A stretch of 64,000 nt of DNA from Aquilaria yunnanensis. Its lineage: Eukaryota; Streptophyta; Magnoliopsida; Malvales; Thymelaeaceae. The DNA lies in contig CM077594.1 of NCBI GenBank assembly GCA_039654915.1, forward strand, positions 93,014,893 to 93,078,892, read 5' to 3'. A program made the translations under genes and the position numbers. Of the stretch, positions 1 to 64,000 are shown one piece after another. Below the pieces are notes generated by a model that was not told the origin of the DNA, made no database searches, and worked only from the letters and a program-made list of their open reading frames with translations. Positions within the stretch are counted from its first letter, which is position 1. Each line of letters opens with the position of its first letter.

Positions 1-219
1 TCATAAAAATTTAGTAATATTACAAAGATTGTATTTTTAATGGATTATTGCAACTATATAACATTAACTTTTAATTAAAATTAGCTCCACATAAAAAAGG
101 CGTAAGAATAAAAATAAATCATTTTGAAATCAATGGCTTAAGTTAAAATGTATTGGGCCTTAGTCTTTGGGTACAAACAAATTTACTAATGTTGTTACAT
201 TAACTTCAAGAGCTAATTA
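1..219. other. AT-rich intergenic DNA
   Basis: I see no gene, repeat boundary or RNA here. It is AT-rich plant intergenic sequence that runs into the putative MULE-like element around the trihelix fragment. Confidence 0.5.
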
Positions 220-1570
220 TAGTTTACCCTTGTGCTTTAGGTGAAATAATAGTTTACCTGGAGGGGTAGACTATAATTAGCTCAAACTTTAATTTGTCCC
301 TCACTTTTTCGGTAAATTGCACCCATGGCCATTAACCTTTTATTATTGTCCTATTTTGGACCCAAATCTCAAAACTTCACATGGGACGTCCTTAACCTCA
401 ATTTTTTTTTGTCTCATTTTGGACATTTAGAAGATGGAAAGTGTTAAAAATAACAGAAATGGTTCCGTGGTATACCAGGTTGGGGCAATTGACCACGTGG
501 CACAATGAATCACCAACTATAGACGCCTACAATTGCCCACATCAAATATTTAGGACTTATATTACAAAAAATGAAGAATTTTAGCGCCTATATAGGATTA
601 GCCCACATCTCTCCTTCCTCCTCCTTCCCCCACCGCCTCCAGCCATCCCCACCGCCTTCAACCTTGGCCGATTCCTCCGCCTTCGATTCTTCTTCCCAAC
701 AATGTCCAACAAATTGTTGCCTTCTCTTCTGCCTCCTCAAGATCCCTCCTCAGACCCATCGCCACTATCGCCCCTCAAAGCCACTCTTGCCCTTCTAGCG
801 CCTCCTCTCATTTCCTCGCCCAATATTCCCACTACCACGGTTGTCACGTTGAATCCGTGTTGGTTGCCGCCTCTTGCTGGTCCCCTAATGAGACTGTTGC
901 CCTGATCAATGCGTATCATGACAAGTGGTATGCTCTCCGCCATGGGAATCTCAAGGCCACACATTAGATGGAGGTGGTGGAAGTCATTTCACGGTGTTGC
1001 CCCACCGCCTTCCCTGCCAAAACCGTTGTCCAGTGTCGCCACAAGATGGAGAAGCTTCGAAAGAGGTATCGAACCAAGATCTAGCTGGCTAGATCGTTGC
1101 CTTCTGATACGTACCGGCATATGGAAGAAATTGGGGGAATGTTCAGGCTGGTTTAGGGTTTGGCTACGGAGGAAGATGGGGGATGATGGTGGCTTAGGAC
1201 TAGCGGATTTGACAAGGGACGGTGGCACAGCGAAGTAAGGATGGTCGGCTAGGGGGAGAAGTAGTCCAGGGTTTTGAGGAAAGGGAGCGGCATTTGAGGA
1301 AAATTTTGGGTTTTAAGAGAGGGAAGCGAAAAATCAGGGACCTAGGCTGCTATTTATTTTTTATTCTTTTTTTCTTTCTTCCTTTTCCACATCAGTTCCA
1401 CCATGGCAAATTGTCCACGTTAGCGTGCCACGTGGCCAGTTTCGTCAAAGAATTTAATAAATTTTAATAGGTCTATCTAAAACATTGCTTAATATTTTCA
1501 AAGAACTTACAAATTTGACTAGGCTCCATGGATCCAACTGTACAATACGTAGATCCGTCCTTAATTTCCC
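220..1570. mobile_element. putative old MULE-like element carrying a trihelix gene fragment
   Basis: The gene fragment is flanked by diverged inverted sequence. Near 450-515 the plus strand has a run ending in CCACGTGGCAC after a GTTAA-like and ACAGAAATGG-like block. Near 1415-1450 the minus strand has a similar block, with TTTGACGAAACTGG followed by CCACGTGGCAC. Such blocks are common in the long terminal inverted repeats of plant Mutator-like elements. I could not fix the outer ends or find a 9-bp target duplication, so element type and limits are inferred. Confidence 0.35.
833..1185 (+). pseudogene. trihelix (GT-type) transcription factor fragment, broken
   Basis: Reading frame 2 from about 833 gives a clear trihelix DNA-binding domain. 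It contains CWSPNETVALINAYHDKWYA, then LRHGNLKATH, a stop, MEVVEVISRCC, and VVQCRHKMEKLRKRYRT, with the tryptophans and helices expected of ASIL/ASR3-type plant factors. Two TAG codons break it: one near 966 where the family has Trp (TGG to TAG), and one near 1079 where Gln is expected (CAG to TAG). Both fit transition of methylated cytosine. A further stop follows 'GGMFRLV'. The Ser/Pro-rich stretch upstream (600-830) probably encoded the N-terminal linker. No intact start or full C-terminus remains. It is most likely a captured or retained fragment of a host regulatory gene, no longer functional. Confidence 0.75.
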
Positions 1571-3037
1571 ACCTTTTCTCAGTCTTAATGTTCAATTGGA
1601 CAATAGCAGCAAATTATGGCCAAACTCGATCGATGGTGATCTCCAATGGTGGTGATTGAGTTGGTCAAGGATGCTATAAGTAGAGGCTGCAACAAACAAC
1701 CCTGGGCATACAAGAGGCGGGCTCCAAGGGTTTGTAGTTGCCGCGACATAGGTTGAATTATGGTAATTAGTAAGAAATTTAGCTCAATTTCACAATCGGC
1801 AATGCGTTAGATCAGCATTTTTTCAAGCTTGAAGAACAATGTGGACCTAAGTCACATGGAGGGCCTGAATTCGTCCAAATTTTAAAATTATTGGGAGCGG
1901 GAGCAGTTTAAGAGTGTTATATATGTGTATTTATATAGTACCTTTTGCATCTAAAATTTTGTCAAACTTTTACAAGAAAATAACAGACTCTTATTTTTAT
2001 CCCAAAGAGAATAAACTAATTAAAGTTTAATTGCTGGTTAAAATTTAAAAGAAAGCAACAAATTATTTAATTAGAAAAAGAATAAAATAATTATAACATC
2101 ATTTAGTCCTGGTTAATATAGAATTAATATTGTTATAGAAAGGATATTGGCTTGGTGCCCTTGAAGGAAAAAACGAGAGCAGAATAAAAAGGAAAAGAAG
2201 TATTGTCAAAGAAAAAAAAAAAGAAACAAAAATTAAACCAAGCAAGTGACTGGAAAGTCGAGGAATTTGTCAAGATGGGTCCAAATCTGATTTTAGTTAC
2301 AAAATCGAGGCACTACTTGACTGAGAAATGCAACTTTGTATCTAGTACAGTGAATGTGTCCCACGTTCATGAATTTAACACTTTGAGAGCACAAATTTAG
2401 AGCAAATCTGCTCTTAATTCATTAAGTCGCGAATTTGACTTCAATTCGTGACACTTATTGACGAATCCTGTAACTAAGATGTTGACCATGGAGGTATGTA
2501 TTTTTAAAGGTGGTGGAAGTTGTGAAGGAGGATGAAGATGATAGTTATAAAAGTTTGAGACTAATTTGCGATGAAATGAAGATTGAGTACCAATTTGCAA
2601 TATAAATTAAAGGTTTAGGATCATTGATGTTATTTACCCTGTCCATCACCAACCCAATGCAGTCCCATCGATTAAGGGGGCGCTGGTAATAGTGGTGTTG
2701 GGCCTCAGGTGAGCTAAATTAGTGTCAGTGCTTTGATGAACGGCGAGCAGTGAGCAGGGGCAATAGGGCTTCATGACAAACACCAAGTAGGAGATGGCAG
2801 AGTGAGACAACTGCTGCGAATGAAGGAGGCATGATGGGAGGAAATTGAATTCATATGCTAATTTGTTAGAAAATAAACCATAGGTATTCAGTGGATAAAG
2901 AACCAAGGATGCATTTTTTTGTATTTTCTTGAAATTACTCTCACAGTGTCAGATTTTCCATTCTATTGTTGGACCAACTCGGCATGAGTTTGAAAGTTTG
3001 AGGGCTTCTAGCATCTGATTTTACTTCGAAAGACCAA
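1571..3037. other. AT-rich intergenic DNA without recognised gene
   Basis: Only short chance open frames occur here, such as a lysine-rich one at 2203-2400. No known protein motif, terminal repeat or RNA gene is visible. Confidence 0.45.
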
Positions 3038-3045
3038 CTCGGTAG
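3038..3045. repeat. hAT target-site duplication, left copy (CTCGGTAG)
   Basis: This octamer is repeated exactly at 3995-4002 on the other side of the element. Confidence 0.88.
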
Positions 3046-3994
3046 TAGGGGTGAGCATGGGTTGGGTAAACCCGAAACCGAAACCAAACCACCCCCATTT
3101 GGTTGGGTTGGGTTAGGTAAAAATTGATCATAGTTCTCGGGTTGGTTCCACATATAGGAGAACCAACGGTTTTTGGGTTGGTTTTGGTTCCATATGGAAC
3201 CAACCCGAGGTGGAATCGAACCCGAGATATATATATAATTATATAATAAAAATAATAGTATTACTAATATATCCACACACACACACACACACACATATTT
3301 CTTTAAAGTATTATGATGGTTATTTTTTATTTTTATATTAAACTCTTAAACTGATGTTCTAAAGTTATGGGATCATTTACGAAATTTCTCCATATTTACT
3401 TAAATCACTTTACTTCATAAGCCCACCACTCCTAAGTCATTTTGCTTTCGATCTTTCATTCCAGACTACTCTTTACGACACAATTATGATATTTTTTTCA
3501 TTTGACTCGTGCAAAATTAAAAATTTATGACATCAACATATTTTAAGTTTTGATACTGAAAAAGATGGTCTTAAAGGCTCAATTTTCCATATTGAATGTC
3601 ATACCAATATTGGAATTACTAGAATGAAGTAAATTAGTTGAGATAAAAGATACCTCACAAGCAACTCTTTTGAACCATTTTTGTAAGAACAACATTTTAA
3701 ACTCTTTTGAATGTATCTAAGTATATATATTTAAATATTAATTTAATTGTATATTATGTTGAATATGTCATAAAAATGATTATGGATGTAGATTTATTGG
3801 ATTTTGGTGTTGTTATAGGTATATAGTATAAACCGAAAAACCCGAGAACCAGAACCGAGAAACCCAGAACCATGGTTCTGGTTTTGTTCGGTTCTCGGTT
3901 CTGGGTTGGGTAGAAAAATTTTGGAACCGAGGCCATTTCGGGTTGGTTCGGTTCCACCATAAAACTGAACCAACCCAACCCATGCTCACCCCTA
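3046..3994. mobile_element. non-autonomous hAT element (949 bp) with 8-bp target duplication
   Basis: The left end reads TAGGGGTGAGCATGGGTTGG and the right end is its reverse complement (3974-3994). Both are flanked by the identical octamer CTCGGTAG (3038-3045 and 3995-4002), the size made by hAT transposases. Subterminal DNA on both sides is built of GGTTCGG / CCAACCC / GAACCGA words in opposite orientation, while the middle is AT-rich with no transposase, so it must have moved using another element's enzyme. A CA microsatellite lies at about 3271-3294. Removing one octamer restores a continuous flanking sequence. Confidence 0.9.
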
Positions 3995-4002
3995 CTCGGT
4001 AG
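3995..4002. repeat. hAT target-site duplication, right copy (CTCGGTAG)
   Basis: Exact copy of 3038-3045, lying directly after the terminal CCCTA of the element. Confidence 0.88.
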
Positions 4003-4977
4003 TGCTGGCAAAGTTCAGGGGCTGCTACAGTCTTAATAGACAATCTTCTAATTCTGGTCGCCTTTTTTTCCCAAAGTTACAGTGGGAAATTAACAAACCC
4101 CCCGCTCTCTCAGCATTTGACTTAATCTACACTGATTCCCCCTATTTAAGAAAACCAACATTTTGCCCCACATATAGCCACCTCTTTATTTGTTATGTTA
4201 GTAAGCCAAATGTCTTAATTGCCCAATAAGATTCAAAAATCATGCAAATCAACCATAATATTTATCTAATGCCATGTCCAATCCGATTTCCCTAAATATA
4301 TAAAATGTTTCTAATAAATCTTCCATTTTTGAATAATTTCTATATTTATAAATTAACAAATAATTTCTAAATCTATAATATACTTCCATGTTTATAAACT
4401 AAGTTTATGTTTGTGATTAATATTAATATTTACTTTTTGGCATCTTATTCATTTTTTAGTTAGTTCAAAATGAAGAAGTATCATGTTTTAGGATGAATAT
4501 ATTTTAGCTAACATCATTTTATTTTGAAAACTAATTCTCACCATATGAAAGAAATCTACGTATTCTATAATTTTTTTAATGCATAATGCAAATAATATAT
4601 TAGTTAAGCACACCATTAATTATGTGTCATATATCATTAATTAAGTACATTTAGTCAAATAGTAATTAATCTTCTATAATTTTGAGCCTACCCAATGAAA
4701 AACATTAATGAATTATAACTTATAAGTTTTCAGCAATTTTATTCTGGGCTTTATAGTAATAATTCCAGGCTTTCTTCTGGGTATCATTTCTTTGACATGT
4801 TTGGTAGCGATGGCTGCTCTCATATAAGCCTCCCTTGTCAAAGGGTAGATATTTAAATATTTTCTTTGCAATTGTTATATTAATCCAAAACTGGTATCAA
4901 ATGAAGTGTTATGGAGTTGCTAACCTAGATCACACTAACTTCCAATTTGGTTCTTGTTTAGCTGCGTATTAAAAAAA
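4003..4977. other. AT-rich intergenic DNA
   Basis: I see no gene, RNA or element boundary in this stretch. Confidence 0.45.
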
Positions 4978-5215
4978 TGCTTCTTTCGTCTCATATTCTT
5001 TGGACTATTTGACTTTTTTGCTTAGTTTGACTTGAATTCATTCATATTAGTATTTGTTCAAAAATTTTAAAAAAAAAATATTTAGAAACTATATGTTTTG
5101 ATTTATCATTCTTATATAAAAGTTCTTCATTTATATACTAAAATGTTGAAAATAAAAAATCATAGATTAATTACTAAAAAATAAATTGTGCAAAGAATAT
5201 GGGACGGAGGGAGTA
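4978..5215. mobile_element. Stowaway-like MITE (about 238 bp), one end degraded
   Basis: The right end reads GGGACGGAGGGAGTA (5201-5215), the reverse complement of the standard TACTCCCTCCGTCCC start of plant Stowaway/Tc1-mariner MITEs. The left end (TGCTTCTTTCGTCTC) is a mutated copy of it. Both ends continue inward with an inverted CATATTCTTTG block. There is no coding capacity. A TA target is suggested at the right end and mutated at the left. Confidence 0.78.
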
Positions 5216-7427
5216 ATAAATGCATAATTTGCTTGTCCATTTTATGTAAGACTATGATAATTTATATATAAGATTATTTGCTCATTGTTCTACAATCTTC
5301 ATATCAAAATTAGAACTAACTAGAATTTGGTTTATGAAAGAGAAAGCTTTTGTTACAGCCTTTTATTGGGGGTTACACTAAGAGATTACAAGGAAGGGCT
5401 GAGGGACTAACTTGCATCTTAATTACCTATGCATCTTAAGGCCTATTAAAAAAAAATTAATCACAAATCAAGGTTTTCTCGTTAAAAACTAGCTTTTCTC
5501 TAATTGATCGCAAAAATTAACTTATTTGGCTAAAAGGTAGTATTTGACTTATTAAACCAGTTTAAGGACCTTGGCACGTTGTATTTAAGTAAAAAAAACT
5601 TGTGTGCCAAATTTTAGTCTAAATCTCTTCATAAACTAGAAAGTCAAACTTAGTCAAACCATTCAGAAGTTATCAATTTTCTAGTGAAAAGGCTGAAGTC
5701 ATAAAACAGGAATTGGAGGAGCTATATTTAGAATAAGTGGTGATTTACAAGTCATTTTGAATTCAAGTCAATTCGGAAAAAGTTAATAGGGAGGCATTAA
5801 CGTGTTTTGACAATAAAGCACAATAGGAAAGAATGCTTGTTTTTGTTTTCCCTCAATGTTTGCATTAATTTAAAAGTGTCACATTTGTTTTTTATGACAA
5901 AAATCCCTCAGCCTTTCTCTCTTTGTTCCATAACCTTCCATTGTCTTTCTTGCTCTCCCCTAATAGCCTTACCCTCAAATCTGCCCCTTCATTTCCCTTA
6001 AATCCACTGTCAATGGCAATGCCTCCAACGCCTTTTCTAGTTGGATTTCTCCGGTGTTTCGTACATGAATTTCTCTAGCTTTTTTGACCCATGAGTCATT
6101 GGAATCATCGTTGCCGAGAAGAATCTTTATAGCTACATCCTTTTCAAGCAGCATTGGCAATCTTGCAAAATCTTTTTTTGCTAAAAAAATCTCACAAAAT
6201 GCCACATCTTCTTTACTTATGTGCATTTTATTTGGAGATACTCGGCGTCACCCACTCAAATTTGGCCGACGATGCTATTGCAGTTGTCCAATTGTATAGA
6301 TCTCAATAGACAATTGGCTGACGAGGACGGGCACATGGAACCTAAAGTACTTTGATGTTTCTTCTCAAATTCGGCCAACGGTGAAGTGAGGTTTGTTTGA
6401 TCGGAGAGATCGCGGCCAACAATTGGCTAAAAAGGACAGACCATTCAAAATTGAAACGACGGAGTGTTCTTTGAATGTTGCTTATTGTCCTCCATCAAGA
6501 GGCATGTTGTGAAGGGCAGAACAAGCCAACCTAGGAGAGTTAGGGGAGAGCTAGGGTTGGTGGAAAGGCTAGGTACAAGGGCATATATGTCCACAAAACA
6601 TTTGGAATCCACATATTGTCAGCATCTTAATTCCAAAACACATTAATACCCCTATTAACTTTTGCCGACCCAACTAAAAGTTTTAGGACTGTGGTAGAAA
6701 AGTATGACAAGTCAATTGACATTTCCTACTCTTACTCTAAGAGACCCAAGGTAAGAGTAGGAGTGGGAACAAGAAAGTATCCATTTATAAAATATACATA
6801 TATAACTTAAACATCTTCATTAAATTACTATTTATACTTTATAGTAAATTTTGTTCATAAAAGTCACTAAATGACATGGTTTTTGTTTAAAAACTATTAC
6901 GTCCATAAAAAAAATCACCACTACAAATTAATTATTTTTTTATTTATCTTTTTTAATAATGTTTTTATTTCTATCTAGTTGACATGCTTAAAAAAATTAT
7001 TTATAACAAATTATTTACATTATCTCATTTGATCACATCTATCTTTTCTTTGTAGAATATAATCGCACCTATCTCTTTTTTGTACAAACTCTGTACTCTA
7101 TCCCTTTCTCATCCATCACATCTCCCTCTCTCAAGTTTCATCATATCCCCCCCCTCCCTTATCTCTTTCCTCCCTCCATCCTTCCCTTTTTCTTTTATGT
7201 TCTCCTCTTCTTTATATGGTGTTTTTGCATAAATTTGGCAATTTCTTCATATAGTTCAATGTTTTCTATATAAGAAAATGTGAATTTTTCAACTATTTCA
7301 CTAAAAAATAAAAAATTGTGAATTTGAACAAAAGTGTCCATCCTTTTAGGCTAATTGGGGTACTTGGCTCTAAATTGAGATTTTTTTTCAATTTCTTATG
7401 TGTCCTACTAAAAAAAATTATTTTTAA
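5216..7427. other. intergenic DNA without recognised gene
   Basis: Mostly AT-rich, with a pyrimidine-rich stretch near 7040-7210. Short open frames at 5975-6226 (minus) and 6464-6646 (plus) match no family I recognise. The 6000-6660 part is less AT-rich and could be a decayed coding relic, but nothing in it can be named. Confidence 0.4.
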
Positions 7428-8995
7428 CATTAGGAAAAAAATACAAATTTGCCACTAATATTTAAACGATCAGACAATGTTGCCACTAATGTTCTTTTTG
7501 TGCAAATTTCCCACTAATGTTAGGACATGAGAGCAAATTTGCTAATAAAATTACAAAATAATAGCAAAATAATTTTCTCATTGCATTGCTACCATCCATC
7601 AAGCATAAAGACTAAAACATGAGAAATTGGTAATTTGGGCTGGAAATGGTGGCCGACGATAGAGAACAAGGCTAGCAATAGTGGAGACTAAGCATTTGTC
7701 CTTATGTTTTGCATAGTTATGGATGGAGAGATTGATTTTTAGGATTTTCAATGAGAAAAAAAATGACTAAAGGGGCGATTTTGCCACTAAAGTATGGGCA
7801 CAGAGTAGTTTTGCCACTCAAGTTCTATTCTGGAGAAATTTGTCACTAACATTTTTTAAATGGGCATATTTACCATTGTTGTTAGTGACATGTTAAGACA
7901 TGTTGATAGAGCGATGATGTGGCGGTATTTTGCCAACGTGGAGCACACGTGGAAGCACAGCTAAAAATGGTAGAAGAAAAATTTATTGCATAATCACTCA
8001 AGTTGTAGTTATTTCCTATTTTTCACATTCATCTTTCAACTTTAACATTAAAGCCACCATCTCTAACTTGTCTTCCTTAACCTATCAGAAATGAAAGGCC
8101 AAAGAAGTGCATTGACAAATTCTTCCACCACAATTTCCCTTCAACTCACTCACATAGCCGCTACACTCTTAGCCCCAGCCTCAGTCCTAAGCACAACAAC
8201 TCAAACTCATAGATTTGCTCAACTCTAATGGCATTAATTACTATCCAGTTGCTTGCTTGTTGTAATTGTTGCCCAATTGTTACTTGGAATGTCTTATGTG
8301 CGATCTTCCGTCATTGAACAACCTTACACTTCATTATACCTTCTTGGATGTCACCACCATCACTGATGTTAAAACTTGATGGCAAATGTGTCCATTTTGA
8401 AAACATTGATGGCAAAACTGTCGGTTTCAAAAACATCAATGACATATATACTGCATATTAGCTTATGTGATGGCAGATTATCCAACTCATCTCCACTCTC
8501 ACAGAATATTTTTTATGATAGTGGAATATTCCCACCATTAACTACCATAGTGGTAAATATCCCTTATTCCAACACATTGATGACAAATATGCTCATTTAA
8601 ACAATGTTAGTGGTAAATTTTTCCAGAATAAAATTTTAGTGGCAAAACTATTTTTAGCCATATACTTTAGTGACAAAATTACCCCTTTTGCAAATAAAAA
8701 AAATTAAACATGTACCAACCGAACCACAAAAGAATGAACCAATAAGCCAAAACCACCAAACAGGCATTATGTCATCGAAGTGCAGTAGTTACATTGTAGA
8801 TAATGATAAAAATTATCAATTTAAAAGTTTAAGAGGCTAAGATTTCAAGTAAAGAAAATTCAGAATCAAAACTTGGACTTTTCAATTTTTTTTTAAGTTT
8901 GCTTTGTAGCTAATTCAGTGACAAAATTACATCCAATAAATAATATTAGTGGCAAATTTACAACAAGAAAAAAACATTGGTGACAAAATAAGGCT
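7428..8995. mobile_element. older long-TIR element, host of a nested younger one
   Basis: An 18-bp perfect inverted match, AAATTTGCCACTAATATT, at 7445-7462 and reversed at 8942-8959 marks diverged inverted arms (about 7428-7560 and 8915-8995). The arms resemble those of the inner element at 7765-8695, so both belong to one repeat family. Outer ends and target duplication are not resolved. Confidence 0.45.
7765..8695. mobile_element. long-TIR (MULE-like) element, about 931 bp
   Basis: About 110 bp at the left (from GGGGCGATTTTGCCACTAAA) reappears inverted at the right end with moderate divergence. Shared words include TAGTTTTGCCACT, TTTATTCTGG-like and TTTAAATG. It is flanked on both sides by AAAAAAAAT (7756-7764 and 8696-8704), a 9-bp size that fits Mutator-like transposition, though a poly-A duplication is weak proof. 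The interior (about 8050-8350) has no recognised protein or transposase, so the element is non-autonomous. Confidence 0.55.
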
Positions 8996-9327
8996 GACCC
9001 AACTGGGCCAGCTCAAAGGCTCGTCTGCTACAGTATTGCAGCTTCCAATTTTTCATCCCCTTCATTTCTCCTTACTAGATCGGTCAACGGAAACATGTTC
9101 TTTCCCTCACAGCCTCCCAATTTCAGAGCATGGTTCCCATGGCCACCCAAACTGTATTTTTGTATTCCCTTGTGATTTTTCGAGGAAAGAAATTGCCCCT
9201 GGGTTTTGTCTGGTGTGGTCTGAATTCACAACTTCAACCAAACCAACCCCTTACTTACATTTTCAAGGCTACCTGGCCCAGAAAATTTAGAATTATTTTC
9301 TGGAATCACTAGGCACTTGTGATGTTT
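8996..9327. other. left flank of CACTA-1, probably 5' region of F-box copy 1
   Basis: No convincing gene lies here. The sequence ends in TTT next to the CACTA-1 terminus and continues, after the element, at 29108. It may therefore belong to the upstream region of F-box copy 1. Confidence 0.35.
9325..9327. repeat. CACTA-1 target-site duplication TTT (left)
   Basis: TTT directly precedes CACTACAAGGG and is repeated at 29108-29110 directly after the right end. Confidence 0.8.
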
Positions 9328-9344
9328 CACTACAAGGGAAAAGC

Positions 9345-10145
9345 CATTTAGCGACGGCCATTAGCGACGGGCAGCCTTCGCTAAATATGAATTAGCGACG
9401 GCCAACCGTCACTAAAAGGTCCATTGCTTATTCACTCGCCGTTAATTTTTAGCGACGGTTACCGTAGCTAATTAACGACAGCTAAATGTTGCTAAATAGA
9501 CCGTCACAAATTTTTCGGCATTGGTTTCTGCCGACGCGTTAGCGACATTTTGCCGTCGCTAGTTAGTGACGCATATCCGTCGCTAGTTAGTGTAGTTAGT
9601 GACGCATTACCATCGCTAGTTAGTGACATGTAGACGTCACTAGTTTGTGACGCATCGGTGTCGTTAGTTAGTGTAGTTAGTGACGCGTAGCCGTCGCTAG
9701 TTAGTGACGCATAGCCTTCACTAGTTAGTGACGCATAGCCGTCGCTAGTTAGTGACGTGTAGCCTTCGCTAGTTAGTGTAGTTAGTGACGCATAGCCGTC
9801 GCTAGTTAGTGATGCATAGCCGTCGCTAGTTAGTGACGCGTAGTCTTCGCTAGTTAGTGACGTGTAGCCTTCGCTGGTTAGTGTAGTTAGTGACGCATAG
9901 CCGTCGCTAGTTAGTGACGCATAGCCGTCGCTAGTTAGTGACGCATAGCCTTCGCTAGTTAGTGTAGTTAGTGACGCATAGCCTTCGCTAGTTAGTGACG
10001 CATAGCCATCGCTAGTTAGTGACGCATAGCCTTCACTAGTTAGTGACGCATAGCCGTTGCTAGTTAGTGATGCATAGCCGTTGCTAGTTAGTGACGCATA
10101 GCCTTCGCTAGTTAGTGTAGTTAGTGACGCACATCCGTCCCTAAA
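9345..10145. repeat. CACTA-1 left subterminal repeat array
   Basis: Many copies of a roughly 24-bp direct repeat around TAGTGACGCATAGCCGTCGC, with variants ending in CCTTCGCTAGT. They are punctuated by GTTAGTGTAGTTAGTGACGC about every 110-130 bp, and the outer part holds copies of TTAGCGACGGCC in both orientations. In En/Spm elements such subterminal motifs are the binding sites of the second element-encoded protein; here the role is inferred. Confidence 0.85.
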
Positions 10146-10474
10146 ATGCCTGCTAAAACTGACATCCCTGCAGCAGCCGGTAATCCCATCATATGCATCC
10201 CTACGAATTTTAGGATGTCATGGTCAACTATTTCATCAGCAAACCTCAACTGTATATATCGATTTGATACAACCCAAACAAAAAAGTAGTTCTCAATAAT
10301 CCAAAGTTATGTTATACACTTCCAAAAATCATAAACATATCACTTGATATTTAGAATGCATACAGAGTCACAATATATGGCTATCGTACGTACAATCTTA
10401 CTAATTATAGTTGCAACAAGTTCATGGGATATGTTACTACTCTAATGAGAAGCAGTTAGCATGACGATCAGTAC

Positions 10475-12212
10475 CTAACCATCATACTGTGGTGCAGCTG
10501 GCGGAGTCTTCCCAATTGCTTGCCATAATGAAGCCAGCTGATCCTGGTGTCTGCGCTCCGTCTGTGCTAACTGATCCTAATACTGACTCTCCAGTTGTGC
10601 AGTACGCTTATCCATATCCTCTTGTACCTATGATTGCAACTGGCTTATTCTCTGCGAGACTCTCTCCTCGACCCGACGGTCAACCTCATTCTGAAATTGG
10701 GATGTTTCCATGAATGAGATTGGTGCACTAGACCCATCCCCGTAGTATGAACGACGACGACGACCAGGTACCAAATGACTCTCTGAACCCATTCCTGGGA
10801 TGCGCCCCTTATTTTTTCCACCAGCAATCTCTGCAAACAGCAATGCCTTATCGAACTCAGCTTCACCGTCTGAACATTGTGTTATTTCCTCTACCTCTGC
10901 AAGATATTGAGCCTGTATAATGCTCCATGTTAATCAAGTAACCAACAGTAGTATATGGTTAAGAATATACTTAAGTAGTATCTACTAGGTCGTTCATACT
11001 TACCTCAAAATTTTTCATCTTCTTATTCACCTTCTTTCCATCTTTCTTTGTGTTACACTTGTTCCATGGTTTGAAGAAGCCGGGATCCCTTTTCTCCGGA
11101 TCTGCTTCCTGCTGCAAGGTAATAAGCAGGCATAATTTGTTAGTTACATACTTATTATGAAAAATCATAATTAACTCTAAATTTTTTTTCTTACCATCTT
11201 CAGCCTATGTCCTGAAACTGAGACTCTACCTCCAACATAATTTGCCTTATCTTCACCAGATGCACATCTAATCTGGCTCATCCTAGATGACATATCCTTG
11301 AACTCAGGTGAATCCCACCAAGCTTCAAGTGCCTCTAGTGTCTCTGTCGTCATCCAATTCGCTTTTTCTTTTCGCTTTGGCGGATTTTTCTGCCGTCTTA
11401 TTTTTTCATATGCTTGCATCAAGCGCCTCCTTCCCAATTTGCAGAAAATGGCAAATATGCGATTATGATGAACTGGATCCCACGAACATTTTGTCTGAAA
11501 AAGTTCAACAAAGTGAATTAAAGTTTGATGTTGTATAATAATTTCAATAATTTTTTATCAATAATGAACCTGAAAGACGCTAAACCATTGGTCAACAGCA
11601 CCGGCCTTCGCAGCTTCCTCCCATGACCTATATGGTCCATGAAAATGCCCTTGATGCAATGAGCTATGTGGTCCTGCGCAGCGTATGGAACGAAGCTACA
11701 CAATGAAAATATATATCAGTATTGTCAATAAGCAGTGCACAATGAAACAAATAAGTTAACAAAATGAGGTTTAATAATTGCCATTACCATGTTTCAGAAT
11801 AAGGTGATATATGAATACGTCGGGAGACCATGCCCGCAGATACGTCGGGGCTCAAAGATTGCCTGCCACCATCCAAGGAGTCTGACTGATCAGAGGACTC
11901 GTTGGTCTGAGCTCGAGGCAATCTGCTCTCAGTTGGCGTACCACCACGCCGACTTGAGTGCGATGATCCTGTGCCTCCACTCTCCAATGGGACACCCATC
12001 TCTGGTACTATCGTATCAGCGGGAGGTGATGGTCCATGTATATGTCGAGTAATATCGACAACCGTATGCCTCGATGGTGGCTTCCCTCCACTACTGCTCA
12101 TTGCTCTAAGGCCAATAGCATTTGCAAAGTCTTTCACCAGGTTCTTCTTTGGCAGTCCCCGCCTCCTATACTGGTTTGGTGGGGTACCCCCACCGTCTTC
12201 TCTTTCAGCCAT
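10475..12212 (-). pseudogene. CACTA-1 second gene (Transposase_24 / Ptta-En/Spm type), broken
   Basis: Five exons are readable on the minus strand: 11788-12212 (start Met, then AEREDGGG), 11570-11695, 11195-11494, 11004-11111 and 10912-10475. They correspond one to one with the second gene of CACTA-2. Exon 3 has the family core (ANWMTTETLEALEAWWDSPE). Exon 4 carries ADPEKRDPGFFKPW. Exon 5 carries GSESHLVPGRRRR and a coiled-coil-like Gln/Arg-rich tail. Damage: exon 2 changes frame near 11640 (FVPYAAQDH at its start, YRSWEEAAKAGAVDQWFSVF in another frame at its end), and a TAG at 10628-10630 replaces a likely CAG about 50 codons before the terminal stop at 10475-10477. The family protein is thought to bind subterminal repeats and assist transposition. 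This copy is unlikely to make it. Confidence 0.75.
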
Positions 12213-12376
12213 TTCCACAATACTGAAACAAACATTACAAGAAGAACAAATGTGTCGGTATATTAAGAATTGTTCTGCTACATACTGGTTCTTCACATCG
12301 TGTCTATTATAACAAACTTATCTTGAATACATAAATTAAAAACATTACAACATGCAATCTACTTTGAACTACAATG

Positions 12377-15300
12377 TTAAACATCATCAGTATGATGATC
12401 GTCCTCTTCGGTTTCTGAATCATCGAGTTCAACATCACTTTCCTCATCATCCTCCGTGCTTCTTGTGTCTTCATCCTCCGTCTCATCTTCTTCCATCACA
12501 TCATTAGTTTGACCCGTCTCCTCATCAATAGTTTCACCCATATTTATATCACCTAGATTGGCAATTGGGTCATCATGAATCACTTATGCAACCTGCTCCC
12601 CAACTGTGTCTTGAAAAGCATCAGTATCTTCTGTTATTTCATAATTTACAATACGTCTTCGCTTTATCTTAAGCACTGCCCACCAACCAACCTTCTCTTT
12701 TGACTTACTTGGGTAAGGGGTGTAATACACTTGATCCGCTTGTGATGCAAAGATAAATGGATCATACTTCGGGTACCTCCGGTTGCACATTACTTCAACA
12801 AGTTTATACTGTTTATGAATGCGAGTCCCACGTTCCGGTGTCGTGTCAAACCAGTCACACCTAACTAAGACAACGTTCTTATAAGGCATGCCAGGGTACT
12901 CCAGTTGAATGATTTCTTGAACTACTCCATAAAAATTAGTCTCCACATTATTAGTTGATCCAGTGCATTTTATGCACACGCCACTGTTATATGTTGATTT
13001 CCCCTCACCCCATGCAACAGTCCAGAATTTGTATCCATTTACAAAAAATACAGGCCAGCACTCCACTCGACGTGAAGTGCCATAGGCTACATCCCATAGC
13101 ATTTGACTTACTTCGCCATTAGCACTGTCACTAACCTACAGGAAGTAAAACAGTGTTGTGAGAGTCATGATGCTACTTTATAGTGATATCAAGTAACAAG
13201 ACTTACATAATTTTGTAGCCATGTTGGGAAATCCTTCTCAATTCTCTCATCAACTTCTAAGTCAGATATGTTTGGTGCCATCAGATGCAAGAACTGGACA
13301 AACTTTCTATTCTCAGGTCACAAGGTGATGTGAAAGATGTTAGTATTTTGTTAAACGAATGAGGATAACTTATCAAATTATATTAATTTACTACGTACGT
13401 GATATATGGTTTTATCTCATCACAATTGAAAAGGATATACAATGTCGCAGCTTCCAGCTCCATATCATTCAAGTACCGATACTTTGACAGTCCATGTGGA
13501 CGTCCAGGATATGTGAATATTTTCCACAATGATGAGTCTTGTGGAATTAGGCCACCATCATCATTCTTTGGGACCCTAGTACCCATTCGGGGAATATGAG
13601 ACTCAAAATAGTAAGAGCAAAAAGTTGATGTCTCCTCAATCAAGTAGGCATTGCATATCAGCCCTTTAACACGGGCCTTATTCAATACTCTATGCTTAAG
13701 ATTCCCTAAACACCTGCTTATTAAAGAGCATGTTATTACGTATAGAAATTGAACAAATATTGATGTAATTAAATTAAAGCGTACCGTTCAAATGGATACA
13801 TCCAACGATACTGAACAGGTCCACCAATTAATGCTTCATATGCCAAGTGGACAGGTAAATGTTCCATACAGTCGAAGAAGGCCGGTGGGAAAATCCTCTC
13901 CAACTTGCATAGTATAATTGGGATACTACTTTGAAATGCCTGAAGATCATCAACATGTAATTCAGGCAAGCAAAGATCCCGGAAGAATTGGCTCAATTCA
14001 GTTAATGGTTTCCATATGTTCTCCGGGAGTGCCTGAAACACTAGGGGAAGTAAGCGTTGCATGAATACATGACAATCATGACTTTTCATGCCAAACATTC
14101 GTGTGGAGCTATTGTCGATACACTTGCTGAAGTTTGACGCGTACCCATCTGGAAGTTTTAGGGACTTTACCCCATATTAACACATCAGACCTTTACGATG
14201 CGGTCAGTGTGAATGCATCCTTAGGTTTGAATACACCCCCACCTTCTAAGTCTATCACATTCAACTCGGGACGCTTACATAGTATCTGTATATCTTTACG
14301 TGCCTTTACATTGTCTTTCGTTTTATTCTTTATATCCATGACAATATTGAATATATTGTCAAAGACATTCTTTTCAATATGCATGATATCAAGGTTGTGC
14401 TGGATGAGGTTGGTTCTCCAATAAGGTAATGTCCAAAAGATGCTACGCTTTGTCCAATTGTGTGTTTCCCCATAACCTGGCATCTTGCATATGTTCCCAG
14501 TTTCAATGACTGCTAGCAATTGATACACACGAAACCAAATATCTTCCCCTGTCACGCGCACAGGAGGGTCGGACTTCTCATATTTCCCCTTTGTAAAAGA
14601 AACTTTATTTTTTCTATATGGGTGTTCAATATCCAAGAACTGACGATGGCAGTCAAAAAATGATGTTTTACGGCCGTGCTGTAGTGTAAATGCCTTAGAC
14701 TTTTCCATGCATATGGGAGAAGAAAGTCTCCCATGCGTCATCCACCCGAATAACATGCCATAGGCTGGGAAGTCACTAATGGTCCACATCAGTGCCGCTC
14801 GAAGGTGAAAGTTTTGCTTAAGTGACACGTCCCATGTTTCAACTCCGTCATCCCATAAAAGTTTTAACTCTTCTATTAACGGCTGTAGATAAACATCTAT
14901 TTTCTGCCTTGGACTACGTGGTCCTGGTATCATGGAGATTAAGAGCATATATGGACGCTTCATGCACATCCATGGTGGAAGGTTATATGGAGTGACTATC
15001 ACAGGCCAGCAAGAGTACTGTCTACCAGAGGATCCAAAAGGATTGAACCCATCAGAAGACAGTCCAAGTCGAACATTTCGAGCTTCTGCTCCAAACCAAG
15101 GGTATGTCCTATCAAAATGCCTCAATGCTTCAGCATCAGAAGGATGTTTCAGTACATTTGTGGTAGGGGCATGTACCTTATGCCATCGCATGTGCTCTGC
15201 TGTAGTAGGTGATGCATATAGTCGTTGAAGTCTAGGTATTAGTGGGAGGTGATGCATGGTCTTCAATGCTCGATCTTTCCCCACGTTTTCATTTCTTGGC

Positions 15301-15965
15301 TTATAACGTGGAGCATTACAGAATTTGCAACTACTGGCATCTTGGTCACCTTTCCAATACAACATGCAATCATTTACACAAACATCAATTTTTATATGAG
15401 AAAGTCCCAAATGGGATACCAACTTCTTCGTCTCGTACCATGTACTCGGCATCTTGCTGTCACTTGGTTGAGTATCCCTCATCAACTTCGCAATGCCATC
15501 ATAACATCCCACGGACATATTGTATTCCGACATCAAATTTAACAAACGAACTGCAGCTGAGAGTTCAGAATGTTTTTCACAACCATCCCACAAAGGTTTT
15601 GATGCTGAAGCAAGGACGTCATAGAAACATCGGGCATCAGCATTCGGCTCCTCATCCACCTCATAAGTGATGGAAGGATGATTAGGACCTACAGCGTCAA
15701 ACACCATTCTCTCAAACTGGTTAACTGAAGAACAAGCCTCTTCGTACTGCTCATGAAACCGGTATGGCTGCGGCAGACCCACTAAATTAACGGGTTCACC
15801 ATGAGATGTCCAATTCCAGTACATCGGCATGAACCCCGACTTATACAGATGAACCCTTACTTTGTCAGAAGATCGAAATTGTAGGTTCTTACATTTCCAG
15901 CATGGGCACCTAATTTGGTCCTCATTCATGAACGGAAGCTGAGTACATGCAAAGCTTATATTGCA
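12377..15965 (-). pseudogene. CACTA-1 TNP2-type transposase gene, broken
   Basis: This is the main En/Spm transposase, read on the minus strand. A 578-codon stretch (15929-14193) carries the zinc-knuckle-like CPCWKCKNLQF and the Transposase_21 core (for example TYPWFGAEARNVRLGLSSDG, NIVMDIKNKTKDNVKARKDI). The C-terminal parts follow: DUF4218-like GGPVQYRWMYPFER (to 13785), exon 13399-13713 (SHIPRMGTRVP), exon 13207-13306, and DUF4216-like exon 12584-13135. Damage: frame shifts between about 14100 and 14193; the N-terminal WMY box near 15990 is out of frame; a TAA at 12584-12586 separates the acidic tail. A 71-bp intron (13714-13784) lies where CACTA-2 has none. CACTA-2 gives the undamaged comparison. 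Confidence 0.85.
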
Positions 15966-17250
15966 ACTATATTGTAACGTTTACTGTACATCCATTTACG
16001 CTCATTTTCCATTCTATTGCAATCAAAGTACACTGGTAAATGAGATAATATAGTCGTTGATCCCTTATTATTTCTGATCATGTCAAACTATATGTATCAG
16101 AACATAACAGCACATATAAAATAATTCTCTAACTGGACAAAACTAATAATTAGCACTCAACACATAAGAACACAGATATGGAGCTGGCAACTATATGGAT
16201 AACATTAACGTTGTATGCATGGAACTGTAATAATACAATATAGATTCTTAGGGCATGTACCAATTAGTTGAATAGCATCAATGTTATACATTATTAGTTA
16301 ACCTTTCTAACAACATAGAACTGATGTAATGAAACTTTATGATACGAGTTACATACTTCTATTAACGGGCATACTGGTCCTTCATATTTTTATTTGGACA
16401 TGGTACACGAATAGAACAAGATAATTAAAGTTTACTTCATCACATAGTCTAGCAATATTTGACTTAAATTGAGGTGATTAAGTAATGGAGTTTAGGGTTT
16501 AAGTTGGTCGTTTTGAATTCGTTCTTCAACATCAAATTATATACATGTTGATTTTGTGGTTATTGTTCGCTTGATTTTCCGACAATCCAATAGTAGAATC
16601 CATTACTAGGGGGACTGTATGCAGTCATCTATTTTCCGTCTACCATAAAAAATTTTGTCCATCTACTTCGCCTTACATATACATAACTATACATAACTAT
16701 ATATTTCCATCTACCATAAACCTTTGCCTTATATAATTGCAGACGTCTTTCTGTGTTGATGTCATACTTTTTTCAAGAAATGCAACGTGACCATTTCCTT
16801 ATTACTACCAATTAGTGTATATCTGTAATGTGGATAACTGTAATTTTTTCCATATTACATGGTTCGCCTTTTTTAAAAAATTATATGATAATACTGTAAT
16901 TTATGTTTTGAACGTGGGGCGACACAGAACAGTTGAACTAAATTTATTTCATAATTCCAGCATGCCTTATAACGTACCAGTATATGAATACTAAACCATG
17001 ATACCAACACAAACTATTATAACTATATGTCAAAGTTTTGGGTAGCTAGTACATGATGTTACCTCGCCATATGTAACACAGTAAAACTTATCATGCATTC
17101 AAAAGTCTTTAAACACAAACTTTCAACAATATTTGTCAATTCTCTACCCAAACAAGTAGTGTAATGTGACATTTGGTGTTAGATATACATGTGGTTGAAA
17201 CTAATTTCCATAACTTTTCCTGCCTATAATACAAAATTAAAGAGACTTAC
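15966..17250. other. CACTA-1 interior, no gene recognised
   Basis: AT-rich sequence. Apart from a WMYSKRY remnant of the transposase N-terminus near 15985-16000 on the minus strand, I see no coding region. Confidence 0.45.
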
Positions 17251-17496
17251 AGTTAACTGTGATATACAAGCAGTACCAAGTCTTTGTCTGTCCCACCTAA
17301 AACCAGCTGGTAGCAGAGGTAAAGTAATTCGCTTCAATGCCCTGTAACAGTAGTGATTCAGTTTGCACATATTCTCAAAATTTTCTCCAGATAATTTATT
17401 TCATAAGAGGTGGAAGCAATTAAGGACCATTACCTTGCTTCTTGATGCTCTATTAATGAACTATCTACAATTTTGTACTCGTCTCTCGTCTTTAAG
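17251..17496 (-). pseudogene. captured host exon pair of unknown gene
   Basis: Two candidate exons on the minus strand, 17434-17496 and 17251-17341, have proper AG acceptors and GT donors and join in frame across a 92-bp intron. The peptide includes EYKIVDSSLIEHQEA and then LKRITLPLLPAGFRWDRQRL. It is neither transposase nor retrotransposon protein, and I do not recognise the family. Its lie between the transposase and the other captured exons, on the same strand, suggests that it is part of the captured set. Confidence 0.45.
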
Positions 17497-17829
17497 CTGC
17501 TGACCATACACGGATAACACATTTCAGAAAATTTCAGAACTGAAAAAATGCTCATTCAATCAACCTAAAAGCCCTACAACATAACTTGCTTACCGTAAGT
17601 AACTTTCTCGTCTTTTATTATTGTTTTTTAGGAACAAAAAAAACTTCCCATGGACTGATCACGTTTTTTAGCATCTGATTTTGTTGTATCTCCTTTTCAG
17701 GACAGCAGAGAAAGCAAAAGGTGAAAGAACTGGAAACCAAGACTCCTCCCAAAGAGAAGGACTAGCTTATAGGCTTGCTCGAGGGTGGGGGCGGTCTGCT
17801 CAGTTGTTAATTTTGGATAAATACCGTGG

Positions 17830-20095
17830 CTTCTAGAGTTTCACTTGGTTCAGGTTTAAAACATTTGAAACCTGAGATCTTGTATGCATATGTTTTAAAT
17901 GCCTTATAAATTGCATAAAGTTTGTGCATCTTTTAATCAAGCTAACTCAAATAATAGAATGAAACATGCTAATTCTATTTAGGATATGTTTACTTTGCTG
18001 CATTGCATCGAATTCCTTGTATTAGATCTGTTGATTTAATTCCTTTTGGGACTGTGGTATTAAGACTTCCACATGGTTCCTTCTATATTATCTTCTCGAG
18101 CACCATGAATGTATGCACCCCCATCCCAGATTATGCAGCACGTGCCTCTTTTATTCTTTAACAACCAGTATTTTTCTACCACACTTATGTTCAAATATTG
18201 CAACTGAGTCCAGCTGTTCACTGGAGTTCTGAAATCCGGTCTGTAGGAAACCCCTTACAAACAGAATTTGCTGCACAATTAGCGGCCCTCTTTTTGTGTA
18301 CAAGGGATCCAAACTAGTCTAGTCCATGGGTGTTGCTGCTAATTACCTTGAACAAGAAATGTACCATTTATTTTCCCTGGGAAGTTGAATGAAGCTTCAG
18401 GGCTTCACTAGCAACTAGAGAATCCGCCTCAGTTATAGCAGTAGAAAAGTTAAAGGTGAACACGTGAACAAGTCCATTTTTTAGTAACGGACTGATCTGG
18501 AAATTTTCAAGCCAAAATTATTTTTCCTTCTCAAAGTCAAACCTGTGTTTGACCTGCTCCAACATGCCATTTTATGCAGGTTTTTCAACTTATAACCCAC
18601 AACTCAAGGGTCATTTTGAAGTTCTACTGCTTCAAACTCAGCCATACTTTCCAGTTATATCTCTTTAGTCATTTAAGACTTGTTCCAGCTTTAACCCCTA
18701 AAATTTAAAGTCTTCTTCAAGGAGTTTGAAGCATGTTTTATTCTGCTGGTTGTCTTCGCAAAATTTTTGGGTTTTAAGGGTTTTTTTGAGTTCCAAGCTC
18801 CAAATGACTCCAAACTTTGCAGTCATCTTCTCTTTGTCAAAATAAACTTATCTCATGCCCAAAACACCCATTTGGAAGCTTGCCACCGAAAGTTTGAAGC
18901 ATGTTTCTTCTGCTGTCAGTCTTAGCAGAAATTAAGAAATCAAAAAGCCTTATTGAGTTCTAGTGCTCCAAATCCAATCAAATTTTTCAGGAAACTTCTC
19001 ATTACTATTTAGAGGTTGTTCAAACTTATAAATCCCCATTATGAGGCTTTCCTTGTTATATTTGAAGCAACAATGCTCTTGCTAATGTCTTAACATAAAT
19101 GTTCATCTTAAGGGTGGCTTTGGAGTTTTGTTGCTCCAATTCATACCAAACTTTGGGGGAATCTTATTTCAACCATTTGAAACTTGTTTGAAGCTTTAAA
19201 TCTCATTTTAGGACTGTTTTCCCTAAGGTTTGAAGCAACTTTTCATGTACAAGCCAATGTAGCAAAAATTAAACTTAGGCGGTCATTTACTTTTCCACTG
19301 CTTCAAACCCAACCAAAACTTGTAGTACATTTTATATTGAATTAGAAAAATTGCTCTAATTCTTATTCCTCATTTTTGTAGCCATTCTACTAAAGTTTGA
19401 ATCATGAACAATTTTACAGGCTTAAGAGCTAAAACATTTGGTTTGTTGAGTTTACTATCTTCTGCATGTCATAACTCAAATAAAACTTTGGAATAATGTT
19501 TCATTATCTTCATGTATGCTGCTCAACTCATGAAACCCAATAAAACACTATATTTACCAAATTATTGTTAAATTGGCTTGGTCGTGTCATACTTGTAACT
19601 TCCAACCCTTAGCTTAGATATTTAACCAAAACAAGTGTATAACATAAATGCTTGATCATAGGAAGAAAAAAAATACCTAAGCCAATTTCTAAGATTTTGT
19701 GTGCACGTGTAGGTTCATATAAGAAACATGTTCACAGAAGCAAACTAAGATACCTAAGCCAATTTCTAAGATTTAGTCGACTAACTAGTTCATTGGAGCT
19801 TAAGATAAAAGTTTATGTTTCTGGACATGTTTTAATTCTGGTCCTTCCTGAAATCTACTGTTTTCATCTGAGAAACCAAATGGGTGCTAAATCAAATTCG
19901 AATGTCTTGTAATCAAAGTGTCTTTTCCTAAGGTATTAATGGCTAGCTTTCTGTTTGTGGAAGTAATGGTTTGTTAATGAAACCTGTGGTGGCAGGCATT
20001 GGAGAAAGCTTACTATGCAAGCACATAGAAATTAATAAAATTTTCACTTATTGCCTAATGTATGTGCTTAAGCATGCATTAGGCTGGGTGTGTGT
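17830..20095 (+). repeat. degenerate tandem repeats ending at an LTR-like boundary
   Basis: From about 18560 to 19500 a unit of roughly 190 bp recurs four or five times with strong drift. Recurring words are TTTGAAGCATGTTT, TTCTGCTG, CTGCTTCAAAC and CTCCAAAT. The block ends with TGTTGTAACA at 20086-20095, just before a primer-binding-like site. It may be a decayed LTR with internal repeats; the start is not resolved. Confidence 0.35.
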
Positions 20096-21511
20096 TGTAA
20101 CAAAGTGGTACCAGAGCTGGTTAGTCTAAGATCTATAGTCCTAGAGAGCATAAGTGTCACATGCCACATCTTAGTTAGCAAAAGTAAGAACACTAGGTGG
20201 TTGAGACTCAGTTATACTGATTTTTCAAGTGCAAGAAACAGGATTAGTAAGCTGGAAACTGATCCTGAAGAAAAATCAGAACTGGCAGTATATTGAAAAG
20301 GCAGTTTAGGAAGAAAAGTTAAAAACTGAGGTTTTTTAAGCATGTTACAAGGGTTTAAATGGACCTGTGAGCATTGTTAGAAGTGTTTCTTTTGTTCCTA
20401 ATTTTAAATTTTAATACAGGTTGGTTCTAGATCACTGTTTTTTATTACTTTAACAGTGGCTCAATTTAGTATACTATTAGGTAATAAATACTAATGGGAT
20501 ATATTTAGAGCATGTGATGTCGATGTTATGGTAAAGATTATGACATTGATTACATGGCTAAGTTAATAATGAAGGAATTGAAAAGACATGCTTGAAGAAT
20601 AGTCCTAGATGAGAGCTTCTAAGCTCTAGTTCCTGTACTGAGCATAGGGATTCTTAGGCTACAACTAGTCACCAATTAATTGTATTTAGCTATTTAAAGA
20701 TTGATTTTTAGTTGTTATTATTGAATGCATACAAGTCATGATTTTGTAATGGAATTATAAAGCAGATTCCACTAAAATAAAGGCTGTTTCATGTACTTTC
20801 AAATAAAATTTGATCTATCTTGGTTTATGTAGCAATATTTCCAGTAATAAATCATGAGCATTTGCCCATAAACCAATTTGAATTATCTATATGAGATATA
20901 CTAAGCTTTCTGTGGATTTTTGCTTAATGATCACGAAGTTTGATTGATGGTTCAACTTTCAAAACTTCATGTACATGTTTAGTTATGTATTTAAAACATG
21001 TTGGACAGAGAATATACTTACTCTAAGTTGAACCCACTTAGATTAAACTAAGTTTTAAACTCAGTAATCCCCTTAGGATGACAATACTTAACCTTGCTAC
21101 CCAAGTTATATTAAGGAACTATGGTTGTCACTATTTAGTGTGGTGTAAGGATTCTAAAATTAAGAACTATTTCTTAAGATAAAAGTTTGCTTACCTATAA
21201 TCTAGTTATGAGTCTTCCTTATGCTCACAAGTCAAATTAGTTTATTTTAAGCCCTAACTCTTCAATTACACCTAATGGGAAGCTTGATTGCCTCTAATCT
21301 AACTAACCCATTATGTTCTTATCTAGTATTCTGTGAGATTTCTGGACAATATTGGAGGGTAGAACTGCGTTCCCATGACCTCTAAAACTGAATAATAATA
21401 GAAACAGAGGGTGTTGGTGAAGATTGCAAGATTATTCAAGAGAGAAGAAGGCTTTGACCAAGGTTTGACACATAAAGTCACCAGAAGGATCCTGAATGTA
21501 AGGGGGAAAAT
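20096..21511 (+). mobile_element. LTR-retrotransposon debris: PBS-like to PPT-like interval
   Basis: TGGTACCAGAGC near 20105 differs by one base from TGGTATCAGAGC, the usual complement of plant initiator Met tRNA. The purine tract AAGGGGGAAAA at about 21501-21511 is followed by TGTGACATCTGGG, which looks like an LTR start. The 1.4-kb interval has no gag or pol I can recognise, so it would be a non-autonomous or gutted element lying inside CACTA-1. The two would-be LTRs do not look alike by eye, so the call is tentative. Confidence 0.35.
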
Positions 21512-23329
21512 GTGACATCTGGGACCTATTATAGGTTCTTTGCGTTGGAACAAGTTTCAAATGACCAAAAGGAGTTATATGTATGCCCCTGAATGAAAAA
21601 TTTCCAGATTTTGAAGCAAATGTGGCTGGAACCTAGAATCTGCAGTTTTGGGAAGGTCATTGCAAAGCTGAAGTGTGGAAACCTAATTTGAGCCTTCTTG
21701 ATTGGGTTTCTGGAATTGAAAGGGTTCCATGGTGATAATGAGAATATGAATGCAAAGTTTTGTTGATTTATGAAATGAGGAAGGCAGTGAACTCAACAAA
21801 CTTTAGTCTTTTAGCCTTTAAGATTGCAGCCCATGTTCATTCTTGAACCTTTAAGTAAAGGACTTCATAAATGAGGCCTAAGAGTTGCGGTAAGTTTATT
21901 ATGTCAAAAGGAAGGTTAAGTACTGTTTGGTTGAATTTGAAGCAGTAGAAATGAAAAATGACCCTCCATGAGCCTAAGTTCTCCTTAATGGCCAGCAAAA
22001 GAAGAGTTTCCTCAAATTGCAGGAATCGTTTAGCTTGCTATGATGGACTTGTTTCGAACCTTAAACTTGGTTTTGAACTTTGGTGTTGCTATTTCGTCTA
22101 AACAGTTTTTCAAACTGTTTTAAAGCTGGAAGTGGTCCTAGACTCTTGCTGTAAGTATCCTTGCTGCCTGAAATGTTGGGAATTTTACCCTGTGGGCGAT
22201 GTACTATGGAAACAACAGTAGCTAATATTAAACTTGATGGGTTTTGAAGAAGTCTGCTAACTTTCTGGGTTCTTGGCTGTAACTAAAGGTTCAAAGATTT
22301 TACAGTGCTGAAATAAGGTTGGTTAAATCCTCACTTTCCTATAAGTAGCTTTGGATGCTTTCTGGTTTAGCAAAAACTCAGATTTCTTTATGAGAACTGA
22401 ACCCTTTCTGTGTATGCATGCTCGGTTTAGTCAGTAGGTGGCTTAAATGGTCTATAAGTAGTTCTGTTAAATCCTATGTATGAACTCTTAGCAACAAATG
22501 GTCTGTGAAATGAAGATATCGTGTTTTATTACTACACTAGGTATCTACTGGTATAAAGTATTAAATGGTAGCCTTTTTTGTGGTGTTTTAATTAATTGCA
22601 GCTGTGGACATATCAAGCCAAGATGCAGAATTTTTCAGGTTTGGTTCGTTCAGGAACTGGAGATAGTTTGACTCAACCATTGACTTTTTATTCCAGCAAG
22701 AATTTGTCCCTAAGGGCTGGTTTTATAAGTGTCCGTTTATAATTAAAACTTGTTGGAGTGAAAGGTAGGGCTAACTTAGCTACTGATATCAAAATGGTGT
22801 TTCAATGTTGCATTTCTGCGAGTAGTTTACTGCTGCAGTGTTCTTGGTGTGCAGCAACCTAGTTGAGTGTTTTGTTTTCAAATTGTTTCATGCTTATAAC
22901 ACTTATAACACATAAATGTGTCTCTGATTATTTCGCTTTAAGAAAGGCTATATTTGGAGTTAACCTAAGGATCATGAAGCTTCTTTTGCCATGAGGCATG
23001 AAGCAAAGAGGAGCAATGTTGCCACAGTTGGAGTTGAGGGTCCGGTTGCACAGTTTGCCCAACAAGTTGACTTTTGAAATTTGGGAGTTATAGGAAGCAA
23101 CTCAAACTACTGAACTGTATGTTTGCATAAGTCTGACTTGTAAATTTTGTTTTGAAACACAAAACAGTTCGGTTTAGACAGTAAAATATGATCAGAATTT
23201 AGTGCACTTCTGGCTATGGCAAGGGCTTGGTATTTTGGGAACAAATAAATACTTGTAACCCAGACAAAGAAAAAAAATATTCCATCCATTTGTAGTTATT
23301 GCTAAGGTGAAGGATGAAGGTAGATTTAC

Positions 23330-23641
23330 CTTTGCTTGTCTGTGGAGAACCTCTAACAATTTGTATGGCCGTTACTGTGATATACTCAGAGAACAATGAA
23401 GAGACATTGGCTTCAGAAACAATCTTTGGCAGCATGCGAACAAAGAGCTTATGCTCTGACAAGTGCCTTTACAAGTGCCTGAAAAAGTACAGAAAAAGAA
23501 CCATTTTATGTAGGTAATGAAAATGGATGCTTTTATAACTCATATGAGACAGCATCAGCAATTAAAGAACCTAGGAGAACATAACATACCTAGTCTTTCC
23601 AGCTCACCATCTGCATACTTTACTTGCAAAGGACTAGACGC
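23330..23641 (-). pseudogene. captured BRN1-like (Bruno/CELF type) RRM exons
   Basis: Exon 23590-23641 encodes ASSPLQVKYADGELERL. Exon 23330-23455 continues it (EHKLFVRMLPKIVSEANVSS and later IVRGSPQTSKG). In plant BRN1-type RNA-binding proteins the same run ends RRM1's linker and opens RRM2. Both exons keep AG/GT splice signals, the joined frame is open, and the split codon (G|AG) restores the family's Glu. Relative to the family, the Gly after the RNP-like LFV is replaced and the IKDLQ part is altered, so it has drifted without stops. Later RRM2 exons are missing. It lies inside CACTA-1, downstream of captured V-ATPase exons in the same orientation, and reads as a transduplicated fragment. 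Confidence 0.8.
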
Positions 23642-24241
23642 CTGAATGAGAGGAAAAGGAGGACGCCCTTCAGTCAATTAGCTAAAATTCCACTGTAATA
23701 AAGATCAATATAATAGTCCTAGTTAGCATGAATACAACATTCGTGTGATAGCATATAACATATTTATTGCATAAAATTTCCCCTGGTACACTTTGATTAT
23801 CATTTTCAACTAAAGTTCAGTAACATAAATCTTGCCATACACATAAGCAAATAGCTAGTCAGGTGAAGGAAACAAAGCAACTAAGAGTGGTGATAACTGC
23901 ACTTTCTATTAGCAACAAGAACATTTGAGTCATCACCCATAAAAAAACCATCTATAGAGAAAAGTTAGAAACAAAATAAAGCTGTAGTAAATTGCAGACT
24001 GGACAAAACTCTCATAATGCAATCAACACTCATTGTCAAATGCCAAAAAGGCATGCACTTATACAAGGAAATATAGAAACCTGGGAAAAAAATAGACAAT
24101 CAAGTGCTCTGATTCAGAAACTACTAATGAATTAAACTGTGAAAATCATCAGGTTGATGAAACTAGAACTAGAAATAGAATAAACATGGAGGAAACTGGT
24201 TCAACCCATTGAACTAAAGCTGAAAAGTCAAGAAACTTCAC

Positions 24242-24644
24242 CTCCCCAGTGAATTGCACAGTTGTGTATTTGTTATCGATTCCAGATGTTCCTTCAAAGA
24301 CCTGGAAATATGATAAAGGAAACAGCAAAAAGTGTAACTGCCAGTAGAGATAAAAATTCTAAGAAACAAAGCAGCAGCAGATGGAAAAGTGAAACCTGCA
24401 CTATAGCTTTCTCTCCATCTACTTCCAGCACTTGACCGCGCCTTGTTGTTTCATCTCCAAGGGGAATATTAACAATCTCCGGAAACTTTGGACCCTGAAA
24501 CAATTTAAAATTAATTAAATCTACAAAAAAATGAATTGGAAAATAACTAAAAGTAAACATAACCAAGATGAAAAGAAACAACTTCCACCTTAACTTTATC
24601 TAAAATGACCAGTGGCCCAGCAACACCAAATACAGTCCTATACT
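24242..24644 (-). pseudogene. captured V-ATPase subunit B exons
   Basis: Three consecutive exons on the minus strand, 24589-24644, 24396-24494 and 24242-24301, encode [19 protein letters not shown], then [20 protein letters not shown] with [13 protein letters not shown], then [20 protein letters not shown]. This is the N-terminal beta-barrel region of vacuolar H+-ATPase subunit B, nearly unchanged. All splice sites are canonical and there is no stop. The rest of the roughly 490-residue subunit (nucleotide-binding and C-terminal domains) is absent. The last exon ends in phase 0, exactly the phase of the next captured exon (BRN1-like, 23641), so a spliced transcript would fuse the two proteins in frame. 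Confidence 0.85.
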
Positions 24645-25346
24645 CTGCAAATCAGAAAACTCGTCATATGATTCATCTTCGAACTGATACTCTAGAATCC
24701 ACTTATATGCATGTAAGTATGTATAGTACCAATTTGTGGAAACCAATTGAACTCTGACTGCTAAATAGGTTTGAAGCAGGGAACCATGATTTTAAATTGA
24801 ATTACATGGATCATCAATTCTTTTAGAATTGACATTAGTAAAATTTGACAGTTCGTTTGAACGTATATTTACAGCTTTACTTTGTTTCTAACTTCCAATA
24901 GACCTAGCAACAGACTCTTAGTTGTTAACAAATGCACTGCTCAAGTCATCATTCACATATAATAACAGAACAATTAGAGCGACAGAAACATTTTTCAATA
25001 ATTATCAAACACAGCAATATGGAAGATAAGTTGCCTAATTCCAAAACCACATTGACAAGCGACCATAATTGTGCTATCCACAATAGTACATATCCCCACA
25101 TACGCACTCATGATACAGACCTAATTACATCATTTGTTACCTGAATCAACAGACAGAAAGCACACAGATTTCTGTGTGTTTTTAGTTACGTTCACATGTA
25201 AGGCTTTTCTGTGATGGAGCACAAGTATGTTGTGCAAGTATATCTGATGGCCATGAATGAAATCATATGAAATTCTCACCCAAAATTTCAGTTAATACTA
25301 CAATTGCAAGTTGCAAGTTACAAGTAAAAAATAAAGAAAAATCCAC

Positions 25347-26106
25347 CTTATCCTTTTGATGACTGCCAATTAGAAGAAGATTGCCTTCAATATTAATGCT
25401 TGTGATCACAACCTGAATAATGCCCAACATCCAAATATTTGTTACATAGTAGGTGTTAAATCCAAAACAAGAGAAGGCATGACATGTTTTCCAGTTAAAC
25501 ACAAAAAGATTCAGAAATTATTACTAGTAGTTTCTGATGAAGTAACTTTTCCTTAAAATGAAAAGTTAGATCCATAAACCATCAGAATTAAGAAATTAAA
25601 GACAATGCACAGCTTAAGTGAGATGAATGAAGTTTGAAATCAGTAGGCAGTAGGAAAACCTTCTATGCACAACTGTGGTGACTCAATATGTTTACTGACC
25701 ATGTCAATCACACATTCTTTACCTAAGGTCATTTGAGTATGAAATCTCTAATCACAGTTCATTAATAACAGAAGGACAACAACACCTCACTACTAATTTC
25801 ATAGGATCTTTGGGTAAAAAATGTTCATTTCCTCAAACAATTATTTTTTAACAGACAGAAAAATACAGCATGAAATGCTCAGTATGCAAGAATATTGAGC
25901 TGCCTGATAACTTTGCCCACTTTGTTTACAATAATTTCACCACCTCTTTCTTTTTTTTTACCAGATACATGTCCTTATCAGTGCATCTATGTGTATGTGA
26001 GAAGAAGATGTTGTCCAGCATGCACCACCCAGTACAGACAAACCTTTGAAGGACTAGCAGCATGAAGATATTGCATGCTTTCCGTCCATCGTCTTCTGTG
26101 ACAATC
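25347..26106 (-). pseudogene. captured host exons of unidentified gene
   Basis: Candidate exons 26044-26106 and 25347-25412 on the minus strand have AG acceptors and GT donors and are both phase 0. They encode RRRWTESMQYLHAASPSK followed by VVITSINIEGNLLLIGSHQK. I do not recognise the protein. The frame does not run on into the V-ATPase exons without another exon of suitable phase between 24645 and 25346. Confidence 0.4.
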
Positions 26107-26932
26107 CTGAAAAGTGAGTAAGAAGAAGCCAGTTGTCAATGAAAAGCTTTAGTGTGTCATACAAAAGGAAACATAGACATATTCTACAAGAAAAATTGTT
26201 CAAAATGTGGTTCAGAATGTTCATGATGTTGAAATTGATGCTCACAATCTCACTGAGCAACGCAAAGCAAATATTATGAAGATTCATAAGCTATATGACT
26301 AAATAAGACAAAACAACACAACTATATATACCAAAGAAAAGCAAGTTGTAAACCTTTATTTCTCATAAAATGTGTCATAAAATTGGGGACCAGTTAGAGG
26401 TGCAAACCGACCTCAACTCTAGACTCCATTAAAAGTAACATCAGGAGGTCATCTTTAAAAGTAACCTCAATCATAATAAGGGTGTATCTTTGAGAGATGC
26501 TTAGAATAACAAAAAACCAATGGAGTAGGCATGGTACCTTAGTAAGATAGGTGAACACTGGATGAAGAATAAGGTTCCCCCAATAGTAGCTAAAGTAACC
26601 ACAATTTGCACAAAAAACAATGGTGGCCTTCGAAGTATTCCTGAAGCACAAGATGATTATTGGACAAGATGAATAGATGATAGGTGTTGGAATGTTTCAA
26701 GCTGGATAACACCAGGTACAGTCATTAAACTAAGAAACTAATTGTACACATGTCCCATATGAACAAACAATTGGCAGTATCACAGAAGACAAACAGAGGA
26801 GAAACAAACAATAAGAAGCAGTGCACAATCAAATCCATATAAACTAAACACAGTGGCTTCAAATCCCTATGGAAATTAACAATGGCAGAAACGAACAACA
26901 TCAGACGCATAAACGAAAAACATCAGACTTAC

Positions 26933-27174
26933 TATTGTTGATTGGTAGTTCAAATCGCGAAGCAGGAAGGGACTTTCATGGCCAGTCGTCGCTCCTACTG
27001 CGGCGATTACAATGTCAACAACAACAAGTTGATGTCCGAAACTAACATGGTAGAAAGAATAAATCAAAATGCCGCTCGAAGGCGAACCCTAAATAGTACT
27101 AATGATTCGAGCCTAAATTCGATTTCAAGTGAATGTGAGAGTGGTTTACCTGAAATAGAAACGATTTGAACCAT
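26933..27174 (-). pseudogene. possible first exons of the captured chimeric gene
   Basis: An ATG at 27172-27174 opens a 25-nt exon (MVQIVSIS, then a split codon) with a GT donor at 27149-27148. Exon 26933-26997 follows with an AG acceptor and GT donor and stays in frame (GATTGHESPFLLRDLNYQST). It ends in phase 0, as needed by the exon at 26106. The protein is unrecognised. The position next to the right subterminal repeats would place the promoter in or near the transposon end. This is a splice-phase model, not a homology call. Confidence 0.35.
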
Positions 27175-27329
27175 GATTCCGAGTTTCAACGTAATCGTGC
27201 CGGTGGAGAGGACCGATCGACTCGTGGGAAGCAGAGAAGGGGGATCGTTCTTGCACCGTATGTCGTTTTAGGGGAGCCTCGCGTAAGTGAGAAAGCTGAG
27301 CTGGGGAAATAAAAGGATTGAAGTTGCGA

Positions 27330-29090
27330 CGGCGAACCCTCGCAACAATAGCGACGGCAAAATGTCGCAAAGCCTTTTACCGACATGTGGCCTTCGCTAA
27401 CCATTGTAATACATTTACGCCAAATTATAAAATGGCTAAGCCTCTGCCAATAAACGTATTAAAATTAATTTAATTTTAATTAACATGATTTTTTATTAAA
27501 TTACCTAAATTTTCTTAAAAGAGTTTAGCTCAGTAAATAGATAAATAATTCTAATTACCCAAGTTATAATTTGTAAACACAAAATTTAACCAGATACTCA
27601 CATATAACGAAACAAAATTGTGAAAAAATTAACATAAACAATAACTAAATCAAATTTAACATAAACAATAATATTATGTTTATTAATCAAGAATTTAACA
27701 TTGCTAAGGCCAAGCAAAAATCAATTGAATTTCAATTGATTTTCACTTCTTTTTTTCCTTTTCTAGAAAATTAATTAAGATAGATAATTTTGTTAACCTA
27801 AATTATAACCTAAATTTTTTACCATAAACACATAGATCCATATATCTGAATTAAAAAAATCCTAAGTGTTGGAACTAATCTATACGAGTGAGGGTTGCGT
27901 GTAGAAAAATTTACCTGATACGTAGTGAAGGGTATTAGGATTTTTGCGAGAGCAAATCGTAAATAAATAAGCCTTCGCTAAATTAGCGAAGGTAACCCGT
28001 AACTAGCACTACATAAAATTTAGTGACGGCTAACCTTCGCTAAATTAGCGAGGGCAAGGCATCACTAACTTTAGTGACGTCTAACCGTCGCTAACTTAGT
28101 GAGGGAAAGCCGTCACTAACACTATCACTAATTTAGTGACGGTTAGCCTTTGGTAAATTAGCGAGGGCAAGCCGTCACTAAATTTAATGACACATACCCG
28201 TCGCTAAATTAGTGAGGGCAAGACGTCACTACCAAGATTCTAAATTAGTGACGGTTAGCCTTCGCTAAAGTAGCAAGGGCAACCTGTCACTAAACTTAGT
28301 GAGGGCTACTGTCACTAAATTAGCGACGGTAAGCCTTCACTAACTATATCCAATTATTTTGGTACGCATACCCTTCGCTAACTTACTCAGCGCAAACCGT
28401 TCGTATAAGTTACTGACAGGTAACCATCACTCTTAAAACTTTATTCTTACATTTTATGAAAAATAACTGAGTTAGTTAATAAATCTTTTAACCATAAAAT
28501 AAAATTTAGTAACAGTTATAGTTTTTTTGTACACACATATGGATACATCGATCCATACTTTTTAATTACAAAGTAAACTGAAAGCAATTAAAATTTATCA
28601 TTATCAAAAAAAATGAAAAAATACGAGGCTGAAAATTCTCATAAAAAGCCAGTCATAATTAATCATCGCTAGTCTTTGGAATATTACCAACTAAAGCTGC
28701 ATGTAATTTTTGAATGGCTCACTAAAATTAGCGACGGCTAATACTCACTAAATTAGCGAAGGCAAAGAGTCGCTAAATTAGCGAAGGCAAAGAGTCGCTA
28801 AATTAGCGACGGCAAATAGTCGCAAAACATCCGGTGAAAGATTAGCGACGGCTGAACGTCGCTAATTTTTAGCGACGTATTATCGTCGCTAAAATTAGCG
28901 ACTACCTGCCTTCGCTAACTTAGAGAAGGCAAGCCGTCACCAAAATTAGCGACTACCTGCCTTCGCTAAATTAGCGACGGCAACACGTCGCTAAAAATTA
29001 GCGACGCATAGCCGTCGCTAAACTTTCACCAGACTTTTAGTGACTATTTGCCGTCGCTAATTTGCGACCGTTTTTAGCCGTCGCTAAATG
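27330..29090. repeat. CACTA-1 right subterminal repeat array
   Basis: Copies of TTAGCGACGGC, TTCGCTAAATTAGCGA and GCCGTCGCTAA in both orientations, dense at 27960-28420 and 28730-29090, with a small outlying cluster at 27330-27400. They use the same motif core as the left array but mostly as inverted pairs, not a regular 24-bp tandem. They are probably transposase or accessory-protein binding sites. Confidence 0.82.
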
Positions 29091-29403
29091 CGGTTTTTCT
29101 AGAAGTGTTTGTATCCTATACTATGACTATATATTTGCTTGCTTGTTCTTGTATCCATTTGTTGAAATTCATCGGTGCTTTCGTTCGGTTGTTACTTCAA
29201 CTGATTGGTCTTGCTTTGGGTGGGATGGTGATTCAGTGGGTAACACTTATTCAACATAGTTGGTCTCAATTCCTAAACATTTTTCGTCTTCCTGCAAGTG
29301 GAGATTTTGACTCTCTACATGATGATGTGCTAGTCCAAATCTTAAGCAGGGTCCCAAATATAGCCAACATATTTAATTATTTGTATTTTCAAGTTAATTA
29401 AAT

Positions 29404-29929
29404 ATTTGATTTTGGATGTTCACAACAAGTCACGTCTTCTACAAATATATTCAAAGAGGCATTTTTCATCAAAAAGGCTATCACTCTATTCTTCAGTGAT
29501 AACTGATGCCCAGCGGCATCTTCGTTGGAAGACATCGTGACTTCAGGAGGGACTTCCTGAGAGGGAGAACGTCTGGAGCCTACATTTCCCAGGGGAGTGT
29601 GCCTGTAAAACTTGTAAAAGAGAGTTAGGAGGTCCCCGGGATCTTTTTCCTGGGAAGAGCCTCCGACGGCCAAGTCAATGTCCTGAGAGGTGAAAGAAGG
29701 GGAGCACTAAGAGGTTTAGTGGCCTTGCCTGTTTGTATTTTCTCAGGGGGAGAGGGTCGGATTGGGTCATCCCTTTCCCAGGGCCTGTTCCCTGGTATTT
29801 ATAGGAGTTCCCAGCCCGTTCAGATCATGACACGTGTTCGGTCGGATGTTCTCTGTGTTTCCGAGCGTAGGGGACAAGTAGCCTTTTGCAGGCTCCTTGA
29901 GCCTTGAGCGGAGACAGGTCGTGACAAAA
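29404..29929. other. GC-richer repeat block, left part, possibly a solo LTR cut by hAT
   Basis: Less AT-rich than its surroundings and without a convincing gene. A TATA-like GGTATTTATAGG at about 29793-29804 resembles LTR promoters. The similar-composition sequence at 33077-33530 appears to be its continuation across the hAT insertion. I could not find clear TG...CA ends or a 5-bp duplication. Confidence 0.35.
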
Positions 29930-29937
29930 TCTGGATG

Positions 29938-32900
29938 TAGAGGTGGAAGGTGGGCCGGGTTGGCCCAGATCGAACTGGGACCGCCCCGCAGTCAAACCCG
30001 CCCCGCCCCGCCCCGCCCCGCAAGAGGGCCGCAATTTTATGGGCCCAATAGGAGGAGGGGGACGCAAAAAAGACCGGCCCGGACCAGGCAAACCCGTCAG
30101 CCCGGACCACCGACCCGGACCGGACCGCCCCGCCCCGCCCCGCCCTGCCGACCCACGCACAACGGCTCCCTGCATAACGTAAACCTGCAAAAAAAATTTA
30201 AAAAAAAGGGCTAATTACACAGCAGGCCCTCCAACAGTTTTATGCTCCATTTCAGCCCCCAAAATTTCATTTTTGCCCCTCCCAACAACTAAATTTCAAG
30301 GACTTTTTGGTCAAACTAATTTTTCCCCTCCCCCTATAAATACCAATGCCATTTTCACTCAATCCTCACACAATCACTTAACCTCTCTTCTTCATCTACT
30401 ATATTCTCTCAACCATTCTCCTTATTTTCTTAATTTCTTCCAAATTTCTTACTAATCTCTCCCTAATATCTTCATAATCCTCTCTTGATTTTGCATTAAT
30501 CACTACTATTAGTACGTGAGTCATGGCTTCAAAAGGAAAGGGCAAGTCAACAGATAGTTCATCTTCCCGCAACACCGGCCTCCGAGCCTTGTTCCGTCGT
30601 CGATCTGGGCCCGCCGATAAAGGCATTTCAATTCAAGAGTTTCATGACGATGATGCCGGAATCGATATGACGAATTACGATTTGGGTCTCGACGATCAAT
30701 TATTCGATGATGAAGTGGAAGAGTTGGATGCGATGGCGTCTGGGAATCCGTCAACAGAACCGACGCCTACAAGTCATGAACCCGGCGTGGAGGGAACTCA
30801 AGCACAAGGTAAATCCACGAGACTAACTACTTGGGTTTGGGAGCATTATGAGCTCATAAACGAAGGGGAGTCGAGGTACGGAAAATGCAAACATTGCGGG
30901 AAAAATTTTGTGTATAGAAAGAATTCCGGCACTGGAACGCTGAAGAGGCATCTTGAAAATCAAATTGCTAACGTCCTCCCTAATACCGGGACTAGTTCTG
31001 GAGGACAAACACAACTTGGGTCTACAACCGACGCCGGCGGACCAGGTATATTTCGTTTTAACCAACAATCTTGTAGAGAAGGTATGGTAAATTGGATGAT
31101 GCTTACCGAAAAACCTTTTTCACAAGCTGAAGATGTCCACCTAGAATCTTGGATAAAATCACAATTAAATCCTGCATTTAGAAAAGTATCTAGGAAAACT
31201 GCTAGGAAAGAAAGCTTTAGACAATTTGAAACCGGAAAATCAGATTTGCAAGCATATTTTTCTGCTCTTGATCATTGTGTAGCATTTACTTCTGATATGT
31301 GGACATCACCTATAGGTCAATCATTCTATTGTGTTACTTCTCATTGGATTCATTCTGATTGGATAATGCAAAAATGAATTTTGTCATTTAAGGTTATTGA
31401 AACAGATCATACTGGTTTTCAAATATTTAATCGTATTTTAGAAACTTTACGTGATTATTTTTGTACTGATAAAGGTCTGTGCATTTCATTTGATAATGCT
31501 TCAAATAATGATGTTGCTGCTCGCCTTTTGAGTCAAAACTTAAAACTACCGCTCAACGGTGCATTTTTTCACGTTAGATGCATGTGTCATATTTTAAACA
31601 TTTGTGTGCAAAAAGGTTTAGAAGTTCTCCAAAATGAGATTTTGCCTATTCGAAACTCATTAAAATATTTGATGTCCAGACCTGCTATTTTTCGTGAATT
31701 TAAAAGCTTTTGTATTGAAAATCAAAAACCATTTTCTTAGAAACGGTTTAAATTGGATTGCCCAACCCGCTAGAACTCCACATTTTTTATGTTGCAAGAT
31801 GCATTACCGTATGCAAATTTGTTGTCACATTTCATGAATTTACAAATGGGTTCTGAATTTCTTACGACTGAAATTTGGGAGAAATGTTCCAAAACCGGTG
31901 AATTGCTTAAGTTTTTTTACGAGGCAACTGAATTTTTCTCTGGTGTTTACTACCCAACAAGTCATCAAGTTTTGTTTCATTTAGTGAACATCACATATGC
32001 TTTACATCAATTTAAAAATGATGAGTTGTTAAAACTGACTGTCGAAGCCATGCGGGCTAAGTGGCTTCAATATTTCTCAAACATTCCACCTATCTTTTTA
32101 GTCACTTCTTTACTTGACCCGTATGTAAAATTAACGGGCACAACAAAACTGCTTGAAGGAATTTTTCATACTTATTTAGAATGTCTCATATAAATGTTTT
32201 GGCTATGTCTGCTTCTGCTTCCGAGTACTTGCATTCTTTATATAAGTTATATTGTGAGCGGCATTCGGATAAGGTAAGATCCGAAGCTTCTCAAACTGAG
32301 CCTCCAAGGAGATCAATCTCCTCAAGATTCAACCCGGCGCTCCAAATGCTCAAACGACCTCGACCGATGACATCGGGATTAGCTGAGGTCGATGACTATC
32401 TTAACACATCATTTGAGACAAGCGACCTCGACATCTTGGAGTGGTGGAAACAAAAGAGATCAAGATTTCCGATCTTGTCGATAATCGCACAAGAAATTCT
32501 TGCCGTTCCAGTATCGACCGTCTCATCTGAGGCAGCGTTTAGTGCCGGAAAACGGGTGATAACAGAAAAACGGTCAAGATTGACACCCGACGCGGTAGAA
32601 GTATGCGTGTGCAACCGAGATTGGGGCCTCGCAGCACTCCGGCATCAAGACCAAAAGAGTTCGGATGATGAGGTAATATCTGATACCGAGAGTTGAATTT
32701 TTTTCTTTCAATCATACATGTAGTTTGTATTTGATCTGATTATGCTGTTCAACACAGATCATAAGTTTCTATTATTTATCATTTTTGGAACGTTTTTGCC
32801 ATTTCAAAATGTAAGGCACGTTCCGATTATTTGTAAGTGCCGTTTGACTTTTTAACTTAATAAAACTTACACCGGGGGTGGTGTTTTTTCTTAAAAATAT

Positions 32901-33068
32901 TTATGACTTATATAATTAATAATTGTTCTATTTTATATATATATATTTTTTAACAAAAAAAATGAAACCCGCCCCGCCCCGCCCCGAGACCGGCGTCGCC
33001 CCGCCTAGAGCCGGTCCGTGCCCGGGCCTCAAGACCCAGGCCCAGGACCGGCCCGGTTCCCACCTCTA
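29938..33068 (+). mobile_element. hAT transposon (3.1 kb), RICESLEEPER-like
   Basis: The ends are TAGAGGTGGAAGGTGGGCCG (left) and, inverted at the right, TAGAGGTGGGAACCGGGCCG. They are flanked by TCTGGATG (29930-29937) and CCTGGATG (33069-33076), an 8-bp duplication with one C/T difference. GC-rich GCCCCGCCCCG runs (29995-30150, 32970-33000) form the subterminal region. A single transposase gene lies inside on the plus strand and is broken. Confidence 0.88.
30523..32696 (+). pseudogene. hAT transposase (BED zinc finger, RNase H-like, hATC), broken
   Basis: From ATG 30523 the frame gives a disordered acidic N-terminus, then a BED zinc finger (YGKCKHCGKNFVYRKNSGTG, LKRHL). The RNase H-like catalytic region follows (CVAFTSDMWTSPIGQSFYCV, CISFDNASNNDVAARLL, MCHILNICVQKGL). 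The C-terminal hAT dimerisation domain comes last (LDILEWWKQKRSRFPILS, ILAVPVSTVSSEAAFSAGKR). Three in-frame stops interrupt it: TGA 31375-31377 (probably Arg CGA), TAG 31738-31740, and a TAG near 31771 in the PTRWNST motif (Trp TGG). A frame shift near 32175 moves the last 170 codons to another frame. The final stop is at 32694-32696. Such transposases cut and rejoin hAT ends in the nucleus; this one cannot. Confidence 0.88.
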
Positions 33069-33076
33069 CCTGGATG

Positions 33077-33530
33077 GCGTCAGCGTGTCAGACCGCCGTT
33101 TGGGGCGGTGTGTAACGCCTGTGGGCAACATGTCAGAGGCTCCTTAAATGCTCATTCGTACTCCCGAGGTCCTCTAGGCGAGGTCATTCTTTGGTACGGA
33201 TGACCTTCTTCGGTAGTTATGCTTTGTAGTTCGGGAAGTCCCCTGGTTCGAGGGTTCCGCCTTCGGGGAAGTTCTCTCCTGCTTGCAATAGCTGGTTCTT
33301 TATCCCCGAAGGCGATCCGCTTGGTCCCCCGAGGGAGCCGGCGATACCTTTGAAACGCCTAGCGTATTAGCCGAAGTCCCGACTTCGTGGTATCTGACTT
33401 CGCTCCTTCCGAAGTCAGTGATAGTGCCTCTTTCGGATGACACCAGGCTTCCCGACCATGTTTTCATTAGGAAGTATGTACTGAGAAAGGCGATAGCCCT
33501 TCGGCTTTGAATAACCAAGTACATCTTAAT
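33077..33530. other. GC-richer repeat block, right part
   Basis: Continuation of the block at 29404-29929, rich in words such as CCGAAGTC and CTTCGGGG. The only sizeable frame (33300-33524, minus) shows no known motif. Confidence 0.35.
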
Positions 33531-34816
33531 TTTCGCATTAATTCTATATCATGAAAAATAAAGTGCTCATTAGTTGTATATTAAATTTCCTTCATTGTGC
33601 ATTTTAATTTCCATGTATTAAAGTGCACATGTACACCAACATATGATGTGACCACATCAAGTAATAGTAAAACAAGTATATCTTAGTGCGTGTATAAAAT
33701 TTAGTAATCATTCCTGATAACTAAATTTCAACAGTAGGTGACCTCCTCGAATGTCAACGTGCATGTAGAAATGGCGACCTTTAACTTTTGCACATCATTT
33801 TGCTGAAATGTGTGTTCGACAGACAAGCTCAGTCATTCTTGTACAACAGTACTCTCCACTCCGTCCAAATTCACTGGAATGCTTTCTATTTGACAATGAA
33901 GGCAAAAGAGAGGTCACGGTAAAAAGAGTTTATATCAGTTTTCTTCGAGAAATTCAGAAAGCCTGCCCTCAGCTTCAAGGTTCTTGTGATGGATTACTTC
34001 TTTTTCTAAATGCATTATGTTCCAAGTTGAACATGTGCTTATCAGATCACCTGTTGAATCAGGTTGCATATGTGAGTTCTTTCATCATCCATTGACAAAG
34101 CAATGAATGCTACTTCATGTTACAGAGAAGGTAGGCAAGAAGATATGGCAGTACTTGATGTACGACCTCAAAGTCATGTGCTGGAGACATGTTGGCAGCT
34201 TTGGTCATACACCTCAAACTGCTAAATACCCAAGAACTGGTTTGCTTGTAGGTAACTTTCTCTGTTGGATGGTTGTTGATAGGATCTACGGCTCTAATCC
34301 TGAGTTCACTCCTTGCTATAAATCTATCATGGTATTTGATACTTGCACAGAGCAGTTCCATGTAATGGCTCACCCAAGAGATGCATGTGACTGACAATAT
34401 TCACATATGAAGGTGCAGTTAGTAGAAATTGAGGGGCAACTTTCATTTAGCACCTTGCATGAGTGGCTGCCCCATATATGGGTTCTAGAGGACTTTGCAA
34501 ACTGGATTTCGAAAGTGAATTATGATGTTAACCTAACCAGGTTTTGATTCTAGACCAATTAATATATCATGTCCCTTGACAGTTCACGTGCCTTAGTCAT
34601 ATTCATGTCGGCTATGCAAAAGATAATGAATTGGTTTTGGTTATAGCAACTGGAAAATTCTTAAAATATAATTTACTGACAAAGAGAGTCACAGAAATCA
34701 AGTTGCCAGGAGTTGCAACTCGTGCTATAGGGTTTGACAAGTTTTTCTTCTTTCATTTTGCTAGAAGCTTCATCTCTTTAAAAGATATTTATGGGAGCTC
34801 CTTAAGTCCTTATTAG

Positions 34817-35419
34817 ATAGTACCATATAGGAATGTTCATGAAGCAATGAGGAACTATGTAGGGGTGGTAGGGGCTCGAGTCCCACCAGTCCAACTTTGC
34901 TTCATGGCTTTGTGGTTGTGGGCTGTTAATTCTTCAGCTTTGTTATAAAATTCTCAAATGCTCTCATCTATATATCTTTTAATAAAGTATCTTGTATTTA
35001 TTCCTTTTTTTTATGTTGTTCTTAGCAATACCTTCAAGATTATCACAATGCTTTATTCAATGTGGAAACCAAGTTACTATGAAAATATATTTCCTTCAAA
35101 GGAACATTTAAGAAGAGTTGCTATCACTCCTATGATTTGGTTTCAGTCTTCCTTTTTTTTTCTTTGATGGTTTGTCACTTTTGTTAGTTATTTGGTTGGA
35201 TTGGACAAGGCTTAAAGCTTTTGGTTGTGTTGATTCTAACATAGCTAGAATGTTGTTTATTAACTTTTTCTGTCCCTTTTTGGATGAAAGAATGATGGAG
35301 AATAATGGGGTAGTATCTTTCTATGTCATGCTTTCCTTGGCATTTCTTTAGTCATATATGTCTTATTTGTCCCTGATAACTTATTGTTTTCTTCTAACAT
35401 GATCCGCTTTTTTTTTTTC
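34817..35419. other. spacer between F-box copies
   Basis: AT-rich with T runs. No gene or element is recognised. Confidence 0.4.
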
Positions 35420-35560
35420 TGATTATCTGCTCCATTGTAACTTGGTGCTTTTGAATTTGCACATGGATTCAACATTGTTGGTCTTAATTCCTGAATTGTT
35501 TTGAGTCCCAGAATATGCTAATCCAAATCTTAAGCAGGATCCTAGGTCAAGTGGACGACC

Positions 35561-35563
35561 TCC
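35561..35563. repeat. CACTA-2 target-site duplication TCC (left)
   Basis: TCC precedes CACTACT and is repeated at 45343-45345 after the right terminus. Removing one copy restores the F-box reading frame. Confidence 0.85.
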
Positions 35564-35584
35564 CACTACTAAAAAAATATGATT

Positions 35585-36048
35585 TTCCAACTGCCATTTC
35601 CAACTGCCAGCCGTTGGAAATGGACTGTTTCCAACGGCTGGCCGTTGGAAAATAGTCAGTTGGAAAATCATTCGTTGGAAGCTAATTTTCCAACTGCCCA
35701 GGAGTGAGCAGTTGGAAATTCCAACTGTCAGCCGTTGGAAAAAAAGCAGTTGGAGAATTTCCAACGGCTTTATTAATTTTTTTTTTTTTTTTGGTTTCCA
35801 ACTGCCTGAGCAGTTGGAAAAATTTCCAACGGCCTGAGCAGTTGGAAATTTTTAAGCCATTGGAAAATTTTCCAACGGCCTAAGCAGTTGGAAAAATTTC
35901 CAACTGCTCAGACAAAATGTGACAGTTGGAAATTTTCCAACTGCCTGACAGTTGGAAATTTTTGAAGCCATTGGAAAAATTTCCAACTGCCCAGGCCGTT
36001 GGAAAATGTGTAATATTCCAACAGCCACAGCAGTTGGAAAATTTTCCA
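35585..36048. repeat. CACTA-2 left subterminal repeats (CCAACTGC / GCCGTTGG)
   Basis: About 25-30 copies of TTTCCAACTGC or TTTCCAACGGC and their reverse complements GCAGTTGGAAA and GCCGTTGGAAA, often as facing pairs that can fold into short hairpins. Probably binding sites for the element's proteins. Confidence 0.85.
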
Positions 36049-36431
36049 GATTTTTTTTTTTAGCTTCGAAATATTTTTTTATTTATATTATTTATCTCTA
36101 TACTGTCCATTTCCAATCGAATGTATTATTTAAACGTTAACCTCGTATTATGCGGATACTGATATCGTTTGTAGTTAATTTTTTAAACTCGCAAAATTTC
36201 ATAAATTTTAATTACTAAGTGAATGTGTGTTAAAACAAACATACAGAATCCTTAAACTTACTAAGCCAAGTTGGAAATTTACTACTAAATCCACATGAGC
36301 ATGATATACCAGTAGAGTTTAAATTACATGCTTTCATAATCGAACTAAGTGAATGTTTGTCTATAAATACATATAGTAGCATGATATACCTGATCTATGC
36401 GTCATCCGATCCGGAGTCATCATCATCATCA

Positions 36432-38050
36432 TCATCTGCAGGTGGTGCGGGGGGGGGGAATGCCAAGTGAATTGCATATGTGGGATATGTCAGATCGTTG
36501 TCTCCTCCTCAGACGTTCTAGCTTCCGCTCATAATATGATGCTTGCTGTGCAGTTTGCTCCGCTACGACTCGCTGTACTTGTTCAGTGAACTCCGGAGTC
36601 TGCATCACATCAACATGTGCTGCATGAGTAAGCCCTGGTCGCCGTCGTCCAGGCACGACATGTTGTTCTGATCCAAGCCCAAATACACGCCCTTTCTTCC
36701 TGCCCCCAGCAGCGGCACTTATGATCGCAACCTCATCTATGTCAGGTGCGCCACCTGAATCATCCGTTTGCTGCGTTGCTTCCTCGATCTCAGCAGCTAC
36801 TATTGCCTGCATATAACAGTACAGAAAAGTCTTTAGTAACAAGATCAGAAATTATACTTAAGCATTATGTAACTATTACTTACCGCAAGTTCTTCAGTAC
36901 GCCTGTTAACGTAATCCCCGCTCTTTTTCTTATGCGTTTGCTGCATCACCTTGAACAATCCTGGGTCCCTCTTCTCCGGATCTTTATCACGCTACATTTG
37001 AAACATAGTCACATTAATTGATTGCCCAAATAAAGTTACATGAATTATGTGTAAAAGATTATGAATATTTTACCATTCGTTCTCGGTGTTCAGTAATGGA
37101 AACCGAACCTCCTGCATATGTAGCACTGCATGCACCTGTGGAGTTAGATGACTCCGATGATGATGCTCGTATCGTCTTACCCCTTGCCGATTGCTCGTTA
37201 AACTCCGCGGTGTCCCACCATGCTTCCATTTCTGCATACTGCGCGTCGGTCATAAAAGATGCCCTTGCTCGGCGTTTCTCCGGATTCTTTTCTCGGCGGA
37301 TGTCCCCCAGCGTTTGTCGGTAATGAGCAGCCGCCAACATATGCCAGATGCGGTAGACCTCATTATGGTGGGCTGCATCCCACTCACATAATCCCTGCAC
37401 GTTATGAACGAAATAAACTTACCTAAAAAGGATCTATAGATTCAAACATATATAGATAAAGGCGAAATAATTATAACAAGTATCTAACCTCAAATACGCG
37501 CCACCACGCCTGAATATCTGCTGGACTCGCGCTCGTCCAGTTATGATGTCCCCTGAAGTGTGTGGTGAAGCATCTAGTGACCAACCTTGTTGCTCGTGAT
37601 GGAAGGAAGCTACATGAAGTGGATGTTTCACAGAATTCATGAAATTAGTCTTACTGCGACTTCAGATACTACATGTTAAATAAACTAATTTGGTACAAGC
37701 GGGTGCATTACTTACGTGTTCCCGTGAGGTACTATCCGTAAACGAGACTGCAGGGAGGCTTGGGATACCGTGTTCTGACCATGTGAACTCCCACCATCCG
37801 GTGAGACTACAGGGGTCGGGATAGACCGACTACCACTGCCACGTCTCGGACCAATGTGAATACCACCTGTGGGAGGGTGAGGATGATGAACAGGTGTTTG
37901 TTCTGTTGATGGCTGTGCATCCAAATCATGGGAGTGTGATTGGCGTGCCCGCTCATGTCTACCTATTGGTTCAGCTAAAACTTCTTTCATTTGCTGAAAT
38001 AGCCCTTTCCCTGGGCGACGTGTATATGTTTGATCTCCTTTTGGTGGCAT
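36432..38050 (-). CDS. CACTA-2 second protein (Transposase_24 / Ptta-En/Spm family)
   Basis: Five exons on the minus strand join in phase: 37716-38050 (ATG at 38050, MPPKGDQTYTRRPGKGLF), 37489-37609, 37074-37394, 36884-36991, and 36806 to the stop at 36432-36434. Exon lengths (335, 121, 321, 108, 375) keep the frame. Exon 1 is Pro/Ser/His-rich and disordered. Exons 2-3 hold the family core (NWTSASPADIQAWWRVFE; AQYAEMEAWWDTAEFNEQ). Exon 4 has DKDPEKRDPGLFK. Exon 5 has GLGSEQHVVPGRRR and a Glu/Arg-rich coiled-coil-like tail. The protein probably binds subterminal repeats and helps TNP2. Oddity: a run of ten C (minus strand) near 36450-36459 precedes the stop. With nine, the frame would continue into an Asp-rich tail and stop near 36396. 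Confidence 0.8.
36450..36459. repeat. G10 homopolymer in coding sequence
   Basis: Ten consecutive G on the plus strand lie within the last exon of the CACTA-2 second gene. The length decides which of two C-termini is read. Confidence 0.8.
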
Positions 38051-38230
38051 CTACATTATTATGAAATCCCATACAAAAGTTTACATAACGTAAATTCAAA
38101 CATTGAAATAAAACTTGCTCAATCATATTGTAGGCACCAGGTTAAAGTTTCAGTTGCTCTTTACATATATATTAAAAGTTAATTACTAAACGAGAATATT
38201 ACATAATACAATAACATATGCACGTTTACA

Positions 38231-41200
38231 TTATTCTGAGTTTCCAAGTTCATCTGAATTTGATTTCTCTGATTCGCCACTATCAGTATCCCCTGATTCA
38301 AAATCATTTTCGTCATCACTTCCTTCAAGGGACTCCTCATTTTCAGAGAAGTCGTCATCTCCCAAAGTTTCATCCCTCAATGCCATGTCTTCCTCCACAG
38401 CTTCCCATACACCTGTTTCAGCTAAATTGTCGATTGGGTCATCCATAATTATGGGAGAACTGTTCACCCCGGCCTGCAATTCTTCCTGATATGCATCTTC
38501 GACATCAGCTACATCATTATGAATAATGCGTCTAGGTTTGATTTTCAACACCACCAACCAACCCGTTTTGTCACGTGACTTTGTGGGATAATGAGTGTAG
38601 TAAACTTGATCAGCTTGGGCAGCAAGAATGAACGGGTCAAACTTCCCATATCGACGACCATCACAAACCTCAACTATCCCATATTGTTGGTGAACCCGAA
38701 TGCCACGATTTGGAGTAGGGTCAAACCAAGCACACTTAAACAATACTACTTTTTTATGTGGCCACCCAGGATATTCCAGTTGAATGATTTCTTCTAACAC
38801 CCCATAAAAATCACATTCAACCTCACTCGATCCTGAAGTCCTAATACATACTCCACTGTTAAATGTTGCTTTGTCGCGACCCCAGTCGCTAATGTGGAAC
38901 TTGTACCCATTTATGAAGTAAACAGGCCAACTCTCAACACGACGAGATGGCCCGCATGCAACATCCCACAAGAAGCGGTCCGTGATCGTGTTTCTTACAT
39001 CATTCACCTAGTTTCAAACAGTCATAATATCAATATGTATTTTTGTTATTTATCAAAATATGGGTAATTTGAAGTGTAAGTAACTTACATAGTTTCTAAG
39101 CCATGTCTCAAAGTGATTCTCAATGTAGACATCCAGGTCTGCCATCTGTATATTGGGTGCATGCATACGCACCTCATCAACGAACAAACTACAAGATGGC
39201 ATAAGATTATAATTAGAGCATAAACTGGATGAGGTTAGTAGAAAAGAATAAAAGTTTTGTTTCAGAGAAACATGTGTGGGATATGGGATGGGTATTGATT
39301 CACTTACTCGAGGTACGGCTTCACCTCCTTACAATTCAGTAAGACATATGCAGCTGCGACCCTCAATTCATTGTCATCAAGATAGCGATACCTTGATGCC
39401 CCATATGGTCGACCCGGGTATCTAAATATAGACCACACCGATTCATCAAATGGTCCTTCGCCCCCATCATCATTACGAGGTACTCGAGTAGCCATATGTG
39501 GGATATGGGATTCAAAGTAGTGAGAGCAAAATGTAGAGGTCTCCTCAATTAGATATGCTTCACAAATTGAACCCTCTACATGAGCCTTATTTGAAACCTT
39601 CATTTTGAGGTCATGCATACAACGCTCAAACTTGTACATCCACCTATATTGAACGGGGCCTCCAACTCTTGCTTCGTAAGGTAGGTGAACCGGCAAATGT
39701 TCCATTGAGTCGAAAAACGCCGGTGGGAAAATTCTTTCCAACTTACAAAGTATGACAGGTATATTTGCTTCCAACTCGACCATGTGATTCACATCTAACT
39801 CTGGGGAGCATAAATCTCGGAAGAATTGGCTTAACTCGGTCAACGGTTTCCATATATTATCAGGCATTGCTTCAAGTGCAATTGGGAGGAGCCTCTGCAT
39901 CATCACATGACAGTCATGGCTTTTCATACCCGACAGTTGACTTACGTTACTGTCGACACACCTCGCAAGGTTCGATGCATACCCGTCTGGGAGTCTAAGT
40001 GTTTTAACCCAAGTAAGCACATCAGTTCTGTGGTCTCTGTTGAGTGCAAATGTGGCTTTAGGTTTAACTGCTCGGCCATCACCCTGAGGAATTAAATGTA
40101 GCTCTGATCGGCTGCAGAGAATCTCAATGTCTTTACGAGCCTTGACGTTGTCCTTAGTTTTATTGGTCACATCCATCACTGTATTCCATATATTGTCAAA
40201 CACATTCTTCTCTATATGCATAACATCCAAATTATGGCGGATCAAATTAGTCTTCCAATACGGTAGCTCCCAGAAAATGCTTCGTTTTGTCCAATTATGG
40301 GTTCTGCCATAACCTGGTATGGTTACAACCTGTCCATTGCGAACTACAGAAGGAAAATGTGAGATACGTTCAAATACTGCTGCTGGTGGTAAACGCTCAG
40401 GAGGCAACGATTTCTCAACTTTTCCTCTCTTAAAGGAGACTCTGTTCCTTCTGTATGGGTGATCCAACTCTAGAAATTGTCGATGACAATCGAAGAATGA
40501 GGTTTTCCTTCCATGCTCAAGTTGGAAAGCTTTACTATATTCCATGCAAATAGGGCACGATAACCTCCCATGAGTCATCCATCCGGACAACATCCCATAT
40601 GCCGGGAAGTCATTTATGGTCCACAAAACCGAAGCCCGGAGCTGAAAATTTTGTTTCAGTGAAATATCCCATGTTTCCACCCCATCCTCCCATAGCTGCT
40701 TCAATTCATGAATAAGTGGTTGTAAATAGACATCAATATTCTGACGTGGACTCCGAGGGCCAGGTATCAATGCAGTCAAAAACATATATGGCTTCTTCAT
40801 ACACATCCACGGAGGCAAATTATAGGGAGTAACAATGACAGGCCAACATGAGTATTGTTTACCTGAGTACCCGAAAGGCGTAAACCCATCAGAACAAACT
40901 CCAAGGCGAACATTTCGGGGCTCCGCCGCAAACCACGGGTACGTGGAATCAAAATGTTTCCATGCTTCCCCATCTGAAGGATGTTTTAAAACATTTGGGT
41001 CGGATCGATGCTCACTGTGCCACCGCATGTGCTCTGCAGTTGAGAGTGAAGCATATAGTCGCTGAAGCCGAGGAGTGAGTGGTAAATAGTGCATAGTCTT
41101 CCTCGCTCTATCCTTACCTCGCCCATTTGTTCTCGGCTTAAACCGATATTCACCACAAAACTTGCATTCTGAAGCATCTTCATCAGTATTCCAAAACAAC

Positions 41201-41886
41201 ATGCAGTCGTTTACACAACCATCAATTTTAAGGTGGGCAAGACCTAGTTGTGAAACTAATTTCTTCGTCTCATACCAATTGGATGGCATCTTACTGTCAC
41301 TTGGCTGCGTCTCTTTCATCAACGCTGCAATACCATCATAACACCCTCTTGGTATATGATATTCTGCTTTTAGGTTTAACAACCGAACTGCAGCAGAAAG
41401 CTCAGAATGATTCTCACATCCATCCCAAAGAGGTGTACTAGCGGAGTTCAGTAAATCAGAAAACCTTCTAAAACCTTCATTAGGTTGTTGATCCTGTTCA
41501 GTGGAATTCTGATGCATACTTGGACCCGCTGCATCAAATATCATTTGAGCATATGGGTTTACATTTGAACTGAACTCAGAATGCTCATACCAATCAGAAT
41601 GATGAAACGGCTGCTGCGGAGGCTCTGTAAATGCCTCCCCATGAGCTGTCCAGTTTGTGTAATGAGCCATGAAACCCACTTTGTATAGATGCACTCTAAC
41701 GTCATCACAATCCTTAAACTTCAAATTTTTACACCTCCTACACGGGCAACGTATTTTGTTGCCATCCATGTGAGCTGGGTTACTATAGGCAAATGTTATG
41801 AACTGCTCAATCCCTGTCTCCCACTCCTCTGTGTACCCAACTCGGCCAGGTAAATAACGACTACTATACATCCAACTACGGTCCAT
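38231..41886 (-). CDS. CACTA-2 TNP2-type transposase, full-length open frame
   Basis: Three exons on the minus strand, 39308-41886 (860 codons open from ATG), 39089-39188 and 38231-39007, have canonical splice sites and consistent phases. They give 1,151 codons plus stop. Order of domains: Transpos_assoc at the N-terminus (MDRSWMYSSR, then IRCPCRRCKNLKF, about residues 1-75); the Transposase_21 core (HPSDGEAWKHFDSTYPWFAA, NTVMDVTNKTKDNVKARKDI, roughly 270-590); a DUF4218-like part (GMKSHDCHVMMQRLLPIA to GGPVQYRWMYKFER, about 640-760); a DUF4216-like part in exon 3 (SRRVESWPVYFINGYKFH, ADQVYYTHYPTKS); and an acidic Asp/Glu/Ser tail. TNP2 proteins excise and reinsert CACTA elements in the nucleus. 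No internal stop or shift is seen, so this copy could be functional. Its second intron lies at the same place as in CACTA-1. Confidence 0.92.
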
Positions 41887-42169
41887 GAAGTCCTACCAAT
41901 AGATTATTTTGTTGAGTTAATCTAAACCATGTCATTTAAAACACACAAACTGTAATGACTACGTGACGGTTTATGTAAGGTTACCAGCATAGTTGGAATT
42001 ATTATTCTGGTTTAGGAAATAAACGCAATAGGAAGGAAATAATAATATTCTTTCCATATAAGTATTATTATAATTATAAAAATAATTACAATTTCGTGTA
42101 CTATTACTTTACTACTACTCATACAAACTGCAGTATTAGTACAATTATGAAATATTATGGTTATAGTTG

Positions 42170-42770
42170 TCAATAATTATTATTATTATTATTATTATTC
42201 TGTTTATAATAGTAGTTGTAATTTTTAATTGTCTTATTGGATTTATTATTGGTATACTAATAATAATTATTATGATATATTATGGTTAATATTATAATTA
42301 AGATTATGACTATTATTATAATTATTATTATTGTTATTATAATTAGTATTCTGTTTATTATTATTATCACTATTATTATTAATATTATTATTATTATTAT
42401 TATACTTTTTATTATACTTAGTATTATTATTATTTTTATTATTATTATTATTATTCTGTTTATAATAATGGGTATAATTTTTATTTGTCTTATTGGATTT
42501 ATTAATGGTATACTAATAATAAAAATTAATAGTATTACTACTATTACTTTACTACTAATCTTGCCATCATATGTATTGTTTCAAATATAAGTTATTATTA
42601 CTACAAATAATAATATTATTATAATTGATATTACTCGTATTCGATTAATTAGATCAGAAATAATAATACTAATTCATAATATTATTTTTACTATGACTTT
42701 ACTACTACATTTATAATCCCATATATTATTCTTCGTAATATTATTAATATTGACATATATTATTTTTGGA
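42170..42770. repeat. (TTA/ATT)n simple-sequence region
   Basis: Long runs of ATT/TTA trinucleotides with interruptions, upstream of the CACTA-2 transposase. An Ile-rich open frame here is a by-product. Confidence 0.85.
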
Positions 42771-42894
42771 GGTCAATTTATTTCACTAGATATATTTTGA
42801 ACAATTTATATTAATGCCAATAATGAAAACATTGTAATCAAAATTCCAAAATAACCATTCTACGTTGTAACAAAATATATAACCCAAACAATTT

Positions 42895-43100
42895 ACTTCA
42901 CACTAATTATTTGTAACTAATTGCACACATAAATATACTACATAAATAATTTAAATAAAACTAATTATTTGTAGCTAATTGCACACATAATTATACTACA
43001 TAAATTGTACTACATAAATAATTTAAATAAATTGCCTAACTAATTGCACACATAATTATACAACATAACAAATTTAAATTAAACTAATTATTTCTAATTT
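42895..43100. repeat. short minisatellite, about three copies
   Basis: A unit of about 65-75 bp containing AACTAATTATTTGTA, CTAATTGCACACATAATTAT and ACTACATAAATAATTTAAAT is repeated about three times with small changes. Confidence 0.7.
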
Positions 43101-43654
43101 TGTAACAATTTCCGAAATAAAAAAAAATAGTTAGAAAATCCAAAAAAATGTACAATTACAATGGGTACCCCAAATACTTCACATTCCACCATCAACATCT
43201 ACATCTCAAATAGTAATCACATATTTCAACCCAAATAAGCATGAAAAATTCGGATTTAAACTAATTAATAGGGAAAAAAATTAAACTTTCGGATTAAGTA
43301 AAAACTAACCTCAAATCCGTAATACAAGTTGCTTCAAATGGCTGGGAATAGGTTCGAATCACCTATGTTTTGCAAGAAATTGAAACCCAGAGTAAAAAAA
43401 AAAAACGCATCATCCGAAAAAAAAAATATTGAAAAGTCTCTAAAATAACGTACTAACCACCAAATCGAGCAAATTGAGGCCAGATCCACGTTAAAATCAG
43501 CTTCACGACGTTGATAAACCCCTTAATCGAGACAAGAAACGTGCTGTGTGTGCGTGTGAAGGATTTGTAGTGAGAGAGAGGAGCACAGCGTAAGGGAGAG
43601 AAAGCTGGAGGAAGAAGACGAGTCCGCTGCGAGGGGGGGGGGACTTTTTAAAAG

Positions 43655-45325
43655 TAATTTTCCAACGGCTTAAGCCGTTGGAAAAAAATTTCAAAACTCA
43701 GCGTTTCATAAAATGAATTTCCAACGGCTAAAACCGTTGGAACTAATTTTTTTGTTCTTTTACACATTTTCCAACGGCTGTAGCCGTTGGGAAATTCATC
43801 TAAATTTTGTTTATTTCCCATTTTTTTGTTATTTTACATTTTCCAACGGCTTTAGCCGTTGGAAACAATTTTTTTTTATTATTTCACGGCTGTAAATTAA
43901 AATTCTTTGTCTTGTCCCATTTCCAACGGCTATAACCGTTGGAAAATAACTATTTGTTGTTTTCTTCTCTGTCCCAGTTATTGAAATCATTTTGGATATA
44001 ATTTTCTTGAATTTTGTGAAGATGTAGCTTATTTTACATATAATTTTAAGAACGTTTGTAAATATGTTGCTTATTTTATGAAACTTTGTAGACATACTAT
44101 ATTATATATACCAAAATTTATATATTTTACGCAAAAGATCCATATTTATATATTTATATATTATATTATGTTTATATATCTAAATTTTAAGAAAGTTTGG
44201 TAATATGATATATTATGTAAATTTATATATTTAACTTAACTATATCTTTTTTTTCCTTTCAGCCGTTGCAAATATCATCTATATCTACATTTGTATAATT
44301 AACATTCAAAAATCTATAATTAATATAACTTATATAATTTAACCAACAAAATCAATATTAATTTTTTTTTCCTGGGTTTTCCAACGGCTTCAACCGTTGG
44401 AAATATTATATATGAATACATTTATATAATCGACGCAAAAAAATCTAGATTTTCCACATTATCCAACGGTGTTAGCGGTTGGAAATATTATTTATGTTAT
44501 TATTTATAGAATTTACTAGGTAAATCCACATTTTCGAACAGTTGTAGCGGTTGAAAATATTATATATGTCTACATTTATATAATTTCTGCACAAAACGCT
44601 TTATTTTCCAAAGTTTCCAACGGTCTTAGCCGTTGGAAATATTATATATGTCTACATTTATATAATTTCGACACAAAATTCTTTATTTTCCAAAGTTTCC
44701 AACGGTCTTAGCCGTTGGAAATATTATATATGTCTACATTTATATAATTTCGACACAAAATTCTTTATTTTCCAAATTTTCCAACGGTCTTAGCCGTTGG
44801 AAATATTATTTATGTTATTATTTATAGAATTTACTAGGTAAATCCACATTTTCCAACGGTTTTAGCCGTTGGAAATATTATATATGTCTACATTTATATA
44901 ATTTCTGCAACAAAATTCTTTATTTTGCAAAGTTTCCAACGGTCTTAGCCGTTGGAAATATTATATTATCTAGATTTATATAATTTTGGAAAAAACTCCA
45001 TATTTCCTCCATTTTCCAACGGCTTAAGCCGTTGGAAATACCATATATATTATGTAAATTAAATACTCTAAAAGTTTCCAACGGTCTTAGCCGTTGGAAA
45101 TATTATATATTATCTAGATTTATATAATTTTGGAAAACACTCCATATTTCCTCCATTTTCCAACGGCTTAAGCCGTTGGAAATACCAAATATATTATGTA
45201 AATTAAATACTCTAAAACTTCCAACTGCTAGGCAGTTGGAAAAAATTTTCTCCTCGTTCCAACGGTTTTGGCAGTTGGAAATTTCCAACTGCTTGACCGT
45301 TGGAAATGAGGGCAGTTGGAAATAA
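43655..45325. repeat. CACTA-2 right subterminal repeats
   Basis: Palindrome-like pairs TTTCCAACGGC...GCCGTTGGAAA about every 60-90 bp. From about 44390 to 45220 they sit in a tandem array of roughly 85-bp units (TATATATGTCTACATTTATA, then TTTCCAACGGTCTTAGCCGT). The right array is much longer than the left. Confidence 0.85.
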
Positions 45326-46341
45326 AGGAATTTTTAGTAGTGTCCTAAGACATCAAAGTGTTTGTAGCAGATAGTGAGTTTCAACTTCTGGACCTGATTT
45401 TGATGAGATGTCCATAAAGATATAAGCTCTGTCGTTCTTATACAGTATGATTGCCATTTTAACATGTCTTGATTAGGTTTCTTTCTACTTGACAATGAAA
45501 GGAAAAACAAAGCCCAAGGTAAGAAGAGTCTGTACATGTTCTTTTTCAAGGAATTCAGGAAGGTTGCCCTAAGCTTTGGATGTTGTGTAGGCTACTTCTT
45601 TTTGCACCTGGGTTAAGCTTCCATTTTCGGTTATGTTTACAACCCCATCTTGCAAGAATATGTGATGTTTAGAGCATCAGTTATGGCAGGTTTTCATGCA
45701 CAGGCTCTTTCATCATCCATTGACCAATCGGCATGTCAATAACAAAGGAAGCGTGAGTGAGTATTCGACATGCACCTTAGAAGACATATTAAAAGCTTTG
45801 CTTGTGCACCTAAGAGTTAGACTACACAAGAATCGGGTTGGTTATGGATAAATTTCTTCACTGTATGATTGCTTGTTGGATCTATGGCCATGACCATGTT
45901 CACCCTCTACAGTTTAAGTGGCACATCAGGAGAGGTGTGTAAATGCGATCTCCACATACGAAGATGCAGTTGGGTGGAAGTAGAAAGGCATCTTCCATTT
46001 ACCTCCGTTGGTGATTGGCTCTGCTAAGTATGGATTCTGGTGGACTTTGCAAAGTGGATTTGGATTAGGAAATATGCAACAAACTTATGCCTGGTTTCAA
46101 ATCATTGTCTTCGGTTCCATAGTTGGAATTTGTACTCGACTAAATTTTGGTTGCATAATTTACTCTATGATACTAGTTTGTATGATCACATACACTTGCA
46201 TTAGATTTTCAAATTCAAATGGCTTTGTTATATCAAATCAGAGTTAAGCTTAAAGAATACTTCTAGCAAACAGAGCCGCCCGGAGCTTCAAATTTGTCTC
46301 CCAACACACAATCGAAGCCCAACTGGGGTTTGTTTGGGTTG

Positions 46342-49300
46342 TTACATTTGCGCTTGCTTTAGGATGGTTGAAGCTTCGATTTTCCGTATGGATTTCTTTA
46401 GGTCGGACTGAACCACTGGCCTTGAAGGGCAGAGAACAACGTCGTTCCAAACCGAGCCTTGCTCATAAATTAAGCTTGGCTCAGTGTAGAGCTTGTACAC
46501 ATTCTCCGCTTCAGGGTCCAATCTGCTGACTTGGGTCAAACATTTTATCCTTTCCGTGTCCACCAGTATTTTGCTATCTCCATCTTTCCATGCGATTAGC
46601 TGCAACCCATCCCAGTATTGCCACCGTCACTAACTTCTAATTTTGTTTTTCTTTTAGAAAAATTCTACCTTGGAAGAAATAAATAAATTTAGAAACTTAT
46701 ATGCTAGACAATGACTAAAATATAAACAACAAATTAATTAATATGTGTCATATATTTAAGACTTGGTTCCACATTTAGAATGTAGAGGGTGGGGCGTTAA
46801 TTTATGAATGATACCTTGGGTGGTCCTCCAACAGCATTGGTGCAATAAAGTCTTGCGTTGTCAACAAGTCGGCAGTAGTTTGGGAATGCAGTTGCAAATC
46901 TCTTGTGTGATTTCAACTGCGAGTTCACCCTCACTGCTCTTCCCACCATTATGGCTCTCCTGTTCAGTTCACAATAGCCAAACCCGGTCGAAGATTTGTT
47001 TCAAGATATAAAATATAAAATGTAGGCACTCGAATAAGAAGAAATAAATAAATTGAGGACCGATTGGAGTATTTGAGTTAGGGTTGTGTTGCGCCCGTAC
47101 CTAATACCTCTGACGACTGCCAGGTAAGCATCACAAACCACCCCAACCATCTCTATTCTGTAAGGCTTCCTAGTAACGACCTCCCCATTTTCCAGGTTGC
47201 TGTCATTGTCTTCTTCTACCTGCTCCCAATAATTCTCCGTTACGGTACCGTCATCCCCCACCTTGTAGCCGACTCCCATCCTGTACCGCCGCTTATGGAC
47301 ATTCCGGGCCATGGCAACCGTTTGTTCCACGAAAGGTTCCCATGACAAGGTGCCATCCATGATCACATCACGGCCTTCGTTTAAAGCCGTTACTAGCAGA
47401 GAGGAAGCAGCGTCGGTTGAGGATTGGTGAACCTAATTAATTAATTAATAAATCAGAACAAGATCTAGGACAAGACAGGACCAAAGGAAATGGCCCTCCG
47501 ACCTCCGTACGTTTATATATTGAATGCAAGAGAGGTGTGAATTGTGATTGAGCAGGTACCAGTTCAGCCGTTTGAAGCATGTCATCGTGGCGACCTCTAG
47601 AGCTAAGAGCTCTGTAAATAACGTCGGTTTCCTTGAATGCGTCTGCCTCGACCACTACGGCGTTTGCCGCCGCTCCGGCCCAGAACGGTCTACAAATGAA
47701 ATGAGCAACACTTGATTGTTATATATTAAAGTTAGGAGCAATGATAGTACTTAGGACGTTTGTTAACGGTGGATTAGTACGTAGGTATTTACTCTTTGAG
47801 AACGTCCCTGAGGACGGTGCTCTTGCCGGCGCCCATGCCTCCGCCCATGAGGAGGAGAACGGGGCTCCTTTGGCTGAGGGCGGCGGGGACCATAACGTCC
47901 CTGCGCTGGGAATCTGCTCCAATCGCTCTCATCTCATTCACCAACGTCGAAAATAATCTGGCCACTTTCAGATTCTTCACCACCCTCTCAAATCTCTGTT
48001 GTCTGCCCATTCGTGAAACAACAAGCTTTAATCGTGGCTCATCATGTAACATCACACCTCATATTTAGCTACCAAACCAAAAAAAAAAAAGAAAAATTCC
48101 CACATGAATAAGATAGAGAAACAATACATGGCAGGATATATAATTAATTGATGTTCAATTCAAGTTCGATTAATCTAAAATGACATATTTCTTTTTTATG
48201 GATATTTTTTTATTTGAAATCAATAATATTTAAAAATTAATATTATATATATACATACAATAACCTATTAAATAACATTTTTAATAATGTACTGAAATTT
48301 TTATGTAGTTTTCGCTTACTCAAACAGTTAATAAAAATTTGATCAGATTGTGAAAAAATATTATTTAAGATATTGTTAAACCTATATAGTATTAAATCTT
48401 AAATATGATTAATTTCAGACCAAAAAACTGCAAAAAAAAAAAAAAGCTATTTTGAATTAAAACTGCAACTGAGTTTGAAAGGGTAATTTCTCCAATATAT
48501 ATAGCAGAGAAATAATGAAGGTCTATGGCAGGCTGTACACATAGGATAATTAGTGATTTTTTTGTTGCAAAAGATAATGAATAGGTCGGCTCTGTTATTA
48601 TTTTTATTTTTATTTTTTATACCGACATACCCGGCCCAGATGATGATTAAAGTTCTTATTCCCGTTCCCGGCATGGCCATCCGTGTCTGCAAATTCCAGT
48701 CACAGATCAATAATTACTATCCTCTAGCTAGCACTCCTATTTTTTAATTTCAATGCATTTCTCACGAGGATTAATATGCCAACGCTTTTTTGCGATAAAG
48801 TAATCAAATTTACGGATTAAGTATTAAACCAGACAGAAAACCAAAATTGCATACGAATCGTCACACTACAGTACAATCTTTTAATCGGTGACTAAGCAAT
48901 GACGTGCTCTACATCATTCCACAATCTCTTATCGCTGAAATTATTAAACAACACTAAGAAAAAAAATCTTTAAAGAACTTTCTCTGTCACTACAATTTGA
49001 TGATTAGTTTAAAACATGAAAAAACTTGTGCCCATTCAGTTCAAGTTGGACGTACGTGTGAGAGACGGAGACCGAGAGCGAGACTAAGAGAAAGAGTTTA
49101 GACATTTGGTTCTTGAAAGGCGACGGCTGACAGTAGCCCTCACCTTCCGTCCGTGCTCACTGCTCGCTCAAGCTGGACGTCCGTCCCCACTGCTAGCCCT
49201 CGGCGTCCGTCCGTCCGTCCTCCCTGCTCTGCTCGCTCAAGCCGTCATTCCCAAGTGCTCTGCTCATCCTTGCCTCTGCCGGTCAACACCAACTGTGCGC

Positions 49301-52300
49301 GCTGCCGTCCGTTTCTTACGGCAGTAGGGGCGGTATCCTTTTTCTTTTTTCTTTTTTTTTCTTTTGTGCTTTCTTTTACAGATCAAACTTGTCTTTTGCT
49401 TTCACGTTCTTGTGTTCTGTTCGTTTTCTTTTGCTTTTTTTTTTTTTTTCCCTTTTTCGTTATTTTGCAGCATTTGTTTTGTTTTTGTATTGCTTTTCCT
49501 CTTTTTCTTTTGTTTTATTTTGTAGTTTTTGTTTTACTTTTTCCTTGTTTTGCTTTGCCCAACTCTTTGTAGCGGCGGAACCAGATTTTTTTATTCGGGG
49601 TGAACACAAGCACTAGTACAAAGTAGACTGCGGTGAGATAGTGGCGAGCCCGAGTTTTAGTAGTGAATTTAAATAAAAATTATTTGAGTTAATTTTTAAT
49701 AGTATGCATATAAATAAATATTATTTTGAGTAACCTTTAGTTTTAATTTGAAGTAAATTATCAAATTTTACTGATTTTCAAACTAAAATATTTCTTTAAT
49801 CGCTAAATATATATGCTTTGTATTTAACTTGAGATTGAACAAGTCTTCAAAATTATTTAGAAACTTTAAAAATGAATTTTGAGTGAGAAATATTATTATT
49901 ACTTGTTTAGGCAAAGCATAAAGATATTTAGTTAATTTTTCAAAAAATTAAAGGGTTATCTTACACTTTTCAAAATAAATTGCCTAGAACTATACTAATT
50001 CTAGTTTTTTTTAGAATAAAATAATCAAATGATATAAGACTTTATAATTTTATACTAAAAACATGTAGAAAAAAACATATTTTTTTAATGGCATTGAAAC
50101 TTCTGTTAGAGATTAATATAACTTATTTGAAACTTTTGAAACTTAACATAATTTACAAAGTTCAATAACTAAAAAATGCTGACTTGTAATTTGAGGACCA
50201 ACTATGTCAATTAAGTAAAGTCAAAGAGTTAATATTGCATCTAAGCCATGATTTTAAAATCTATAAGAGAATCGAATGACCAAAAAAAGTTTATAATGAG
50301 TTCACATTGGGTACTCATAATTTTTAAGTGAATATCTCACTGCCACATCTTTATGATATTCCACCATATCTAGAAGCAAAATTCATACCTGGTCCCTAAT
50401 TTCTGAAAAAATAATCAAACTAGTACCTCACATTATCATATTTTCAAATTCGGGGGAGACCTCCCTGCTCCTTAATGGTTTTGCCACTGTTCTCTTGTCT
50501 CTCTGGTGTACAATTCTTGTTTTGTCTATGTTGATTCATAAAGATCAAGTAACAATAACAGCTGCTGCTGGAACATTTTTTTCATTCATATTTTGATTGA
50601 ACCAGCCGGTTCAACTAGTTAAACCTCCAACCAGAAGCTGGCCGGCTCTTACTCTGGTTCAATTTTAACAGCATTGCTGCTAATCAGCTTCTTATTATAT
50701 ATTCAGATGAATCATGGTACAAGATTTACAAGTTAAGGGAGTAAAATATTTGGAGGAAACTTGATAAAATATATCTATATCAACCACTAAACTCAATTCT
50801 CATATTTGCCTTCTTTGCATAAATTTATAAAGGGTAAATAACATCACTCATCCCAAATTACTTTCCATTGCAAATTAGTCCTCAACCTCCATTTGATTTC
50901 AAATTTGTCTCAAAGCTTTATAATTTGCTGTATATTAGTCTTAAAGCCTAAGCAAGCACATAAATCTGAATTATAAAGAAGAAAAATTGATAATTTAATA
51001 GCCCATTAACTATTAAAAAATTATGATATAGTTTGAATTTATAGGAAGATAATTACTAAATATTAGAATTTGAACAGTTGATTTCAAATATTAGTGAGAC
51101 TTAATGAACTCAAACAGTTAGATAATTCTCTTTCAATAAATTTAAGCAGTGCTATAATTTTTTGAAAAATTAATAAAGTATCAATTTTTCCTCTCTAAAA
51201 ATCAGATTTTTGTACTAACTCATTTTTATCTATAACTAGGGATTAATATACAAGGAATTATAAACATTTAATACCCATTTGTGATGAAATAAAGGTTTAT
51301 GATCTATTTACATCAAAAATTAAAGGTTTGTAATAATGATGCTTTTTACCCATTTATAAATTTACCACTAACACAGAATCAAATTGATGAAGTGGCTTTA
51401 TATGATAATCATGCTTTTGATTCGTTTTCTTTTTATTGTAGAGCATTATCCTTTATTTTAATGCCACTAGCAAACGTGGTCCACCACCACCGGCTATATA
51501 TACTTTCTTGATAAGGAACATAAAGGATTAAGAATTAATTTTATATCAACAACGAGTTAGGACTGAGCGTTATAATATTGATAAAAAAAACTTGAGCAGA
51601 GAAGTGATAGCTTAGTCAACACAAAAGAAACCCAGAAAATGGATCACCTTGTTGCTGCCATCACGAGGTCCTTGAGCTTTGTTTTCTTCTTCTCAGACTC
51701 GTCATTCAACACCTGCCATTAACATTTCAGATTGCCTCTTGCGACTAGAGATGCATGAGATCAGAAACTTGCTAGCTAGATCATAAAAAGAAAAAAAAAA
51801 AACCGAAGAAACTTTCAATGAAAGGACTCAAACTTATGATTTTTGTTCGTTAAAGTACACAGACTCACATACTTGAGCGATCATAGAAGAAGCATGGTTC
51901 CAGTGGAAGGCAAAATAAGCAAGGATGCATCTTTCAAGCTCCTCCATAAGCTTCACGTAGAGAGCTTCGCTTTCTGGCTCGCTTGCAAAGTATTCAAAGA
52001 TGCCCATTTCGCAACCTTCGGATTTCCTCAAGTAATCTTGAGCTACCTTGCACAGATTCGCGCACTCGTTTGCATCTTCAAAACCCAGCTGCCTCGCTGC
52101 AGAAAAAATTATTCTACTAGGATCATGAGTTTGAATGAAGTACTGGCGGTGGTAATTAATAAGGAGTATTGAATGTATAACATGTATACCAACATAGTGG
52201 GAGAATCTTTCCAAGTCTCCGACTCGGCCTGACTCTGTCCGGTGGAGTTGCGGAATGATGGTTTGGTCTTCGACCGGCTGCTCCGCCTTGTAGCGCTTTC

Positions 52301-52394
52301 GCCCCCGTCGATGGCGACTGGCCAACACGGCGATGGCCCCAACAAACGCAGCCGCCACAAGATGGGCAAAGATAACTTTGGTGTTTACCCGCAT
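46342..52394 (-). CDS. NADKc: calmodulin-dependent NAD kinase (NADKc-like), eight exons
   Basis: Exons on the minus strand: 52190-52394, 51873-52096, 51648-51712, 47793-48002, 47560-47689, 47101-47432, 46815-46959 and 46342-46599. All borders are AG/GT and total length is 1,569 nt in one frame (522 aa). Order: N-terminal hydrophobic segment (residues about 8-26, VIFAHLVAAAFVGAIAVLA) followed by a basic stretch RHRRGRKRYK; a conserved helical region (HYVARQLGFEDA...); a basic amphipathic segment about 152-183 (KLKDLVMAATRQQRFERVVK) that by family knowledge is the calmodulin-binding site; then a zeta-like P-loop kinase domain with Walker A GGGMGAGKST at 218-227, VVVEADAFKETDVIYRALSS and VIMDGTLSW. 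The family phosphorylates NAD to NADP under Ca2+/calmodulin control. It is the only host gene in the window that looks intact. Confidence 0.9.
48003..51647 (-). other. expanded third intron of the NAD kinase gene
   Basis: At 3,645 bp it is far longer than the other introns (61-223 bp, except 382 bp between exons 6 and 7... see exon positions) and is filled with AT-rich sequence, a GC-richer patch with CCGTCCGTC repeats (about 49110-49330), a T-rich pyrimidine run (49335-49560) and a possible inserted element (next entry). No conserved exon is seen in it; exon 3 and exon 4 join in phase across it. Confidence 0.7.
49570..50510. mobile_element. possible non-autonomous hAT-like insertion in the intron
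   Basis: AGCGGCGGAACCAGATTTTT at the left and, inverted at the right, CAGTGGCAAAACCATTAAGG resemble the GGCGGAGCCA-type ends of plant hAT elements. TTCGGGG words lie just inside both ends. Flanking octamers do not match cleanly, so ends and class are uncertain. Confidence 0.3.
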
Positions 52395-52500
52395 GTCTAG
52401 ATAAGAGACTTATATTAATTGTCAGGAGAAATTGAGAGAGAGAGAAGAGGGGGGAGAGGGTTGAGTCCAGATGACCTCGATTGCCGTATATATGTCTGAT
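52395..52500 (-). promoter_or_regulatory. candidate core promoter of the NAD kinase gene
   Basis: CATATATAC on the minus strand at about 52484-52492 could be a TATA box some 90 bp before the ATG. A CT-rich patch (TCTCTCTCTC, about 52433-52445) between them fits the pyrimidine patch of plant core promoters. Inferred from position only. Confidence 0.4.
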
Positions 52501-52574
52501 TTTGGCCAAATTATTTGCAGGAGTGGAGGTTCGCAGGAGCTGCGAGCAGAACGAAATTGGTTGGGTTCAAGTGA

Positions 52575-54022
52575 CGGGGAAGGTCAGAATAAGTCATATA
52601 ACTTTTTTAACTTTTTTGTTTAAGTCCAATAACTATATGAGTTTCTATTTGAGTCCAATATGTTAAAAAATGATAGCAACATTAGTCCTATCACTAATGG
52701 CCTTAATGGAAATCTTACATGGCAAGTAACAAATGTTAAAAATTGGGAAAAAGATCAAAATAAGTCATTTAATTTTTGTAACTTATCTAATTAAGTCACA
52801 AGAGGTCATAAAAAAACCTCATTTTCGCTCTCGACTTCAATTTTAGTCTTTTCTCCTCTGCTTTCATTAGTGTTGACCGTTGCTCATTCGCCTCCGATGC
52901 TCTTGACCATGATTTACTCACTTCTGAGATTAAGGGAATAATTAACTATTACTTTCCTAGAAAACAGTGTGATTGTGACTGAATCTAGCCACAAGAATCG
53001 AGATGCTTCTTGGATGCTCAAGGCAGGGAGTGAAAGCTGAAGCAATCCCTCTTTTGTTGACTATATTATTGTCAGAGGACTTGTCCACCTAAGAAAGCTC
53101 TAGCACTGGTCTTTTGAATATATCGAAACACCCCAAAAGCAAAACTATAATGGTGGAAAATAGGGGCTTGGAATTGATCCTAAATGTTCTGAAAAACAGG
53201 CTCAAAGCTGAGGAAAAATAGCATCACAACCGAAGCCATCTTTTACCTTGCTTCTATCAAGGAGTACAAAGCAAAGATATGCCAAAATCCTATGACAATT
53301 CCACCTCTGGTACATTTGATCAAGAGTGGGAACACATGTAAAAAGAACGAACTCATTACAATTTTCAGGCTTTTATCATATCCAAGAAGCTAGTGTTGTG
53401 TACTTGAATCTGGGTTGGTGCCACTACTATTGGATTGACTGAAAGATTGGGAAAGAGATAAGTTATTCACACATTCTCTTGTAGTCTTAGCTGCACTAGC
53501 CGAAAAAGTAAACAGGACAGTTGCTATTCAACGCCGCCGAGGAGATCTAGAAGTGTTCATGAGGATTTTGGAAACTTGATTGTTTTGTTTTAAAGTCTCG
53601 ACGGTGACTATTGACTCAAATGAAGATGGAACAGAAAAGACAAATTCAGGAAAAAAAAACTAGAAGTATCATTGATTGAGACGAATTCTAGTGGACCCCT
53701 TTTCTTCATGCTAAGGGAGGAATAAAAGGAGAAAAATGTGATTTTGTCTCTAACTATGTCTTAAGTATTAATAATTTGCATTTGTGAAACCTTTTCATAA
53801 AATTTTTATTTTTTGTAATTAAGTCCACCTATATGTGCCAACTAAGCAAGAATTAACGGCATCAAGTGCCATATAGGATTTTCTATCAGCCCCATCCAAC
53901 ATGGGACTAACGTTATTAATGTTTTTAAACATATATGACTCAAATAGAAACTCGTGCAATTATAGGACTAAAATAGAAAAATTGCCAAAGTTATAGGACT
54001 CATTTTGACCTTCCTCCAAAAC
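52575..54022. mobile_element. Pack-MULE-like element with captured U-box/ARM gene fragment
   Basis: About 150-200 bp at each end form a diverged inverted repeat. The left begins GGGGAAGGTCAGAATAAGTC and the right, read inward, GGAGGAAGGTCAAAATGAGT. Both continue with GAGTTTCTATTTGAGTC, then a TTAGTCC block, then a GGAAATC/GAAAATC-CTTACATGGCA-like block. Long TIRs around a host gene fragment without transposase are the Pack-MULE pattern. I could not identify a 9-bp target duplication. Confidence 0.65.
52990..53530 (+). pseudogene. U-box E3 ligase ARM-repeat fragment, broken
   Basis: Between the MULE arms the plus strand reads, across frame shifts, AIPLLLTILLSEDLST (with a stop where the family has Gln), ESSSTGLLNISKHPKSKTIM, VENRGLELILNVLKNRLKAE, IFYLASIKEYKAKICQNPMT, IPPLVHLIKSGNTCKKNELI. 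These are successive armadillo repeats in the order found in plant U-box proteins of the PUB18/19/45 kind (IPLLV..LLSSED..TQE, ILNLS). The U-box and N-terminus are missing and several stops are present. It is a dead captured fragment. Confidence 0.6.
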
Positions 54023-54280
54023 CCGATCAATCTTAAGGCTTATATTCAATTATCTCAATAGCCAGTACCATAAGCCTTTCCTGGAGAGAATAGTCAGTCA
54101 GCTTATACTTATTATTTTTGGCCCATTACAGCATATCAGAGTGCCTACCTACAACTACCAGTTATACCTAGAACTAATATGCTTCCATTGGCACAACCGG
54201 CCTATATCACATCTCTTCAACAACCTATGGCCAGTACATTAGACCTGGTTATAGTAATAACACTTCAGGCTGCTTAAAAC
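54023..54280. other. upstream part of the older gypsy remnant
   Basis: Pro/Gln-coding-like sequence with broken frames leads into gag. No LTR or PBS is visible on this side. Confidence 0.35.
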
Positions 54281-54289
54281 ACTATTGCT

Positions 54290-56091
54290 CAAATGCAACA
54301 ACAAATACAAGCTCTCATCAAAAACAGCCTAAGGAAGCAAGGGAGACATCCCTTCACTACTGAACTCATGAACGAGTCGATATTAGAAAAAATGAAAATT
54401 CTTCACTTTGAACCATATGATGGAACGGGAGACCTTACGGATCATTTGAGTCATTATGAAAACATTATGACCCTAGTAGGGTTCTTAGATGTAGCTATGT
54501 GTCGAGCTTGTCTAACAACACTAATGGGAGATGCCCGTGACATGGTACTCTGGCCTTGAAACAGACTCAATAAGTTCATGAGTTGACCTCAATAAAACCT
54601 TTATAGACTACTTATTTGGGAGAAAGGCTTGCACATGAATTCCAATGCACCTTTTTGCTACAAAACAAAACAAAGGAGAATCTCTAAAAAGTTATGTTGA
54701 TTGCTTGAGTAAGAAAGCATTAAAAGTGCCAAATTTGGCCGAGAATGAATTTGTACTATTAATGGCTAGGGGATTTCAGTCAGACTCAGAATTTGCCAAA
54801 GAATTGGCAAAAAGCCCACAAAGAATAGGCAAGAGTTCTTGCAAAAAGCCTCAGAGTTCATGAATGTTGAGGACATTGTTGCACTAAGTATAGAGCCTTA
54901 AAGTTCTTACAAAGAGCCTTAGAGTTCATGAATGCTAAGGACATTACTGCGCTAAGAATGAAATAGTGCAAGAGGGAGTCCAGACCGTTAGATTACCAAG
55001 GCCCATCTAAAAGACAGCGTCATGAGGGAAGATCATGGTAATGCGATAATTCTCCTCGAAGAGAACATACAAATGAAGGTCTAGATAGACCAAAATTCAT
55101 GCCACTCATAACACTCAGATCTGTTATCCTTCATGCCATTCAAGATATGAAATACCTTAAGTGGCCAGAAACAAAAAAGGGTAAACAAATAGGTCCTAGG
55201 GTGGACCATTTTTGTGAATTTCACAAGACAATGGGGCATGAGACGGACAATTGTAGACTGTTTAAGGAATAAATCAAAAAGCCGATCAAGGAAGGGAAGC
55301 TTAATAAATACATTAGGTTTTATGGTGATTAGAACACTGATACTTGCAAACGAGACACCAAATATAAAAAGAAAGATGATGACTACTATAGAGACGGCCA
55401 AGGTAGAGGAAAAAAGAGTCATTATGACAACAAGCCAATGGAGGCAACGATCAACCACATAGTCAACGAGGTCAACTCTAAAAGAGGAAAAAAACATGTT
55501 GCCCCAAGGTCCTCTGTTGCTCATAAGACCTCGGGACTTATTGTGGATGCTGTGATAGTAAAGCATGAAGTCAAAAAACTCCTATTGGATATGGGAGCAC
55601 CCCCTAACATCATTTATCAGAGCATCAGTGAGAGGATGACATTTGGCAAAACATGGATCAAGCCACATCCTCAACAAAAAGGACTAGGAAATGAGCTCCT
55701 CTCAATGGTTAAGGAAGTAGTACTCCCAGTAACGTTTGGCAACAGAACGGGAAAAGAAATTACAAAGATGGTCAAGTTCAAAATTATTGATGCTCTTATA
55801 ACTTGCAATGGATTGATTGACTTTTACACTATATAAGACTTTGACATCCATGTTAGGCCTAAAACATTGGAAATTATACTTCCCACCAAAGAAGGAATGA
55901 AAGTCACCTCCCTAAGCATAGCTGAAACAATCTTGACAATCACCATGCAGCATCATCCTGATGCTTTAGATGCAAGGAACCAAGAGAAAGAGAAAATAGG
56001 AACTCCTGTAAAAGCAATAAAAGAAATCATCCTTGATGACTCAAACCCTAGTAAGAAGACCAAGATTAGTACCATCCTAGAAAAAGATAAG
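54290..56091 (+). pseudogene. Ty3/gypsy gag-protease remnant (element A)
   Basis: Broken frames give gag-like segments (FEPYDGTGDLTDHLSHYENI at about 54400-54470, KGESLKSYVDCLSKKAL at about 54670-54730). A CCHC-like knuckle follows, CEFHKTMGHETDNC (about 55210-55260), then a retropepsin-like domain with LLLDMGAPPNIIYQ (about 55580-55620), where the usual DTG/DSG active site reads DMG. The frame ends in KKTKISTILEKDK, the stretch that normally leads into reverse transcriptase, exactly where element B's LTR starts (56092). It is an old, inactive element interrupted by a younger one; the missing pol should lie beyond the window if it was retained. Confidence 0.75.
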
Positions 56092-59000
56092 TGTTGACAC
56101 CCAATTTCGTCCGACCATAAAAAAATTTTTAAAAGAAATTAAATAAAAGAAATTAAATAAAAAAATTATTATTTTTATTATTATTATTATCACTAAAAAT
56201 TTTAATTAGTTTAAAATACATTTTTTTTGTGAAGATTTGATTTAAAATGATATATGTGTGTATTTGAAAGAAAAAAAGAAAACTCCAAAAAAATAGCAAA
56301 ATTTAAAAGTTTGAGGTAAAAATGACAACATTAAGAAGTTTCTGGAAAAATTGACAAATTCTGAAAGTTCCAGGAGCATTTGGTAGTTTGTCACATAAAA
56401 TTTTGGGCCTGCCGACGTTTCTGGCCCAAATTGATAGAAAACGACAAAATTGTCAAAATCAGAAGCTTCAGGAACTTATCCAGAGGCTGAGAGACGTAAA
56501 GGACTAAAATTGTCATTTTACCAATTTAAAAGATAAGTTTGAAATTTTTTATTAATTTATCCATCAACAGTTCAGTTAAACTTCCTCTATAAATAGCCCC
56601 CCAAATTTTGTTCTCAACACAGAAAAAAATAGAGAGAAAGCTTAAAGCTCCGTTTAGAAAAAAGGAAAAAATTAGCCTAGGTCCCTGGCCCTCTTCTCTT
56701 CCTCTCCAGAAAATCTAAACCTTCTCTGACTGTTTTTTTTTTTTTCTCGCGCGCGTCTGCGTTTCCTGGAGAATTAGAAATTTTAGTTCCTAGGTCAAAA
56801 TTCAGCTTTCGCCCTTCATCTTTTCAATTTATTTCTATTGAGTCACTAACCTTTTATTTTATTCTTGCAAAGAATTAATTACTAACTTTCCTCTTATATT
56901 TTACTTGTTTATTATTATTATCATTATTAACTTTTATTACTGTTGTTATTAACTTACTAATTTACTAACTTTACTAACTTTTATTATTATTGTTGTTATT
57001 ATTAACAATTAACTCAACTAACATTACTAACTTTTATTTTTATTGTTATTGACAACTAACTTTAATAACTTTGTTAACTTTTATTATTGTTATTATTAAT
57101 TTTAACCATTAACTTTACTAACTTTTGATAATTTTTATCATTGTTGTTAACAACTAATTTTTTTATTTTATTATTATAATTATTGTGGATGGCCAAAAAA
57201 GCCCCACTTTATTATTAATTGTCTCTTTTAGGTGTTTAAATTTAGTTATTATAAAAAAAAAAAAAAGAATTTTATGTGAATAATTATTAAGGCTAATAAA
57301 AATCATTTTTAAAAGCCAATTATCTTTTGTTATTTTGGAATAAATGTTTTTTTTATTATTTCTTTAAAGATAACAAAGTTAATTTTTTATTCCTTTTGTT
57401 AAAAATTAATAAACAAACATAATTAAATAATTCTAAAAATATACAAATCAATTATTTTTAAACATATTTTTTAAAATAATGATATTTAAAATTAAAAAAA
57501 AATTCAAGAAAAATAACAATAAAAATTGTGATTAAAATTAATAAATAATTAAATGATTAAAATAAAATTTAATAAACAAAATTTAAACTCCATGTCCAAA
57601 TGATCCGTCAGGATCCAATGGCTTGGATAATAAAAATTTTTTTAAAAAAATATAAAATATAAAATTAATTTTAATAGTTATTTTAATTCAGTAAAAATAA
57701 TAAAAAAACAAAAAAAAACAAAAATATGTTTAATAAAAGAAATACATGAAAATTAAGACTTTGTATTTAACTTATTTCTTTAAAATATAACTTTGGATTC
57801 TTTTATTGAACAAATAAAACTTTAGCCAAATGATTTCAAATAAAGGTAATAAAAATAAATAAATAAATAAACATATTAAATTTCTCTTAAATATTTTAAA
57901 TTTATTAATTAAATGTATTTTTACACTTATAAATAGGAAAATCTTTTATCAAACAAAAAGAACATAAAAATGAAATATGTAAATATCAAAAACTTTTCTT
58001 TTATTTTTTAAATATACATATAAATTTTTTAGTATCTTAATTAAATAATCACTTTTTAGTTAATCTTTCATCAAAATAAATTATATAAATATTATGACTT
58101 TACTTTTATATTTTTAAAATATACATATAAATTTTTAGTTTCCTTATTAAATAATCATTTTTTGCTTAATTTTTTTATCAAAAATAAAACAAATAAATAT
58201 TAAGACTCTTCTTTTATTTTTGAAATATACATATGAATTTTTGGTTTCATCATTAAATAAATAAAGTTTTGATTACCTTTTGATTCACCTTTTATCAAAT
58301 ACAATATTAAGACTTTACTTTATTTTTAAAATATTAAATCTTTAGTTTTCTTCATTAAATAAAACCTTGATTAAATAATTTCTTTTTTTGGTTTATCTTT
58401 TATCAAATAAAAAGAATAAATATATAGATTTTTCAATATACATATAAATCCTTAGTTTTCTTGATTAATTTCATTTTTGTTATTCTTTTATCAAATAAAT
58501 AGAATAAATATAAAATAAAATATTTTTTTTAACTCTTTAATTTCTTTATAAAAAAAAATTAACCAATTAAAAATTAATTATTTTTCTTTTATAAATCAAG
58601 TAATTATTTAAGAAAAATAGATAATAAATTTTTTTTCATTAAATAAGAAAACTAAAAGAAAGAAAAGAAAGAAAAGAAAAGAAAAGAAAATATAAAATAT
58701 AAAAAAATAAAATTTTTAGATTATTAATAAATCTAAAAATTTCATAAACAAAAAGAATTACGAATTAGTAATTAAACTAATAATTAATAAAAATAAGAAT
58801 TAAATAATTAACTATAAATTAAATTAACTTCCATATCCGGATGATCCGTCAGGATCTACGGTTTGGAAAATATCAACCTTTTTTTTTACTAAATAAATTA
58901 AATAAATATAAAGATAAAAATCCATATTCACAATATGGATAAAATTGTTTAAAATTTCACCAAATTCCATGTCCAAATGACTCGGCAGAGTCCATGGTTC

Positions 59001-59281
59001 GGAAGTATAAAATTTTATACAAATTAATTACCAAAAATCCAAATCCGATTAATTCAGTTAAAAATTCTATATTGAAAATTAACTGAAATTTATTTAAAAG
59101 CAAAGTGAAACAAAATTAAAATCAACTAAGGTACCAATTTTTGGGCGTTTTAACAAAGTTGTTTTAACGTAACCGTACTCCCGAACCCCCGAACTCTCGC
59201 AGACCATATTTTAGGTAACCAATCGACCTAAACATAAACAGATTGGTGGCGACTCCCGAAAACGAACCACACGTTGCCACA
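56092..59281 (+). mobile_element. 5' LTR of gypsy-type element B (about 3.2 kb)
   Basis: Starts TGTTGACACCCAATTTCGTC and ends GTTGCCACA just before a primer-binding-like site. CTATAAATAG at about 56587-56596 is the likely TATA box. The part from 56860 to 58800 is extremely AT-rich simple sequence. Three diverged copies of a motif like GATCCGTCAGGATCC lie near 57600, 58845 and 58980. Length and ends fit the Tat/Ogre group of plant gypsy elements. The partner LTR is not in the window. Confidence 0.7.
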
Positions 59282-59284
59282 GCT

Positions 59285-59302
59285 TGGTGACTCCACTGGG
59301 GA
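59285..59302 (+). promoter_or_regulatory. primer-binding-like site of element B
   Basis: TGGTGACTCCACTGGGGA follows the LTR end within four bases. A TGG start is required for pairing to a tRNA CCA end, and TGGCGACTCNGCTGGGGA-type sites are usual at this place in Tat-type elements. I did not identify the tRNA. Confidence 0.6.
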
Positions 59303-60133
59303 CGCGACGTTAGTGAGTCGAGCCTACAAGTTGATTTGTTTTGATTTGCTTTGCTTATATTTATGTGGATTTATATGTTATATTTACTTAGGTAAACATG
59401 CATTATGCATTCACAATATGAAGCTCTATACCCGAGCTTCTTCAAAGCGAACACGTTCTTTCTAAGCGGAATTGGTGTTGTTGTCCTTGAGAGGCCATGG
59501 TCTCCAAGTCTTCATCGGTTTCAAAGTAGCAAAGTAGTGTGTTACCTTCTGAGACGGTTAGTCTTTGCATGGGCCCACGAAAAGCTACGACTCGAATTAA
59601 TCCATTCCTTACATAAACCCTAGAGGGTAAGGAATCGGGCTGTCACTATAATTTAGTGACGGGATTCGGGAACTATCCCTTGCCTTTTTGATAAGCCACC
59701 TTATGCATATAGAGCTTCCCACTTAACCATAGAACTGACCATAGAATTTCTACCATTTTACCAACGCCATAAGCATATCCTTGTTATGCTGTGTTGTTAC
59801 TCTACACTTTTCTTCGTATGGTTTTAACTTGTTTATCCATAATACTTCATGAGTTGTTAATTGCTATTTAACTTATTAATAACCTTATCTTTCTTGTGCA
59901 ATTATTCTTCATGCATCAAAACCACGCATCAAATTATGCTAACTTTTTTGTCTTTATAATGACAACTAAAAGTCTTGAAGTTCCATGATATTGGATAATC
60001 AAACTCACTTATTGCATGCATGCATCCACTGCATCAATCACATACACATAGAATCTAAAAAAATAAATCTTACTTTTAAAAGGATAAAATTGGACCTTAA
60101 CACCGATATTCAACTCGACTCCAAACAAGATTA
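59303..60133 (+). other. 5' untranslated leader of element B
   Basis: No coding region of note; short frames only. It lies between the primer-binding-like site and gag. Confidence 0.5.
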
Positions 60134-61868
60134 ATGGCAGAACAAGCCGAAGGACGTCTCATGGAAATGGAGTCCAAGATTGAAAGTATGTCAGAACAGA
60201 TGAGACAATTGATGGAATTAATCAAAGGGAAAGCAACTCAAGTCCCCATCAAAGAAGTACAAGATCCCACTTATCCCCCGGGATTCACCCCGCAACGAGT
60301 CTCAGTCCAAGAAAGCCTGTTTTAAGAATAAGGACCGTCTGCTAGTGTTCACCTGAAACAAGACACTGTACATGAAGAGAATAATATATTACCAAAAGAA
60401 GAAGCAGAATCTCAAAAGCTCGAAACAATAGAGAAGAGACTGCGAGCCATTGAAGGAGGCACTATATTCGGATCTCTCTCAGTGGATGACCTATGCTTGG
60501 TACCAGATGTCATAATTCCTTCAGACTTTAAGGTGCCAGATTTCGTGAAATACGATGAAACGAGTGATCCCATCACTCACATCACATTGTTTCTAAGAAG
60601 ACTACAACCACTCACAAAAGATGAAAAGGTGTGGATTGCACTTTTTCAGGAAAGCCTCACAAAATCAGCATTACAGTGGTATCTAAGTCAAGGTCCAAGA
60701 AACATCAAAACTTGGAATGACCTTGCTCAGGCCTTCATCGGCAATTATAAACATGTTTTGGACTTGGCTCCGGATCGCCAAACCCTTCAAAACATGGAGA
60801 AGAAAAAACCAGAAACTTTCAAGGAATATGCCCAACGGTGGAGGGACTTAGCTGCACAAGTTCAGCCACCCATGACAGAAAGAGAAATGGTCACTTCGTT
60901 TGTCCAGACACTAAAATACCCATATTATGACAAACTCATTGGCAATTCGGCAACCAATTTCTCCGACGTAGTCATGTCTGGAGAAAGGATCGAGTATGGT
61001 ATCAGGACCGGGAAGATTACTGAGTCCTTTAGTGATCCAATGAAAAGAGGAGAACCTTCCAGAAGAAAAGATGAAGAAATATAACAAATAGGAAGAGGAA
61101 GAGGGATTCCCCTCGTGGGTACTGTTGCTACCGGGCCTCGCCGATCCTACTCTACCAATAGGCCCAATGATTATTCTACCAATAAGCCCAACAATTATCC
61201 TCTCAACAGGCCTAATCAGTTACGGCCACCTGTTCCGACTTCTCCACAAAGGCCGAGAGAAGTTTTTGCGCCAATTCCTATGACTTACACTGAGTTATAT
61301 CCAAAACTCATTGAAAGTCAACTTATCCATCCAATTCCTACAAATCCATTTAAACCCCCATATCCAAGGTGGTATGACCCCAACATAACTTGCCCATATC
61401 ATGATGGTGCCGTGGGCCACGGACTAGAAAATTGCATAGCATTGAAGCGTATAGTCCAACAATTAATCGAGTCCAAGTGGTTGGACTTTTCTGATGAACC
61501 AAACGTCACTCACAATCCATTGCCGCCTCATCAAGCAAAACCAGTCAATATGATAGAAAGAGCACTGGCCGATGAAGAAGTCAGTCAATGATATCATAAC
61601 CCCTCTCAAGCATGTATATTCATGCCTTGTAAAAGAAGGGATTATCATGGGAAAGTCTTCTTTTGGAAATGAAGAAGTCGAAGATGAGGAGTGGTGCAAC
61701 TTTCATGACAATAAAGATGATGATGTGAATGTGATCATTAAAGAACAAGAAGTCAATGCTATACCAATCTCAAAACCTACTCTTAAGCCATCAAGTCCCG
61801 AGGCCATTCCTCTACAAATCAAACAAAATCGAGGTCAAGCTGCTAAGCCCGATGTGATTGGTAATTGA
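60134..61868 (+). pseudogene. gag of gypsy-type element B, with stops
   Basis: One frame runs from ATG 60134 to 61591, broken only by TAA at 60323-60325, 60329-60331 and 61082-61084. It has a coiled-coil N-terminus (MAEQAEGRLMEMESKIESMS), the Retrotrans_gag core (DETSDPITHITLFLRRLQPL, WYLSQGPRNIKTWNDLAQAF, PETFKEYAQRWRDLAAQVQP), an Asn/Pro-rich linker and the knuckle CPYHDGAVGHGLENC. A shifted frame (61572-61868) holds an acidic continuation. Gag packages element RNA. No protease, reverse transcriptase or integrase follows before repeats begin, so the element may be a gag-only (TR-GAG-like) non-autonomous type or a deleted copy. Confidence 0.8.
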
Positions 61869-62635
61869 AAGTGAAGATTTTGAGCTGGAATTACATTGAT
61901 TTTGGAAGGGGTCCAAGTCAGATCTGACCTAACAGTCCGCACACATTTTCGAATGACAGGGAATCCTTTGAATAAACTTGTATCTTTGAAAGCTTGCAAA
62001 AGTAATCTAATAGTAAAAATCTCCTAGATTTAGTCCAAAATCAAGGGTGTAGTCTTTGTTAGATGGACACCTGGTATTCTTTTTCTGGTACAACAAAAAG
62101 ATGTAATGCGTGCATTCTACTACTTTCCATTTTTACACTCTTTGCCATTATACTATCTATTATTGCCATCACACTTTACTTTTTGGCAACTGGTAATTCT
62201 TTTTGTTCTCTAACAAAAAGATGTTACGTGTACATTATACCACTTTTTAATTCCATTATTACATCTACACATTGTACTAATTTTTACCAAAAATTCAATT
62301 ATTACAGCTACACATTCTACCACTTCTTACCAAAAATTCCGTTTTTTTTATATATCCATCTTTCACTCCTTTCCATTATACTATCCATTATTGCTATCAC
62401 ACTTTACTTTGAAAACGATATTACTCGTGGGTGAAAATAAAAAGTTAAGGGAGATTTAATAGTGGCGATCTTGAAAGTGCTGTCAAATCTAGTAAGAAGG
62501 ATTTCATATGTTGCACCCCAACTCTCAAAAAAAGAATTCATAGTGGTTATCAACATCCTTGCAAGAAGTCTGGGGTTAGCTTCCAAACAAGGTAGCTCTC
62601 ATATTAAATGACTTCAGTGGCCTCCCAATTCTCAC
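61869..62635 (+). other. non-coding interior of element B
   Basis: Pyrimidine-rich sequence with loosely repeated CTATCTATTATTGCCATCAC and AACAAAAAGATGT words (62060-62400). No protein motif is visible. Confidence 0.4.
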
Positions 62636-62985
62636 AAATGCTCAATACAAAAAAAGGTTCTCAGTCTTCCGCAACACAAACTCTGAAAAGAAAAAGTTCA
62701 TCCCTTCCATCAAAAAGCCATTAAAGGAAAAATCCAAAAAAAAATCTAAAAAAAAACAGAGAGACTGAGAAGCAAATAAAGCCACTTGAGTCATCTCACT
62801 TCAAGAAGGCTATGATCTCGGTTCTCCATAACACAAACTCCAAAAAAAAAAGGGAAAAAGTTCATCCCTTCCATCAAAAAGCCAACAAGGGAAAATTCAA
62901 AACCAAAAAGAACTGAGAATAAGCACGAGCAAGCAAGGCCACTTGAGTCATCTCACTTCAAGAGAGTTATCAAGTATGTCATCAC
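62636..62985. repeat. tandem duplication of a roughly 165-bp A-rich unit
   Basis: Two copies share ACACAAACTC, AAGTTCATCCCTTCCATCAA, AAAGCCA and GCCACTTGAGTCATCTCACT in the same order. The A runs between these vary. Confidence 0.8.
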
Positions 62986-63244
62986 CATAGCTCATACAAA
63001 AAAAAAAATAAATTTTTCTAAAAAAAAAAAAACAAAAAAAGAAAAAAGAAAAAAAAAGAAAACAAAAAGTGAGCTATGGATTCTAGACTGAAAACCTGCA
63101 AAGGCGGTTTAGAACACAAAAGCAACTTTCAAGCCAAGCATACATAAAGACCACGATAGTTAGGGGGCAACAGATGAGGTTTAACTTTCTGGAAAGAGTG
63201 GCAAGTTTGAGGTCATCACTATTGAGTTTTTCATCATAATCAAA

Positions 63245-63680
63245 TTTGCTCACGAGTAGTATTAAAAGACCCTTCTTTCAAACCACTTTCCTCAGACTTA
63301 TCATCCTCATTCAGCTAAAAGACTATCATTGTGAAACATGTTTCTACCTTATTTAATACTGCTCACGAGTAGTATTAAAAGACCATTCTTTCACACCACT
63401 TAAATTTAACTTTCCTCAGACCTAACATCCTCATTCAGTTAAAAGACTATCATTGTGAATCATGTTTCTACCTTATTTAATACTGCTCACGAGTAGTATT
63501 AAAATACTCTTCTTTCACACCACTCAAACTTAACTTTACTTAGACCTAATATTTACCTCTTAATATTATTTTCATTCAGCTAAAAGACTGCCACAAAAAA
63601 TAAAAAACATTCAAACTTAACTTTCCTCACACCTAACATTTACCTCTCGATATCATCCTCATTCAGTTAAAAGGCTATTA
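63245..63680. repeat. tandem array of roughly 115-125-bp units
   Basis: Three clear copies and a partial fourth, each with GCTCACGAGTAGTATTAAAA, CTTCTTTCA-CACCACT, CCTCATTCAG-TAAAAGACTA and ATCATTGTGAA-CATGTTTC. The first starts near 63249, the next near 63361 and 63486. Confidence 0.85.
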
Positions 63681-64000
63681 TTGTGAATCATGTTTATACC
63701 TTATTGCCTTGCACAGTTTATGTCTTCGAGTTGGAAAGGGAAGAGTGGCAGGATATTTTAATTAAAAACAAAGACCGTAAATTACTTTGTCAAGCTTTGC
63801 AAATTGATGAAAGTTTTTCTTTAAGGCCAAACCATTATTCATTAATGTGTGTAGATTTAAAAGTGAGGAGATAGCTTGAGACTTTCTTTAAGAAGATGTG
63901 GTTCTTGTAAGAGAAATTCATGATCAAGGACCATCACAAAGGTCTAGAAATGCTCAACCTTCTGTTAAATCAAAGATGAGATGATACCTTTTATCCACAT
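63681..64000 (+). other. unassigned sequence at the window end
   Basis: A 63-codon open frame (63683-63874) including YVFELEREEWQDILIKNKDR follows the tandem array. I cannot assign it to a known protein, and the window ends before its context is clear. Confidence 0.3.

Follow-up and report, generated by a model that had tools for sequence, protein, structure and literature searches.

How did pieces of several host genes come to lie within a single CACTA transposon, and does the open frame formed by two of them amount to a gene? The question is raised by a window of 64,000 nucleotides (the whole stretch of Aquilaria yunnanensis DNA analysed), which contains a minus-strand CACTA element of 19,780 bp (9328–29107) with terminal inverted repeats (TIRs) CACTACAAGGGAAAAGCC... 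and CACTTCTAGAAAAACCGC.... The acquisition of host gene pieces by cut-and-paste transposons has so far been argued mostly from models. In this genome, three donors, copies without the pieces captured later and the completed element are all present; since donors, intermediates and product are found together, serial template switching can be tested base by base. We conclude, with a probability of roughly 85%, that host genes were captured serially into the “bay” of this element by template switching, and that the pieces are now decaying neutrally.

The V-ATPase B and BRN1 exons described in a sequence-only reading of this DNA are real, and are on the minus strand, as are the other parts of the element. 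The captured BRN1 piece (23257–23828) includes exons 23641–23590 and 23455–23330 and the intron. The V-ATPase B piece (23960–24894; exons 24644–24589, 24494–24396 and 24301–24242) is 95% identical to L030 over 23960–24876, in exons and introns alike. It lies within a piece of a pyridoxal kinase gene. The upstream part of that piece (24890–26382; exons 26106–26044 and 25412–25347) is 95% identical to L037, and its downstream, intronic part (23825–23966) is 95.8% identical to L037 positions 3568–3710. V-ATPase B was identified with E-values of 3.4e-35 for solved structures and 1.3e-15 for ATP-synt_ab_N. The best structural match of the BRN1 part, CELF1 (whole-sequence E 2.6e-05), is weaker, and RRM_1 scored just over the cut-off in one search (E 2.1e-04) and under it in another (E 0.0014); nonetheless, this part finds matches among plant proteins named BRN1 and in the genome's own BRN1 gene. 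For V-ATPase B and BRN1 alike, only partial domains were captured. A Pfam search of six frames of 17250–27172 yielded nothing besides the weak RRM_1 and the ATP-synt_ab_N matches, and one plus-strand frame of 16000–27400 matched no solved structure. The pyridoxal kinase piece was missed by the Pfam and structure searches and by a search with a 43-residue piece, and was recognised only through its donor. A plus-strand frame near 17707–17838, considered as a possible captured C-terminus, gave no match.

The three donor genes are BRN1, V-ATPase B and pyridoxal kinase. Each lies elsewhere in the genome, matches the captured piece in both exons and introns, as in transduplication, and has exons that extend past the captured part. 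The parental V-ATPase B and BRN1 loci, for which the sequence-only reading had suggested a genome search, are on C1 at 110.65 Mb and around C4:74521175–74521484, respectively; the third, newly identified donor, pyridoxal kinase, is on C1 at 91.73 Mb, and the window element itself is on C2. The idea of a single CACTA element loaded with fragments of several host genes is upheld, and the earlier estimate of at least two, perhaps four, genes becomes three identified donors. Proposed additional exons fared less well. Those at 26106–25347 are indeed captured, from pyridoxal kinase, but the first of them (26106–26044) has a 1-nt deletion relative to the donor, which shifts the frame. Those at 27174–26933 are the transposon's own DNA, with sequence common to sister copies. 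Those at 17251–17496 are transposon core, present in six sister copies at 87–97% identity, without a conserved frame (in-frame stops are seen in copies C3a and C7); this segment has no protein relative among solved structures (one chance match, E 1.1), and none of eight candidates from a large protein set reached E ≤ 10. Phase-compatible two-exon chains on the minus strand numbered 111, as against 117 ± 61 in 30 shuffles, no excess over chance.

The captured pieces are nested in their distribution among copies of the element. The BRN1 piece was found as element cargo at nine places. Four of these nine (the window, C3a, C5a and C8b) also carry the pyridoxal kinase piece, and two of those four (the window and C3a) carry the V-ATPase piece as well. 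The V-ATPase piece replaced 167 bp of the pyridoxal kinase piece, and these 167 bp are still present in C5a and C8b. Since the copy searches scored only the best candidates, this distribution is a lower bound. The BRN1 block differs from its donor by 9%, and the V-ATPase B and pyridoxal kinase pieces from theirs by 5%. Together, the nested distribution and the divergence fit a capture order in which BRN1 came first. C5b and C5a are 99.3% identical in the BRN1 block, yet C5b lacks pyridoxal kinase; hence, the copies have also recombined, and the capture order is not read from one simple tree. In C7 and C8a, the sense strand of the cargo outside the BRN1 block matched no Pfam family.

Five joins between pieces were resolved. 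Four of them have microhomology, of 4, 7, 7 and 5 bp, for which the random frequencies are 0.021, 0.0008, 0.001 and 0.008, respectively. At the fifth (26382, with C5b as the element side), only ~2 bp are in common, which is not above chance and counts against template switching. One of the microhomology joins includes an inverted copy, in which the 25 nt at 24870–24894 repeat 23962–23986; this is compatible with a strand switch.

We propose that elements of this CACTA (En/Spm, TNP2-type) family house foreign DNA in a bay that has the transposase region on one side and the right end on the other. The bay would have received BRN1, then pyridoxal kinase, and then V-ATPase B inside the pyridoxal kinase piece. 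The most likely copying mechanism is repair synthesis in which the template was switched at short stretches of matching sequence, during the filling of a gap left by excision or by a stalled fork. Each piece retains introns, so splice sites would have been carried along. The pieces appear to be under neutral decay at present; transcription of the bay, if it occurs, would make them cassette exons within chimeric RNAs, most of them without function. An alternative route starts from a gene flanked by two neighbouring elements, which are excised aberrantly; this model was proposed for Arabidopsis Pack-CACTA elements, as described in a review (PMC13317346). Suitably close neighbours exist, C5a and C5b being ~32 kb apart. 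However, the donors map to C4 and C1 (91.7 and 110.7 Mb), not to C2, where the window element lies; the pieces are nested, with 167 bp of one replaced by another; and four of the five joins have microhomology, in addition to the inverted 25-nt copy. We therefore consider excision of two neighbours improbable as the source of these pieces.

What is the significance of the V-ATPase B/BRN1 fusion? As the sequence-only reading stated, the exons are on the same strand, keep their splice sites, and meet in phase 0; the GT/AG sites are intact, and the joined exons give one open frame of 130 codons. The exons meet in phase 0 because the parental introns at these points are phase 0; the chance of a matching phase is 1/3. 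In simulations of neutral change that started from the present sequence rather than from the donors, the probability of no stop was 0.87 for V-ATPase (4 changes) and 0.60–0.69 for BRN1 (12–9 changes). It is unsurprising under neutrality that decayed exons still form an open frame. The fusion could nonetheless be a functional new chimeric gene, perhaps using the transposon's own start codon: besides the open frame and splice sites, the leader region has an ATG at 27174 and a splice donor after 27150, and ends in a phase that fits V-ATPase exon 1. Leader, V-ATPase and BRN1 exons would together encode a 178-residue frame with a start and a stop, provided that splicing leaves out the pyridoxal kinase exons and the last intron is retained; stops appear once the pyridoxal kinase exons are included. 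Moreover, the acceptor of BRN1 exon 2 has a competitor immediately upstream, an AG behind a better pyrimidine run, the use of which would move the exon start to 23478, followed by a stop.

The pattern of substitution also argues against a functional gene. A dN/dS check of the captured exons, another suggestion of the sequence-only reading, gave no sign of purifying selection, albeit over few sites. The BRN1 exons differ from the donor with pN 0.080 and pS 0.084 (pN/pS ~0.95; 14 changes, a small count), near the 0.098 of the introns; when two of the genome's own BRN genes are compared with each other, pN is 0.066 and pS 0.55. Between the window and C3a, the V-ATPase exons have six nonsynonymous and no synonymous changes, again a small count (6). 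Among the copies found, C3a alone shares both the V-ATPase and the BRN1 piece with the window, and it has an in-frame stop. Residues unseen in the relatives compared occur at six positions of the V-ATPase part (13 proteins) and nine of the BRN1 part (5 proteins), and the domains are partial. On this evidence, all of it from sequence, the fusion is probably not a kept gene, and its pieces appear to lack constraint and to decay like junk; a functional chimeric gene is very unlikely. We regard as equally doubtful the broader idea that the leader exon may splice into the captured V-ATPase and BRN1 exons, with the element refilling the bay, which lies between leader and transposase, through repeated rounds of template switching, and trying out each new fusion from its own promoter. 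An in-frame fusion within a transposon need not be a new gene.

The window element begins with CACTAC at 9328 and, read from outside, CACTTC at 29107, as expected for CACTA (En/Spm) TIRs, and is flanked by a TTT target duplication (9325–9327 and 29108–29110). Subterminal repeats, also typical of this superfamily, are present at both ends, and the exact motifs TTAGCGACGG/CCGTCGCTAA are confined to the neighbourhood of the two ends, with none between. Sister elements C8a and C5b have the same two ends, so that all three elements with both ends located have a 3-bp duplication of their own (TTT in the window, ATG/ATG in C8a and AAT/AAT in C5b). The left core (9328–17645), which includes the transposase region, is present at 92–95% identity in C3a, C7, C8a, C5b and C8b, with partial matches in C5a and C6. 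Within it are the first part of a TNP2 transposase (14193–15980; Transposase_21, PF02992, E 5.3e-81), a DUF4218 part (13769–14176; E 7e-26) and a DUF4216 part (12584–13135; E 8.4e-22); among the matches listed, the closest transposase relatives are ~54–58% identical. The transposase is broken in the window copy by a stop and frame change within 14150–14215, after the first TNP2 part, that are absent from all five sister copies aligned there. The right part (26383–29107), with leader region, subterminal repeats and TIR, is widespread in the family from 26757 on (C5a, C5b, C8b, C8a, C7, C6 and further places). Thus, 9328 and 29107 are the ends of one element, as first read. In A+T-rich DNA, a target duplication of TTT carries little weight, a point in favour of ends that belong to separate elements, or to one nested in another, and only look like a pair. 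This reading is nonetheless scarcely credible, since the TIRs match, the exact subterminal motif is found at both ends and not in between, and sister elements share both ends, each with its own duplication. Pack-CACTA elements are non-autonomous carriers of host coding DNA and lack transposase sequence, which the window element contains; for packFinder, an element with a transposase match is autonomous or derived from an autonomous one, according to its description (PMC8903248).

CACTA elements are already known to capture host fragments, and chimeric transcripts have a precedent in soybean Tgm-Express1, as reported in PMC1947982, from which the comparisons in this paragraph are drawn. Like the window element, Tgm-Express1 is a CACTA element with unrelated host fragments (five, as against the three identified here) that retain introns and splice sites. 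It also has in-frame chimeric ORFs from two genes (~70 aa of UP and 64 aa of CDC2). In contrast, Tgm-Express1 is 5.7 kb long and sits in a host gene that supplies chimeric RNAs proven by RT-PCR, whereas the window element is 20 kb with transposase remnants. Unlike in Tgm-Express1, donors and sister copies of the window element reveal the order of capture.

In the open-licence literature, we found no match pairing captured CACTA cargo with “V-ATPase subunit B” or with “pyridoxal kinase”. Long CACTA elements with host fragments are described in Chenopodium (PMC8978399) and grapevine (PMC2528002); in Chenopodium, as in the window element, the fragments are found upstream of ORF1, in the 5ʹ region. 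We did not find a nested donor series with resolved joins, as in the window element, in these accounts. The account of Pack-TIR gap filling/FoSTeST (PMC8277862) likewise describes microhomology at capture breakpoints and multicopy spread after capture. Those are animal elements, with microhomology of 1–36 bp (median 2 bp), as compared with 4–7 bp at four joins and ~2 bp at the fifth in the window element. Set beside these systems, the anatomy of capture in the window element is unusually clear.

Window positions 9328–29107 are a single CACTA transposon, CACTA-1. Its termini read CACTACAAGGGAAAAGCCATTTAGCGACGGC on one side and CACTTCTAGAAAAACCGCATTTAGCGACGGC from the opposite side, and TTT flanks it outside both ends. 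Exact copies of the subterminal motif TTAGCGACGG, or of its complement, are confined within the element to stretches close to its two ends. The left third encodes, on the minus strand, a TNP2 transposase with DUF4218 and DUF4216, whose top protein relatives among the matches listed are plant transposases at ~54–58% identity. Within 14150–14215, a stop and a change of frame disrupt this gene, and both are missing from all five sister copies aligned across that stretch. Within the cargo region, 18600–22150 contains diverged repeats with ~335 bp spacing, plus inverted partners, partly common to C8a and C5b (element copies are named by chromosome). The window also contains a second CACTA region (36432–41892, minus strand), ~67–70% identical to CACTA-1 in coding parts, in which DUF4216 adjoins an uninterrupted 862-aa TNP2 transposase (Transposase_21, E 2.3e-83; DUF4218; Transpos_assoc). 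A hAT-type transposase remnant, with a BED zinc finger and a hAT dimerisation domain in separate frames, lies near the CACTA-1 end (30520–32696, plus strand), and a retrotransposon gag (Retrotrans_gag, E 3.2e-11) lies at 60332–61084 (plus strand).

The sequence-only reading had proposed that CACTA-1 carries V-ATPase B and BRN1 exons that would splice in frame, and this is borne out. The V-ATPase B exons (24644–24589, 24494–24396 and 24301–24242) and BRN1 exons (23641–23590 and 23455–23330), all on the minus strand, keep GT/AG borders and join into a single frame of 130 codons. Residues 1–71 match plant V-ATPase B and the remainder matches plant BRN1. A protein search with the fused frame found 515 proteins, 120 of which were listed; the sole one among those listed with 99% query coverage, P0055, holds only V-ATPase sequence. 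Shortly upstream of the BRN1 exon-2 acceptor is another AG, preceded by a better pyrimidine run, and splicing to it would end the frame early. The CAG that forms this competing acceptor is missing in C8c, in C6 and in the BRN1 donor on C4.

Both parental loci were located in the 842-Mb assembly (345 contigs) that contains the window; the searches scored best candidates only, such that all copy counts are lower bounds. The BRN1 piece gave 12 rows: 10 near-identical places (87–100%), and two rows for a second BRN gene on C3. The place on C4 has BRN1 exons on either side and otherwise no element match within the 20 kb fetched, and hence is the donor; the remaining nine places belong to copies of the element (window, C3a, C7, C8a, C5a, C5b, C8b, C6 and C8c). 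A CACTA end was matched in the fetched DNA of seven (C3a, C7, C8a, C5a, C5b, C8b and C6); in C8c, core sequence 17266–17608 was matched, with a right-core match ~14 kb off. The V-ATPase piece has at least three near-identical places (window, C3a and C1:110.65 Mb), and the C1 locus is the donor, since its V-ATPase B exons extend far outside the captured part. C7 and C6 each hold a further V-ATPase B locus, which resembles the captured piece chiefly in exons. A V-ATPase B-like locus at C6:19187514–19190737 has stops within exon matches and is perhaps a pseudogene. Between the equivalents of window 24714 and 25347, C3a contains ~8 kb of other DNA, as estimated from distances, probably a nested insertion.

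What are the other candidate exons? Window 24890–26382 and 23825–23966 match C1:91.73 Mb (L037) at 95–96%, introns included. The L037 reading frames, joined by eye, are those of a pyridoxal kinase (1lhp, E 7.3e-29; Phos_pyr_kin, E 1.3e-11), and the candidate exons at 26106–25347 are therefore captured pyridoxal kinase; their first exon is one base shorter than in the donor, and C5a and C8b carry different changes within it. A second locus, at C4:91.13 Mb, is 83–88% similar. The candidates at 27174–26933 and 17496–17251 are not captured exons: both are common to sister copies, and hence are the transposon's own DNA. In the alignment, 17341–17251 has in-frame stops in C3a and C7. The leader, with an ATG at 27174 and a GT donor, is found in all seven copies aligned, with a base change ahead of the GT donor in C5b and a small duplication in C5a. 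Spliced to V-ATPase exon 1, it would open a predicted frame of 178 residues.

The sister copies reveal the order of capture. At the site that the V-ATPase piece occupies in the window, C5a and C8b continue pyridoxal kinase for 167 bp, which the L037 donor also carries, with an exon within; hence, the V-ATPase piece was captured last. Beyond 23828, donor-like BRN1 intron continues in C7, C8a, C5b, C6 and C8c, indicating that BRN1 was captured before pyridoxal kinase. Four joins have microhomology, for which we give the share of random joins between such sequences attaining that length: BRN1/pyridoxal kinase (4 bp, ATAA; 0.021), pyridoxal kinase/V-ATPase (7 bp, AAAAGTT; 0.0008), V-ATPase to a 25-nt inverted copy of the V-ATPase piece's own other end (7 bp, TACAGCT; 0.001), and this inverted copy to pyridoxal kinase again (5 bp, AACTT; 0.008). 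A fifth join, pyridoxal kinase/element at 26382, shares only ~2 bp, taking C5b as the element side. In this single element, the join pattern is that which template switching during repair synthesis would leave. C5a and C5b are ~32 kb apart on C5 and 99.3% alike in the BRN1 block, yet only C5a has pyridoxal kinase, a case of cargo exchange or conversion between neighbouring copies. Together with segment trees that disagree with one another, this contrast indicates that the copies have recombined and follow no simple tree.

Is the fusion under constraint? The window BRN1 exons differ from the donor by 3.3 synonymous (pS 0.084) and 10.7 nonsynonymous (pN 0.080) changes, with introns at 0.098; for comparison, two BRN genes within the A. 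yunnanensis genome have pS 0.55 and pN 0.066. The V-ATPase exons differ from their donor by 2 synonymous (pS 0.038) and 4 nonsynonymous (pN 0.025) changes, with introns at 0.054, and between the window and C3a there are 0 synonymous and 6 nonsynonymous changes. C8c BRN1 (pN 0.037, pS 0.102) and C3a V-ATPase (pN 0.012, pS 0.019) lean the opposite way, on few changes. Compared with one another, the nine element copies have diverged no less in exons (0.093) than in introns and flanks (0.065). The BRN1 frame is open in five (window, C7, C8a, C6 and C8c, the last of which no longer has the acceptor AG), and stops interrupt it in four (C3a, C5a, C5b and C8b); one of the two copies found with both V-ATPase and BRN1 has an open frame. 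The window copy has nine BRN1 residues seen in none of five relatives and six V-ATPase residues seen in none of 13; two of these six are shared with the V-ATPase donor, so four are the element's own changes.

Gene capture by CACTA elements is already known. What is unusual here is that the donors, the intermediates and most joins are found within one genome. Transduplication has been reported for grapevine CACTA elements (PMC2528002), captured fragments are positioned 5ʹ of ORF1 in Chenopodium (PMC8978399), and animal Pack-TIR joins show microhomology (PMC8277862). The nearest precedent to CACTA-1 is soybean Tgm-Express1, which has five gene fragments, with chimeric transcripts and ORFs (PMC1947982).
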